Assembly: GCA_024635585.1 (NCBI GenBank)
Contig: JAGXIP010000093.1
Coordinates: forward strand, 1 to 43,089
DNA: 43,089 nucleotides
Direction of reading: 5' to 3'
DNA from: Saccharicrinis sp.
Lineage (GTDB): Bacteria; Bacteroidota; Bacteroidia; Bacteroidales; Marinilabiliaceae
Notes under the pieces: model-generated
What the model was told of the DNA's origin: nothing
Databases searched by the model: none
Seen by the model: only the letters and a program-made list of their open reading frames with translations
Shown here: in pieces, positions 1 to 43,089 of the stretch
Layout: each line of letters opens with the position of its first letter
Position numbering within the stretch: the first letter of the stretch is position 1
Position numbers and translations under genes: made by a program

Positions 1-1
1 A

Positions 2-313
2 GAAAGAGGCCACATTTTGGAAAATATTGTTTATTTAGAACTATTACGCAGAGGCAACAAAATATGGACAGGTACGGCCAGAAATACTGAAGTGGACTTT
101 GTCTGTAAAAACCCAACTGGAGAAATTGATTACTATCAAGTAGCATGGCAAATGACAAATGAAGGTACTATAGATCGTGAGTTTGGGGCTTTGGAAAAAA
201 TCAACGACAACTATCCAAAATATTTGCTCACAACAGATTCATTTACACAAAATCGAAGCGGAATAAGACACTTGAATGTATTTAATTGGCTACTAGAAAC
301 AAAAAAAGAATAG
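2..313 (+). CDS. C-terminal part of a DUF4143-type AAA ATPase (partial, cut by window edge)
   Basis: The frame is open from base 2, with no real start, and ends at TAG 311-313, so only the last ~103 residues are visible. The piece reads GHILENIVYLELLRRG near the edge, followed by a short section with EVDFVCKN and YYQVAWQM. This is the pattern of the C-terminal DUF4143 domain of bacterial ATPases (often called ATP-binding protein, N-terminal AAA domain), whose nuclease-like fold carries an ExDFV motif. The cellular role of this family is poorly defined. The gene is unrelated to the carbohydrate genes downstream and marks the flank of the locus. The apparent TTG start at base 17 is not credible because homology continues upstream of it. 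Confidence 0.7.
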   Translation, partial: ERGHILENIVYLELLRRGNKIWTGTARNTEVDFVCKNPTGEIDYYQVAWQMTNEGTIDREFGALEKINDNYPKYLLTTDSFTQNRSGIRHLNVFNWLLETKKE

Positions 314-356
314 TTACAAACTGCAATCGAATTCTAAGACCTTCCCAGTCTCACCA

Positions 357-623
357 AACCTGGTTACCGATTTTCGGGAAAAGGGGATAGAATTCATCAG
401 TCTTAACGACAGCATCGATACTTCCACTGTCCAGGACCGGTTAACTTTCAACATCTTCGCCAGCTTTGCCGAATTTGAACGCGAACTAATACGGGAACGG
501 ACTATGGCCGGTCTGCAAGCAGCTCGAGAACGCGGCCGCATAGGAGGCCGTAAAAAAGGATTATCTCCGGAAGCCAAAAGAACAGCTTATGCATGTTATC
601 AGTTATGGATGGAAAATCCATAG
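357..623 (+). pseudogene. Truncated serine recombinase (resolvase/invertase) fragment
   Basis: One frame reads LVTDFREKGIEF, then LNDSIDTST, then FNIFASFAEFERELIRERT and AARERGRIGGRKKG, before a TAG at 621-623. These are the second half of the catalytic resolvase domain, the long E helix and the linker of Hin/Pin/Tn3-type serine recombinases. The N-terminal half with the catalytic serine is absent: upstream sequence in the same frame lacks resolvase features and runs into the preceding gene. The C-terminal DNA-binding helix-turn-helix is cut short at MENP. It is a dead remnant, probably of a mobile element or DNA inversion system that once sat at this flank. Confidence 0.7.
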
Positions 624-625
624 TG

Positions 626-713
626 GGGTCTTTTCGATTCCGATAAGACAGCAATTACCAAAAAATATTCTCCAATAAAATTATGGTCTTGATAATCGAA
701 CTGATAGAGACCC
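626..713. repeat. Imperfect inverted repeat downstream of the recombinase fragment
   Basis: GGGTCT (626-631) and TCGATT (634-639) are mirrored by AATCGA (694-699) and AGACCC (708-713), with unequal spacing between the arms. It lies immediately after the truncated serine recombinase and contains no gene. It could be a recombination site remnant or a chance structure. Confidence 0.3.
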
Positions 714-749
714 TAAACGAAATTTTGAATCTTTCGGTTGAAATGGACA

Positions 750-802
750 GTGAGATTTTACAATAATAACAAAACAAATGTTGAAACTAATTAAAATCTC
801 AC
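750..802. repeat. 11-bp perfect inverted repeat with 31-nt loop
   Basis: GTGAGATTTTA at 750-760 is exactly mirrored by TAAAATCTCAC at 792-802. The 31-nt loop is A-rich and there is no T-tract after the second arm, so a classical terminator is unlikely. It lies between the recombinase remnant and the promoter of the first glycan operon. The rest of the 624-944 gap contains no gene I can recognise. Confidence 0.4.
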
Positions 803-877
803 ATATCCCCATATAATAAACCATTCCCTATATATACCTAGAAATTTCTGAAGACTATTTTCGTTCCTGCTAATTTC

Positions 878-923
878 ATTAATCTTTTGTTAATTTTTTA
901 TTAATGTGGTAATTGTTTATTTG
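878..923 (+). promoter_or_regulatory. Putative promoter/operator of the GH99-like operon
   Basis: ATTAATCTTTTGTTAAT at 878-894 is followed after 21 nt by TTTATTTG at 916-923, which resembles the Bacteroidota -7 box TAnnTTTG (second base differs). A near-identical 17-mer (14 of 17 bases) with nearly the same spacing precedes a -7 box ahead of the sulfatase-oxidoreductase gene at 26255. The shared arrangement suggests co-regulation. Confidence 0.4.
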
Positions 924-944
924 CACACATAATTATTTAATTTG

Positions 945-3506
945 ATGTGTATGACAATTTTCTACTTTAAGCTCAAAGCGTTTTTATTTTTTTTTATTTT
1001 ATCGTTTGTGGTCACTACCACTTTATGTGCCGCCACCATAACCTTTGATCAACCTATCCAAGAACAAGGCATACGCTTTGTTGTGAACGGTGATGCCAAT
1101 GCAGAAGCTTACACCGAAAATGCTGTGATGGGCGATTTGAACTGTCGCTTTATCCCCAACGGGAAATACGGATATTTTAGGGCAGACGATGATCAGATAT
1201 ACAAAACGGATAAAAACCTAATTGTAAAACTCACCTATTTTGATGCCGGATCCGGACATTTTTATTTCCATTACAATTCCCTTGGTTCCAAGTACCAATC
1301 CATCACCGTAAAAAAAACCAATTCAAATACATGGATTACACTGACGGCTGCCATTACGGATGCCGCCTTCGACAATGCGCAAAACAATTCGGCCGATTTT
1401 CGTTTTTCCGGGGACACCTATATCAGAAAAGTAGAGATTACGGTGGGCGAACTTATTCCTGCCTCTGAACCGGTTCCAACGACAGGAGGCAGCTCTTATT
1501 CTGAATTTAAGGGCAAATCGGTTGCCGGATATCAAGCATGGTTTGCGGCCAACTCAACCAACAGCAATTGGGTCCATTGGCCAAAAGGCGGCGGTCAGCG
1601 CCCAAGGGTGGGCAATTCATCTTTCGAACTATATCCTGACATGAGAGATTATAGCCAAGAACAAAAGATAGGGACCGACTTTGCCGATTTTGGCAATGGG
1701 GAGCCTGCTACCTTATTTAATTCGGCGGATGTAGTAGATGTACATTTTGATTGGATGAAAGAAGCAGGTATTGATGGTGTTGCCCTTCAGCGATTTATTG
1801 GCGACAGTCCCTACCCTATTATTTCTTCGGAGATGGCCATACCCGTGAAAGTAAAGAAAGCTGCAGAAGCTAGGCAGAAGATTTTTTACGTATGCTACGA
1901 CATGTCATCAGGCAAGGACGAAAACGCCTGGGTAGAAAGCATTAAGTTCGATTGGGTATTTAATATAGAACAAAGCTATGAACTTACTTCTTCACCAGCC
2001 TATGCTACGGTAAACAACAAACCGGTAGTTCAAATTTGGGGGCCGGGATTCACTTCGCGCGTGGGCAACGCAGCAAAAACTATAGAGCTCATTCAATTCC
2101 TCCAGGGCAGAGGCTGTTATGTTATAGGAGGTGTACCAACGGGCTGGCGCTCCGAAAATCGTGATTCTAAACCTAACTTCCTGCAGGCTTACAAGACATA
2201 CGATATGGTATCGCCGTGGACACCTGGAAGGTACGGCAACATTAGTGCGGTGGATGCTCATGCCGATAATTACTGGAAGCCCGACAATACTTATTGCAAA
2301 GCCAACAACATGGATTACATGCCCGTACTGTTCCCGGGTTTTGCTTGGGCCACCTGGAATGTGGGCAAACCTAATGCTACCCCACGCAATAATGGTAAAT
2401 TTTTATGGAGACAGGCCTACAACATTAAAAAAGCGGGCATAAGCGAGATGTACTTTGCCATGTTCGACGAGTACGACGAAGGCACCGCCATAATGAAGGG
2501 GGCTACTGATTGGAGCATGATACCTACCGACCAATATTTTTTGACCCATAGCGCCGATGGCATGTGGCTCTCGTCCGATTTTTATTTGCGTCTCGCAGGG
2601 GCGGCCTCCTCCATGCTAAAAAATTCCGATCCTGCACAGGCTGATATATCCATCAATTATTCGGAGGGTCCTGTTTATTATAGAAACAGTTTTGAAAAAA
2701 GACAACAGCAATACCAAGAAAAAGAGGACGGCCCTATACTAAGTGGCGTCTATAATTTAGATCCATGTTTCTTCAACCCAAGTAATGCGGGCAATGTCAA
2801 TGTAAGCTCCGCAACGTGCTTTATTGCAGAGGAAGGCAGCAACTCAAAATCGGGCAGGTACCTCGTCAAATTTAAAGGAGAACCTATATCTGCAAGTGCC
2901 GCAACATATAGTTATAAAATTGCCGACGTAAAAATACCCGTTGTCGAAAATTTGCAACTGTCTTTTTATAAGAAAACAATTAACCATTTAGGCCGATACG
3001 CCAATGTTGATTTAGAATTTTCCTCAGGGAAAAAACTAAGCGCCCTATCAACATATATTAACAACCACGGCACAACCATGCACGCATCAGTGGGACAAGG
3101 CACAGTGAACGGTGATTGGGAAAATACCGTTTGTAAGATTGGTGAAGGCGCGTTGCTGGGTGATGTAATAACCAAAATCATCATCACCTACGACAGACCT
3201 GCCTCCGAAGGAACTTTTGAAGCCTATTTCGACGACTTTTTAATCGCATCCGACTTGCCAGCTTACACTCCTGAAACCAGTGTACAAAACTATGTTACGG
3301 GCACCAGGGTAGGGGTAGTCAACTGCACACTCCTTCTGGACGGTTTTGCCCCCAATTCACGGGTGCAGGTTTTTAACCTTAGCGGGCAGCTTACCTATTC
3401 GGGTGCGTTAACATCAAACAGGGTTTACCTTCCCCTCCAAGAAGGAATTTATTTAGTTACCATCACCAGCAAACAGGACGCTTATTGCCAAAAAGTAAAA
3501 TTTTAA
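945..3506 (+). CDS. Secreted GH99/GH71-like glycoside hydrolase with N-terminal accessory domain and T9SS tail
   Basis: Seen: a hydrophobic signal peptide (about residues 4-29). Next is a ~130-residue beta-rich domain (about 31-168) with LTYFDAGSG, NTWITLTAAITDAAF and QNNSADFRF. The GH99/GH71-like barrel spans about 185-560, starting KGKSVAGYQAWF. The motif FDEYDEGTA places E509 and E512 in an ExxE arrangement resembling the catalytic EWHEG of GH99 endo-alpha-mannanases. A second beta-rich domain (about 575-765) and a C-terminal T9SS type A sorting domain (about 780-853, ending GIYLVTITSK and a basic tail) follow. Established: this superfamily includes endo-acting alpha-mannanases. Inferred: extracellular endo-attack on an alpha-mannan-like backbone. 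ATG 945 is chosen; ATG 951 and a TTG at 942 are also possible. The next gene starts 23 nt after the stop, so they are probably cotranscribed. The N-terminal domain recurs twice in the sulfatase at 21243. Confidence 0.8.
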   Translation: MCMTIFYFKLKAFLFFFILSFVVTTTLCAATITFDQPIQEQGIRFVVNGDANAEAYTENAVMGDLNCRFIPNGKYGYFRADDDQIYKTDKNLIVKLTYFDAGSGHFYFHYNSLGSKYQSITVKKTNSNTWITLTAAITDAAFDNAQNNSADFRFSGDTYIRKVEITVGELIPASEPVPTTGGSSYSEFKGKSVAGYQAWFAANSTNSNWVHWPKGGGQRPRVGNSSFELYPDMRDYSQEQKIGTDFADFGNGEPATLFNSADVVDVHFDWMKEAGIDGVALQRFIGDSPYPIISSEMAIPVKVKKAAEARQKIFYVCYDMSSGKDENAWVESIKFDWVFNIEQSYELTSSPAYATVNNKPVVQIWGPGFTSRVGNAAKTIELIQFLQGRGCYVIGGVPTGWRSENRDSKPNFLQAYKTYDMVSPWTPGRYGNISAVDAHADNYWKPDNTYCKANNMDYMPVLFPGFAWATWNVGKPNATPRNNGKFLWRQAYNIKKAGISEMYFAMFDEYDEGTAIMKGATDWSMIPTDQYFLTHSADGMWLSSDFYLRLAGAASSMLKNSDPAQADISINYSEGPVYYRNSFEKRQQQYQEKEDGPILSGVYNLDPCFFNPSNAGNVNVSSATCFIAEEGSNSKSGRYLVKFKGEPISASAATYSYKIADVKIPVVENLQLSFYKKTINHLGRYANVDLEFSSGKKLSALSTYINNHGTTMHASVGQGTVNGDWENTVCKIGEGALLGDVITKIIITYDRPASEGTFEAYFDDFLIASDLPAYTPETSVQNYVTGTRVGVVNCTLLLDGFAPNSRVQVFNLSGQLTYSGALTSNRVYLPLQEGIYLVTITSKQDAYCQKVKF

Positions 3507-3529
3507 CCTTGATTATAAATAGAACGCTA

Positions 3530-5641
3530 ATGAAGTTAAATAGAATTATGATTGCATTAGGAGCTATCGTGATTATCGCACATAGCCCAGCTCAAAATTC
3601 GAATGTCGACTCGACTATAGAGTTTTTTAAGCTTAATGAATCCGGCATACTGTCTCAAGAGCTCAGTGATGCAATCCCTATTCATGGTTGTTTAACAACT
3701 TATGATCTTGTTTTTCCGGAATTTAAAAAGGGAATAATCAATAAATCAGATATATTTAGTTGGGTTGATGGCTATGCAACCATGGGTACATCTTTTATTG
3801 ACTTTAAAAAATTTGAGAATACGAGATATGATACCATCAGCACCAGTTATTTTGCCAATGCCTTTCAACTAGGATATTATCTGCTTATGGAATTAAAAGA
3901 TGGAAGGTATCTTGCTGTGCTGCCATTGGTTTCAGACAACGTTATGTCACACATATCAGTTAGTCATGGAAAACCAAAACTAAAGGTTTGTACCTATGGT
4001 ACAGCTATTTTTAACGGAAAAGCTCCCTTGTTTAGCTATGCTTTTGCTGCAGATCCTTATTCAGCTACTCAAAAATGCTGGGAGCTTGCTGTCGATTCGG
4101 AATTCTGTAAAAATAATGTTCAGTTACGATCAAAGAAAGCGTATCCTGAAGTATTCCAATACCTGGGATGGTGCACCTGGGAAGCATACGAAGGGAATAT
4201 CTCAGAGGACATTGTTTCTAAAACTATTAAACATATAAACGAAAGCTCTGTTCCTATTCGATGGATTATAGTTGACGATGGGTACCTCGATGAAAAGGTT
4301 CCACATGAAGGTGCAAAAAGACAATTGCTTAGTTTTGGAGTAAATAAAAAGTTTCCTAATGGATGGAAACCTATTACTTCTTTAAAAGAAGAGGATGGCA
4401 TTAAATGGATGGGCATATGGCGCAATATGAGTGGAGGAATGGGAGGAGTAAGTCCAGAGCATACCATGACTGAAATAAAGGATAACCTAATGGGTAAAAC
4501 AGTGCATCGAATAAATAAACCGTCCATGGAAACGGTAACTGAGTATTCTATGATTATTAAACCTGATATGGTCTCTTCCGAGAAATTCTATACGCAAATG
4601 GCAAACAATACAATAGAAGGGAAGTTCGATTTAATGAAAGTTGATTTTCAGACCTATAATTTTTGGATGTATTCCGGCACTGGAAATGCAGTGAATAGTG
4701 CCCACCAAAACAATCAAGCTCTTGAATCGGTTTGTAAGGCTAACAATATGCCTTTATTAAACTGTATTTCACAATCCAGTGTAAATGTTTTTAATACAAA
4801 ATATAGCATTATTAGTCGGGCAAGTGTTGATATTAAACTTGATAATGATAATATGGCGCGCACTGTGCAGGCTTTCGCCAATAATATGTGGTGGGGGGAA
4901 GTTCTGATAGGAGATCTGGATATGTATCACACTAGTAACGAAAAAACTGCTGAATATCTTACGATTGCAAGGGCGGTATCAGGAGGGCCTGTATATATAT
5001 CTGATAAACCAGAACACTTTAATAAGAAACTTATTGAAAAACTTGTATTTAAGGATGGGAAAGTCATTAGAGCACTTGCTCCGGCAGTGCCATTAAAGGA
5101 ATCATTATTTAATAATATGGGAGCTGATTGTTACCGGGTTATTGCACCAACTCGCCATCGTTCATGTGCTATTGCAGTTTTTAATTTTTCTGAACAAAGT
5201 TATAAACAAAGTTATATTAGTAAGAATGATTATACTTTTGCCGCAGCCAAGGAGCAGCCTTATACTGGTTTGTGGGAAGTACCCGAGGAGGGCTTAGTAG
5301 TTTATGACTGGCAAGATAATACGGGTGCCTGGTTAGATGCAGATTATAAGTTTGGTGTAGAAAGAATGAAAGGTAAAATCTTCAACATCGCACCTGTAAA
5401 AGCTGGATGGGCCGTTATTGGGCGATCTGACAAGTATCTTGGAGGATGTACATATCATATTGATAATTGTTCAGAAAAAATGCTAGAATTGGAACTAGAT
5501 GAGTCTGGACCAGTTGTGGTTTTTTGCAAAGAAGGAAATCCCAAAACAAATGCAGGGGTGCTATTATCACTGGGAAATGGATTTTATGAAATTGACATGC
5601 CAATTGGCGTGTTGAATAAAAAAATTAAGCTGGAAAAATAA
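3530..5641 (+). CDS. Secreted GH36-like (raffinose synthase/Sip1-type) alpha-galactosidase-like enzyme
   Basis: A 703-residue protein with a signal peptide ending near SPAQN, taking ATG 3530 as start because it gives a clean signal sequence. The central part contains YLGWCTWEAY and RWIIVDDGYLD (about 235-252), the hallmark of the raffinose synthase/Sip1 branch of clan GH-D. LMKVDFQ places a likely nucleophile at D372, and SRASVD places a likely acid/base at D434. Established: the family comprises alpha-galactosidases and galactosyltransferases acting on alpha-galactosides. Inferred: removal of alpha-linked side groups, perhaps galactose, from the target glycan in the periplasm. No T9SS tail is seen. 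It sits in an operon between the GH99-like and beta-helix genes. Exact specificity cannot be read from sequence. Confidence 0.72.
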   Translation: MKLNRIMIALGAIVIIAHSPAQNSNVDSTIEFFKLNESGILSQELSDAIPIHGCLTTYDLVFPEFKKGIINKSDIFSWVDGYATMGTSFIDFKKFENTRYDTISTSYFANAFQLGYYLLMELKDGRYLAVLPLVSDNVMSHISVSHGKPKLKVCTYGTAIFNGKAPLFSYAFAADPYSATQKCWELAVDSEFCKNNVQLRSKKAYPEVFQYLGWCTWEAYEGNISEDIVSKTIKHINESSVPIRWIIVDDGYLDEKVPHEGAKRQLLSFGVNKKFPNGWKPITSLKEEDGIKWMGIWRNMSGGMGGVSPEHTMTEIKDNLMGKTVHRINKPSMETVTEYSMIIKPDMVSSEKFYTQMANNTIEGKFDLMKVDFQTYNFWMYSGTGNAVNSAHQNNQALESVCKANNMPLLNCISQSSVNVFNTKYSIISRASVDIKLDNDNMARTVQAFANNMWWGEVLIGDLDMYHTSNEKTAEYLTIARAVSGGPVYISDKPEHFNKKLIEKLVFKDGKVIRALAPAVPLKESLFNNMGADCYRVIAPTRHRSCAIAVFNFSEQSYKQSYISKNDYTFAAAKEQPYTGLWEVPEEGLVVYDWQDNTGAWLDADYKFGVERMKGKIFNIAPVKAGWAVIGRSDKYLGGCTYHIDNCSEKMLELELDESGPVVVFCKEGNPKTNAGVLLSLGNGFYEIDMPIGVLNKKIKLEK

Positions 5642-5752
5642 TTATCAACTCCACATGATTCAGAACTTATAAATGACTTACAACAGTGTAAAATTCAAAA
5701 AATAAACAAAATAAAGAACTATTAGTCAAGGTAGTAAAATTATAATTCCCAT

Positions 5753-7780
5753 ATGAGAAATCAGAGAAAAATTCTTTTGTTTATTTTAACATTGGTGTTA
5801 ACAACAATGCTTGATGCTACAACTAACAAGCATCGACTTTCCCGTGTAGATGATCCGTCAGCAAAAACAGCAATGGGGTGGAATCGAAGCAATGAATCAG
5901 TTATTGCTAGCATAGGTGTTGGATGCAATTTGCCTTATACCGATCCTAACAAAAGCCTAAATAAGGGATCGCTCAATTGGTCGTCAGGTGCAATTGACAT
6001 CTCATGTGCTTCCAGCGTAAAAATATCCATGGATATTGAAGGTTTAACCGAAGAGACATTAGAATCAAATGATTACCTAAACATCTATTATAAAGTTGAT
6101 GGTGGCGCACGACAAACTATTTCAGAAAATACGGATGGTTTTGTTAAAAAAACAGTTTTTGCAAAAGGTATCAAAGGTAATAGTGTTGAACTCATTATAG
6201 AGGGTTTAAACAGTAACTCGGATGAAATTTACAATGTCACCAGCATCCTTATAGAGGAATTTATAGTGAGCGACGTTCCCCAAACGGTAACCATTATCCC
6301 TGAAGGAAGCGATCAAACTACCCAAATTAGAAACGCCTTAATCAATTTAAACAAAGGGGATAAAATTGTTTTAGATGGTGATTTTGTAATTAGTGGAACT
6401 CTTTTGTTACCATCGGATATTACCTGGGAACTAAAGGGAACGATGACTTTAGCCCCCATGAGCTTTGAAAACGGAAGTTTGCAACGCGTTACTTATAATG
6501 CAGACAGCAGGCATGGTAACGGACGCTATACAGTAATTGGTGCGGTACAGCCTGCTGAAAACATAGAAATGTATGGTGGTGTATATGAAGGCGATGGCGA
6601 CAACAATAACACGGAGCGCCTGCGTTTCATACAAATGATGGATGTTACAAATTGCCATTTCCACGATATGGAAGTCAATAATGTTTCTGATGACTGTTTT
6701 ACACTTGGAAACGGAGCCACTTACAACAAGGTTGAGCGTGTTATTGGCAGAGATGCCGGAGGAAAAATAACCAAAGATGGTGGTAATGCCATGACGGATA
6801 ACGGATCGAATAACATATGGGAAGATTGCCGAGCCATTGATGGCGGTAGCGACGGATGGACGCCAAAGTGCCAGAATAGTACATTTATCAGGTGTACCGC
6901 CGAAAACAACATGGGGCCTGGATGGGGTTTTTATGCACGTTTAGATGGCGTTGCTTTTGACGAGGGAATAGAGATTAAAGGTAACAAGCTCATCGACTGT
7001 GTAGGCTTTGGAAGTAAGCATAGCAGCGGAGTCAGTTTTGATATTTCATCAAACTGTCCCGGAGGTAAGGTTTTTGATAATTATATCTCGGGCCGATATT
7101 ACGACAATCAATCTGCAGGAGTTGAATTTAGAAATAAAGACAATGCCAACCTGGGTGTAATTAGAGATAACGAAGTCGATATCCATTGCTGGGGAAACAA
7201 GGCTTTAACTAGTTCTGGGAATAATCACTCTTGGGCTGGTGGATTAGGTGCTGAAAATGATAGAGATCATGAAATCACTAATATTTTCGGATCTGTTGTT
7301 TGTTATGACAATGTGAACAGGGATGTAAACCTTAAAGGGGCAAAAAATTGCAACATAAAAGTTTATCGTCCTAACGCCGAAAATGCCCCAGTGTTGGATA
7401 TGGGAAGTTCAAATACTGTAACCGTAACTAATTTTGACTGCGGAGGTTCGTTTTCTACATGGTGTCAGCAGGACTATTGCAATCCAATAAATGTAGGTGT
7501 TGCAGATAGTGAAATTCCATCCTTATCCTCATTGTCTCAAATTTATCCTAATCCCATTAATCATTCATCAACCATAGAATTTACCATAAAAAAAAATGAA
7601 TTCGTCTCTTTAAAAATCTATGATTTATCGGGTAAAGAGCTAAAGACATTAGTCCATGGAAATATGATCCAGGGACAACATAAATCTGAATTTAACAAAG
7701 CGAACTTACCCAGTGGAACCTATTTTTACAAGCTACAAGTCGGTGGTTTTATAGAAACAAATAAAATTGTTTTAAAGTAA
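5753..7780 (+). CDS. Secreted right-handed beta-helix protein with T9SS tail
   Basis: A 675-residue protein. A signal peptide (about 1-23) is followed by a beta-sandwich-like region (about 50-175). A parallel beta-helix region (about 185-560) is rich in short N/G/D-containing turns such as NVSDDCFTLGNG, GGSDGWTPKCQNSTFIRC and GVSFDISSN. A T9SS type A sorting domain (about 590-675) begins SQIYPNPIN. The fold is shared by pectate lyases, GH28, GH110 and epimerases. I cannot identify the family or catalytic residues with confidence, so the substrate is unknown. The protein at 19437 is a close relative over the first helix coils but lacks the second half. As the last gene before the hairpins at 7794-7944, it probably ends the first operon. 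Confidence 0.7.
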   Translation: MRNQRKILLFILTLVLTTMLDATTNKHRLSRVDDPSAKTAMGWNRSNESVIASIGVGCNLPYTDPNKSLNKGSLNWSSGAIDISCASSVKISMDIEGLTEETLESNDYLNIYYKVDGGARQTISENTDGFVKKTVFAKGIKGNSVELIIEGLNSNSDEIYNVTSILIEEFIVSDVPQTVTIIPEGSDQTTQIRNALINLNKGDKIVLDGDFVISGTLLLPSDITWELKGTMTLAPMSFENGSLQRVTYNADSRHGNGRYTVIGAVQPAENIEMYGGVYEGDGDNNNTERLRFIQMMDVTNCHFHDMEVNNVSDDCFTLGNGATYNKVERVIGRDAGGKITKDGGNAMTDNGSNNIWEDCRAIDGGSDGWTPKCQNSTFIRCTAENNMGPGWGFYARLDGVAFDEGIEIKGNKLIDCVGFGSKHSSGVSFDISSNCPGGKVFDNYISGRYYDNQSAGVEFRNKDNANLGVIRDNEVDIHCWGNKALTSSGNNHSWAGGLGAENDRDHEITNIFGSVVCYDNVNRDVNLKGAKNCNIKVYRPNAENAPVLDMGSSNTVTVTNFDCGGSFSTWCQQDYCNPINVGVADSEIPSLSSLSQIYPNPINHSSTIEFTIKKNEFVSLKIYDLSGKELKTLVHGNMIQGQHKSEFNKANLPSGTYFYKLQVGGFIETNKIVLK

Positions 7781-7793
7781 AAGGATAAATTCA

Positions 7794-7841
7794 ACACCCA
7801 GCAGTTATCACCCAATAGTGTGGCCTACTGCTAATGGGTGT
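7794..7841 (+). terminator. Bipartite hairpin, probable transcription terminator
   Basis: ACACCCA (7794-7800) and GCAGT (7801-7805) pair with ACTGC (7827-7831) and TGGGTGT (7835-7841), with a three-base bulge on one side. The 3' side is followed by the pyrimidine-rich CTTATTTCC. It lies 14 nt after the stop of the beta-helix gene, the expected place for operon termination. Confidence 0.5.
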
Positions 7842-7848
7842 CTTATTT

Positions 7849-7867
7849 CCTGTCTTCCGGCAGGCGG
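7849..7867. repeat. Short palindromic repeat related to CCTGCCT...AGGCAGG elements
   Basis: CCTGTCTTCCGGCAGGCGG resembles the elements at 21101-21122 and 36642-36660. These look like copies of a dispersed short palindrome found in intergenic spaces. Confidence 0.35.
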
Positions 7868-7905
7868 ACGTTCGACATGACAGTTGACATATTATAATTT
7901 TGAGG

Positions 7906-7944
7906 AGGGGTATTGAAAGCGGCGTTGCCAATTTCAATACCCCT
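7906..7944. repeat. 13-bp perfect inverted repeat (hairpin)
   Basis: AGGGGTATTGAAA (7906-7918) and TTTCAATACCCCT (7932-7944) are perfect reverse complements. The 13-nt loop itself contains a GGC/GCC pair, giving a long stable stem. There is no T-tract. It immediately borders the reverse-transcriptase remnant, so it may be a structural relic of a mobile element or a bidirectional terminator. Confidence 0.5.
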
Positions 7945-7955
7945 TCATGCTTAAG

Positions 7956-8096
7956 TTAAAGCTTCTCAAATCGCTTTGGTAATACTCCCATGACACCGTG
8001 TGAGTCTTCGGCATTCTAAGATCCTCTATCAAAATCATCGGCATAACACACAATAAAGTTCTTGCCGCTCAAAGATGAATCTCTTCTGCAAACCAT
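7956..8096 (-). pseudogene. Degenerate group II intron reverse transcriptase/maturase fragment
   Basis: Read on the minus strand from 8096, one frame gives KNFIVCYADDFDRGS, a stop codon, then NAEDSHGVMGVLPKRFEKL and another stop. YADDF is the catalytic motif of group II intron-type reverse transcriptases, and VLPKRFEKL matches the segment that follows about 20 residues later in those proteins. Only about 45 codons remain and they carry stops, so this is a dead relic. The rest of the 7781-8225 gap holds only hairpins and the promoter region of the GH38 gene. Confidence 0.55.
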
Positions 8097-8170
8097 TTTA
8101 CCCTCTCAGTGCTGATAATTTATAGAATACAATTCATTTTTCCTTACCTCATTAATTCTATTTTTAAAAT

Positions 8171-8204
8171 ATTAATTAAAAATTAATCCCCAACCATTAC
8201 TTTG
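8171..8204 (+). promoter_or_regulatory. Putative promoter/operator upstream of GH38 gene
   Basis: ATTAATT (8171-8177) is followed by ATTAATCCCC (8182-8191), the same pair of words seen ahead of 26255 with slightly different spacing. TTACTTTG (8197-8204) resembles the TAnnTTTG -7 box. Spacing between the repeats and the box differs from the other two sites, so this is weaker. Confidence 0.3.
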
Positions 8205-8225
8205 TGATTGATTAGTATATTGAAC

Positions 8226-11200
8226 ATGAAGAGCCAAAAAATAATGAACAAACTAAAGCGTTACAAACAGTGCGGTATTATTGCATTCACCTGTGTTTTT
8301 ATTTATTTACTTACACCGGCAGCCATTGCACAAACAACTGAATCCACAAAACAGGGCATCGAAGCGGTCGCCCCCTGTTCCATCGATCTTACCAAACCAA
8401 CCTTGTTTGTAGTCCCCTACTCTCACCTCGATGATATTTGGAGATGGTCCTACGTACAAACTGTGCGCGATTATTTAAAAAATACTTTAGATGAAAATTT
8501 TGAAGCCTTTGAAAAGTATCCAAATTATACATTCAATTGGTCGGGTGCAAGTCGTTACCAAATGATGCAGGAATATTTTCCTGAACGTTACGAAGAATTG
8601 AAGAAATGGGTAGCAGCAGGTCGTTGGTATCCGGCAGGTAGTGCATGGGTAGAAACCGATGTGCTCGTTCCATCTTCAGAATTAACTATTCGACAAATAC
8701 TTGTGGGAAATGAGTTTTTTCAAAATGAGTTTGGAATTGGGAGTAGTGAATTTATGATTCCAGATTGTTTTGGGTTTTCTTATGCGCTTCCTTCTATTTT
8801 AAATCATTGCGGTATTCGAGGTTTTTCAACACAAAAGTTAACGTGGAACTCGGCAAACGGCATTCCTTTTAACATTGGCCGCTGGGTTGGTCCTGATGGA
8901 AAAGGCGTTTTGGTTGCTCTTAATGCCGGTAATTATGCCGGTGAACATACGGTAGATTACACGAATGACGAAGCTACTCTCGAGCGTTTAAGAGAAAACG
9001 AAAAACTAGGTGGCCTGCCAATTGATTACTATTACTTTGGTGGTGGCGATAGACGAAACAATGCTGACCGAGGTGGTGTTATCAGGCAAGTGAACATTGA
9101 AAACATTGAAAAAATGGTTGGTAGTGATGGCCCGGTTAAGGTAATATCAGGAAAAGCTGACCTAATGTTTGAAGCAATTACAGACAAACAAGCTGAAAGA
9201 TTTCCGATATGGAATAAAGACTTATTGCTTGTACAACATTCTACTGGTGTACTTTCTTCGCAAGCGTATACTAAAAAACTTAACCGCGATGCAGAACTAC
9301 TTGCTGATGCCGCTGAACGTGCTGCTGTTTCTGCGCATCTACTAAATGGGTCTGAATATCCACAAGGCGCTATTAATAAAGGTTGGGAGCTAGCTCTTCG
9401 TAATCAGTTTCATGATAACCTTCCTGGAACTTCTATCCCTTTTGCTTATGAGCAAGGATGGAATGATGGAATTATTGCATTAAATAAATTTTCAGGAGTG
9501 TATAGTGATGCTATTGGAACCATGGCAAAATCATTAAATACCGATGTCCCTGGTATTCCTGTTGTGGTGTTTAACCCACTTTCAATTCCGCGTAAGGATA
9601 ATGTGGAAGCATTTATTCCTGATGAATTAGCAAACGCAGGAACTCTTGCCGTGTTTAATGCTTTAGGAAAAGAGGTGCTGTCGCAAATTATTACCGGATT
9701 TGATAGCGAAAAACGAATTTTGTTTAAAGCAGATCTTCCTCCGGTAGGTGCAGCAGTTTATTCTATACAAGAAGCAAAATCGAAATTGAGTAATTCAGAG
9801 CTTATTGTGCGCGAAAATTATTTAGAAAATAGTTTTTATAAAGTAAGCATTGACGCTAATGGAGATATATCAAGCATTTTTGATAAAAAATTAGATAAGG
9901 AACTTCTTGAAAAACCAGCTCAAATTGAAATTGGGCCAGACTTTCCAAAGAATAAACCCGCATGGCGAATTTATTGGGAAGATATAAAACAACCTGCTCG
10001 CAGTGTTGCATCTAGTCCTATTTCCGTAAAAATTATTGAAGATGGAGCATTACGTGTAGCGATTGAGGTGATACGTGAAGTTGAAGGTTCAACAATTGTT
10101 CAACGAATTCGACTTTCAGCAGGGGCTGATGGTAGCAGGGTAGAAGTGGAGAATAAGGTAGATTGGAAAACACGTGGTGGTTTATTAAAGGCCGCATTCC
10201 ATCTTACCGCTAGTGCTCCAAAAGCCACCTATAATATAGATTTGGGCGTAATACAACGTGAAAATAGACATGAAAGTCAATACGAAGTACCCCATCATGC
10301 CTGGTTCGATTTAACTGATAGTTCTGGTGATTATGGTGTGTCTATCCTTTCAGGATACAAATATGGTAGTGATAAGGTAGATGATAATACAATACGCCTT
10401 ACCTTAATTCATGGCCCCGACACCAAAGATAGCCAGCAAGAAGTTGTTGACGATGGTATAATGAGCGAACAAAGGTGGCAAGACTGGGGAAGACATGAAT
10501 TTACTTATGCAATTACCGGCCATAAAGGAGATTGGGCTGAAGGTAAAACACACTGGGAGGCGATGCGTTTTGAGCAACGTCCAGCCGCTTTTGAAGTGCC
10601 TAAATATAAGGGTAATGCAAGCTCATTCTCTTTATTTAATGTTAGTAACGATCAGGTAAACCTTCAAGCTGTTAAAATGGCCGAAGATGGTTCTGGTATT
10701 GTAGTAAGGCTTCAGGAATTACAAGGTAAAGTCAGCAATTGTGTAACACTTTCTGCCAAGTTGCCTATTCTTTCCGCAGAAGCACTTGATGGTGCCGAGC
10801 GAGCAAGAGATGTAAAATATCCTATTAAAAAAGGAAAGCTTAGTTTAGACTTTACCCCATTTGAATTAAAAACAATAAAACTAAATATAAAAGGAGCCTC
10901 TGCGTATGCAGGTTTAACAAAACCCGTTCCCTTGGATTATGATGCCGATGTAATCAGCTACAACTCTAATCCCGAAGATGGATATGATGAATTTTTAATG
11001 GAAGAGCGCCGAGATAGAAGCGAAGGCCATAAAGGTAGTTTTGATGGAAAAGGAGGAACTTACCCCGGTGAGATGTTAGGGGATAAAATAAAAATGGGGA
11101 ATGTTGAATTTGTACTTGGTCCAACAGGAAACACAGAATATAATGCAGTTGAATGTTTGGGACAAGAAATTAAATTGCCTGAAGGCACAAAAGTCTTGCA

Positions 11201-11660
11201 TATTTTAGCAGCAGCCGATGTAGATACTGATGTTACTTTTAAGGCTGGCGATAAAGAATTTCCCGTGAAAGTAGGTGGATGGGTTGGTAATTTAGGATGC
11301 TGGGACAACCGGGAATTTGAAGGATATGTTGCAGAAGTATCTTATTCTATGCGTAATAATTTAAAATCAATTAAACCTGCTTATATCCGTAACCAGCGTG
11401 TTGCATGGTTTGCCACTCACCACCATAGAACCAATGGCGATGCCTATTATGAGCATAGTTACATGTTTGCCTACAGGTTAGAAATACCCGAAGGCGCCAC
11501 AAGCATAACCCTGCCAAATTCTCGATTTATTCGCATTATGGCAATGAGTGTTGGCGACGAAGGCTACGCAAAAGCTTTACAATCGCCATTTGAAGATTTG
11601 CACCGCGATGGTGATTTCAACGAAAGGTTTGATAATCCACAAAAAACAGGTGCGTTATGA
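8226..11660 (+). CDS. GH38 alpha-mannosidase, secreted
   Basis: ATG 8226 is chosen (1144 residues); ATG 8244 would also leave a full signal peptide, which ends near AAIAQ. The GH38 catalytic domain opens with PYSHLDDIWRW, giving zinc ligands H67 and D69. The nucleophile is D180 in IPDCFGFS, and the third zinc-ligand histidine is H396 in RNQFHDNLPGTS. The alpha-mannosidase middle domain and the C-terminal beta-domain follow. After about residue 890 there is an extra ~230-residue beta-rich region of the kind often appended to bacterial GH38. Established: retaining zinc-dependent alpha-mannosidases. Inferred: exo-release of mannose from oligosaccharides in the periplasm. The stop overlaps the next start (ATGATG), showing translational coupling with the mutarotase relic. 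Confidence 0.88.
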   Translation: MKSQKIMNKLKRYKQCGIIAFTCVFIYLLTPAAIAQTTESTKQGIEAVAPCSIDLTKPTLFVVPYSHLDDIWRWSYVQTVRDYLKNTLDENFEAFEKYPNYTFNWSGASRYQMMQEYFPERYEELKKWVAAGRWYPAGSAWVETDVLVPSSELTIRQILVGNEFFQNEFGIGSSEFMIPDCFGFSYALPSILNHCGIRGFSTQKLTWNSANGIPFNIGRWVGPDGKGVLVALNAGNYAGEHTVDYTNDEATLERLRENEKLGGLPIDYYYFGGGDRRNNADRGGVIRQVNIENIEKMVGSDGPVKVISGKADLMFEAITDKQAERFPIWNKDLLLVQHSTGVLSSQAYTKKLNRDAELLADAAERAAVSAHLLNGSEYPQGAINKGWELALRNQFHDNLPGTSIPFAYEQGWNDGIIALNKFSGVYSDAIGTMAKSLNTDVPGIPVVVFNPLSIPRKDNVEAFIPDELANAGTLAVFNALGKEVLSQIITGFDSEKRILFKADLPPVGAAVYSIQEAKSKLSNSELIVRENYLENSFYKVSIDANGDISSIFDKKLDKELLEKPAQIEIGPDFPKNKPAWRIYWEDIKQPARSVASSPISVKIIEDGALRVAIEVIREVEGSTIVQRIRLSAGADGSRVEVENKVDWKTRGGLLKAAFHLTASAPKATYNIDLGVIQRENRHESQYEVPHHAWFDLTDSSGDYGVSILSGYKYGSDKVDDNTIRLTLIHGPDTKDSQQEVVDDGIMSEQRWQDWGRHEFTYAITGHKGDWAEGKTHWEAMRFEQRPAAFEVPKYKGNASSFSLFNVSNDQVNLQAVKMAEDGSGIVVRLQELQGKVSNCVTLSAKLPILSAEALDGAERARDVKYPIKKGKLSLDFTPFELKTIKLNIKGASAYAGLTKPVPLDYDADVISYNSNPEDGYDEFLMEERRDRSEGHKGSFDGKGGTYPGEMLGDKIKMGNVEFVLGPTGNTEYNAVECLGQEIKLPEGTKVLHILAAADVDTDVTFKAGDKEFPVKVGGWVGNLGCWDNREFEGYVAEVSYSMRNNLKSIKPAYIRNQRVAWFATHHHRTNGDAYYEHSYMFAYRLEIPEGATSITLPNSRFIRIMAMSVGDEGYAKALQSPFEDLHRDGDFNERFDNPQKTGAL

Positions 11661-12169
11661 TGACTAACATCGAAGAGGTGTTGATTCCCGATCGAATCAC
11701 CTTAAAAAATGGAAATGGAAATCTTCGTTATCTCCAACTTCTTTTTAATGGAGCCGAAGCTCATCTCTATTTTGCAATTGACGATATTAAGGCGGTCACC
11801 GTCACCGGCCTCAAAGGGCAACGCTATATTAATCAGCTCAAGCCAGGGGAACCTCTCCAAACTCAAACCGGCCCAGTTTCATTTTCGGCAGAAACCGACC
11901 GTATTTATACAAATACAGGGCATGACTGCACCATCATTGATTCCGTGCATAAGCGCAACATTCACATTTCAAAGGAAAACAGCCTTTCGACTGTTGTGTG
12001 GAATCCTTGGATTGATAAATCCATCCGAATGCCGGATTTTGGCGCACATGAATATTTGGAGATGGTTTGTGTGTAAACTGCCAATTGCGGCCCTAACCCA
12101 GTAATACTATCTCCCGGGAAAACACATGCTTTGCGACTTAATATGCATGTTCGTGAAAATATAAATTAA
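11657..12169 (+). pseudogene. Decayed D-hexose-6-phosphate mutarotase (aldose epimerase) gene
   Basis: The C-terminal part (YFAIDDIKAVTVTGL, ETDRIYTNTGHDC, MPDFGAHEYLEMVCV) matches the YeaD-like aldose/hexose-6-phosphate mutarotase family. Two lesions are visible. First, the short N-terminus (through NGAEAHLY) joins directly to the late part of the fold, so roughly half of the ~270-300 residue protein, including the central catalytic core, is missing. Second, TAA at 12074-12076 stands where the family has glutamate (MVCVE). The frame then continues with family-like sequence (TANCGPNPVILSPGKTHALR) to TAA 12167-12169, consistent with a GAA to TAA change. It overlaps the GH38 stop. A working copy would interconvert sugar anomers next to ManA. 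Confidence 0.7.
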
Positions 12170-12209
12170 GATTGCTTATCGCACTTTATCCTAACGTCAA
12201 AACAAACTT

Positions 12210-13469
12210 ATGAAACAAACATTTCGTCAAAAATTCTCTAAAACGCTGGCATTGATTCTTCCGGGGATTTTTCTGCTTGGTTTTAATATCGGTACAGGAA
12301 GCGTAACGGCAATGGCAAAGGCAGGAGCCGAATACGGCATGTCGATGTTATGGACAATTATAGCATCGTGTTTTACCACCTATTTCTTGATTAACCTTTA
12401 TGGAAAATATACCCTTGTAACTGGCGAAACAGCTTTGCAGGCCTTTCGTAAGCATATTCATCCCGCTATGGGAATTTTCTTTATTGTGGCACTTACGGCG
12501 GGCGTATCCGGCAGTGTGATAGGTGTGATGGGGATTATAGCAGACATTTGCCACGAGTGGTCAAAAACAGTAATCACAGGTGGAATTTCTCCCGTACTCT
12601 TTGCAGGATTTTTCATCTCAATGGTTTACTTCATTTTTTGGAATGGAAAAACCAAGTTTTTTGAAAGAGCTTTGGCGGTGATAGTGGCCATAATGGCTGC
12701 AAGTTTTATACTTAACTTTTTCATTATGATGCCTCCTCCAATCGATATTTTAAAAGGCATGATTCCAAGCATTCCCTATTCGCCGGAAGGTCAAGGTAAC
12801 GGCTCTCTTATAGTAATTGCCTCCTTAGTTGGCACAACTGTTTTTTCCGGTTTATTCATTATACGAACCACCTTGGTAAAAGAAGCGGGCTGGACCATCA
12901 ACGATATGAAAAAGCAGCGCAACGATGCCATCTTTTCGGTAAGCTTAATGTTTGTTATTAGCGCGGCAATTATGGCGGCAGCTGCAGGTACATTGTATGC
13001 CGAGGGTCTTGGCCTTTCGGATGCTTCTCAAATGATAAGTATGTTGGAGCCTTTGGCCGGTAAACTGGCCACTTCAATATTTGCCATAGGAATTGTGTCG
13101 GCGGGTGTTTCGTCACAATTTCCCAATGTGTTGATGTTGCCCTGGTTACTTTGCGATTACAATCAATCGGAACGTAAGATGACCCTTCCAAAATATAGAG
13201 TTATGGTGCTTCTTATATCGCTACTTGGGTTTATTGTGCCTGTTTTTGGAGCCAAACCCGTTTTTGTGATGATTGTTTCACAGGCTTTTAACTCAATTAT
13301 ATTACCCATCACGGTAGCTTGTATTCTATATCTCGGAAATCGTAAGGATTTGGTAGGAACACAAAAAAATACTTTAGCCGTCAATCTATTTCTTATCGCT
13401 GTACTATTATTCTCAATCGTCACATCAATAATGGGGATAAATGGAGTAATTCAAATTATAACAGGATAA
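12210..13469 (+). CDS. Nramp-like inner-membrane transporter lacking canonical metal-binding motif
   Basis: A 419-residue protein with about 11 predicted hydrophobic segments, starting at ATG 12210. The first segment, GFNIGTGSVTAMAKAGAEYG, lines up with Nramp helix 1 (DPGNxxT...AGAxYG), but the metal-binding Asp and Asn are missing. The helix 6 region VGTTVFSGLFIIRTTLVKE lacks the A/MPHN-type methionine motif. Established: Nramp proteins carry Mn2+/Fe2+ with protons. Inferred: this divergent branch may not transport these metals. Its position four bases before manA and next to glycan genes would fit a solute or cation carrier tied to the pathway, but this is a guess. Confidence 0.7.
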   Translation: MKQTFRQKFSKTLALILPGIFLLGFNIGTGSVTAMAKAGAEYGMSMLWTIIASCFTTYFLINLYGKYTLVTGETALQAFRKHIHPAMGIFFIVALTAGVSGSVIGVMGIIADICHEWSKTVITGGISPVLFAGFFISMVYFIFWNGKTKFFERALAVIVAIMAASFILNFFIMMPPPIDILKGMIPSIPYSPEGQGNGSLIVIASLVGTTVFSGLFIIRTTLVKEAGWTINDMKKQRNDAIFSVSLMFVISAAIMAAAAGTLYAEGLGLSDASQMISMLEPLAGKLATSIFAIGIVSAGVSSQFPNVLMLPWLLCDYNQSERKMTLPKYRVMVLLISLLGFIVPVFGAKPVFVMIVSQAFNSIILPITVACILYLGNRKDLVGTQKNTLAVNLFLIAVLLFSIVTSIMGINGVIQIITG

Positions 13470-13473
13470 AAAC

Positions 13474-14577
13474 ATGAAGATACCAAACGTACTCTTTTTA
13501 CAGCCCAACCGGGTTTGGCGAACATACCCAGGGGGTAAAAAGCTTGATATAATCGAAGGGAATAGCGAGCCAAATGACACCCATTTCCCGGAGGATTGGA
13601 TTGGCTCAACCACCCGTGCCATAAACAAAGGTCGCGAACACTTGACGGAAGAAGGTTTGTCAAAAGTAACCGTTGATGGAGAAACGCTTACTTTAAAAGC
13701 GCTGTGCGAAAAGTACCCCGATGCTATGCTTGGAGCAGAACATGTTAAGAAATATGGGGTGAACACCCAGTTTTTATTCAAGTTTCTGGATTCGGCTATA
13801 CGCTTGCATATCCAGTGTCATCCAACCATTTCTTTTGCTCAGAAGCACCTTAACAGCAACTCTGGAAAAACCGAGGCTTATGTTATTTTGAGCATTCGGG
13901 ATGAGGTGAAAGAACCTTATATTTTTATGGGCTTTCAGCATCCTCCTGCAAAGGAAGATTTTAAACGGATGGTCGAAGAACAGGACCGCAATGCGATACT
14001 CGCATGTTTCGATAAAGTGCCGATTAAACCTGGCGATGTTTTTATGGTTCCCGGGGGAATGCCTCACGCCATTGGAGAAGGTGTTTTTATGATGGAAATT
14101 ATGGAGCCGACCGATTTTGCCGTTCGCATTGAGTTTGAGCGGGGAGGGTATGTGCTGCCCGAAGAATCGCGTTTTATGAACCGAGGAATTGATTTTGCCC
14201 TCTCTATGTTTAACTACGAGTCCACTTCGGTCGAGACTATCAAAGAACGCTTCTTCTGTGAGCCAAAAATAGCTGAAAAACAAAATAACAGTGCCGAATA
14301 TATATTGATTGACGAACACAAAACAAGCTGTTTTAAAGTAAATCGTATTGAAGTAAAAGATAGCTATACGAAAGTGTCGGATTCATTTTATATAGGAGTG
14401 GTTGTAAAAGGTTCAGGCACTATTAATATGGAAGGCAAATCCTACCATATTAGTGAAGGCTCGAAATTTTTTATCCCTTACATTACGGATAAGGTTAACT
14501 ATACAACGGAAAACGGAATGGAAATAATAGCAACATTTCCGCCTGAAAAAGGATGGGAATCTAATGTGAAAATTTGA
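13474..14577 (+). CDS. manA: Mannose-6-phosphate isomerase, class I
   Basis: A 367-residue cytoplasmic protein starting at ATG 13474, four bases after the transporter stop. The zinc site of class I phosphomannose isomerases is visible: Q114 and H116 in HIQCHP, E134 in GKTEAY, and about H198 in GGMPHAIGEG. The C-terminal cupin half (about 270-360) is present. Reaction: D-mannose 6-phosphate to D-fructose 6-phosphate. In this setting it links mannose released by GH38 and GH92 to glycolysis, and it is the strongest hint that mannose is a main product of the locus. The length is usual for the short bacterial form. Confidence 0.88.
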   Translation: MKIPNVLFLQPNRVWRTYPGGKKLDIIEGNSEPNDTHFPEDWIGSTTRAINKGREHLTEEGLSKVTVDGETLTLKALCEKYPDAMLGAEHVKKYGVNTQFLFKFLDSAIRLHIQCHPTISFAQKHLNSNSGKTEAYVILSIRDEVKEPYIFMGFQHPPAKEDFKRMVEEQDRNAILACFDKVPIKPGDVFMVPGGMPHAIGEGVFMMEIMEPTDFAVRIEFERGGYVLPEESRFMNRGIDFALSMFNYESTSVETIKERFFCEPKIAEKQNNSAEYILIDEHKTSCFKVNRIEVKDSYTKVSDSFYIGVVVKGSGTINMEGKSYHISEGSKFFIPYITDKVNYTTENGMEIIATFPPEKGWESNVKI

Positions 14578-14605
14578 GCACAATATTATTTAAAAAGCAA
14601 TTTCT

Positions 14606-16155
14606 ATGAAATATATACTTAAAATGCTTTTATGTCCTTGCATTATTCTAATGTTTGGATCAGCAATGAATGTTTTACAGGCAAAGGTCAACGATGACGG
14701 AAAGAGCAACAAATCAACCAATCAGCCCAATGTGATTTTTTTTTCGACCGATGATCTCAATGACTGGGTTGGCCCCCTGGGTTACAATCAGGCTAAAACG
14801 CCCAATTTAGATCGTTTGGCAAAACAAGGGGTAGTTTTTTCGTATGCCCATGCTCCCTGCGTTTTCTGTGCCCCTTCGCGAGCTGCTATTACGACAGGGA
14901 TGAATGCTTCAACAACGGGTTGTTACGGAGAAGATCCATTTCAATACGATCATCCGGATCTCACCACAATGCAAATGGCGTTTAAACAAGGTGGATACAC
15001 TACCTATGGTGCAGGTAAAATCTATCATCACAGGGGTGGTTTTGTCGATTTAAGGGGCTGGGACAAATATTTCTCGCGCAGCCAGGAAATGAGGGACATG
15101 GGCTGGGAAATGAATGGTTACCACATGAATGATGTGCCACTTCCAAACCCATACCCTTATAGTCCCTATTACACTAAAACAGGCAGGGAAGGGGGCTCGG
15201 CACTGCATCTCGAATGGGGGCCAATCGCAAATGAACAGGAAGATGATATGGTAGATGCCATGCGCACGAATTGGGCTTGCGATATTCTTCAGCAAAAACA
15301 CAACAAACCTTTTTTTCTTGCTTTGGGAATGTATTCGCCCCATTACCCAAATTATGCCCCTCAAAAGTATTTTGACATGTACGATCTGGATGCCATACGG
15401 CTTCCTCCATTTAAAGAAGATGACTTGGATGATCTGCCTGACGGAATACGTAAAAGGATGACGAACCGATCGAAACAACATCAGGAACTGGAAGAATTGG
15501 GAGTTTTAAAGGAAGCCGTACGTGCTTACCTTGCTTCCGTATCTTTTGCCGATGCCATGTTGGGTCGTGTTATGGATGCTTTGGATGCAAGTAAATATAA
15601 AAACAATACGATTATTGTTTTTTTTGGAGCGACCAGGGCTTTCACCATGGCGAAAAAATGCACTGGGGCAAACATACCCTTTGGCAGCGCACATCGCATG
15701 TTCCATTTATCTGGGCCGGCAAAGGCATTCCTAAAAATAAAAAAGTAAATATATCGGTTAGTCTAATCGATATGTATCCGACTTTCATCGAACTCTGCAA
15801 TCTTCCAAAGGTTAACAACCTCGAAGGCCTGTCACTTGCATCTTCTCTGAAAAAACCATCCGGCAAAACAGACAGAAATGTATTTCTTCCGAGCAACGAG
15901 AAGGGAAGTTATGCGGTGATAAACACAAATTGGCGATATATCAAGTACTTCGACGGTGGAGAAGAATTGTACAATGTGAAGGAAGATCCCAACGAATGGT
16001 ACAATTTGGCAGGGGATGAAAAATACAGACCGGTTATGGAGGAAATGAAAAAATCGGCTCCTAAAGTATTTGCACCGGAAGTTACTCCGAAAAATGAGTT
16101 GAAACTTGTCATTGAAGGGGACTCGTTTCATTGGGAAAGGAAAACTAAAAAATAG
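14606..16155 (+). pseudogene. S1-family sulfatase (iduronate-2-sulfatase-like), frameshifted
   Basis: The first 345 or so residues contain a signal peptide, the N-terminal metal-site STDDLN, and VFCAPSR with the cysteine C88 that becomes formylglycine. The frame then breaks at a run of eight T at 15618-15625. Downstream, another frame continues with the expected WSDQG-type region, GKHTLW, SLIDMYPTF and the C-terminal end at TAG 16153-16155. The intact relative at 21243 reads smoothly across the site. Removing two T or adding one restores the frame, giving a ~516-residue sulfatase. It may be a real mutation, phase variation, or a sequencing error. If functional it would remove sulfate esters in the periplasm. 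Next gene: bicupin 28 nt on. Confidence 0.8.
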
Positions 16156-16183
16156 TAAGAAACAAATTTAAATACTTCGTAAA

Positions 16184-16966
16184 ATGAAAAATACTTTAGT
16201 CATTTTATTCTTGATGATAACTTATAGTTTTTCAGCCTTGTCACAACAGCAGGAGAAACTAAATACAACGGTTTATGATTGGAATAAATTATCGGTAGAA
16301 CACACAAAATCAGGCGAGAAGAGGCATGTTCTTAAAGGTTGTACCAATGCGTTGAGCTATTTTGACATACATGTTACAACTTTAAAATCAGGAAAAGTTT
16401 CTCCTGATAATTTTCACAGTTCCAAAGAAGAAAAATTGATAATTATAAAAGATGGCAACCTGGAGCAAAGCCTTAATGGCGAAAAGAAAGTACTTGGGCA
16501 GGGAAGCGTAACGCTTGTTATGCCTGGCGACAAATTAGAAATAAAGAATGTGGGAAATTCTACGGCCTCCTATTATTTGCTTAGCTGGAAAGTGGAGAAA
16601 ACAATTAACAATGAACTCGCTATAAATTGCGGTGGTTCTAAATTTTACGATTATAACGAGATAGAATTCCGAAAATCAACTAAAGGAGGAACACGACAGT
16701 TTATGAGGCGCCCTACTGCGACTTTTAACGAACTGGAAATGCACACAACCACATTAAATGAAAATACTGCCAGCCATGCCGAGCATGTTCATGAATCAGA
16801 AGAAATTATTCTTGTAATTAAAGGTGAAGTTGAAGAAAGTATTAATGGTGCACAGTACAAAGCCGGTCCCGGTTCGCTGATTCTACTATTAAATAACGAT
16901 TCTCACGGCATTAGAAACGTTGGAACGGGACAGTGCGAGTATTTTGCATTTAAATGGACAAAATAG
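16184..16966 (+). CDS. Secreted two-cupin protein
   Basis: A 260-residue protein with signal peptide (about 1-20, ending SALSQ). Two cupin folds follow: residues about 50-135, and about 175-258. The second keeps a complete metal site, H201 and H203 (HAEHVHESEE), E207, and H241 (DSHGIRNVG). The first has NFHSSKEEK and lacks the full set, so it is probably structural. Cupins of this type act as isomerases of uronates, small-molecule dioxygenases or sugar binders; the reaction here is unknown. Being exported and flanked by a sulfatase and GH92, it probably acts on a released sugar or sugar derivative. Confidence 0.6.
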   Translation: MKNTLVILFLMITYSFSALSQQQEKLNTTVYDWNKLSVEHTKSGEKRHVLKGCTNALSYFDIHVTTLKSGKVSPDNFHSSKEEKLIIIKDGNLEQSLNGEKKVLGQGSVTLVMPGDKLEIKNVGNSTASYYLLSWKVEKTINNELAINCGGSKFYDYNEIEFRKSTKGGTRQFMRRPTATFNELEMHTTTLNENTASHAEHVHESEEIILVIKGEVEESINGAQYKAGPGSLILLLNNDSHGIRNVGTGQCEYFAFKWTK

Positions 16967-16986
16967 ATAGAAACATGTAAAATATG

Positions 16987-17004
16987 ATAGCTCAGTTAAG
17001 CTAT
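16987..17004 (+). terminator. Weak hairpin after bicupin gene
   Basis: ATAGCT and AGCTAT form a six-base stem around a six-base loop, followed by TTGTTTTG. It is short and AT-rich, so at best a weak terminator or attenuator. The remaining ~100 bases before the GH92 start show no other structure I can name. Confidence 0.25.
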
Positions 17005-17113
17005 TTGTTTTGTCAAAATACAAGTTTTATAGCCTGAGTCCGGAAAAAATAGAGCATTTCTTTGTTAGAAAGGAGATGCAATTTCTCTTTAAATGTCTAA
17101 AAATAAATGAATT

Positions 17114-19357
17114 ATGAATCAAGTTGTCAAAAAATTAGGAGCTTTTGTTTTCCTGTCTTTTTTTACTTTTGCAACATCTTTTTCGCAAGAAGATAACACA
17201 AAATACATAGATCCAACCATTGGGAATGTCGTGCCATTTTTGGTTCCCACATATCCAACTATGCATTTGCCTAATCAAATGATGCGGATGTTTCCGGTTA
17301 AGGAGGATTATCTTTCCGATCAGGTGGAGGCATTTCCGATGCAGGTCATCTCGCATCGTCGAGCAGGCATTCTTCAAATGAAAGTGAGTGTCGGGGAAAT
17401 TACGAAATCATCGTGGAATCAAAAAATGAATATTGACCACGATTTAGAAGTATATCATCCATGGTTGTATTCAACTTATTTAATCGATGATGACATCCGT
17501 GTTAGTTTTGCTCCCGGCGAAAAATGTGCAATCTACAAAATTGACTTTGCCGATAAGGATAAAAAGAACTTGCTAATAAAAGGTAGTAATGAAATGAAAA
17601 GCACTTTAAATGGTGGGATATTTACTTTTAAAGAGAAGACAGGGGAAACTACAAAAGGTTTAGATCCTAAAAAAATGACGGTTACAGCTTTTGTATATGG
17701 AGAACTGCGTGACACCGATAACAACTTGATTAAGAATGCTTTAATAGATATTGAAAAAGGGAAATTCTCCGTTACTTTTTCTAAATCTTCACCTACATCA
17801 ATTTTGGTCAAATATGCGGTTTCCTATGTCAGCCCAGAACAGGCAAAAATTAATTTTGAGAAAGAACTAACAAAAACCAGTTTTAACGATTTTGCCACTA
17901 CCGGGAAAAAAGCCTGGGAAAAGGTGATGAACCAGATTGAAGTGAAAGGCGGAACCGAAGCGCAAAGAAGAACATTTTATACCTCGCTCTATCGCACCTA
18001 TGAACGTATGGTTGACATTAATGAATATGGTAAATATTACGGATATGACGGAAAAGTACACGAAAGCAAGCGCCCGTTTTACGGGGACGACTGGATTTGG
18101 GACACTTACCGTGCCCAGCATCCTTTGCGAACCATTCTTAATCCTCAGATGGAAAACGATATACTCAACTCATATACTTTGATGTACGAACAAAGTGGCT
18201 GGATGCCAACTTTTCCCCAGGTATTTGGCAACCACATGTGCATGAACTCCTATCACACATCGGCCATTTTTATTGATGGATACCGAAAAGGGTTGAAGGA
18301 CTATAATGTTGAAACAGCTTATGAAGGGCTTAAGAAAAACCTCATGGAAGGAACTTTCATCCCTTGGCGACAAGGGACTCCGCGCCGCCCAATCGATGAT
18401 TTTTACCATACGAACGGCTTTTTTCCAGGGCTTCATCCGGGTGAAATTGAAACCGAACCACAAATGGATAGTTTTGAGAAACGCCAAGCCGTTGCAGTTT
18501 CACTTGGGATAAGTTATGATTTCTGGACTTTGGCAGAACTTGCAAAGGAATTGGACAAAAAGGAAGAATATAAATTATTCGCAAAAAAAGGTAATGACTA
18601 CAAAAACCTTTGGCACCCAGTCCGTCGACTGTTTATGCCAAAAGATGATAAAGGAAATTGGATTGACATCGATCCTAAATCAGCAGGAGGGAGAGGATAT
18701 CGGGAATATTACGATGAAAACAATGGATGGACTTACGCATGGGATGTACAGCATGATATTGATGGGTTAACGGATTTGCTTGGCGGTAAAAAGCCAGCGG
18801 AAGATCGTCTCGATCAACTTTTTAGAGAACCCCTCGGCATGAAAAAGAATGATTTTTACGTGAACGGTTCAAATTCAACGGGTATGGTTGGACAATTTTC
18901 AATGGGGAACGAACCATCATTTCATATACCCTATTTATACAATTATTTTGGGGCACCATGGAAAACCCAAAAGCGAACCCGCTTTTTGCTGGACGTGTGG
19001 TACAAAGATAATATTTTCGGCATGCCAGGAGATGAAGATGGTGGTGGGATGACCGCATTTGTGGTGTTTACCTCAATGGGCCTGTATCCTGTTACGCCCG
19101 GCCTGCCATTTTACGATATAACAAGTCCGGTGTTTGAGGAAATCACCATCAATTTAACTAACGGGAAGACGTTTACTGTTCGTGCCAAAGGAGCAAGCCG
19201 AACAAAAAAATACATTCAAAGCGCATTTGTTAATGGAGAGGAGATAAATAGTCCATTTATTACACACAGTCAAATTATGGCTGGCGGAACACTTGAGCTA
19301 ATCCTGGATGAACTTCCAAAAAAAGAGTGGGGAAAGGATGCCAAAGTTCCAGAATAA
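17114..19357 (+). CDS. GH92 exo-alpha-mannosidase (type I signal peptide)
   Basis: A 747-residue protein with a signal peptide ending near TSFSQ. The C-terminal core contains SMGNEPSFHIPYLYNY, GAPWKTQKRTRFLLD and MPGDEDGGGMTAFVVFTSMG, matching the GH92 catalytic domain in which Asp/Glu residues act with a calcium ion. The N-terminal lectin-like domain starts YIDPTIGN instead of the usual VNPFIGT. Established: GH92 are inverting, calcium-dependent exo-alpha-mannosidases. The protein is a clear paralog of the minus-strand lipoprotein at 38642, aligned almost along its whole length. Both belong to the same divergent branch, so they may act on a modified (for example sulfated) mannoside. Linkage preference is not readable. 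Confidence 0.85.
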   Translation: MNQVVKKLGAFVFLSFFTFATSFSQEDNTKYIDPTIGNVVPFLVPTYPTMHLPNQMMRMFPVKEDYLSDQVEAFPMQVISHRRAGILQMKVSVGEITKSSWNQKMNIDHDLEVYHPWLYSTYLIDDDIRVSFAPGEKCAIYKIDFADKDKKNLLIKGSNEMKSTLNGGIFTFKEKTGETTKGLDPKKMTVTAFVYGELRDTDNNLIKNALIDIEKGKFSVTFSKSSPTSILVKYAVSYVSPEQAKINFEKELTKTSFNDFATTGKKAWEKVMNQIEVKGGTEAQRRTFYTSLYRTYERMVDINEYGKYYGYDGKVHESKRPFYGDDWIWDTYRAQHPLRTILNPQMENDILNSYTLMYEQSGWMPTFPQVFGNHMCMNSYHTSAIFIDGYRKGLKDYNVETAYEGLKKNLMEGTFIPWRQGTPRRPIDDFYHTNGFFPGLHPGEIETEPQMDSFEKRQAVAVSLGISYDFWTLAELAKELDKKEEYKLFAKKGNDYKNLWHPVRRLFMPKDDKGNWIDIDPKSAGGRGYREYYDENNGWTYAWDVQHDIDGLTDLLGGKKPAEDRLDQLFREPLGMKKNDFYVNGSNSTGMVGQFSMGNEPSFHIPYLYNYFGAPWKTQKRTRFLLDVWYKDNIFGMPGDEDGGGMTAFVVFTSMGLYPVTPGLPFYDITSPVFEEITINLTNGKTFTVRAKGASRTKKYIQSAFVNGEEINSPFITHSQIMAGGTLELILDELPKKEWGKDAKVPE

Positions 19358-19436
19358 ATATTCTCGGCTTACTAAAAATTATTAAATAAAATTTACAAAT
19401 GATATTTCTAAAATCATGCATTAAAAGTGATAAAAG

Positions 19437-20675
19437 ATGAATCTGAAATTCAATATTGTATTTACAATCATATCCTTGCTTATTGTGTGCAAAGTGTTTT
19501 CAGCCACCGTTATAATTACGCCAACGGGAACTGATGATGACACAAATCGAATACAAACTGCACTGAACGCATTGCAAGCTGGCGACAAACTGATGCTAAA
19601 TGGTGACTTTAAACACAAAGGAACCATATATCTGCCATCTAATTTTACCTGGATCCTTAACGGGTCACTTACTTTAGGCGACAATGCTGTTCTTGATAGA
19701 GTCGGTTGGGTAAAACCGGGAATTGATGCCAGACGGCCTACAGGGATTTCGGAAACCTTTGGTGGTGCAACAAACATTGATATGTCAGGTGGTACCTATT
19801 ATGGAAATGTTGCAAGCAATTCATCAAGCTTACGCTTTATAAATTTTGTATCGGTAACCAATTCCCGTTTTTACGATATGCTAATTACAGAGGTGTCAAA
19901 TGATAATTTCACCTTGGGCCCAGGATGTAATAACAACGAATGCCGTAATCTTATCGCTTCGTTTTCAGCTATGGGAAACGCTTTGACCGATAAAGGCGAT
20001 CATAACACATGGATTGACTGTATTGCTTCAGATTGCGGCAGTGATGGTTGGACACCAAAATGCCAGTACAGTACATTCATCAGGTGTATCGCTGCAAATA
20101 ATGCAGGCTCGGTGGTTAATGTGGATATTTATGGTTCTGTCACTTCAACACAAAACATTGGTATGGACAGGAATGCTGCAGGCTCAACTGTTAAAGTAAC
20201 TATTTATGAAGGGGGTTTGCTTGAGGCCAGATATACTGATGATGCCAATTTTGGCCCGGGTGCTCTTTTAGATATCCGTGGTGGAACGTTCAAATTTACC
20301 CAGGATGAACTTGCTTCGGTTAATTTATGGATTTCTCAAGGTAGAATTGTGGGTTTTGGTGGAACGCAAACGATTAGAAATGAATCAGTTGAGGGTACTA
20401 CCATAGTTACAGTAGGTACGCCTGTATCAGTTGCTGATATAACTGCAGGTAAATTCAACGTTTACCCAAATCCTGCATCAAATAAAGTATCCATTGAAAT
20501 CGGAGATGAGTTTGAAGACCTAAAAATGATCAATATGTTAGGTAAAACGGTATATGCTATAAGCAATATAAGCAATGCACAAACGCTTACCATTGATGTT
20601 TCTGATTTTACGAAAGGTGTCTATTTTATTAGTGTCGTTAATGAAGGGCAAAAAACGGTAAAAAAGATCGTTTAA
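19437..20675 (+). CDS. Chimeric beta-helix protein with T9SS tail
   Basis: A 412-residue protein with signal peptide (about 1-21). Residues about 22-215 follow the beta-helix protein at 5753 closely: both have SNDNFTLG or SDDCFTLG, then GSDGWTPKCQ, then TFIRC. After NNAGS the match stops and an unrelated ~100-residue segment follows (GSTVKVTIYEGGLLEARY, IRGGTFKFTQDELASVNLWI). A short T9SS type A domain (about 340-412, FNVYPNPASNKVSIEI) closes it. Thus half the helix of the paralog, probably including its substrate groove, has been replaced. It may be non-catalytic, or a recombination product. The substrate is unknown. Confidence 0.65.
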   Translation: MNLKFNIVFTIISLLIVCKVFSATVIITPTGTDDDTNRIQTALNALQAGDKLMLNGDFKHKGTIYLPSNFTWILNGSLTLGDNAVLDRVGWVKPGIDARRPTGISETFGGATNIDMSGGTYYGNVASNSSSLRFINFVSVTNSRFYDMLITEVSNDNFTLGPGCNNNECRNLIASFSAMGNALTDKGDHNTWIDCIASDCGSDGWTPKCQYSTFIRCIAANNAGSVVNVDIYGSVTSTQNIGMDRNAAGSTVKVTIYEGGLLEARYTDDANFGPGALLDIRGGTFKFTQDELASVNLWISQGRIVGFGGTQTIRNESVEGTTIVTVGTPVSVADITAGKFNVYPNPASNKVSIEIGDEFEDLKMINMLGKTVYAISNISNAQTLTIDVSDFTKGVYFISVVNEGQKTVKKIV

Positions 20676-20687
20676 ATTGATTCCTGT

Positions 20688-20792
20688 AATATCAGGTTAG
20701 TTGGCAAAAATCCATAAAAAATTGCCTACCGAAAGGTGAGGTTTACTGCGTTCAAACAACCCGGATTTTTAAAAGCCACCTAACCTGATATT
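20688..20792. repeat. 105-bp element with long inverted arms and internal GNRA hairpin
   Basis: AATATCAGGTTAG (20688-20700) is perfectly mirrored by CTAACCTGATATT (20780-20792). Just inside, AAAAATCC and GGATTTTT pair again. The centre holds CCTACC-GAAA-GGTGAGG, a small stem with a GAAA tetraloop. No T-tract follows. It sits 12 nt after a stop codon, so it could be a terminator/processing signal, a non-autonomous mobile element or a small structured RNA. Confidence 0.45.
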
Positions 20793-21040
20793 ATTCAATA
20801 AATTTTTTAGTGGATTAAACACCTGCTGAATTACGTGGAATGACAGAGGTGGAAAATAAATGTCTCTACAAAGTTGAGGATGCTAATTAATAGTCCTTTA
20901 CGTCTTAAGTGCTTAAGTTACTCTCAATCTATATACGAAAATTCAATTAGTAAATGCGAATACTTAAACTTAAGTGATCACAGTATCTTAAAGATAGTTT
21001 GTTTATGTATCTTCGCCTAAGCCTTTTTTTAATTAAGAAG
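20793..21040 (+). promoter_or_regulatory. AT-rich upstream region with CTTAAGT repeats and a possible -7 box
   Basis: No gene is seen. CTTAAGTGCTTAAGT near 20910 is mirrored imperfectly by ACTTAAACTTAAG near 20963-20975, and ATCTT...AAGAT follows. TATCTTCG at 21008-21015 resembles a TAnnTTTG -7 box, placing a transcript start just before the leader copies that precede the sulfatase at 21243. A convincing -33 TTG at the right spacing is not evident. Confidence 0.3.
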
Positions 21041-21130
21041 ATATGAAACGAGCCATGAGGGTTGCTTCTCACAAAGGGGAATGACTAAGCTGGCGAGTTC
21101 CCTGCCTACTGGACAGGCAGGCATGTGGCA
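21041..21130 (+). promoter_or_regulatory. Leader element copy A (interrupted by a short palindrome)
   Basis: Begins ATATGAAACGAGCCATGAG and ends ATGTGGCAA. It matches copies B (21152-21242) and C (minus, 40922-41008), apart from point changes and a ~21-bp palindrome inserted between GAGTTCC and ATGTGGC. A short reading frame from ATG 21043 encodes MKRAMRVASHKGE then TGA. Confidence 0.55.
21101..21122. repeat. Short palindrome inserted in leader copy A
   Basis: CCTGCCT (21101-21107) and AGGCAGG (21115-21121) flank a seven-base loop. Copies B and C of the leader lack it, so it looks like an insertion. Related words occur at 7849-7867 and 36642-36660. Confidence 0.45.
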
Positions 21131-21151
21131 ATTGAAAAACAAAATTTAGAC

Positions 21152-21242
21152 ATATGAAACGAGCCATGAGAGCGTCCTCACACAAAGGGGGAATGATTGT
21201 AATGGCGAGTTCCATGTGGCAAAAAAAATAAATTATAAACAC
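21152..21242 (+). promoter_or_regulatory. Leader element copy B, adjoining the sulfatase start codon
   Basis: Runs directly to ATG 21243. The same sequence, including AAATTATAAACAC immediately before ATG, precedes the GH92 gene on the minus strand (copy C). Possible pairing: GCCAT with ATGGC around an inner TGAG/CTCA stem. Conservation across a sulfatase and a mannosidase promoter argues for a shared post-transcriptional or transcriptional control, or for a mobile leader. Confidence 0.6.
21154..21231 (+). CDS. Possible 25-residue leader peptide
   Basis: ATG 21154 to TAA 21229-21231 encodes a short basic, methionine-rich peptide starting MKRAMRASSHKGG. In copies A and C the first 12 codons give MKRAMRVASHKG and MKRAMRVSSHKG, and most differences between copies fall in third codon positions (AGA/AGG, GTT/GTG, TCT/TCA). 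That favours translation of this first part. After codon 12 the G-run length differs and copies A and C stop early, so only the N-terminal dozen residues seem constrained. The stop lies 11 nt before the sulfatase start, compatible with translational coupling. Confidence 0.35.
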   Translation: MKRAMRASSHKGGMIVMASSMWQKK

Positions 21243-23933
21243 ATGAAACAATTTATCACCCTAGTATTATTAATAATCAGTTTTCTAATACAAGTAAATG
21301 CACAAGGAACTAGTGATAAGCCCAATATTATATTTTTTTCGGCTGATGATTTAAATACTAATATTAATCCACTAGGTTATACGCAAGCCAAAACGCCTAA
21401 TTTAGACAAGCTGGCCGAAATGGGTATTACCTTTACTAATGCCCATGCTCCAGGGGTATTTTGTGCTCCATCCCGTACAGCTATAATGACAGGCTTACAT
21501 GCCTCTACAACAGGATGTTATAACACTGAGGTGTACCATTACGATTACCCTGATTTAACCCCTTTGCATATGGCTTTTAGTAATAATGGCTATAAAGCTT
21601 ACGGAGCAGGTAAGTTGTTTCATCATAGAGCAGGTTTCATGGACCCCAGAGGATGGGAAGAGTTTTTTGCTCGTAGTCAGGAAATTAAAGATGTAGGTTA
21701 CGAAACGGGTTATTTTGGTAGTGATGTGCCCTACCCTGATCCACACCCATATAGTCCGTATTATACCAAAACCAACAATATAATTAACGATGGTGGTTTT
21801 TTGGAGTGGGGGCCTATCGCCAACGAAAAAGCCGAAGAAATACCAGATGCTATCTCCACAAACTGGGTTTGTGATTTGTTGCAGCAGGAACATACAGATC
21901 CATTTTTTATTGGGTTAGGACTATATACTCCGCACTATCCTAACTACGCCCCACAAAAGTATTTTGATTTATACAACAGAGATTTAATACAAGTTCCAGA
22001 ATTAAAAGTCGATGATTTGAATGATATTCCAAACCCGATGCGTCAGCAAATGATTAATCGAAGTAGAATTCAACAAACGCTGGAGGATATTGATGCTGTT
22101 AAAGATGCTATTATCGGCTATTTGGCCGCAGTTTCATTTGCCGACGCCATGTTAGGTCGGGTTTTAGATGCTTTGGAGGCTAGCGCATATAAAGACAATA
22201 CGCTAATTATTTTTTGGAGTGATCAAGGCTATCATCAAGGACAAAAAGGCAATTGGGGAAAACATACTCTTTGGCAGGAAACATCTCATGTTCCGCTAAT
22301 ATTTGCTGGAAATGGCTTACCTCAAAATAAAAAGGTAAATACAACAGTTAGTTTAATAGATATGTATCCAACCTTAGTCGATTTATGTCATCTCCCTGTT
22401 CAAAAGCAACTACTCGATGGAGAATCTCTTATATCTGTTCTGCAAGACCCCGCTTCTTCAACTGATAGAAATGTATTTTTACCTTCGCATGACAGGGGGA
22501 GTTACGCTGTTATTAACAAGGATTGGAAATACATCTATTACAACAATGGAACAGAAGAGTTTTACGATAAAAATAACGATCCTAATGAATGGTATAACCT
22601 AGCAGGTGATAATAGTTATAGAAGTATCATCATCGAAATGCAAAAATCAGCCCCAGCAGAGTTCCACCCTGGAGCAACCCCCCAATCAAGTTTAGAGTTG
22701 GTATTCGATAGTAATGGATTTTATCATTGGGAAAATAAAGATAAAAGTAAGCCAGCTAAATTTGTTGAAGCTTCAGTTGTTTTTTCGGATCCAATTACGG
22801 AAAAGAATATAGAATTTGTTGAAAACTCAAATTCTACGCAGGAATCATATACTATCCAAAGTAATAAAGCAGGTCAGTCCTGCAGGTATATACAGCACGA
22901 TAGACATGCCTACTTTAAGGTAAGTGATCAATTGTTTTCTATGGAGGATAATGAAATGATGCTTGAACTTACTTATTTCGACAATGGTACTAACTTGTTT
23001 AGTATGCAATACAATTCAACATCATCGGTAGTAAAAAGTATAGATATTTATAAAACAAATACTAACAAGTGGATTACCAAAGTATTTATGGTGACCGATG
23101 CGTCTTTTAATAATTTGCAAAATAATCAAGCAGATGTTAGAATAGGGGGAGAGGTATATATACGTTCGCTAGTCATTAAAAAACATATCGAATCATTAGT
23201 TTCAGTTACACTTACTAACAACATTATGGAAAATGGGATTGAATTTTTAATTGGAACCGATCCCAATAAAGAAACCTACACCCAAGCTGTAACGAAAGAG
23301 GACAATGAATGTCGTTTGATTCCTACACTTTCAGAAAAAACTAAATATGGATATTTTTCTGTGGATAATACCTTAATAACCAATGCTGATAATGAATTAG
23401 TATTTGAAATAACTTATTTAGATCAAGGTACTACCTCTTTACTGCTTAATTATAACAGCTTGAACGAAAAGTATGAAAAATTAGAGATTCCTAAAAATAA
23501 TACCAATAAATGGATGACAAGCGCTTTTTATGTTAATGATGCAGCTCTAAATAATTTACAAAATAATCAGTCCGACTTTAGGATAAGGGGGACTGAATAT
23601 ATTAGAAGAATTGCCCTAAGAAAAGGGGTGGATAATGAAGGTAATACCTCGTTAAGCCCTGAACAAGAATTGCATAGTCATATGTTGGTAAAGGTTCAGC
23701 CTGTTACTGGAGGAGCTAATATATCGGTTTCTAATGATTTAATTGGAGCCGATCTCTATGTTTACAATCTGATGGGAGTTTTGCAAAAGAGACAACAGGT
23801 TAATCAATCTGAGTTTTATATAGGGCTTGGTGTTCCTCAAGGCATTTATATTTTTGTTGTTCGCAGTGATAATGGTTTGGTGAGTAAAAAAGTTCTATTT
23901 TTGCAAAGGTGGAGTAAAAGTGCTGAAATATGA
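21243..23933 (+). CDS. S1 sulfatase (iduronate-2-sulfatase-like) with duplicated accessory domain and T9SS tail
   Basis: An 896-residue protein. ATG 21243 is chosen because the leader repeat ends there; a GTG at 21216 lies inside the leader. A signal peptide (about 1-20) is followed by a sulfatase domain (about 24-505) with SADDLN and VFCAPSR (C74 becomes formylglycine), WSDQGYHQGQKGNWGKHTLW and SLIDMYPTL. Two tandem ~130-residue beta-rich domains follow (about 513-645 and 655-790). Both share LTYFDxG/ITYLDxG, NTNKWIT/NTNKWMT and NNLQNNQ with the N-terminus of the GH99-like enzyme at 945. A T9SS type A domain closes the protein. The last residues RWSKSAEI read into a remnant of another gene. 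Inferred: extracellular desulfation with the accessory domains as glycan anchors. It is paralogous to the broken sulfatase at 14606. Confidence 0.85.
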   Translation: MKQFITLVLLIISFLIQVNAQGTSDKPNIIFFSADDLNTNINPLGYTQAKTPNLDKLAEMGITFTNAHAPGVFCAPSRTAIMTGLHASTTGCYNTEVYHYDYPDLTPLHMAFSNNGYKAYGAGKLFHHRAGFMDPRGWEEFFARSQEIKDVGYETGYFGSDVPYPDPHPYSPYYTKTNNIINDGGFLEWGPIANEKAEEIPDAISTNWVCDLLQQEHTDPFFIGLGLYTPHYPNYAPQKYFDLYNRDLIQVPELKVDDLNDIPNPMRQQMINRSRIQQTLEDIDAVKDAIIGYLAAVSFADAMLGRVLDALEASAYKDNTLIIFWSDQGYHQGQKGNWGKHTLWQETSHVPLIFAGNGLPQNKKVNTTVSLIDMYPTLVDLCHLPVQKQLLDGESLISVLQDPASSTDRNVFLPSHDRGSYAVINKDWKYIYYNNGTEEFYDKNNDPNEWYNLAGDNSYRSIIIEMQKSAPAEFHPGATPQSSLELVFDSNGFYHWENKDKSKPAKFVEASVVFSDPITEKNIEFVENSNSTQESYTIQSNKAGQSCRYIQHDRHAYFKVSDQLFSMEDNEMMLELTYFDNGTNLFSMQYNSTSSVVKSIDIYKTNTNKWITKVFMVTDASFNNLQNNQADVRIGGEVYIRSLVIKKHIESLVSVTLTNNIMENGIEFLIGTDPNKETYTQAVTKEDNECRLIPTLSEKTKYGYFSVDNTLITNADNELVFEITYLDQGTTSLLLNYNSLNEKYEKLEIPKNNTNKWMTSAFYVNDAALNNLQNNQSDFRIRGTEYIRRIALRKGVDNEGNTSLSPEQELHSHMLVKVQPVTGGANISVSNDLIGADLYVYNLMGVLQKRQQVNQSEFYIGLGVPQGIYIFVVRSDNGLVSKKVLFLQRWSKSAEI

Positions 23934-23954
23934 AGATGTGGATTACAATGTTAA
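23917..23954 (+). pseudogene. 38-bp remnant of an EEP-family gene overlapping the sulfatase 3' end
   Basis: These 38 bases match 26060-26097, inside the EEP gene below, at all but two positions. In one frame they encode KVLKYEDVDYNV, corresponding to KVLKYEEVDYNV of the EEP protein. It is a recombination scar: a previous EEP copy has been removed, and the sulfatase reading frame now ends inside what is left. Confidence 0.65.
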
Positions 23955-23960
23955 TGAGAT

Positions 23961-25205
23961 ATGAAAACTAATTTTATGAAAATTAATTTTATTTTTATCC
24001 TAATACTGTTCGGTTTCAACCTTTTGTATGCTTCCGAGTCAACAAGCATACAAAAATTTGATGTTAAACCTGAGAATAGGGCTGCGGTAAATAAAGTAAA
24101 CCTTCAAAAGGCTATTGACTGGGCATCGTCCAGTGGTTCTGCGCTTTGGGTCGAACCCTCTGAAGATCCGTACCCAATTGATGGCGGAATTATCCTGAAA
24201 AAGAACGTATCGCTGATTGGGGTGCATGGCCCTACTCCCCGCGGAACAGTGCACCCAACAAAAAAACAACCTGTGGGTAGTGTGTTCGCAATTACGGATA
24301 CAGAAAACGCTTTTATAACGGTAGAAACCGGAACTCAAATTAAAGGCATTCAGTTTTGGTATCCCGAACAAACCATTAAAGATCCTTTAGCCATTATTCC
24401 CTATAAGGCTACTATTCAGGTTTCAAAAACCAGTCGTGCGCAAGGTGTGTTCCTTTCGTGCCTTACCTTTTATGGCGAGTATTTAGCCTTCGATTTTAAT
24501 GCAAGTCAAAATAATGCCTGCGAATTAATGACCTTTGAGCATTGTTACGGATACCCCTTAAGTGGTGAATTTATCCGGATGAATTATTGTTACGATGTTC
24601 CACGTATTTTGCATTGTCATGTCAACCCTGCCGGACAGCGATACATTGGAGGTCAATACAGCCGTGCAGTTGTTGATGCTGTAATTGCCAAAAAAACATT
24701 TGCCTATACCATTAATAACACTGATAATGCACAAATTATCGACCTTTTTACTTTTGGTACTTATGGCGGAATTCTATTGGATAGCGAATCGTATGGGCAA
24801 TTAACCAACTTTAATTTTGATTGTGTTGCAGTGGGTATTTTGAAGCGGGGAAGCAACACGAAAAACCGGAACTGGCAAATTTCGCAAGGTTCAATTATTG
24901 CCAATACCGGCGAAAATGTAGAAGATATCCACCCAATAATCATCGAAGGTCAAGGGCATACCTCCCTTAGCAATGTGGAAGCTTTTTCGGGAGGGAATGG
25001 AGCCCTTACAGCAGTTCCTGAAAATATGTCGTGGGATTTTTTACTGGTAAGGGGCGACAAAAAATTAACCGTTTCTATTTGGGGCAGTCGGATGAGGAAT
25101 TACAAGTCAAACTCGCCCGTTAGTATTGTGAATAATCAGGCGGTTATTTATATGTCGGGTTGTTTTGATAAGGAGGAGAATTTATACAACAAAACATTTA
25201 ATTAA
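23961..25205 (+). CDS. Secreted pectate-lyase-superfamily beta-helix protein
   Basis: A 414-residue protein; signal peptide about 1-25, ending near LYASE. The start of the mature part (NRAAVNKVNLQKAIDWASSSGSALWVEP) with SLIGVHG is the N-terminal cap and first coils of the pectate_lyase_3/GH55-like superfamily. The rest alternates short strands with N/G turns (FNFDCVAVGILKRGS, NWQISQGSII). It has no T9SS tail and is not closely related to the beta-helix proteins at 5753 and 19437. Catalytic residues cannot be assigned. It lies between a sulfatase and the EEP gene, 20 nt before the latter. Possible role: lyase, hydrolase or epimerase on the same glycan. Confidence 0.6.
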   Translation: MKTNFMKINFIFILILFGFNLLYASESTSIQKFDVKPENRAAVNKVNLQKAIDWASSSGSALWVEPSEDPYPIDGGIILKKNVSLIGVHGPTPRGTVHPTKKQPVGSVFAITDTENAFITVETGTQIKGIQFWYPEQTIKDPLAIIPYKATIQVSKTSRAQGVFLSCLTFYGEYLAFDFNASQNNACELMTFEHCYGYPLSGEFIRMNYCYDVPRILHCHVNPAGQRYIGGQYSRAVVDAVIAKKTFAYTINNTDNAQIIDLFTFGTYGGILLDSESYGQLTNFNFDCVAVGILKRGSNTKNRNWQISQGSIIANTGENVEDIHPIIIEGQGHTSLSNVEAFSGGNGALTAVPENMSWDFLLVRGDKKLTVSIWGSRMRNYKSNSPVSIVNNQAVIYMSGCFDKEENLYNKTFN

Positions 25206-25225
25206 CTCTATTAATTGATAAGTAG

Positions 25226-26149
25226 ATGATACAAAACATACAAGTAAAAAAGCTTTTCATACTAATTTACCTAATTGTGTTTTGCTCGTTCGGTTTTAAT
25301 TATTTGGCTGTTGGGCAGGTAGATAGTAGTAAAATCGCCTCTGTGAAGACATTGAAATTGATGACCTATAATATAAAGTTTGCCAGCCCAACGTATGAAC
25401 CGTCATGGGAAGTTCGCCGAGAAATGCAGGTAGATTTGATTCGAAAATACAAGCCCGATATTATTGGAACACAGGAAGGTTTAAAAGAGCAAATTGATTA
25501 GTTGGCCGAGCAACTTCCGGAATACGTGGTAGTTGGTGAAGGACGACAAGGAGGAGATAACGATGAACACATGGCTATCTTTATCAAACAGGATAAGTTT
25601 CGCCTGCGCGAGATGCATAGTTTTCAGCTTTCCGAAACTCCTGAGATAATAGGCAGCGGCCCTGAAGTAAATCCCCGAATGGTAACCTGGGTAAGATTGT
25701 CGCTTATTAAGATTCTTAACCAGGGTAAAGATGGTAAGTATCCGGAAGATTATCGTGGAAATTGGGAAAATACGCAGGAGTTATATGTTTTTAACACCCA
25801 TTACTTCAATGGAAGTAAAGATTCTTTGGCAAGGTTGAATGCATCCAAACTAATCCTGGAAAGGATCAATGCACTAAATCGGTTTGGGGCATGGACGCCC
25901 GAACGTCCGGTATTTTTAATGGGCGATTTTAATTGCCGCCCCGGCAGTGCACCCTATAATGTATTAGTTGGCAATAAAAATTCAACCGACCCTTATTTGC
26001 TCAAAAATTCGTTCGAAGATTTTAAAAAGATTGACTGGATACTTTATAAAGGCGCAATGAAAGTGCTGAAGTATGAAGAAGTGGATTACAATGTTAAAGG
26101 TGTATATCCATCAGATCATAAACCGATTTATGTAGAGTTTGAAATGTAA
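25226..26149 (+). pseudogene. Exported EEP-family (endonuclease/exonuclease/phosphatase) protein with internal TAG
   Basis: Read through a TAG at 25499-25501, the frame gives a 307-residue protein. A hydrophobic signal (about 10-30) is followed by LKLMTYNIKF, PDIIGTQEGL, a central NTHYFN, LMGDFNCRPGS and a C-terminal YPSDHKPIYVEF. These are the metal and catalytic motifs of the EEP (DNase I-like) fold (Asn, Glu, His, Asp-x-Asn, Asp-His). The stop falls at QID*LAEQLPEY, where a tyrosine or similar codon would be expected. No indel is involved, so it looks like a point nonsense mutation. Exported EEP proteins recur in Bacteroidota glycan loci and are thought to be phosphodiesterases or phosphatases; the substrate is unknown. 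Confidence 0.75.
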
Positions 26150-26172
26150 AATAAGTAGTGTGAAAATCATTT

Positions 26173-26226
26173 ATTAATTCCATTAATCCCCTGTTAATAG
26201 AAAATTTATCGTTTCGTATAAATTTG
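26173..26226 (+). promoter_or_regulatory. Putative promoter/operator of the sulfatase-oxidoreductase gene
   Basis: ATTAATT (26173-26179) precedes ATTAATCCCCTGTTAAT (26182-26198). TAAATTTG (26219-26226) is an exact TAnnTTTG -7 box. The 17-mer and its distance to the -7 box are almost the same as upstream of 945. The start codon lies 28 nt after the box. Confidence 0.5.
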
Positions 26227-26254
26227 ATATAAAAACCACTGATAAATTTTTCAA

Positions 26255-28900
26255 ATGAAAGTAGTTAAAAATACATTTATCGTTTTACTGGTAACTTTTT
26301 TCGTTACAGGATTAAGTTCTTTTACGAACAAGGAGCAACAAACAAAGCCTAAGAAACCCAATGTAATCATTCTTTTTGCGGATCAGCACCATAAAAAAGT
26401 GATGGGTTTTGAAGGACACCCCGATGTAATGACGCCTAATTTAGATAAGCTGGCAAAAGAAGCAGTTGTGTTTGACAGGGCCTATTGTACCACCGGTATT
26501 TGTGCACCTTCGAGGTCGTCGTTGATGTCTGGCTTGTACTCTCGTACCCTCGGATTACTTTCGAATGGTGAAGAAACAGAAGTAATGCGTGAGGTCGTGT
26601 CGCTGGCAACTGTTTTTAAACAGAACAATTACAATACCTATGCTTTTGGAAAACGCCATACATCGCAGGCTGTAGATGAGGGTTGGGATGTTCAGCGAAG
26701 CCATTTGTGCAATGAAACGCCTGGAAACAGCTATACCGAATGGGTAGAGAAAATGGGTTATGGAAAAGAATTTGCAAAAGACTGGGCGGCTGAATTTGGC
26801 AAAGGTTCAGGCTGTTCTTCCTATGCCAACGAAAAGCTTCCAATTGCCGACCTTGGAACCCGTGTTTCGGAGCTTCCGGAAAATATGACAATGGAAGCCT
26901 TCACAACCCAACTAACTGTTCAGATGATAAAAGACCAGGCAAAAAGCGACAAGCCATTCTTTTGCTGGGCTACATTTTATCGGCCCCATCAACCCTATAC
27001 GCCGTTGAAAAAATATATGGATATGTACGATGTGGCTGACTGGGGAAATGGCCGGAAAAATGGCGGCTCAATCAAGAAACCTGCTAGCCTTTACGAATCT
27101 AAAACCAATATTCCTCCGATGATGCAATCCATTCGCGATGGAGGTAATAAAGTTTGGAATGTTGATAAAGCCTATGCTGACGAACAACTCTGGCGAAATT
27201 ATATTGGCGCTTACTATGCTTTGGTCACCGAAGTGGATCATCGTGTAGGCCAAATTTTACAAGCTCTCGATGAAGCGGGCATTACAGAAGAGACTATCGT
27301 AATTTACACTTCGGACCATGGTGATTTTGTGGGTAATCACGGAATGGTTGAAAAGGCTGCTGCCGGGCAAAATGTTTACGAGGATATTTTAAATATCCCG
27401 TTGATTATCAGATATCCGGGGAATAAGGAAAATGGTAAACATATCGGTGAATTAGTAAGCCTTGTGGATATTTATCCAACCCTGGTTGAACTGCTCGGTT
27501 TAAAAATGCCAACCTTAAAAAATCCCTTACAGGGAGAATCTATGGTACAAACTCTTCTTTCGGGAAAGCCAATGGAAAGGGAATATTTTGTTTCCGAAAG
27601 TTGGTCCCAAGCCACCGTAATTACTAAAGATCAGAAATTGGGTATAATGCTCGACCCAACGGCACTTCATAAAAACTGGGATTTTCGCGCTTATGGCGAT
27701 ATGTTTTTCGATCGAAAAAAAGATTCGCTCGAAGTGGATAATCGAATTAAGGATTCGGCATACCAAAAAGATATTGCAAAGCTACTGGGGTATTATAACG
27801 AATTTGTAAGTAATACTCCTTCCACAGGTAAAGATGAAATGATTAATGAAAAATCAAATAAAGTGCAAAAGCCGATTAGTTTAGCCGTTGCCGGAATGTC
27901 GCACGGGCATATTTCTTTTATCCTAAAAAGGCCAGATAAAGGTGATTTTAAGTTGGTAGGCGTGTGCGAATCAAATCAAGAACTGTTAACAAGCTTGTCC
28001 GAAAAATATCAACTGAAACCCGAAATACAATACACCGAGTTGGAGAAGATGCTGGATGAGGTAAAGCCAGAAGCTGTGGTTGCCTTTGGCTCTGTTTTTG
28101 ACCATTTGGCGGTAGTTGAGGCTTGTGCGCCCCGTCATATTGATGTGATGGTGGAGAAACCGCTGGCCGTTAATATGATACATGCCAATCGGATGGCTCA
28201 ACTGGCCAAACAATACAATATTCAGTTATTAACCGATTACGAAACTTCATGGTATCCAACTACGGCTCAAACCATGAAAATGGTATTGGATGATAATTTT
28301 GTTGGCCCACTTCGCAAAGTAGTATTTCACGATGGACACAAAGGCCCGAAAGAAATTGGCTGCGACAAATATTTTTTAGAATGGTTAACGGATCCAATTC
28401 TTAATGGAGGAGGTGCTATCGTTGATTTTGGTTGTTATGGAGCCAATCTTATGACCGTGCTTACAAAAGGAGAAAAGCCAATTTCGGTTACAGCGGTTAC
28501 CCGTCAGTTTAAACCTGAGATTTATCCAAAAGTTGATGATGATGCGACCATTATCGTTTCCTATCCCCAATGGCAATGCATTATTCAGGCTTCGTGGAAC
28601 TGGCCGTTTAACCGAAAAGACATGGAGGTTTATGGCACAACCGGATACGTGATAGCCGATAATAAAAACGACTTACGAATACGGAATTCCGGAATGAAAG
28701 CGGAAGAAGGACAGCAAATTACTGCCAACATGGTGGCTGTTTACGAGGATCCTTTTGCCTATTTTGCCGATGTTATCCACAAAAAAATTCAAGTTGAACC
28801 CTTTGGATTGTATTCGCTCGAAAATAATGTTAGGGTTGTCGAAATCCTTGATGCAGCCAGGCAATCAGCCAAAACAGGGGAGACTGTAGTATTTAAGTAG
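26255..28900 (+). CDS. Sulfatase fused to a Gfo/Idh/MocA-type oxidoreductase
   Basis: An 881-residue protein in a single open frame. A signal peptide (about 1-23, no lipobox) is followed by an S1 sulfatase (about 34-525) with FADQHHKK, TGICAPSR (C83), YTSDHGDFVGNHG and SLVDIYPTL. After a ~20-residue polar linker, a Gfo/Idh/MocA module (about 542-881) has a degenerate dinucleotide motif AVAGMSHGHI. It also carries the EKPLA motif (about 634-638) and the usual C-terminal sheet domain (GGGAIVDFGCYGANLM). Established: exported Gfo/Idh/MocA proteins include NAD-dependent glycosidases such as GH109, which hold NAD tightly. Inferred: one chain may desulfate and then act on the same sugar by an oxidation-based mechanism. 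An alternative is recent loss of a stop codon between two neighbouring genes. Confidence 0.85.
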   Translation: MKVVKNTFIVLLVTFFVTGLSSFTNKEQQTKPKKPNVIILFADQHHKKVMGFEGHPDVMTPNLDKLAKEAVVFDRAYCTTGICAPSRSSLMSGLYSRTLGLLSNGEETEVMREVVSLATVFKQNNYNTYAFGKRHTSQAVDEGWDVQRSHLCNETPGNSYTEWVEKMGYGKEFAKDWAAEFGKGSGCSSYANEKLPIADLGTRVSELPENMTMEAFTTQLTVQMIKDQAKSDKPFFCWATFYRPHQPYTPLKKYMDMYDVADWGNGRKNGGSIKKPASLYESKTNIPPMMQSIRDGGNKVWNVDKAYADEQLWRNYIGAYYALVTEVDHRVGQILQALDEAGITEETIVIYTSDHGDFVGNHGMVEKAAAGQNVYEDILNIPLIIRYPGNKENGKHIGELVSLVDIYPTLVELLGLKMPTLKNPLQGESMVQTLLSGKPMEREYFVSESWSQATVITKDQKLGIMLDPTALHKNWDFRAYGDMFFDRKKDSLEVDNRIKDSAYQKDIAKLLGYYNEFVSNTPSTGKDEMINEKSNKVQKPISLAVAGMSHGHISFILKRPDKGDFKLVGVCESNQELLTSLSEKYQLKPEIQYTELEKMLDEVKPEAVVAFGSVFDHLAVVEACAPRHIDVMVEKPLAVNMIHANRMAQLAKQYNIQLLTDYETSWYPTTAQTMKMVLDDNFVGPLRKVVFHDGHKGPKEIGCDKYFLEWLTDPILNGGGAIVDFGCYGANLMTVLTKGEKPISVTAVTRQFKPEIYPKVDDDATIIVSYPQWQCIIQASWNWPFNRKDMEVYGTTGYVIADNKNDLRIRNSGMKAEEGQQITANMVAVYEDPFAYFADVIHKKIQVEPFGLYSLENNVRVVEILDAARQSAKTGETVVFK

Positions 28901-28945
28901 GGTAAGAGTAAAGTGTTATTTTATCATTTAAAAATTAGTTTGACA

Positions 28946-30874
28946 ATGAAAAATAAGGCATTTATATTTATTGGTTTAAGCTTATTATCTTGGTCTTGTT
29001 TTGGCATTATGAATTCCATAGGCCAGGCTATTGCACAGGGCAAACCAAATATTATTCTGATCATGACTGATGATCAAAGTCCGTTCCCGTTTGAAACTGC
29101 AACAGTAAACCAATCACGTCCTTTTGGTTTCAATGGCGACAGTCATGTTTATACCCCCAATATTGACAAACTTGCAAATAATGGTTTGGTATTTACCCAA
29201 GCTTATGTTTCCACTGCGGTTTGTTCGGCCAGTAGGTACACCACGCTTACCGGTCGTTATGCCGGCAGGTGCGAAGGAGCTTCCTTTATGCAGCAATTTC
29301 CGAAAGGTGAATTTGCACGCGTTGAAAACAACACCGAACTGGAAGAAACACGGGAGAATTTGCCACGTCTTTTGCAGGACGCCGGTTACCTCACCGGCTT
29401 TGTTGGGAAAAGTCATGTTGTCGATCATTATCTGTTAGGAGCCAGTTTAACAGGAGATTATGGTTTTATGAAGGTGGCTCAAAATGCTGATCCAAATGTT
29501 CCCGAAGTGTCAACTGCAATGGCTTTTAATCATGGATATTGGGTTAAGCGCATAAAGGAGTTTGGGTTCAATTATGTAAATGCCGTATATGCCGCTAATT
29601 TGAAAGAATTGAATAATGATTCGTTGAATGTGCATAATGTGGAATACAAAAACAAGGCTGCTCTTGAGTTTATCGACCAATGTGGTAGCGAACCATTTTT
29701 CCTTTACTACAGCGAGAATGTTCCTCATGGACCTGCGCCCTGGGTTAAATCAAACGGGAAATATAAAAATGGCTTAGATGCCAATCCGAAATTTACTTCG
29801 AAAGGATATGTTGATGCAGAATATAGCTATTTGCCTTCCAGAGAAGAGATTAAACAAGATGTGTTGAATCATGGCAAGGATTTGAATCATGCATGGTTGC
29901 GATGGTTTGATAATGCTGTAGGCGCAGTTGTTGATAAGTTGAAAGAAAAAGGAATACTTGAAAATACGGTGATTATTATTACCTCTGATCATGGACAATA
30001 CAATAATGGCAAGGCCACAAATTATGAGGGAGGAGTAAAAATACCTCTTATGGTGTATTGGCCGGCAGGTATTTCATCCGGGTCAACATACGATGAGCTG
30101 GTTCAAAATATTGATTTTGCACCCACTTTTTTAGACTTGGCAGGGATTGATCTTTCGGGTAAAACTTCCCTTGATGGTGTGAGTTTGAAAAATGTTTTAT
30201 TGGGTTGTCAAAAATCGCCGGTACATGATTGTTTATTCTACGAAATTGGTTTTACACGTGCTGTGAGAACAAAAAAATGGAAATATATTACCGTAAGGTA
30301 TGATGATGCAACAAATGCTAAAATTGCAAAAGGTGACAAATTCAATGGGTTTAATGGAGAATTGTTGGATTTTCCTTATTATGTAAAAAATGCTCATTTG
30401 GGGTATCATGCTGCTAAAAATAATCCACATTATTTTGAAAGCGATCAATTATATGATATGGTCAACGACCCCATGGAGTCAACTAATTTGTTCGACTCAA
30501 AACAAAGTGAGGTTGTTGCATTGAAACAAAAATTAACTGGTTTATTACAGTCGTTTTCGGAAAGACCCTATGCCGAATTCAGCGATGGCAAAACTATTGC
30601 TTTGGGATTAGCAGATGTAAAAGAGGAATGCACAACAAAAGAAGTTCTGAAAGTTTTTCCAAACCCATCAAAATCTACTTTTTACATTGAGTTGCCGGAA
30701 AGCAATGATATACCATTATACACTATTTATAATTTTGAAGGAGCAGTAATCGAAAAAGGAAAATTAGATCGCTGTATTTCAAGTGTTCGGTTGGACAGGG
30801 TTTCTAAGGGAAGTTATATCCTACGCATAACTTCAGGAGCAAACACCTTTATTCGTCAGTTATTTTTAAACTGA
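28946..30874 (+). CDS. S1 sulfatase (CSASR variant) with T9SS tail
   Basis: ATG 28946 is preferred over the upstream TTG 28913 because it opens directly into the signal sequence (642 residues). The sulfatase domain (about 33-535) has ILIMTDDQS, then TAVCSASRYTTLTG with C93 as the formylglycine site. The usual CxPSR is here CSASR, an accepted variant of the sulfatase signature. ITSDHGQYNNGKATNYEGGVKIPL and NIDFAPTFLDLAG follow. The C-terminal ~75 residues (VFPNPSKSTFYIEL to the end) are a T9SS type A domain. It is a different subfamily from the sulfatases at 14606, 21243 and 26255. Inferred: cell-surface or secreted desulfation of a distinct position on the glycan. Confidence 0.85.
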   Translation: MKNKAFIFIGLSLLSWSCFGIMNSIGQAIAQGKPNIILIMTDDQSPFPFETATVNQSRPFGFNGDSHVYTPNIDKLANNGLVFTQAYVSTAVCSASRYTTLTGRYAGRCEGASFMQQFPKGEFARVENNTELEETRENLPRLLQDAGYLTGFVGKSHVVDHYLLGASLTGDYGFMKVAQNADPNVPEVSTAMAFNHGYWVKRIKEFGFNYVNAVYAANLKELNNDSLNVHNVEYKNKAALEFIDQCGSEPFFLYYSENVPHGPAPWVKSNGKYKNGLDANPKFTSKGYVDAEYSYLPSREEIKQDVLNHGKDLNHAWLRWFDNAVGAVVDKLKEKGILENTVIIITSDHGQYNNGKATNYEGGVKIPLMVYWPAGISSGSTYDELVQNIDFAPTFLDLAGIDLSGKTSLDGVSLKNVLLGCQKSPVHDCLFYEIGFTRAVRTKKWKYITVRYDDATNAKIAKGDKFNGFNGELLDFPYYVKNAHLGYHAAKNNPHYFESDQLYDMVNDPMESTNLFDSKQSEVVALKQKLTGLLQSFSERPYAEFSDGKTIALGLADVKEECTTKEVLKVFPNPSKSTFYIELPESNDIPLYTIYNFEGAVIEKGKLDRCISSVRLDRVSKGSYILRITSGANTFIRQLFLN

Positions 30875-30951
30875 CTATGCTTTTTAAGAGCGTATGGACT
30901 ATTTAATGAGATGGATTAAATGTGAATGTGGAAATTCGAACAAATTTCAAC

Positions 30952-33460
30952 ATGAAAAATATGATGGTTGTTGATAAATAGGTAATAAAAGTATTGATCA
31001 CCTATACTATTTTTTGTATTGCTGCATTTTTTTTCCTGCCTGAGCAGGTTTCGGGGCAGAATCAATTAATTCAACATCTGGATGCAATGGTTGCAGGGAG
31101 TATTGTAAGCAATGACAATAACCAAGTAACAGAGTGGAAAGATCAATCTACTTTTAACAACCACGCCACATCATCAGCGGGCACAATTTACAAAGTGCAG
31201 GATGGCTCGTTGAGCTGGTTAGATTTTGGAGCCGACCGAAATGTTATGCAGTTATTTACCGGTGCTGAATCCGATAGTTGGCTTGATCAATCAACCGGAA
31301 AGGATGGTTTTTGTGTAATCCTCACATTCAAAACAAATTCGCTAAATAACGATTGGAATGATGTCATTGGGAATTCTTCAGCAACCAGTGCCGGGTTTGG
31401 ACTTCGGTACAGCAATAGCGGATCAGTAAAAGCTTATTTAGGTGGAAATGATATCAGTACCGGAGGTAATAATATTAAGGAAGGCGATATAGTTATATTT
31501 GCTTTTAACTATAAGGCGGCATCCGGGCAATACCAGTTTTGGGAATCAAAAAATAAAAATACAGTTTCGGGTCTCATTGAAAAAGCTGATTTTTCACTTG
31601 CCAACCCAGTTACAATAGGCAGTACAGTTAATAATAATCGCTATTTCAAAGGATATATAGGTGAGCTAAAAATTTACAATACTGCGCTTTCTGATATTGA
31701 TTTTCAGAATGAAAGGCAAAGCTTATTTGTAAAATGGACTGCCACGGAACAAGACCCACCCTCACCAAATCCGGCTTCATTCGAAATTGTTCCCGGTTAT
31801 TGGCGGTACAACAATTAACATGACGGCAACAAAAGGTTCTGACGCCAGTGGTATTGTTGAATATTATTTTGAAAAAGTGACAGGAAATCCCGGTGGTGAT
31901 GATTCAGGTTGGCAACCTTCGCCATATTACAGCGATGGCGGACTGCAAGCACACACTCAATATGGCTATCAGGTAAAAATGCGCGATGCCTTTCAGCTTG
32001 CCGGTGAATATTCACAAGTATTTAATGCTTCAACAACCGTGGCCGAACCTTGGCAAAACGACCTTGATTATGGAGCTTACTGCGGCTACCAAGGCTGGCA
32101 CCGTGGCCCTGAGGATGGTTGGAAACACTGGTTTGACAATGGAATTCCTGATGCTGCACACATGAGCGGCGACAACTGGCCCGATTTCAGCGAGTATCCG
32201 AAATTATATGAAACGCAATTGCACTATCCTGATGGTTCTCCGGTTATAGTTTATTCAACAAACGACTATGAAACCGTTGATGTACATATTCGTTGGATGA
32301 AAGAATATGGAATTAAAGGATGTTTTTTGCAACGTCAGCAATATGATATCCACAACCCTGCAACCTTGGAACAAATGGACCGCAAAGCAATGCACGTTCG
32401 CCGCGCATGCGAAAAATATGGGGTTAAATTTTGCATGATGCCCTGGAATAACGATAAGTCGGAAACAGGTAGAGGACAGGAATACATTGAAACAATAATT
32501 AGCGATTGGAAACATTGTGTCGATGACCTAAAAATTACAGAAAGCCCAATGTATATGCATCAAGATGGTAAGCCGGTTATTGGTTTTTGGGGATTCGGAC
32601 TGGCAAACAGACAGATGACACCTGAACAAGCAACTCAAATTCTTGATTCCTTTCAGCAGCCTACTGATTCAAAATACAGGGTATATGTAATGGGAGGTGT
32701 ACCAAACGATTGGCGAACGAAAACCAAAGCAGGTTTTATGCCGGTTTATGAAAAGCTGGACATGATTTCGCCCTGGCGACCAATTTTTTATGACCCCTAT
32801 AATCAGGATTGGCTCAATCGGATGGCTGGCGACATAACTTGGTGTGATACCCGTAGGATCGATTACAATCCAACGGTTTCGCCGGGTGCCTCTGTTGCCT
32901 ATCAACAATTTGATCCAGCCCAACGCAACAAGAACCCCCGCGATGGTGGCAAATACCTTTGGAAACAGGTTTACGAGGTTTGTAAACTGAAGAACAAATT
33001 TATGTATGTGGCCATGTATGATGAAATTGACGAAGGAACCGCGATGTACAAAATGGCTGAAACCCAGAAAGACTGCCCGATAATAAGCCCTTCACTTGTA
33101 CCATTGAATGAAGATGGGTATAATTTGCCCAGCGACTGGTATTTGCAAATAGGAACTGAAATTCAAAAAATGCTGGAAGGAAGCCTGGAATTAACAGATA
33201 AGCTGCCACTTGTACTAACCAGTGCCAATTCTGCTTTAACTAATAAATCAAATACACTAAAAGTTTATCCCGTTCCGGCAAAAGATTTACTCTATTTTTC
33301 CAATGCTAGCACAGATAAAATATTTAAAATTTTAAGCATTGATGGAATCCTTATTGATAACGGAAAGCTAAACAACAATTCAATAAATATAAGCCATTTA
33401 AAACCTGGTATCTACATATTAATTTTGGATAGTCATAGGTTTAGGTTTATAAAAATATAA
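30952..33460 (+). pseudogene. Second GH99/GH71-like enzyme (LamG-Fn3-GH99-T9SS), two lesions
   Basis: An ATG at 30952 opens a frame that hits TAG at 30979-30981, then continues in frame through the signal peptide (FCIAAFFFLPEQVSGQ) and a LamG-like concanavalin domain. Around 31792 the frame shifts: one C fewer in CCC would join PASFEIVP to VIGGTTINMTATKG. The rest is a Fn3-like domain, a GH99-like barrel (AYCGYQGWH..., VMGGVPNDWR) with MYDEIDEGTA carrying the ExxE pair, and a T9SS tail. It is clearly related to 945 over the barrel but lacks the shared N-terminal accessory domain. With a nonsense codon and a frameshift it is probably inactive, unless an internal start makes the barrel alone. 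Confidence 0.78.
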
Positions 33461-33513
33461 CCCGATAAAAGATTGCTAGCGCAAAGGGTGTTGAAAATAT
33501 CGGACAAATTTAA

Positions 33514-33981
33514 AAAAAATACTGGTTTGCCACCCTCAATAATCCTCACGAAGTAAGCCGATTGAATTGTTATTTGCTTAACGAAAGCGGGAATAACAGT
33601 TTGCGTTTTGAGTTGCCCGGGGCCGACAATCCTGATTATTTAAACAATAGTTGGATCGGCGTATATCAGGAAATTCGTATGTATTCCGGTAACAAATATC
33701 AGATTGAAATTGATATTGACAGGGTTGTTCCCGACTCAATCCAATATCCCACCATATTAAATATTTACGCGTATAAACCAGGTTCCGCCAAAAGCCCACC
33801 GGTCTGGTTGGGGTCGGTTGATTATAAATTTAACCAATCGGGGCTTCATATTTATTCGCAAAAGATTAATCCTTCTGAAACGGCTACCTACGAAATTGTT
33901 GTGCGCGTATTTGGGTGGGGCAACGAAGGAAAAGCTTTTTCCGTGAATGTTGATAATATTAAAGTGCTACGCATCAAGTGA
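33514..33981 (+). pseudogene. Fragment of a beta-sandwich (carbohydrate-binding-like) protein
   Basis: After a stop at an A-run (33511-33519) the frame reads KYWFATLNNPHEVSRL and continues to TGA 33979-33981. The pattern (LRFELPG, SWIGVYQEI, YQIEIDIDR, VNVDNIKVLRIK) suggests the terminal part of a jelly-roll binding domain. There is no proper start. Adding one A to the run would connect it to a frame coming from the stop region of the preceding gene, but no recognisable domain is found there. I do not recognise the family. Confidence 0.5.
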
Positions 33982-34030
33982 TAGTTTTCTATATCCCTTG
34001 CATTACTAATCATTTAAAAATTTATTAACT

Positions 34031-34896
34031 ATGAAAAATTGGCAAAAATTTCTTGCCCTATTTATCATTTTAATGTTCAATTACTCCCTTATTTTTGCTC
34101 AGTCGCAAATAAGGGGTAAGGTTATCGATAAAGATGGACTACCTCTTCCTGGTGTAAACGTCATGATAAATGGAACCACAACAGGAGTAACAACAAATAT
34201 TGATGGAGTGTTTAATCTTCAGGCTAGCGGTTCTTTCCATTTCAGGTATGCCCGGAGGAGATTATGATACCGGATTAAAAATCTATTCTCCGTCCGAAAT
34301 TCTTATTCGCGGAAAAACTACCTGGAATAATTCCTCTCCATTGGTTTTAGTGGACGGAGTGGAACGTCAAATGAACGAAGTGGATATCAGTGAAGTGGAA
34401 AGTGTTTCCGTATTAAAGGATGCCTCTGCTACTGCAGTGTTTGGAGTAAAGGGTGGTAATGGGGTTATACTGATTACTACAAAAAGAGGTAAAGAAGGAA
34501 AAACAAAATTTAATGTCGAAGCAGAGATGTCATTTGAAAGTGCCTCAAAAATAATTGATGCTGTGGATAACTGGGAAGGAGCTGTAGCCCGGAATTATGC
34601 GTTGGAGCGCACACGCAGGTTTAATAACGGATTATGGGGTGAGCTTTATGCTGCCGACCAGGAGATAGAATATTACAGAACCGGACAATATCCGTATGCG
34701 TACGCCAGCCAGAACTGGCAAGATATCATGCTAAAAGATTTCACCAAATCCTACAGGGTAAATACCACAGCCAGTGGAGGAACGGATCGGGTCAGATATT
34801 TTGCATCTGCCAGTTATAACCATGTGGGTGATATTTTTGATGGCCAGGACGTAGGAACCAGTTATTTGCCAGGATACCATGGGGATGACCAAGATA
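34031..34896 (+). pseudogene. SusC/RagA TonB-dependent transporter, internally deleted and truncated
   Basis: A signal peptide (about 1-24) and a carboxypeptidase-regulatory-like domain (GKVIDKDGLPLPGVNVMINGTTTG) are followed by a frame change at about 34225. The text resumes in the SusC plug with SGMPGGDYDTGLKI, WNNSSPLVLVDGVERQM and VSVLKDASATAVFG. The usual stretch between (the end of the first domain and the start of the plug, roughly 100 residues) is missing. The barrel stops after about 110 residues at VGDIFDGQDV, where a complete SusC would have some 700 more. It is the only SusC in the window, and no SusD is present. Confidence 0.85.
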
Positions 34897-34992
34897 CATC
34901 TTAATATCAATAGTTGGATAGCTAATGGTGTGTATATTGTACTTGTTGTTTCTGAAGGCAAACAAGATTTTGCAAAAGTAGTTGTTAATTAA
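34897..34992 (+). pseudogene. Remnant of a T9SS sorting domain
   Basis: In the frame starting at 34897, NINSWIANGVYIVLVVSEG...DFAKVVVN followed by TAA is the C-terminal strand pair of a type A sorting domain. It abuts the truncated SusC, so two unrelated gene pieces are joined by deletion. The bases between 34993 and 35128 show no gene. Confidence 0.65.
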
Positions 34993-35128
34993 ACCTTCTG
35001 GAACATTCAATAATTCCAGTAAATTTAAACAATATTTTTTCTCCACACAGAGCTTCCTGTATGTTCTATAAGTAAGTTTGCCAATCTTTAAAGACGCCAA
35101 GTGTTTACTCCCATCAATTAGGGGCGTT

Positions 35129-36538
35129 TCATTTTTGCTTGCTCTGACCGTCAGTAATCGATTTTTCAAAATCTTTATAATCCTGCAGCAGCTCTTCAAC
35201 TATTTGAGGTAGAGAATCGGATAAATCGTTACGCTCGGCTTTATCTTTATTCAAATCGAACAATTGAATATCCTTCGATGATTCCTCCGGCACCAGTCCG
35301 GGATATTGTGCAGGTGTGGCCTGCTCCATAGGTGCTATTATCGTTGTGCCGTCGGGTCCCCGTGGGTCTATCCAATCCAATGGCAGGCGCTTGTACCGTG
35401 GCTTATTGACAAACATTTTGTATTTGCCCTTTCTAACCGACATGATACGATCCTCGATCATGCTAAAGATAGGGGCATGTACTTTTTGTTTCCCTCTCAG
35501 CACATCTGTTATATCTACTCCGTCGAGCGTATTGGAATTGGCGGGGTGCACACCTGTTAACGACAGTAGCGTAGGATAAATATCCGGCGACCAACAGGGC
35601 ACCCCAATTTGGGTGCCGGGAGCAAAGACCTCCGGGTAGCGGATAATAAAAGGCACCCTTATGCCGCCTTCCCACGTTGTGGCCTTCATTCCTTTTAAGC
35701 CACCCGTACTGCCTCCGTACCAAGGCCCATTGTCCGACATAAATATTACGATGGTATTGTCCAAAATACCGAGGTCATCCAATTTATTGAGCACCTCGCC
35801 CACCGACCAATCCAACTCTCTCATCACATCGGCATATAAATCATCCTTAGTTTCGGGTGTGTAAAATCTTTCGGAAGCGGCCAATGGTTTGTGCGGCATA
35901 GCGTGGCACAGATGGAGGAAAAAGGGCTTGTTCTTGTTACGGGATATAAAATCAATGGCTTTATCGGTGTACCGTTTGGTAAGAAGACTTTGATCCACGG
36001 GGTATTCAACCGTATCTCGGTCTTCCACAATTTGAACGGGGCGCATATCGTTGGAGTACAAAATACCGTAGTACTCATCGAAACCATGGTTCACGGGGAA
36101 AAATTCTTCCTTATGACCCAAATGCCATTTGCCGATCAATTTGGTCGCATATCCGGCTTCTTGAAAAACTTCACCCAGTGTTATCTCGCTGTCGGGAATG
36201 CCCACATCATCGATGCCGGCATCGGGAGTAGGATTTTGAATGACCTTGTGCCTTAACGGAAAACGCCCAGTTAACAAAGTGGCACGCGATGGGGCGCAAT
36301 ATGGTGTAGGCACATAAAAATCGGTACACTTTACTCCTTCATCCGCCAATTTATCTATTTGCGGCGTGCCATAACTATTCTGTCCATAGCTCGAAATATC
36401 GCCATAGCCCATGTCATCAGTAAGGATGATGAGCACGTTGGGTTTGGGTTTTTCAGTATCTACCGAAGAGCTGCAGGAAGTGCCCATTAGCGCAAAGAGG
36501 ATAGATGCAATCAGGATGTTTATGGTTTGTGTTTTCAT
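35129..36538 (-). CDS. S1 sulfatase lipoprotein (arylsulfatase A-like)
   Basis: A 469-residue protein with a type II signal peptide (lipobox ending LMGTSC, C22), so it is likely anchored in the outer or inner membrane facing the periplasm. The domain has LTDDMGYGD, YCAPSR with C81 as formylglycine cysteine, GKWHLGH, and SDNGPWYGG. This is the classic arylsulfatase A arrangement and a different subfamily from the plus-strand sulfatases. It is the last gene of the minus-strand cluster. A TTAGGGG tandem lies just upstream of its start. Confidence 0.88.
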   Translation of the reverse strand: MKTQTINILIASILFALMGTSCSSSVDTEKPKPNVLIILTDDMGYGDISSYGQNSYGTPQIDKLADEGVKCTDFYVPTPYCAPSRATLLTGRFPLRHKVIQNPTPDAGIDDVGIPDSEITLGEVFQEAGYATKLIGKWHLGHKEEFFPVNHGFDEYYGILYSNDMRPVQIVEDRDTVEYPVDQSLLTKRYTDKAIDFISRNKNKPFFLHLCHAMPHKPLAASERFYTPETKDDLYADVMRELDWSVGEVLNKLDDLGILDNTIVIFMSDNGPWYGGSTGGLKGMKATTWEGGIRVPFIIRYPEVFAPGTQIGVPCWSPDIYPTLLSLTGVHPANSNTLDGVDITDVLRGKQKVHAPIFSMIEDRIMSVRKGKYKMFVNKPRYKRLPLDWIDPRGPDGTTIIAPMEQATPAQYPGLVPEESSKDIQLFDLNKDKAERNDLSDSLPQIVEELLQDYKDFEKSITDGQSKQK

Positions 36539-36560
36539 GTGGTATAAATTAGTATCGATG

Positions 36561-36579
36561 TTAGGGGTTAGGGGTTAGG
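36561..36579. repeat. TTAGGGG tandem repeat
   Basis: TTAGGGG occurs twice in a row followed by TTAGG. It lies 22 nt upstream of the minus-strand sulfatase start codon, within its 5' untranslated region or promoter. Confidence 0.5.
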
Positions 36580-36641
36580 TTTCAGTGATTACTGTTCTCC
36601 CGTCAAAAAACAAATTAAATCAAGGAGTCGGGATGTCGCTT

Positions 36642-36660
36642 CCTACCTACCGGCAGGCCA
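36642..36660. repeat. Short palindrome-like repeat
   Basis: CCTACCTACCGGCAGGCCA resembles the short elements at 7849-7867 and 21101-21122. It lies between the propeller gene and the sulfatase gene. Confidence 0.3.
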
Positions 36661-36673
36661 GTGCTCCAACTGT

Positions 36674-37555
36674 TCACTGTTTGTCTGCTCCTACATGGTA
36701 AAAAATCACCCGGTTGCCATTGTGCTCGGGAAAAGCCACCACATTTAGTTCGGGGGAATAATCCGGATCGGTGGGATTTTTTAATCCCGACAAAACAGTC
36801 TCGACACCCGCTGAGGTAATCTTCAGCAGTGTACCGTTCATCCAATCGGTAACGTAATAAGCTCCGTCGCCAGCTTTGGTAATCCCTTCCAGATTTCCTA
36901 TTTCCACTGGGTCGTTCAGCAATGGTCTTAGCTCTTTGGTTTCCAAATCCACCAAAAGCACTTTGCCCATTCTCGAGGTTTCGAAGGTGGCTTTGTCCGA
37001 TAGAACGCCCCAGGTAACCACCACCAAGGTGTCCTGATCCATATACAGGCCGTCGGGCGACTCGTCGAGCTCCAGGAATACTTCGGGCTGGCGGGTTGTG
37101 GCCGGGATACGGTATATCTTGTTCGCAAAAAAATCCGACACATACAGATCGCCCTCTTTTGAGATGCATACATCGTTGATAAACTCACCTTCGAGCAAGG
37201 GGAATTCTGCTTCTATTTTTCCTTGAGCTATATCGATTTGATACACGCCCGCCCTGTCGCACACAAAAAGTTTTTCGTCGGTAGATATCATTCCTGAGGG
37301 GGCATCGAGCCCTTTGATCCATTGGGCATCGAGCACTTCTCCCGACTGATCTAACCTTGTTATCCAACCATAGCCATCTTTTTGTAGCGAGATACCTCCG
37401 CCTAAATTGGATACGAACCATGTTTTGGATTTAGCGTGCCACAACACCTGATCGGGTGCATCATAAACAACTTCGGTATCTACTTTTTTATTTTTCTGGG
37501 TACAAGCGGCTGCAGCAATAAACGACAGAAACAATAATATAGGAAATGTTTTCAT
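36674..37555 (-). CDS. SMP-30/gluconolactonase-like beta-propeller lipoprotein
   Basis: A 293-residue protein with a type II signal peptide (FIAAAAC, C18). Repeating blade motifs typical of the SMP-30/NHL propellers include DGYGWITRLDQSGEVL, GLDAPSGM, INDVCISKEGDLYVSDFF, SPDGLYMDQDTLVV, NLEGITKAGDGAYYVTDW and GLKNPTDPDYSPELNVV. Established: the fold includes lactonases and non-enzymatic binders. Inferred: possibly a lactonase for oxidised sugar, which would fit with an oxidoreductase in the same window, but the metal ligands are not clearly conserved. Only one base separates it from the end of the next gene upstream, so they are cotranscribed. Confidence 0.65.
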   Translation of the reverse strand: MKTFPILLFLSFIAAAACTQKNKKVDTEVVYDAPDQVLWHAKSKTWFVSNLGGGISLQKDGYGWITRLDQSGEVLDAQWIKGLDAPSGMISTDEKLFVCDRAGVYQIDIAQGKIEAEFPLLEGEFINDVCISKEGDLYVSDFFANKIYRIPATTRQPEVFLELDESPDGLYMDQDTLVVVTWGVLSDKATFETSRMGKVLLVDLETKELRPLLNDPVEIGNLEGITKAGDGAYYVTDWMNGTLLKITSAGVETVLSGLKNPTDPDYSPELNVVAFPEHNGNRVIFYHVGADKQ

Positions 37556-37556
37556 A

Positions 37557-38464
37557 TTAGTTGTAATTTAGATATTTAGCCTTCAATAATTCCCACTCTT
37601 GGATAGATTCGGGCAAGTAAACATCAGGGCTGGTTTGTTTATCGATAATAAAATTAATAAAGCCCACGGGACCTTTGTATTCGATATCTTTGAGCGCACG
37701 TAAAAAAACACCCAGATCGTATTCTCCTTTGTTAAGGGGTTTAATCGTACTATGATCCTTTGAACGCGGCGATGTTAAATCCACCTCCTTATCGGTACCC
37801 GCAATGGTTACAAAACTGATATATTCTTTTGTATTCTGAACTACTTCGCCTATCCTATTCCCGTTTCCTGCCCTTATTTCGTGACAAAGATGTACGGCCA
37901 ACATTAAATTTGGATGGTTGATACACTTTACCATAGGCAGTGCCTGTTCGGCAGAATAATAATAACAAGAGCTGTGCGGATATAAAGTAACTGGCACATT
38001 TTTTTGATCGGCATAATCTACCACCTCCCTTAAAATTCCTTCGACATGCTTTTCCGTAATGCCTTCTTCCGGTTTGCCAAAAATAAACCAGAGGGCAATC
38101 CCCTTGTCCTGGTCAGATCCACCACCTGGCGCCATCTGTTTTTATCCACATCGGCATCGGCGAAGTTATAGCGTACAAAAGCCGCGTAGATTCTAAAGTC
38201 GGGGTAAGCATCGGCTATCGACAAAAAAGCCGGCAAATTATCCACATTTTCGGCTCTGGCCATTTGCAGTGCCACTCCCTTGTACCCGAAACTGCGCAAG
38301 GTGTCCACCTGCTGTTGCGGCGACAAAGTTTCGAGTCCTCCAAAATTGTAGATGAAGAAGGGATTGTCGGGTTGTTTGTCTTGCTTGCATCCGCATAAGC
38401 CCCCAAATAGCGATAGGAATAAAACCCCGGTCGTAAAAATATATTTTAGCTTGCTTTGGTTCAT
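37557..38464 (-). pseudogene. Sugar phosphate isomerase/epimerase-like TIM-barrel lipoprotein, frameshifted
   Basis: The first frame (from ATG 38464) has a type II signal peptide (GLCGC, C26), then LDTLRSFGYKG-like text and RWRQVVDLTR. It leaves the expected sequence near 38108, and a second frame continues with DKGIALWFIFGKPEEG, PVTLYPHSSCYYYSAEQAL, LAVHLCHEIRAGNG and GPVGFINFI to the stop at 37557. Adding one G (C on the plus strand) joins DLTR to DKGIAL. The whole is a ~300-residue AP-endonuclease-2-like TIM barrel, a superfamily with sugar isomerases and epimerases. As a lipoprotein it would act in the periplasm. Confidence 0.7.
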
Positions 38465-38641
38465 GTGATAGAGATTAGACAGAATATAAAAGGATCAGAT
38501 ATTTATAGATAAAAGATTAACAGGTTAGAGATAAATGATAATATTTTGTTTGTTCTGTGCAAGCCAATATTATGAACACCATCTCCTGCAATAAGGCAAG
38601 AGATAGTGAAACGCAAACTACTGTCGGTCAAACCTTTGCCT

Positions 38642-40921
38642 TTAATTACCGTAAACCGGTACAATTGGGTTTTTACCCCATTCGGTGTTTGGTAACTCAC
38701 CAAGTTCCAGTTCGAGCGTAGCGCCCGCCATAATTTGATCGTGAGTTATAAAAGGACTACTTATCTCTTTTCCGTTAATATAGGCCTTTTGTATGTACTT
38801 GTTCTTTTTGCTGGCTCCTTTGGCAATCACTTTAAAAGTTAGACCATTCTGGAGCTCAACGGCCACCTCTTCAAAAATGGGACTGGTAATCGTGTAATAA
38901 GGTTCTCCGGGCACAACCGGATAAATCCCCATGGAGGTAAGGACCACAAATGCAGTCATGCCACCACCGTCTTCGTCGCCCGGAATGCCAAAAATATTGT
39001 CTTTGAACCATACGTCCAGCAAAAAGCGTGTGCGCTGTTGTGTTTTCCAGGGTGTGCCAAAATAGTTGTACAAAAAGGGGATATGGAAAGAGGGTTCGTT
39101 GCCCATGCTAAACTGGCCTACCATTCCGGTAGAATTGGAACCATCCACATAAAAACTTGATTTATTTGTCCCCAACGACTCTCTAAATAATTGATCTAAT
39201 CGGGCTGATGCCGCTTCTTTTCCACCTAATAATTTTGTTAAGCCTTCAATATCATGCTGCACATCCCAGGCGTAGGTCCATCCGTTGTTTTCGTCGTAAT
39301 ATTCCCTGTAGCCCAGGCCACCATCCAATTTAGGATCAATATCCAGCCAGTTCCCTTCTTCGTCCTTTGGGATAAACATCCTGTGTTTTTCGTTCCAAAG
39401 GTTTTTATAGTCATTGGCGTGAGGTGCATACTTCACGACATCGGATTGTAGCTTCAGTTCCTTGGCCAATTCCGTCATAGCCCAAAAATCATAACTCATA
39501 CCCAGGGTAACTGACACAGGTTGTCGTTTTTCAAAACCGTCCATCATAGGCTCCGTCTCTTCCTGACCCTTTGCCAAGGAGGGGAAGTAACCGTTCCTGT
39601 GAAAGAAATCGTCGATCGGCCTGCGTGTAATACCTTGACGCCAAGGGATAAATGTACCCTCGGTCAAATTCTTTTTGATGCCTTCATAAGCCTTTTCCAC
39701 ATTATAATCCCTTAATCCCTTTCGGTAGCCATCGGTAAAAATAGAAGCCGAATGATATGAATTCATGCACATGTGATTGCCGTGTACCTGCGGAAAGGTG
39801 GGCATCCAACCGCTTTGCTCATACATTAAGGTATAAGAGTTAAGTATGTCGTTCTGCATTTTAGGATCCAGTATGGTGCGCAAAGGATGGTGGGCACGAT
39901 AGCTGTCCCACACCCAATCATCCACATAAAAAGGACGTTCACTCTTGTGTACCTTTCCGTCGTAGCCACTGAAATACTTACCGTACTCGTTAATGTTTAC
40001 CATACGTTCGTAAGTGCGGTACAGCGAAGTGTAGAACGTCCTCTTTTGCGCCTCTGTTCCTCCTTGGACTTTTATCTGCGAAACGGTGTGCTCCCATATA
40101 TCTTTTCCTTTGGTCAGCACCTCGTCAAAACTGTTTCCTTTTAGTTCCTTATCAAAATTCATTTTAGCTTGATCGGCGCTCACATAGGAAACCGCATACT
40201 TTACCACAACAGTTTTACTTGCCTCATCCGGAATTTGGATGGTTAGTCTTTCGCCATCGGCATTCACTTTTGCAGCTTTGATAAGCGCATCGTTTTCATC
40301 CAGAATTTGGGCATAAACATAGGTTGACATGACGCGCGTTACCGATTCTGTCCCTCTGGTTGTATATTTTAACTTGTCCTCCAGCATTAACTCGCCCTCC
40401 TTAAATTCACTTTCCAAATCGGGTGTTGCCTGCAAAAGTATGCTCCGTTGTTTTGTTTGTTCAAAATCAATTTTGTAGATAGCCGAACGAGCCGAAGGGA
40501 CAAAGCTTACCCGGATATGATCATCAATGAGATAGGTGGAGTAATGCCAGGGATGGAATACCTCCAAATCGTGATCGATGAACATATTTTTTTTCCATGA
40601 ATCCGCTGTCACCTCACCTTGCACTATCTTTAATTGGTACAAGCCGTAATCCCGGTGCTTAGCCACAATGAGCGGGAAAGCCTCTATCTGATCGGTGAGA
40701 TAATCATATTTGACAGGGAACATACGCAACATCTGGTTGGGCAGGTGTATGGTTGGATAAGTTGGCTTCAGGAACATGGCCACATTTCCGATAGTTGGAT
40801 CAATGTAGTCTGTGTTATTCGGTGAGGAAACATTATCATGCTGAGTGCAACTCAATAAAAAAATGCCAAGCACTAAAACCAATACATGCTTTGTTCTATA
40901 AATATTATTAATAAATTTCAT
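38642..40921 (-). CDS. GH92 exo-alpha-mannosidase lipoprotein
   Basis: A 759-residue protein with a type II signal peptide (FLLSC, C25). N-terminal domain YIDPTIGNVAMFLKPTYPT and catalytic core SMGNEPSFHIPFLYNYFG, IPGDEDGGGMTAFVVLTSMG match the paralog at 17114 nearly end to end. Both keep the acidic cluster of GH92. Established: calcium-dependent inverting exo-alpha-mannosidases. The main difference from the paralog is membrane anchoring. Leader copy C adjoins its start codon, so it probably shares control with the sulfatase at 21243. 177 bases separate it from the downstream TIM-barrel gene, where no gene is seen. Confidence 0.86.
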   Translation of the reverse strand: MKFINNIYRTKHVLVLVLGIFLLSCTQHDNVSSPNNTDYIDPTIGNVAMFLKPTYPTIHLPNQMLRMFPVKYDYLTDQIEAFPLIVAKHRDYGLYQLKIVQGEVTADSWKKNMFIDHDLEVFHPWHYSTYLIDDHIRVSFVPSARSAIYKIDFEQTKQRSILLQATPDLESEFKEGELMLEDKLKYTTRGTESVTRVMSTYVYAQILDENDALIKAAKVNADGERLTIQIPDEASKTVVVKYAVSYVSADQAKMNFDKELKGNSFDEVLTKGKDIWEHTVSQIKVQGGTEAQKRTFYTSLYRTYERMVNINEYGKYFSGYDGKVHKSERPFYVDDWVWDSYRAHHPLRTILDPKMQNDILNSYTLMYEQSGWMPTFPQVHGNHMCMNSYHSASIFTDGYRKGLRDYNVEKAYEGIKKNLTEGTFIPWRQGITRRPIDDFFHRNGYFPSLAKGQEETEPMMDGFEKRQPVSVTLGMSYDFWAMTELAKELKLQSDVVKYAPHANDYKNLWNEKHRMFIPKDEEGNWLDIDPKLDGGLGYREYYDENNGWTYAWDVQHDIEGLTKLLGGKEAASARLDQLFRESLGTNKSSFYVDGSNSTGMVGQFSMGNEPSFHIPFLYNYFGTPWKTQQRTRFLLDVWFKDNIFGIPGDEDGGGMTAFVVLTSMGIYPVVPGEPYYTITSPIFEEVAVELQNGLTFKVIAKGASKKNKYIQKAYINGKEISSPFITHDQIMAGATLELELGELPNTEWGKNPIVPVYGN

Positions 40922-41008
40922 GTGTTTATAATTTAGTATTTTGCCACATGGAACTCGCCATTACAATCACCCCCCTTTGTGTGAGGACACTCTCATGGCT
41001 CGTTTCAT
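40922..41008 (-). promoter_or_regulatory. Leader element copy C, adjoining the GH92 start codon
   Basis: On the minus strand it begins ATGAAACGAGCCATGAGAGT, continues through GATTGTAATGGCGAGTTCC and ATGTGGCAAAA, and ends AAATTATAAACAC before ATG. It matches copy B, with a one-base change in G-run length. The short frame encodes MKRAMRVSSHKGG then TGA. It lies between the GH2 stop and the GH92 start. Confidence 0.6.
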
Positions 41009-41035
41009 TTTTATATCTGATTAAATTTTAGGAGA

Positions 41036-43089
41036 CTACTTACTGAGCACCTCTATCATGTTTAACAATAATTTACCCATCACCGGGTCGGTGGTACTTT
41101 TTCCGGTCATCATCTCCGAGATAATAAGCCTCCCTTGGTCCGAAATGGAAACAATTGGAAAGCCTTTCATGGTCAGCATTTCGGCTCGTCTGTCGTCGCC
41201 GCGGGCATAGCGGTGCTGACATCCAGACGCCAAAGATTCCACAGCCGCATGTTTTAGCACTTGCACCAACCCGCTGTTTACCAATGGCACACCGGGCTTA
41301 TCGTTATTAAAATACCGCAAATCCATCAGTTTAATATCATTAAAAACCCCTGATTCGGGTATATCTATATTCACCGTTTCCAATTCATCGGGAATGTAGC
41401 CGCTAACATACTCTGGGAATAGCTTCAACAGTTTATCACCTGAATTCAGCAGCAGCAGCTTACCTCCATTTTTGAACTTATCCTGCAACAAAGCCACTTC
41501 CTCGTCCGATAATGCATTGACCGTTGCCAAACCAGAAATGATATACAGATCGCTTTTTTGCCCTAGGGCCCTTGCAAGGTTTGGTTCGGAGGCGTATGCC
41601 ACAGCCAGATGATCTAAGGCTGGAGCAGTTTTCCCGTCCAAGTCCACCAAAATCGGCTTCATCGCCGCTTTCATATCGGACTGTACCCATGCCTGTTTTG
41701 CAAACAACAGGTTGTACTCGTTGCGTGCCAGCTCCTGTCCGTTCTGCACCAAATAAATCCGAAGTTTTCCGTCGAGGCGTTCCCCTTTAAATTCAGTTGG
41801 GATAACAATTTCGGGTGTGAGCCACTCACGTGAGTAATGCGCCACTTTGGGCATTTCATAGGCTCCTGACGAGACAACCCGGTTATCGCTGTAAGTAATT
41901 TCCCATTTTAGCGTTGTGGGTGCCAACGTTTCTCCATCCACATTATCGTTGACGATGCAAAAACGTACGGGTAATCTATTTCCGGCATAAAAATGACGAC
42001 CGAACAACTCGGCGCTCACTAAAATGGGATTCAGTGAGTTCTTCATGCGATAATAGGTAGGGTAAGGCTCCACCCTTTGCGCATCATAAACATTACGGAA
42101 CCAAGTGAGGCTCGAAAAATGGTGCATACCCGCCAACTGAGCATGGGTACGGCGTATGGCCTCGGCCAGCTCTGAGGTTAAAAAGGCATTGTTTTGCAAG
42201 CTGTATTCCGGATTGCCAAAGGGATATCCCTGGTTGCCCACATGTGTTTGTATGTTTTGGTGCTGCCACAGGTAATTGCGCGTGTGGTGCCCGGTTTCGG
42301 TATTGGGGTATCCGGTGGACCATTCTTGACTAATCAAGGGACGACCTTCCGTTTTGCGTTTCTGAAAAGGTGTTTCGATAAAATTATTGAATATAGTGCC
42401 CTTGTACCATCCCGAATAGTTGTGCCCGTCGTCGATGTCGCCATCATCGTATCTATCAAAGAAAGTGCTGTCTGATTTATCATTTACAGACCTACGATTA
42501 TAACCCGAATCAAAACAAATAGGCCGTGTGGGGTCAATCTGCCGCATCCCTTTCACCACATCCGAAACAATGCCCATTTTCTTTTCAGTACGTGCTTTGT
42601 CATCCGAGTGATGGGTGAAATTCATTTCATTATTGATGGTCCAATAGAACAAGGAGGGATGGTTACGGTATTTTTTGAGAAGCGACAACCACTCGTCCTT
42701 CCATACATCCAGTAGTTGTTGATCCGGGATGGAGCCTTCGCCGATACCGATCATCAGCCAGGGCCAGATGCCTTCGTAGCTAACCCCAACACCCATTTTG
42801 TCGGCCGCATCCAGCCATACTTTACTGTAAGGGATGGTGTGGCTGCGCGTTACGGCAATATTTCCCCGATGGTATAAGTCCAATGTTTTTTCGGCCAGTG
42901 CCTTGTCGTTGATGCCCAGGGCATGGGGGGTATGGTTGGCCCCTCTTAACCAATAGCGTTTTCCGTTCAAGTAAAAATAGTCGCCCTTGGTTTCAAATGT
43001 CCTAAAACCGGAGGCAATGGTCTGCTGATCCAATACCTGGCGATCCTTGTGTTTTTTTAATGTAAACGAAAAATCATACAGGTTGGGGC
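41036..43089 (-). CDS. GH2-family glycoside hydrolase (partial, 5' end outside window)
   Basis: The frame runs off the window edge (it reads NLYDFSFTLKKHKDRQVLDQQ before ASGFRTFET), so the N-terminal domains are missing; about 683 residues are visible. YFYLNGKRYWLRGANHTPHA opens the GH2 TIM barrel. WTINNEMNF carries the acid/base Glu and RPLISQEWSTGYP the nucleophile Glu. After the barrel a region of about 150 residues precedes a C-terminal part (LDGKTAPALDHLAVAY, LLQDKFKNGGKLLLLNSGD) like a glutamine-amidotransferase-type domain. Established: GH2 includes beta-galactosidases, beta-mannosidases and beta-glucuronidases. The exact substrate is unknown. It is the first visible gene of the minus-strand cluster. 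Confidence 0.8.
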   Translation of the reverse strand, partial: PNLYDFSFTLKKHKDRQVLDQQTIASGFRTFETKGDYFYLNGKRYWLRGANHTPHALGINDKALAEKTLDLYHRGNIAVTRSHTIPYSKVWLDAADKMGVGVSYEGIWPWLMIGIGEGSIPDQQLLDVWKDEWLSLLKKYRNHPSLFYWTINNEMNFTHHSDDKARTEKKMGIVSDVVKGMRQIDPTRPICFDSGYNRRSVNDKSDSTFFDRYDDGDIDDGHNYSGWYKGTIFNNFIETPFQKRKTEGRPLISQEWSTGYPNTETGHHTRNYLWQHQNIQTHVGNQGYPFGNPEYSLQNNAFLTSELAEAIRRTHAQLAGMHHFSSLTWFRNVYDAQRVEPYPTYYRMKNSLNPILVSAELFGRHFYAGNRLPVRFCIVNDNVDGETLAPTTLKWEITYSDNRVVSSGAYEMPKVAHYSREWLTPEIVIPTEFKGERLDGKLRIYLVQNGQELARNEYNLLFAKQAWVQSDMKAAMKPILVDLDGKTAPALDHLAVAYASEPNLARALGQKSDLYIISGLATVNALSDEEVALLQDKFKNGGKLLLLNSGDKLLKLFPEYVSGYIPDELETVNIDIPESGVFNDIKLMDLRYFNNDKPGVPLVNSGLVQVLKHAAVESLASGCQHRYARGDDRRAEMLTMKGFPIVSISDQGRLIISEMMTGKSTTDPVMGKLLLNMIEVLSK

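Follow-up and report, generated by a model that had tools for sequence, protein, structure and literature searches.

The locus and its fused gene

We examined a stretch of 43,089 nucleotides from a Saccharicrinis sp. (the whole stretch is called the window below), and observed that in this Bacteroidota bacterium two usually separate exported enzymes are joined as one protein. The surrounding genes look like a cluster for the digestion of a sulfated, mannose-rich polysaccharide.

8208-11660, plus strand: GH38 (domain search)
17114-19357, plus strand: GH92 (domain search)
21216-23933, plus strand: sulfatase with a T9SS tail (domain search)
23961-25205, plus strand: 414-residue protein without a Pfam match, kept beside cluster genes in G244, G329 and G200
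25226-26149, plus strand: endonuclease/exonuclease/phosphatase family, broken by an in-frame TAG
26255-28900, plus strand: whole fused gene, ATG start, 881 residues, without an internal stop
28913-30874, plus strand: sulfatase with a T9SS tail; in G200 its relative comes right after the sulfatase orthologue
35129-36538, minus strand: sulfatase (domain search)
38642-40921, minus strand: GH92 (domain search)

Within the fused gene, the following features could be placed.

26255-26344, plus strand: N-terminal export signal, residues 1-30, Sec-like, with no lipidation Cys and no twin arginine
26357-27784, plus strand: S1 sulfatase (Sulfatase and SGSH_C), residues 35-510 (Pfam, fold matches)
26501-26515, plus strand: CAPSR, residues 83-87 (motif match)
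27824-27859, plus strand: last sulfatase helix, residues 524-535, aligning with the C-terminus of a stand-alone paralog
27860-27874, plus strand: joint, residues 536-540, where the stop codon and signal peptide of stand-alone oxidoreductases are absent
27875-28897, plus strand: Gfo/Idh/MocA oxidoreductase, residues 541-881 (Pfam, fold matches)
27893-27910, plus strand: GMSHGH, residues 547-552, the subfamily form of the nucleotide loop (motif AGMSHGH at 546-552; alignment)
28154-28162, plus strand: EKP, residues 634-636, its Lys aligning with the EKP Lys of GFOR and AAOR
28424-28438, plus strand: DFGCY, residues 724-728 (DFGCYG 724-729), Tyr728 aligning with the Tyr of DIGIY in GFOR and AAOR

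Pfam matches above the cut-offs covered both halves: Sulfatase at residues 35-415 (3.2e-50; 171.6 bits) and SGSH_C at 361-510 (2e-11), followed by GFO_IDH_MocA at 556-659 (3.2e-12), GFO_IDH_MocA_C3 at 672-799 (5.8e-17) and GFO_IDH_MocA_C at 706-878 (1.5e-6). Phosphodiest, which is related to the sulfatase fold, also matched above its cut-off (3.9e-8). AlphaFold2 predicted two folded domains (mean pLDDT 89.0, pTM 0.76), with pLDDT below 50 at residues 298-300 and 359-374, the latter adjoining the sulfatase motif SDHGD. The claim of the sequence-only reading that one uninterrupted frame joins a complete S1 sulfatase (CAPSR) to a Gfo/Idh/MocA module (EKP) was thus borne out, with domains and motifs intact over 881 codons. 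Its description of a single exported chain also held, since both enzymes are complete, there is one signal-like sequence, at the N-terminus, and the cluster contains alpha-mannosidases and sulfatases. By a simple hydropathy rule this N-terminus is strongly hydrophobic.

The first half is an S1 sulfatase by its Pfam and fold matches and by CAPSR, a form of CxPxR that we take to be the formylglycine signature. GKRH (132-135), PHQPY (244-248), SDHGD (353-357) and GMVEK presumably supply the active-site Lys, His and Asp of S1 sulfatases, with residues 359-374 poorly modelled. The best fold matches were the S1 sulfatases 6pt6 (PsS1_NC) and 6hhm (S1_7), and in the 50 listed matches the S1 sulfatases of known structure shared 19-26% identity with this half. 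Three FGE-sulfatase family matches above the cut-off were seen in the genome, and no radical-SAM maturase was found above the cut-off. A domain search of the fused protein found no C-terminal T9SS sorting domain, and it is not counted as a T9SS-secreted sulfatase.

The joint and the single case

We observed that the complete sulfatase passes directly into the oxidoreductase at its mature start, with no stop and no second signal peptide at the joint. A frameshift or miscalled stop was rejected as an explanation: the signal peptide and spacer are missing, not read through, so that one miscalled base cannot account for the fusion. A misjoining of two genes during assembly was also considered, since the draft genome is in 310 contigs, the fusion is absent from the other genomes examined, and interruptions are seen in two further genes of the window. 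Against this, the joint is in frame and lies exactly at the mature start, the two halves have similar GC (0.414 and 0.422), and the flanking genes on both sides come from one conserved cluster, which makes a chimera unlikely. Neither does the genome hold a second close copy of the oxidoreductase; a misjoin with another of its contigs was rejected, as the nearest other oxidoreductases there are only 56% and 41% identical. We therefore consider an assembly artefact very improbable. An origin from a phage or plasmid was rejected as well: of 72,556 plasmid and 50,697 phage records, 0 cover 80% of the fused protein, and viral contigs gave no match to it.

No second sulfatase-Gfo/Idh/MocA fusion was seen among the relatives examined, where the halves are separate genes. 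Four of the scans, which drew on overlapping genome sets, scored only the best 5, 2, 3 and 8 candidates per genome, the one with 2 being an especially weak negative; one match (G069) begins at the extreme end of its contig with its upstream side unseen, and one of the lists behind the counts covers the best 80 of 554. The sequence-only reading had named, as grounds for abandoning the idea, homologs that are always separate together with a stop between the domains; the first is what we saw, while the stop does not exist here. Literature searches, covering mostly journals outside subscription and only once directed at this very combination, brought up no description of a sulfatase joined to a Gfo/Idh/MocA enzyme. 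A close parallel is PbSulf1-GH195, from a Polaribacter sulfated alpha-mannan cluster with GH92, described in PMC13063451 as an S1 sulfatase likewise fused to a second sugar-active enzyme, with two separate genes as its counterpart in Ochrovirga. There, by the same account, the second enzyme is a glycoside hydrolase and a T9SS domain is present, whereas the chain here carries an oxidoreductase and no T9SS tail.

A fusion of usually separate genes hints at joint action of their products. No second fusion was found that would point to selection for the joined state, and a chance deletion could have joined two independent enzymes that gain nothing from it. This has a real but minor share of the probability: only one case of the fusion is known, and two cluster genes near it are broken, indicating either a locus in flux or sequence errors. 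However, the motifs are kept in both halves and neither has accelerated, the end branch being 0.26 for the oxidoreductase half (clade mates 0.25-0.43) and 0.16 for the sulfatase half (seven orthologues 0.14-0.42). Both families also share clusters and genomes elsewhere. Dating of the fusion by Ka/Ks was abandoned because synonymous sites are near saturation (pS 0.66-0.77), leaving only Ka usable.

The oxidoreductase module and its relatives

The second enzyme is probably a sugar-oxidising one. It has a Rossmann half, an alpha/beta C-terminal half, the EKP Lys, and an acidic residue after the second strand (Glu38 of the module) that is nearly invariant in a 30-row alignment. The GxGxxG/A nucleotide loop is absent, and GxxHxH stands in its place across the subfamily. 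Since the Pfam models of both module halves score above cut-off, we file the module in the Gfo/Idh/MocA superfamily and treat the loop as a variant. The AGMSHGH motif had been read as a modification; it is in fact the rule of the subfamily, G-x-x-H-x-H being found in 79 of the 79 stand-alone relatives counted (in one more relative, L028, the first Gly is missing). The literature searches, none of which was aimed at this subfamily alone, gave no paper on it. The deviating loop, together with the lack of an obvious cofactor supply with Sec-like export, would fit a module that only binds sugar or serves as a scaffold, without catalysis. The EKP, Asp and Tyr residues are invariant across 30 aligned members, which fits catalysis better and leaves a non-catalytic role improbable.

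The fold search with the predicted module placed AAOR and GFOR chains at ranks 1-7, while the profile search gave GenD2 (6nor) first and AAOR/GFOR second to fourth. GenD2, an enzyme of gentamicin biosynthesis whose structure is a complex with NAD, is the best profile match at 1e-18; it differs in appearing at fold rank 15 and below, in its pathway, and in a matched stretch that begins after the nucleotide loop. The closest NCBIfam model was D-xylose 1-dehydrogenase Gfo6, a C1 enzyme, scoring 62.9 bits where the cut-off is 350. By sequence and fold the nearest enzymes are GFOR/AAOR, with Tyr in place of His. AAOR (5a02) and GFOR (1ofg, 1h6d) are exported, cofactor-retaining Gfo/Idh/MocA enzymes whose EKP Lys and DxGxY Tyr align with the module, but they share only about 20% identity with it, have a single domain and another nucleotide loop, and are described as Tat substrates (PMC4628093). 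Without a Tat signal here, we call the module GFOR/AAOR-like and not a GFOR/AAOR member.

GH109 had been offered as the precedent, and the module might in that case be an NAD-dependent glycosidase that cleaves a mannoside, sulfated or desulfated, without net redox change. Such an enzyme would suit a place beside a sulfatase; GH109 has a Gfo-type Rossmann half like the module, and that of B. theta (BT4243) is described as periplasmic and as belonging to a Bacteroidota cluster (PMC11992087). The NAD-dependent glycoside hydrolase 8qc2 also appeared, at fold rank 38, so that the fold leaves room for a glycosidase. However, AAOR/GFOR are nearer by profile and fold, and the GH109 chain 6t2b matches the N-terminal Rossmann part only (profile positions 30-142, 4.6e-6), so that the module lacks the full-length similarity of a GH109 member. 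GH92 and GH38 in the cluster already serve alpha-mannosides. A glycosidase is thus unlikely.

Export of an NAD-using enzyme had seemed unexpected; it is normal here, since by the same hydropathy rule the N-terminus is signal-like in 77 of 79 stand-alone relatives from across Bacteroidota. RRx-hydrophobic was seen in 2/79, neither being a clear Tat signal. These stand-alone proteins, for instance that of Draconibacterium orientale (L050, 74%), belong to the same subfamily as the module and, unlike the fused module, have their own signal-like N-terminus and no attached sulfatase. The subfamily tree placed the fused module in a clade of eight (support 100/99). GH92 was the immediate same-strand neighbour of four of the seven stand-alone members of this clade, a count that takes in L052 and L054 on short contigs. 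With two GH92 genes and one GH38 gene in the window, this favours the mannoside substrate proposed earlier. GH92-like neighbours also occur at L030 (52%) and L049 (42%), both beyond the 94 loci surveyed, so the adjacency is not limited to the closest clade. A sulfatase lay within 6 kb at only 6 of the 94 stand-alone loci. One cluster of G244 carries both the sulfatase orthologue and an oxidoreductase of this subfamily (51%), on one strand and with 6.6 kb between them; in G329 and G397, the gene right after the sulfatase orthologue encodes a different Gfo/Idh/MocA enzyme. Among 392 genomes of the order besides that of the window, the sulfatase orthologue was present in 6, the oxidoreductase in 23 and both in 4 (uncorrected for kinship).

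A proposed desulfation followed by oxidation

Together, these observations lead us to favour, tentatively and at somewhat less than even confidence, a periplasmic enzyme that desulfates and then oxidises a mannose-type sugar with a retained nicotinamide cofactor, in an alpha-mannan-type utilisation cluster. We infer the substrate, the cofactor and the position of oxidation. The chain would be exported by Sec, the sulfatase Cys would be converted to formylglycine, and the sulfatase half would desulfate a mannose-type sugar or oligosaccharide. The GFOR/AAOR-like module, with bound cofactor, would oxidise the same sugar via Lys635 and Tyr728, most likely at C1 to give a lactone. The cofactor might be re-oxidised by a second sugar or another carbonyl acceptor, so that free NAD would not be needed, and the fusion would keep both steps co-located at one to one. 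For AAOR, PMC9795676 describes a tightly bound NADP that is regenerated within the catalytic cycle.

The fold ranks of AAOR/GFOR, the GH92 adjacency, and the shared cluster (G244) and four genomes with both families argue for desulfation followed by oxidation at C1. On the other side, the identity to AAOR/GFOR is too low for transfer of the reaction, and the best profile match, GenD2, does not act in periplasmic C1 oxidation of sugars. The few loci with a sulfatase near and the broken cluster genes also count against it. AAOR and GFOR use Tat whereas the fused chain is Sec-like, which leaves cofactor loading unexplained. No convincing lactonase was found nearby; the SMP-30-like lipoprotein, which had been suggested as one that could fit an oxidised product, scored 24.4 bits where the cut-off is 26.3, so that this link is weak.

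Oxidation of the desulfated mannoside at C3 was also weighed, giving a 3-keto glycoside that other cluster enzymes would cleave by elimination or hydrolysis. ThuA and xylose-isomerase-like barrel proteins would have a place in the 3-keto route. The G244 cluster has a ThuA protein (94.9 bits), and both the window and the G200 cluster have a xylose-isomerase-like barrel protein. DUF1080 is tied to this route in PMC9007349. The profile and fold searches with the module also matched glycoside C3 oxidisers such as DgpA and glucuronide-3-dehydrogenase, and 8tdf and 8tdh come nearest to the different Gfo/Idh/MocA enzyme encoded after the sulfatase in G329. However, the C3 enzymes rank below AAOR and GFOR by both profile and fold, and the DUF1080 match, a weak one to 3keto-disac_hyd in the G244 cluster, reaches 18.1 bits and so falls below its cut-off of 26.8. 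We regard C3 oxidation as a possible but less probable course than C1 oxidation.

Through the fusion, an exported oxidoreductase subfamily is linked with the removal of sulfate and the cutting of alpha-mannosides. Should the module be active in the periplasm, this raises the question of how a Sec-exported Rossmann enzyme acquires and retains a nicotinamide cofactor. A broader and more doubtful proposal is that alpha-mannoside breakdown in Bacteroidota regularly uses exported, cofactor-retaining sugar oxidation by the widespread Sec-exported GxxHxH subfamily; the fusion would then reveal desulfation as the partner step, one protein taking a sulfated sugar to an oxidised one. Of 247 genomes sampled from the phylum, 32 have the subfamily, the genome of the window included.

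The fused frame and its joint

We observed that 26255-28900 (+) encodes 881 residues in a frame free of stops, with Pfam matches to a sulfatase, including its C-terminal part, at residues 35-510 and to both Gfo/Idh/MocA halves at residues 556-878. The uninterrupted frame carrying both enzymes, as proposed from the sequence alone, was thus borne out. In the AlphaFold2 model of the fused chain (mean pLDDT 89.0, pTM 0.76, 64-row alignment), residue 535 closes the last helix of the sulfatase and residue 541 opens the first Rossmann strand, which leaves a linker of about five residues between the two enzymes. The sulfatase paralog of the same genome ends in TPATGKNEMIQQKQN, then a stop; at the joint the window reads TPSTGKDEMINEKSN, then KVQKPISLAVAGM, the latter being the point where the mature part of stand-alone oxidoreductases starts, past their signal-like N-termini. 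On this comparison the joint is precise. Hydropathy around it was 0.58 (vs 2.69 at the N-terminus of the chain), indicating that no internal signal peptide was retained.

The fusion is a single known case. The oxidoreductase half gave 9 matches in 71 family genomes, 27 in 393 order genomes (best five candidates per genome) and 34 in 247 phylum genomes (best eight), these sets overlapping, and the window was the sole fused one in each. Among the collected loci, 4/126 matching frames were fused (the window plus its three overlapping copies), and none of the best 80 of 554 matches in a named genome collection was. The sequence-only reading had suggested looking for this two-domain architecture in other genomes, and these sets yielded none. 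For the sulfatase half, all seven other matches in the order genomes (best three per genome; one is the same-genome paralog) lay in frames of 536-566 residues.

Gene neighbourhood and probable genuineness of the fusion

The window has two GH92 genes, one GH38 gene, and a mannose-6-phosphate-isomerase-like protein that scored under the NCBIfam manA cut-off and above the Pfam MPI cupin cut-off. Its sulfatase genes, by start position, are:

14606, broken
21216
26255 (+), the fused gene
28913
35129

Proteins 942-3506 and 31787-33460 both match one Draconibacterium protein (locus L050) at 33%. As this protein itself scored 29.3 against a Pfam GH99 cut-off of 33, the two are only tentatively GH99-like. 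The 34200-34904 gene, apparently a truncated SusC-like gene, encodes a TonB-receptor plug fragment of just 234 aa that is similar (36%) to a section of a 1027-residue protein from genome G433. For the xylose-isomerase-like barrel protein encoded at 37557-38464, the Pfam match begins only at profile position 103, and the start of the gene is overlapped by another frame; this gene may be split. The 23961-25205 gene encodes a 414-residue protein with no Pfam match, an unstudied marker of these clusters. Its relatives (59-86% identical) occur in 16/392 order genomes, several adjoining GH92, sulfatase or oxidoreductase genes.

The window sits on one contig (C204) of a fragmented genome (4.85 Mb in 310 contigs, completeness 90.54%), and two genes near the fusion are broken, as might be expected if the fusion were an assembly artefact. 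The sulfatase gene 14606-16155, related to the 21216 one and with an intact relative in G200, is frameshifted and split over two frames near 15620. The phosphatase-family gene 25226-26149, the next gene 5' of the fusion, is interrupted in frame by a TAG (25499-25501) and has intact relatives in G244 and G329. However, G329 carries the 414-residue protein, the phosphatase-family protein and the sulfatase consecutively, as in the window, and in G200 a relative of the 28913 gene lies directly 3' of the sulfatase orthologue. Both sides of the joint thus come from one kind of cluster, which argues against an artefact, as does the similar GC of the two halves (0.414 and 0.422). We conclude that this so far unique fusion, of two known enzyme kinds in a known kind of cluster, is very probably genuine.

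Export, constraint and likeness of the oxidoreductase half

Export of such an enzyme had been read as unexpected. This did not hold, since Sec-like signals are general in the subfamily: a simple hydropathy rule assigns a hydrophobic extension at the N-terminus to 77/79 stand-alone relatives, the other two (L102 and L112) coming from Anaerolineaceae and Anaerolineales MAGs. The GxxHxH form of the nucleotide loop was present in 79/79; L028, a relative beyond these, has the motif without the first Gly. RRx-hydrophobic occurred in 2/79, with a clear Tat signal in neither. The fused chain has a Sec-like signal with neither a signal Cys for lipidation nor a T9SS tail (two flanking sulfatases have such tails), and is therefore probably a soluble periplasmic protein.

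A tree of 30 oxidoreductases placed the window's half together with seven stand-alone proteins in one clade (100/99), and of these eight it had the second shortest end branch (0.26). In the sulfatase tree, the other half grouped with three orthologues (98/100; end branch 0.16). Ka to the nearest relatives was 0.19-0.22 for both halves (sulfatase loci L142-L144; oxidoreductase loci L050, L051, L053 and L020), with synonymous change near saturation. At the sequence level, no sign of decay was seen in either half.

Profile searches with the module placed GenD2 (6nor) first at 1e-18, followed by the aldose-aldose (AAOR) and glucose-fructose (GFOR) oxidoreductases at 4e-18 to 5e-17. In the fold search (module model pLDDT 93.4), AAOR and GFOR chains took ranks 1-7, and GenD2 appeared from rank 15. 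In the alignment with GFOR and AAOR, the EKP Lys and DFGCY Tyr of the module fall on their counterparts; in Gfo/Idh/MocA-type enzymes the catalytic base is in general Tyr or His, according to excerpts of a review, which also describe the NADP of AAOR as tightly bound and regenerated within the catalytic cycle (PMC9795676). AAOR and GFOR are the nearest working model, although identity is only about 20% and both carry Tat signals (as stated in excerpts of PMC4628093), unlike the Sec-like signal here. By fold alone the module could possibly be a glycosidase, as the NAD-dependent glycoside hydrolase 8qc2 is among the matches (rank 38).

Clusters of relatives and a proposed role

A GH92 gene is the immediate same-strand neighbour of clade members L050, L051, L053 and L020. 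None adjoins L055, none was seen at L052 and L054 (short contigs), and none adjoins the oxidoreductase at the remaining 87 loci (L056 has one 4 kb off); L030 and L049, beyond the 94-locus count, have a GH92-like neighbour. A sulfatase lay within 6 kb at 6/94 loci (some with shorter flanks), so these oxidoreductases do not as a rule have a sulfatase partner. By raw counts, uncorrected for relatedness, in order genomes besides the window's, the oxidoreductase is present in 4/6 genomes with the sulfatase orthologue vs 23/392 overall, and the 414-residue partner in 9/23 oxidoreductase genomes vs 16/392; G244 has all three in one cluster. In G329 and G397, the gene directly 3' of the sulfatase orthologue (L144:10318-11622 and L142:6887-8194, respectively) encodes a different Gfo/Idh/MocA enzyme, whose N-terminus, RRSFV, is twin-arginine-like; 8tdf and 8tdh are the closest solved chains to the G329 enzyme. 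The placing of a sulfatase next to a member of this oxidoreductase superfamily has thus arisen with two different oxidoreductases. The window's own genome also has such a pair at L025:9421-12175, where a sulfatase gene lies about 20 bases or less downstream of another oxidoreductase from the same broad group (41%).

Over cut-off, the FGE-sulfatase family is matched three times in the genome, and a radical-SAM sulfatase maturase not at all. The sulfatase half would likely desulfate a mannose-type sugar, which the attached module would then oxidise with its cofactor retained. Related clusters hold ThuA and barrel proteins, of kinds linked to a 3-keto route, and these lend some support to oxidation at C3; we prefer C1, since this is the position at which the enzymes closest by fold act. 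In a published sulfated alpha-mannan cluster (PMC13063451), desulfation is the first step, and the sulfatase, a separate protein in Ochrovirga, is fused to a GH195 domain in Polaribacter. The main text of that paper contains neither "oxidoreductase" nor "Gfo", and it is a precedent for the architecture of the fusion, not for the oxidoreductase. The value of the fusion is as a pointer to the role of a widespread exported oxidoreductase subfamily.
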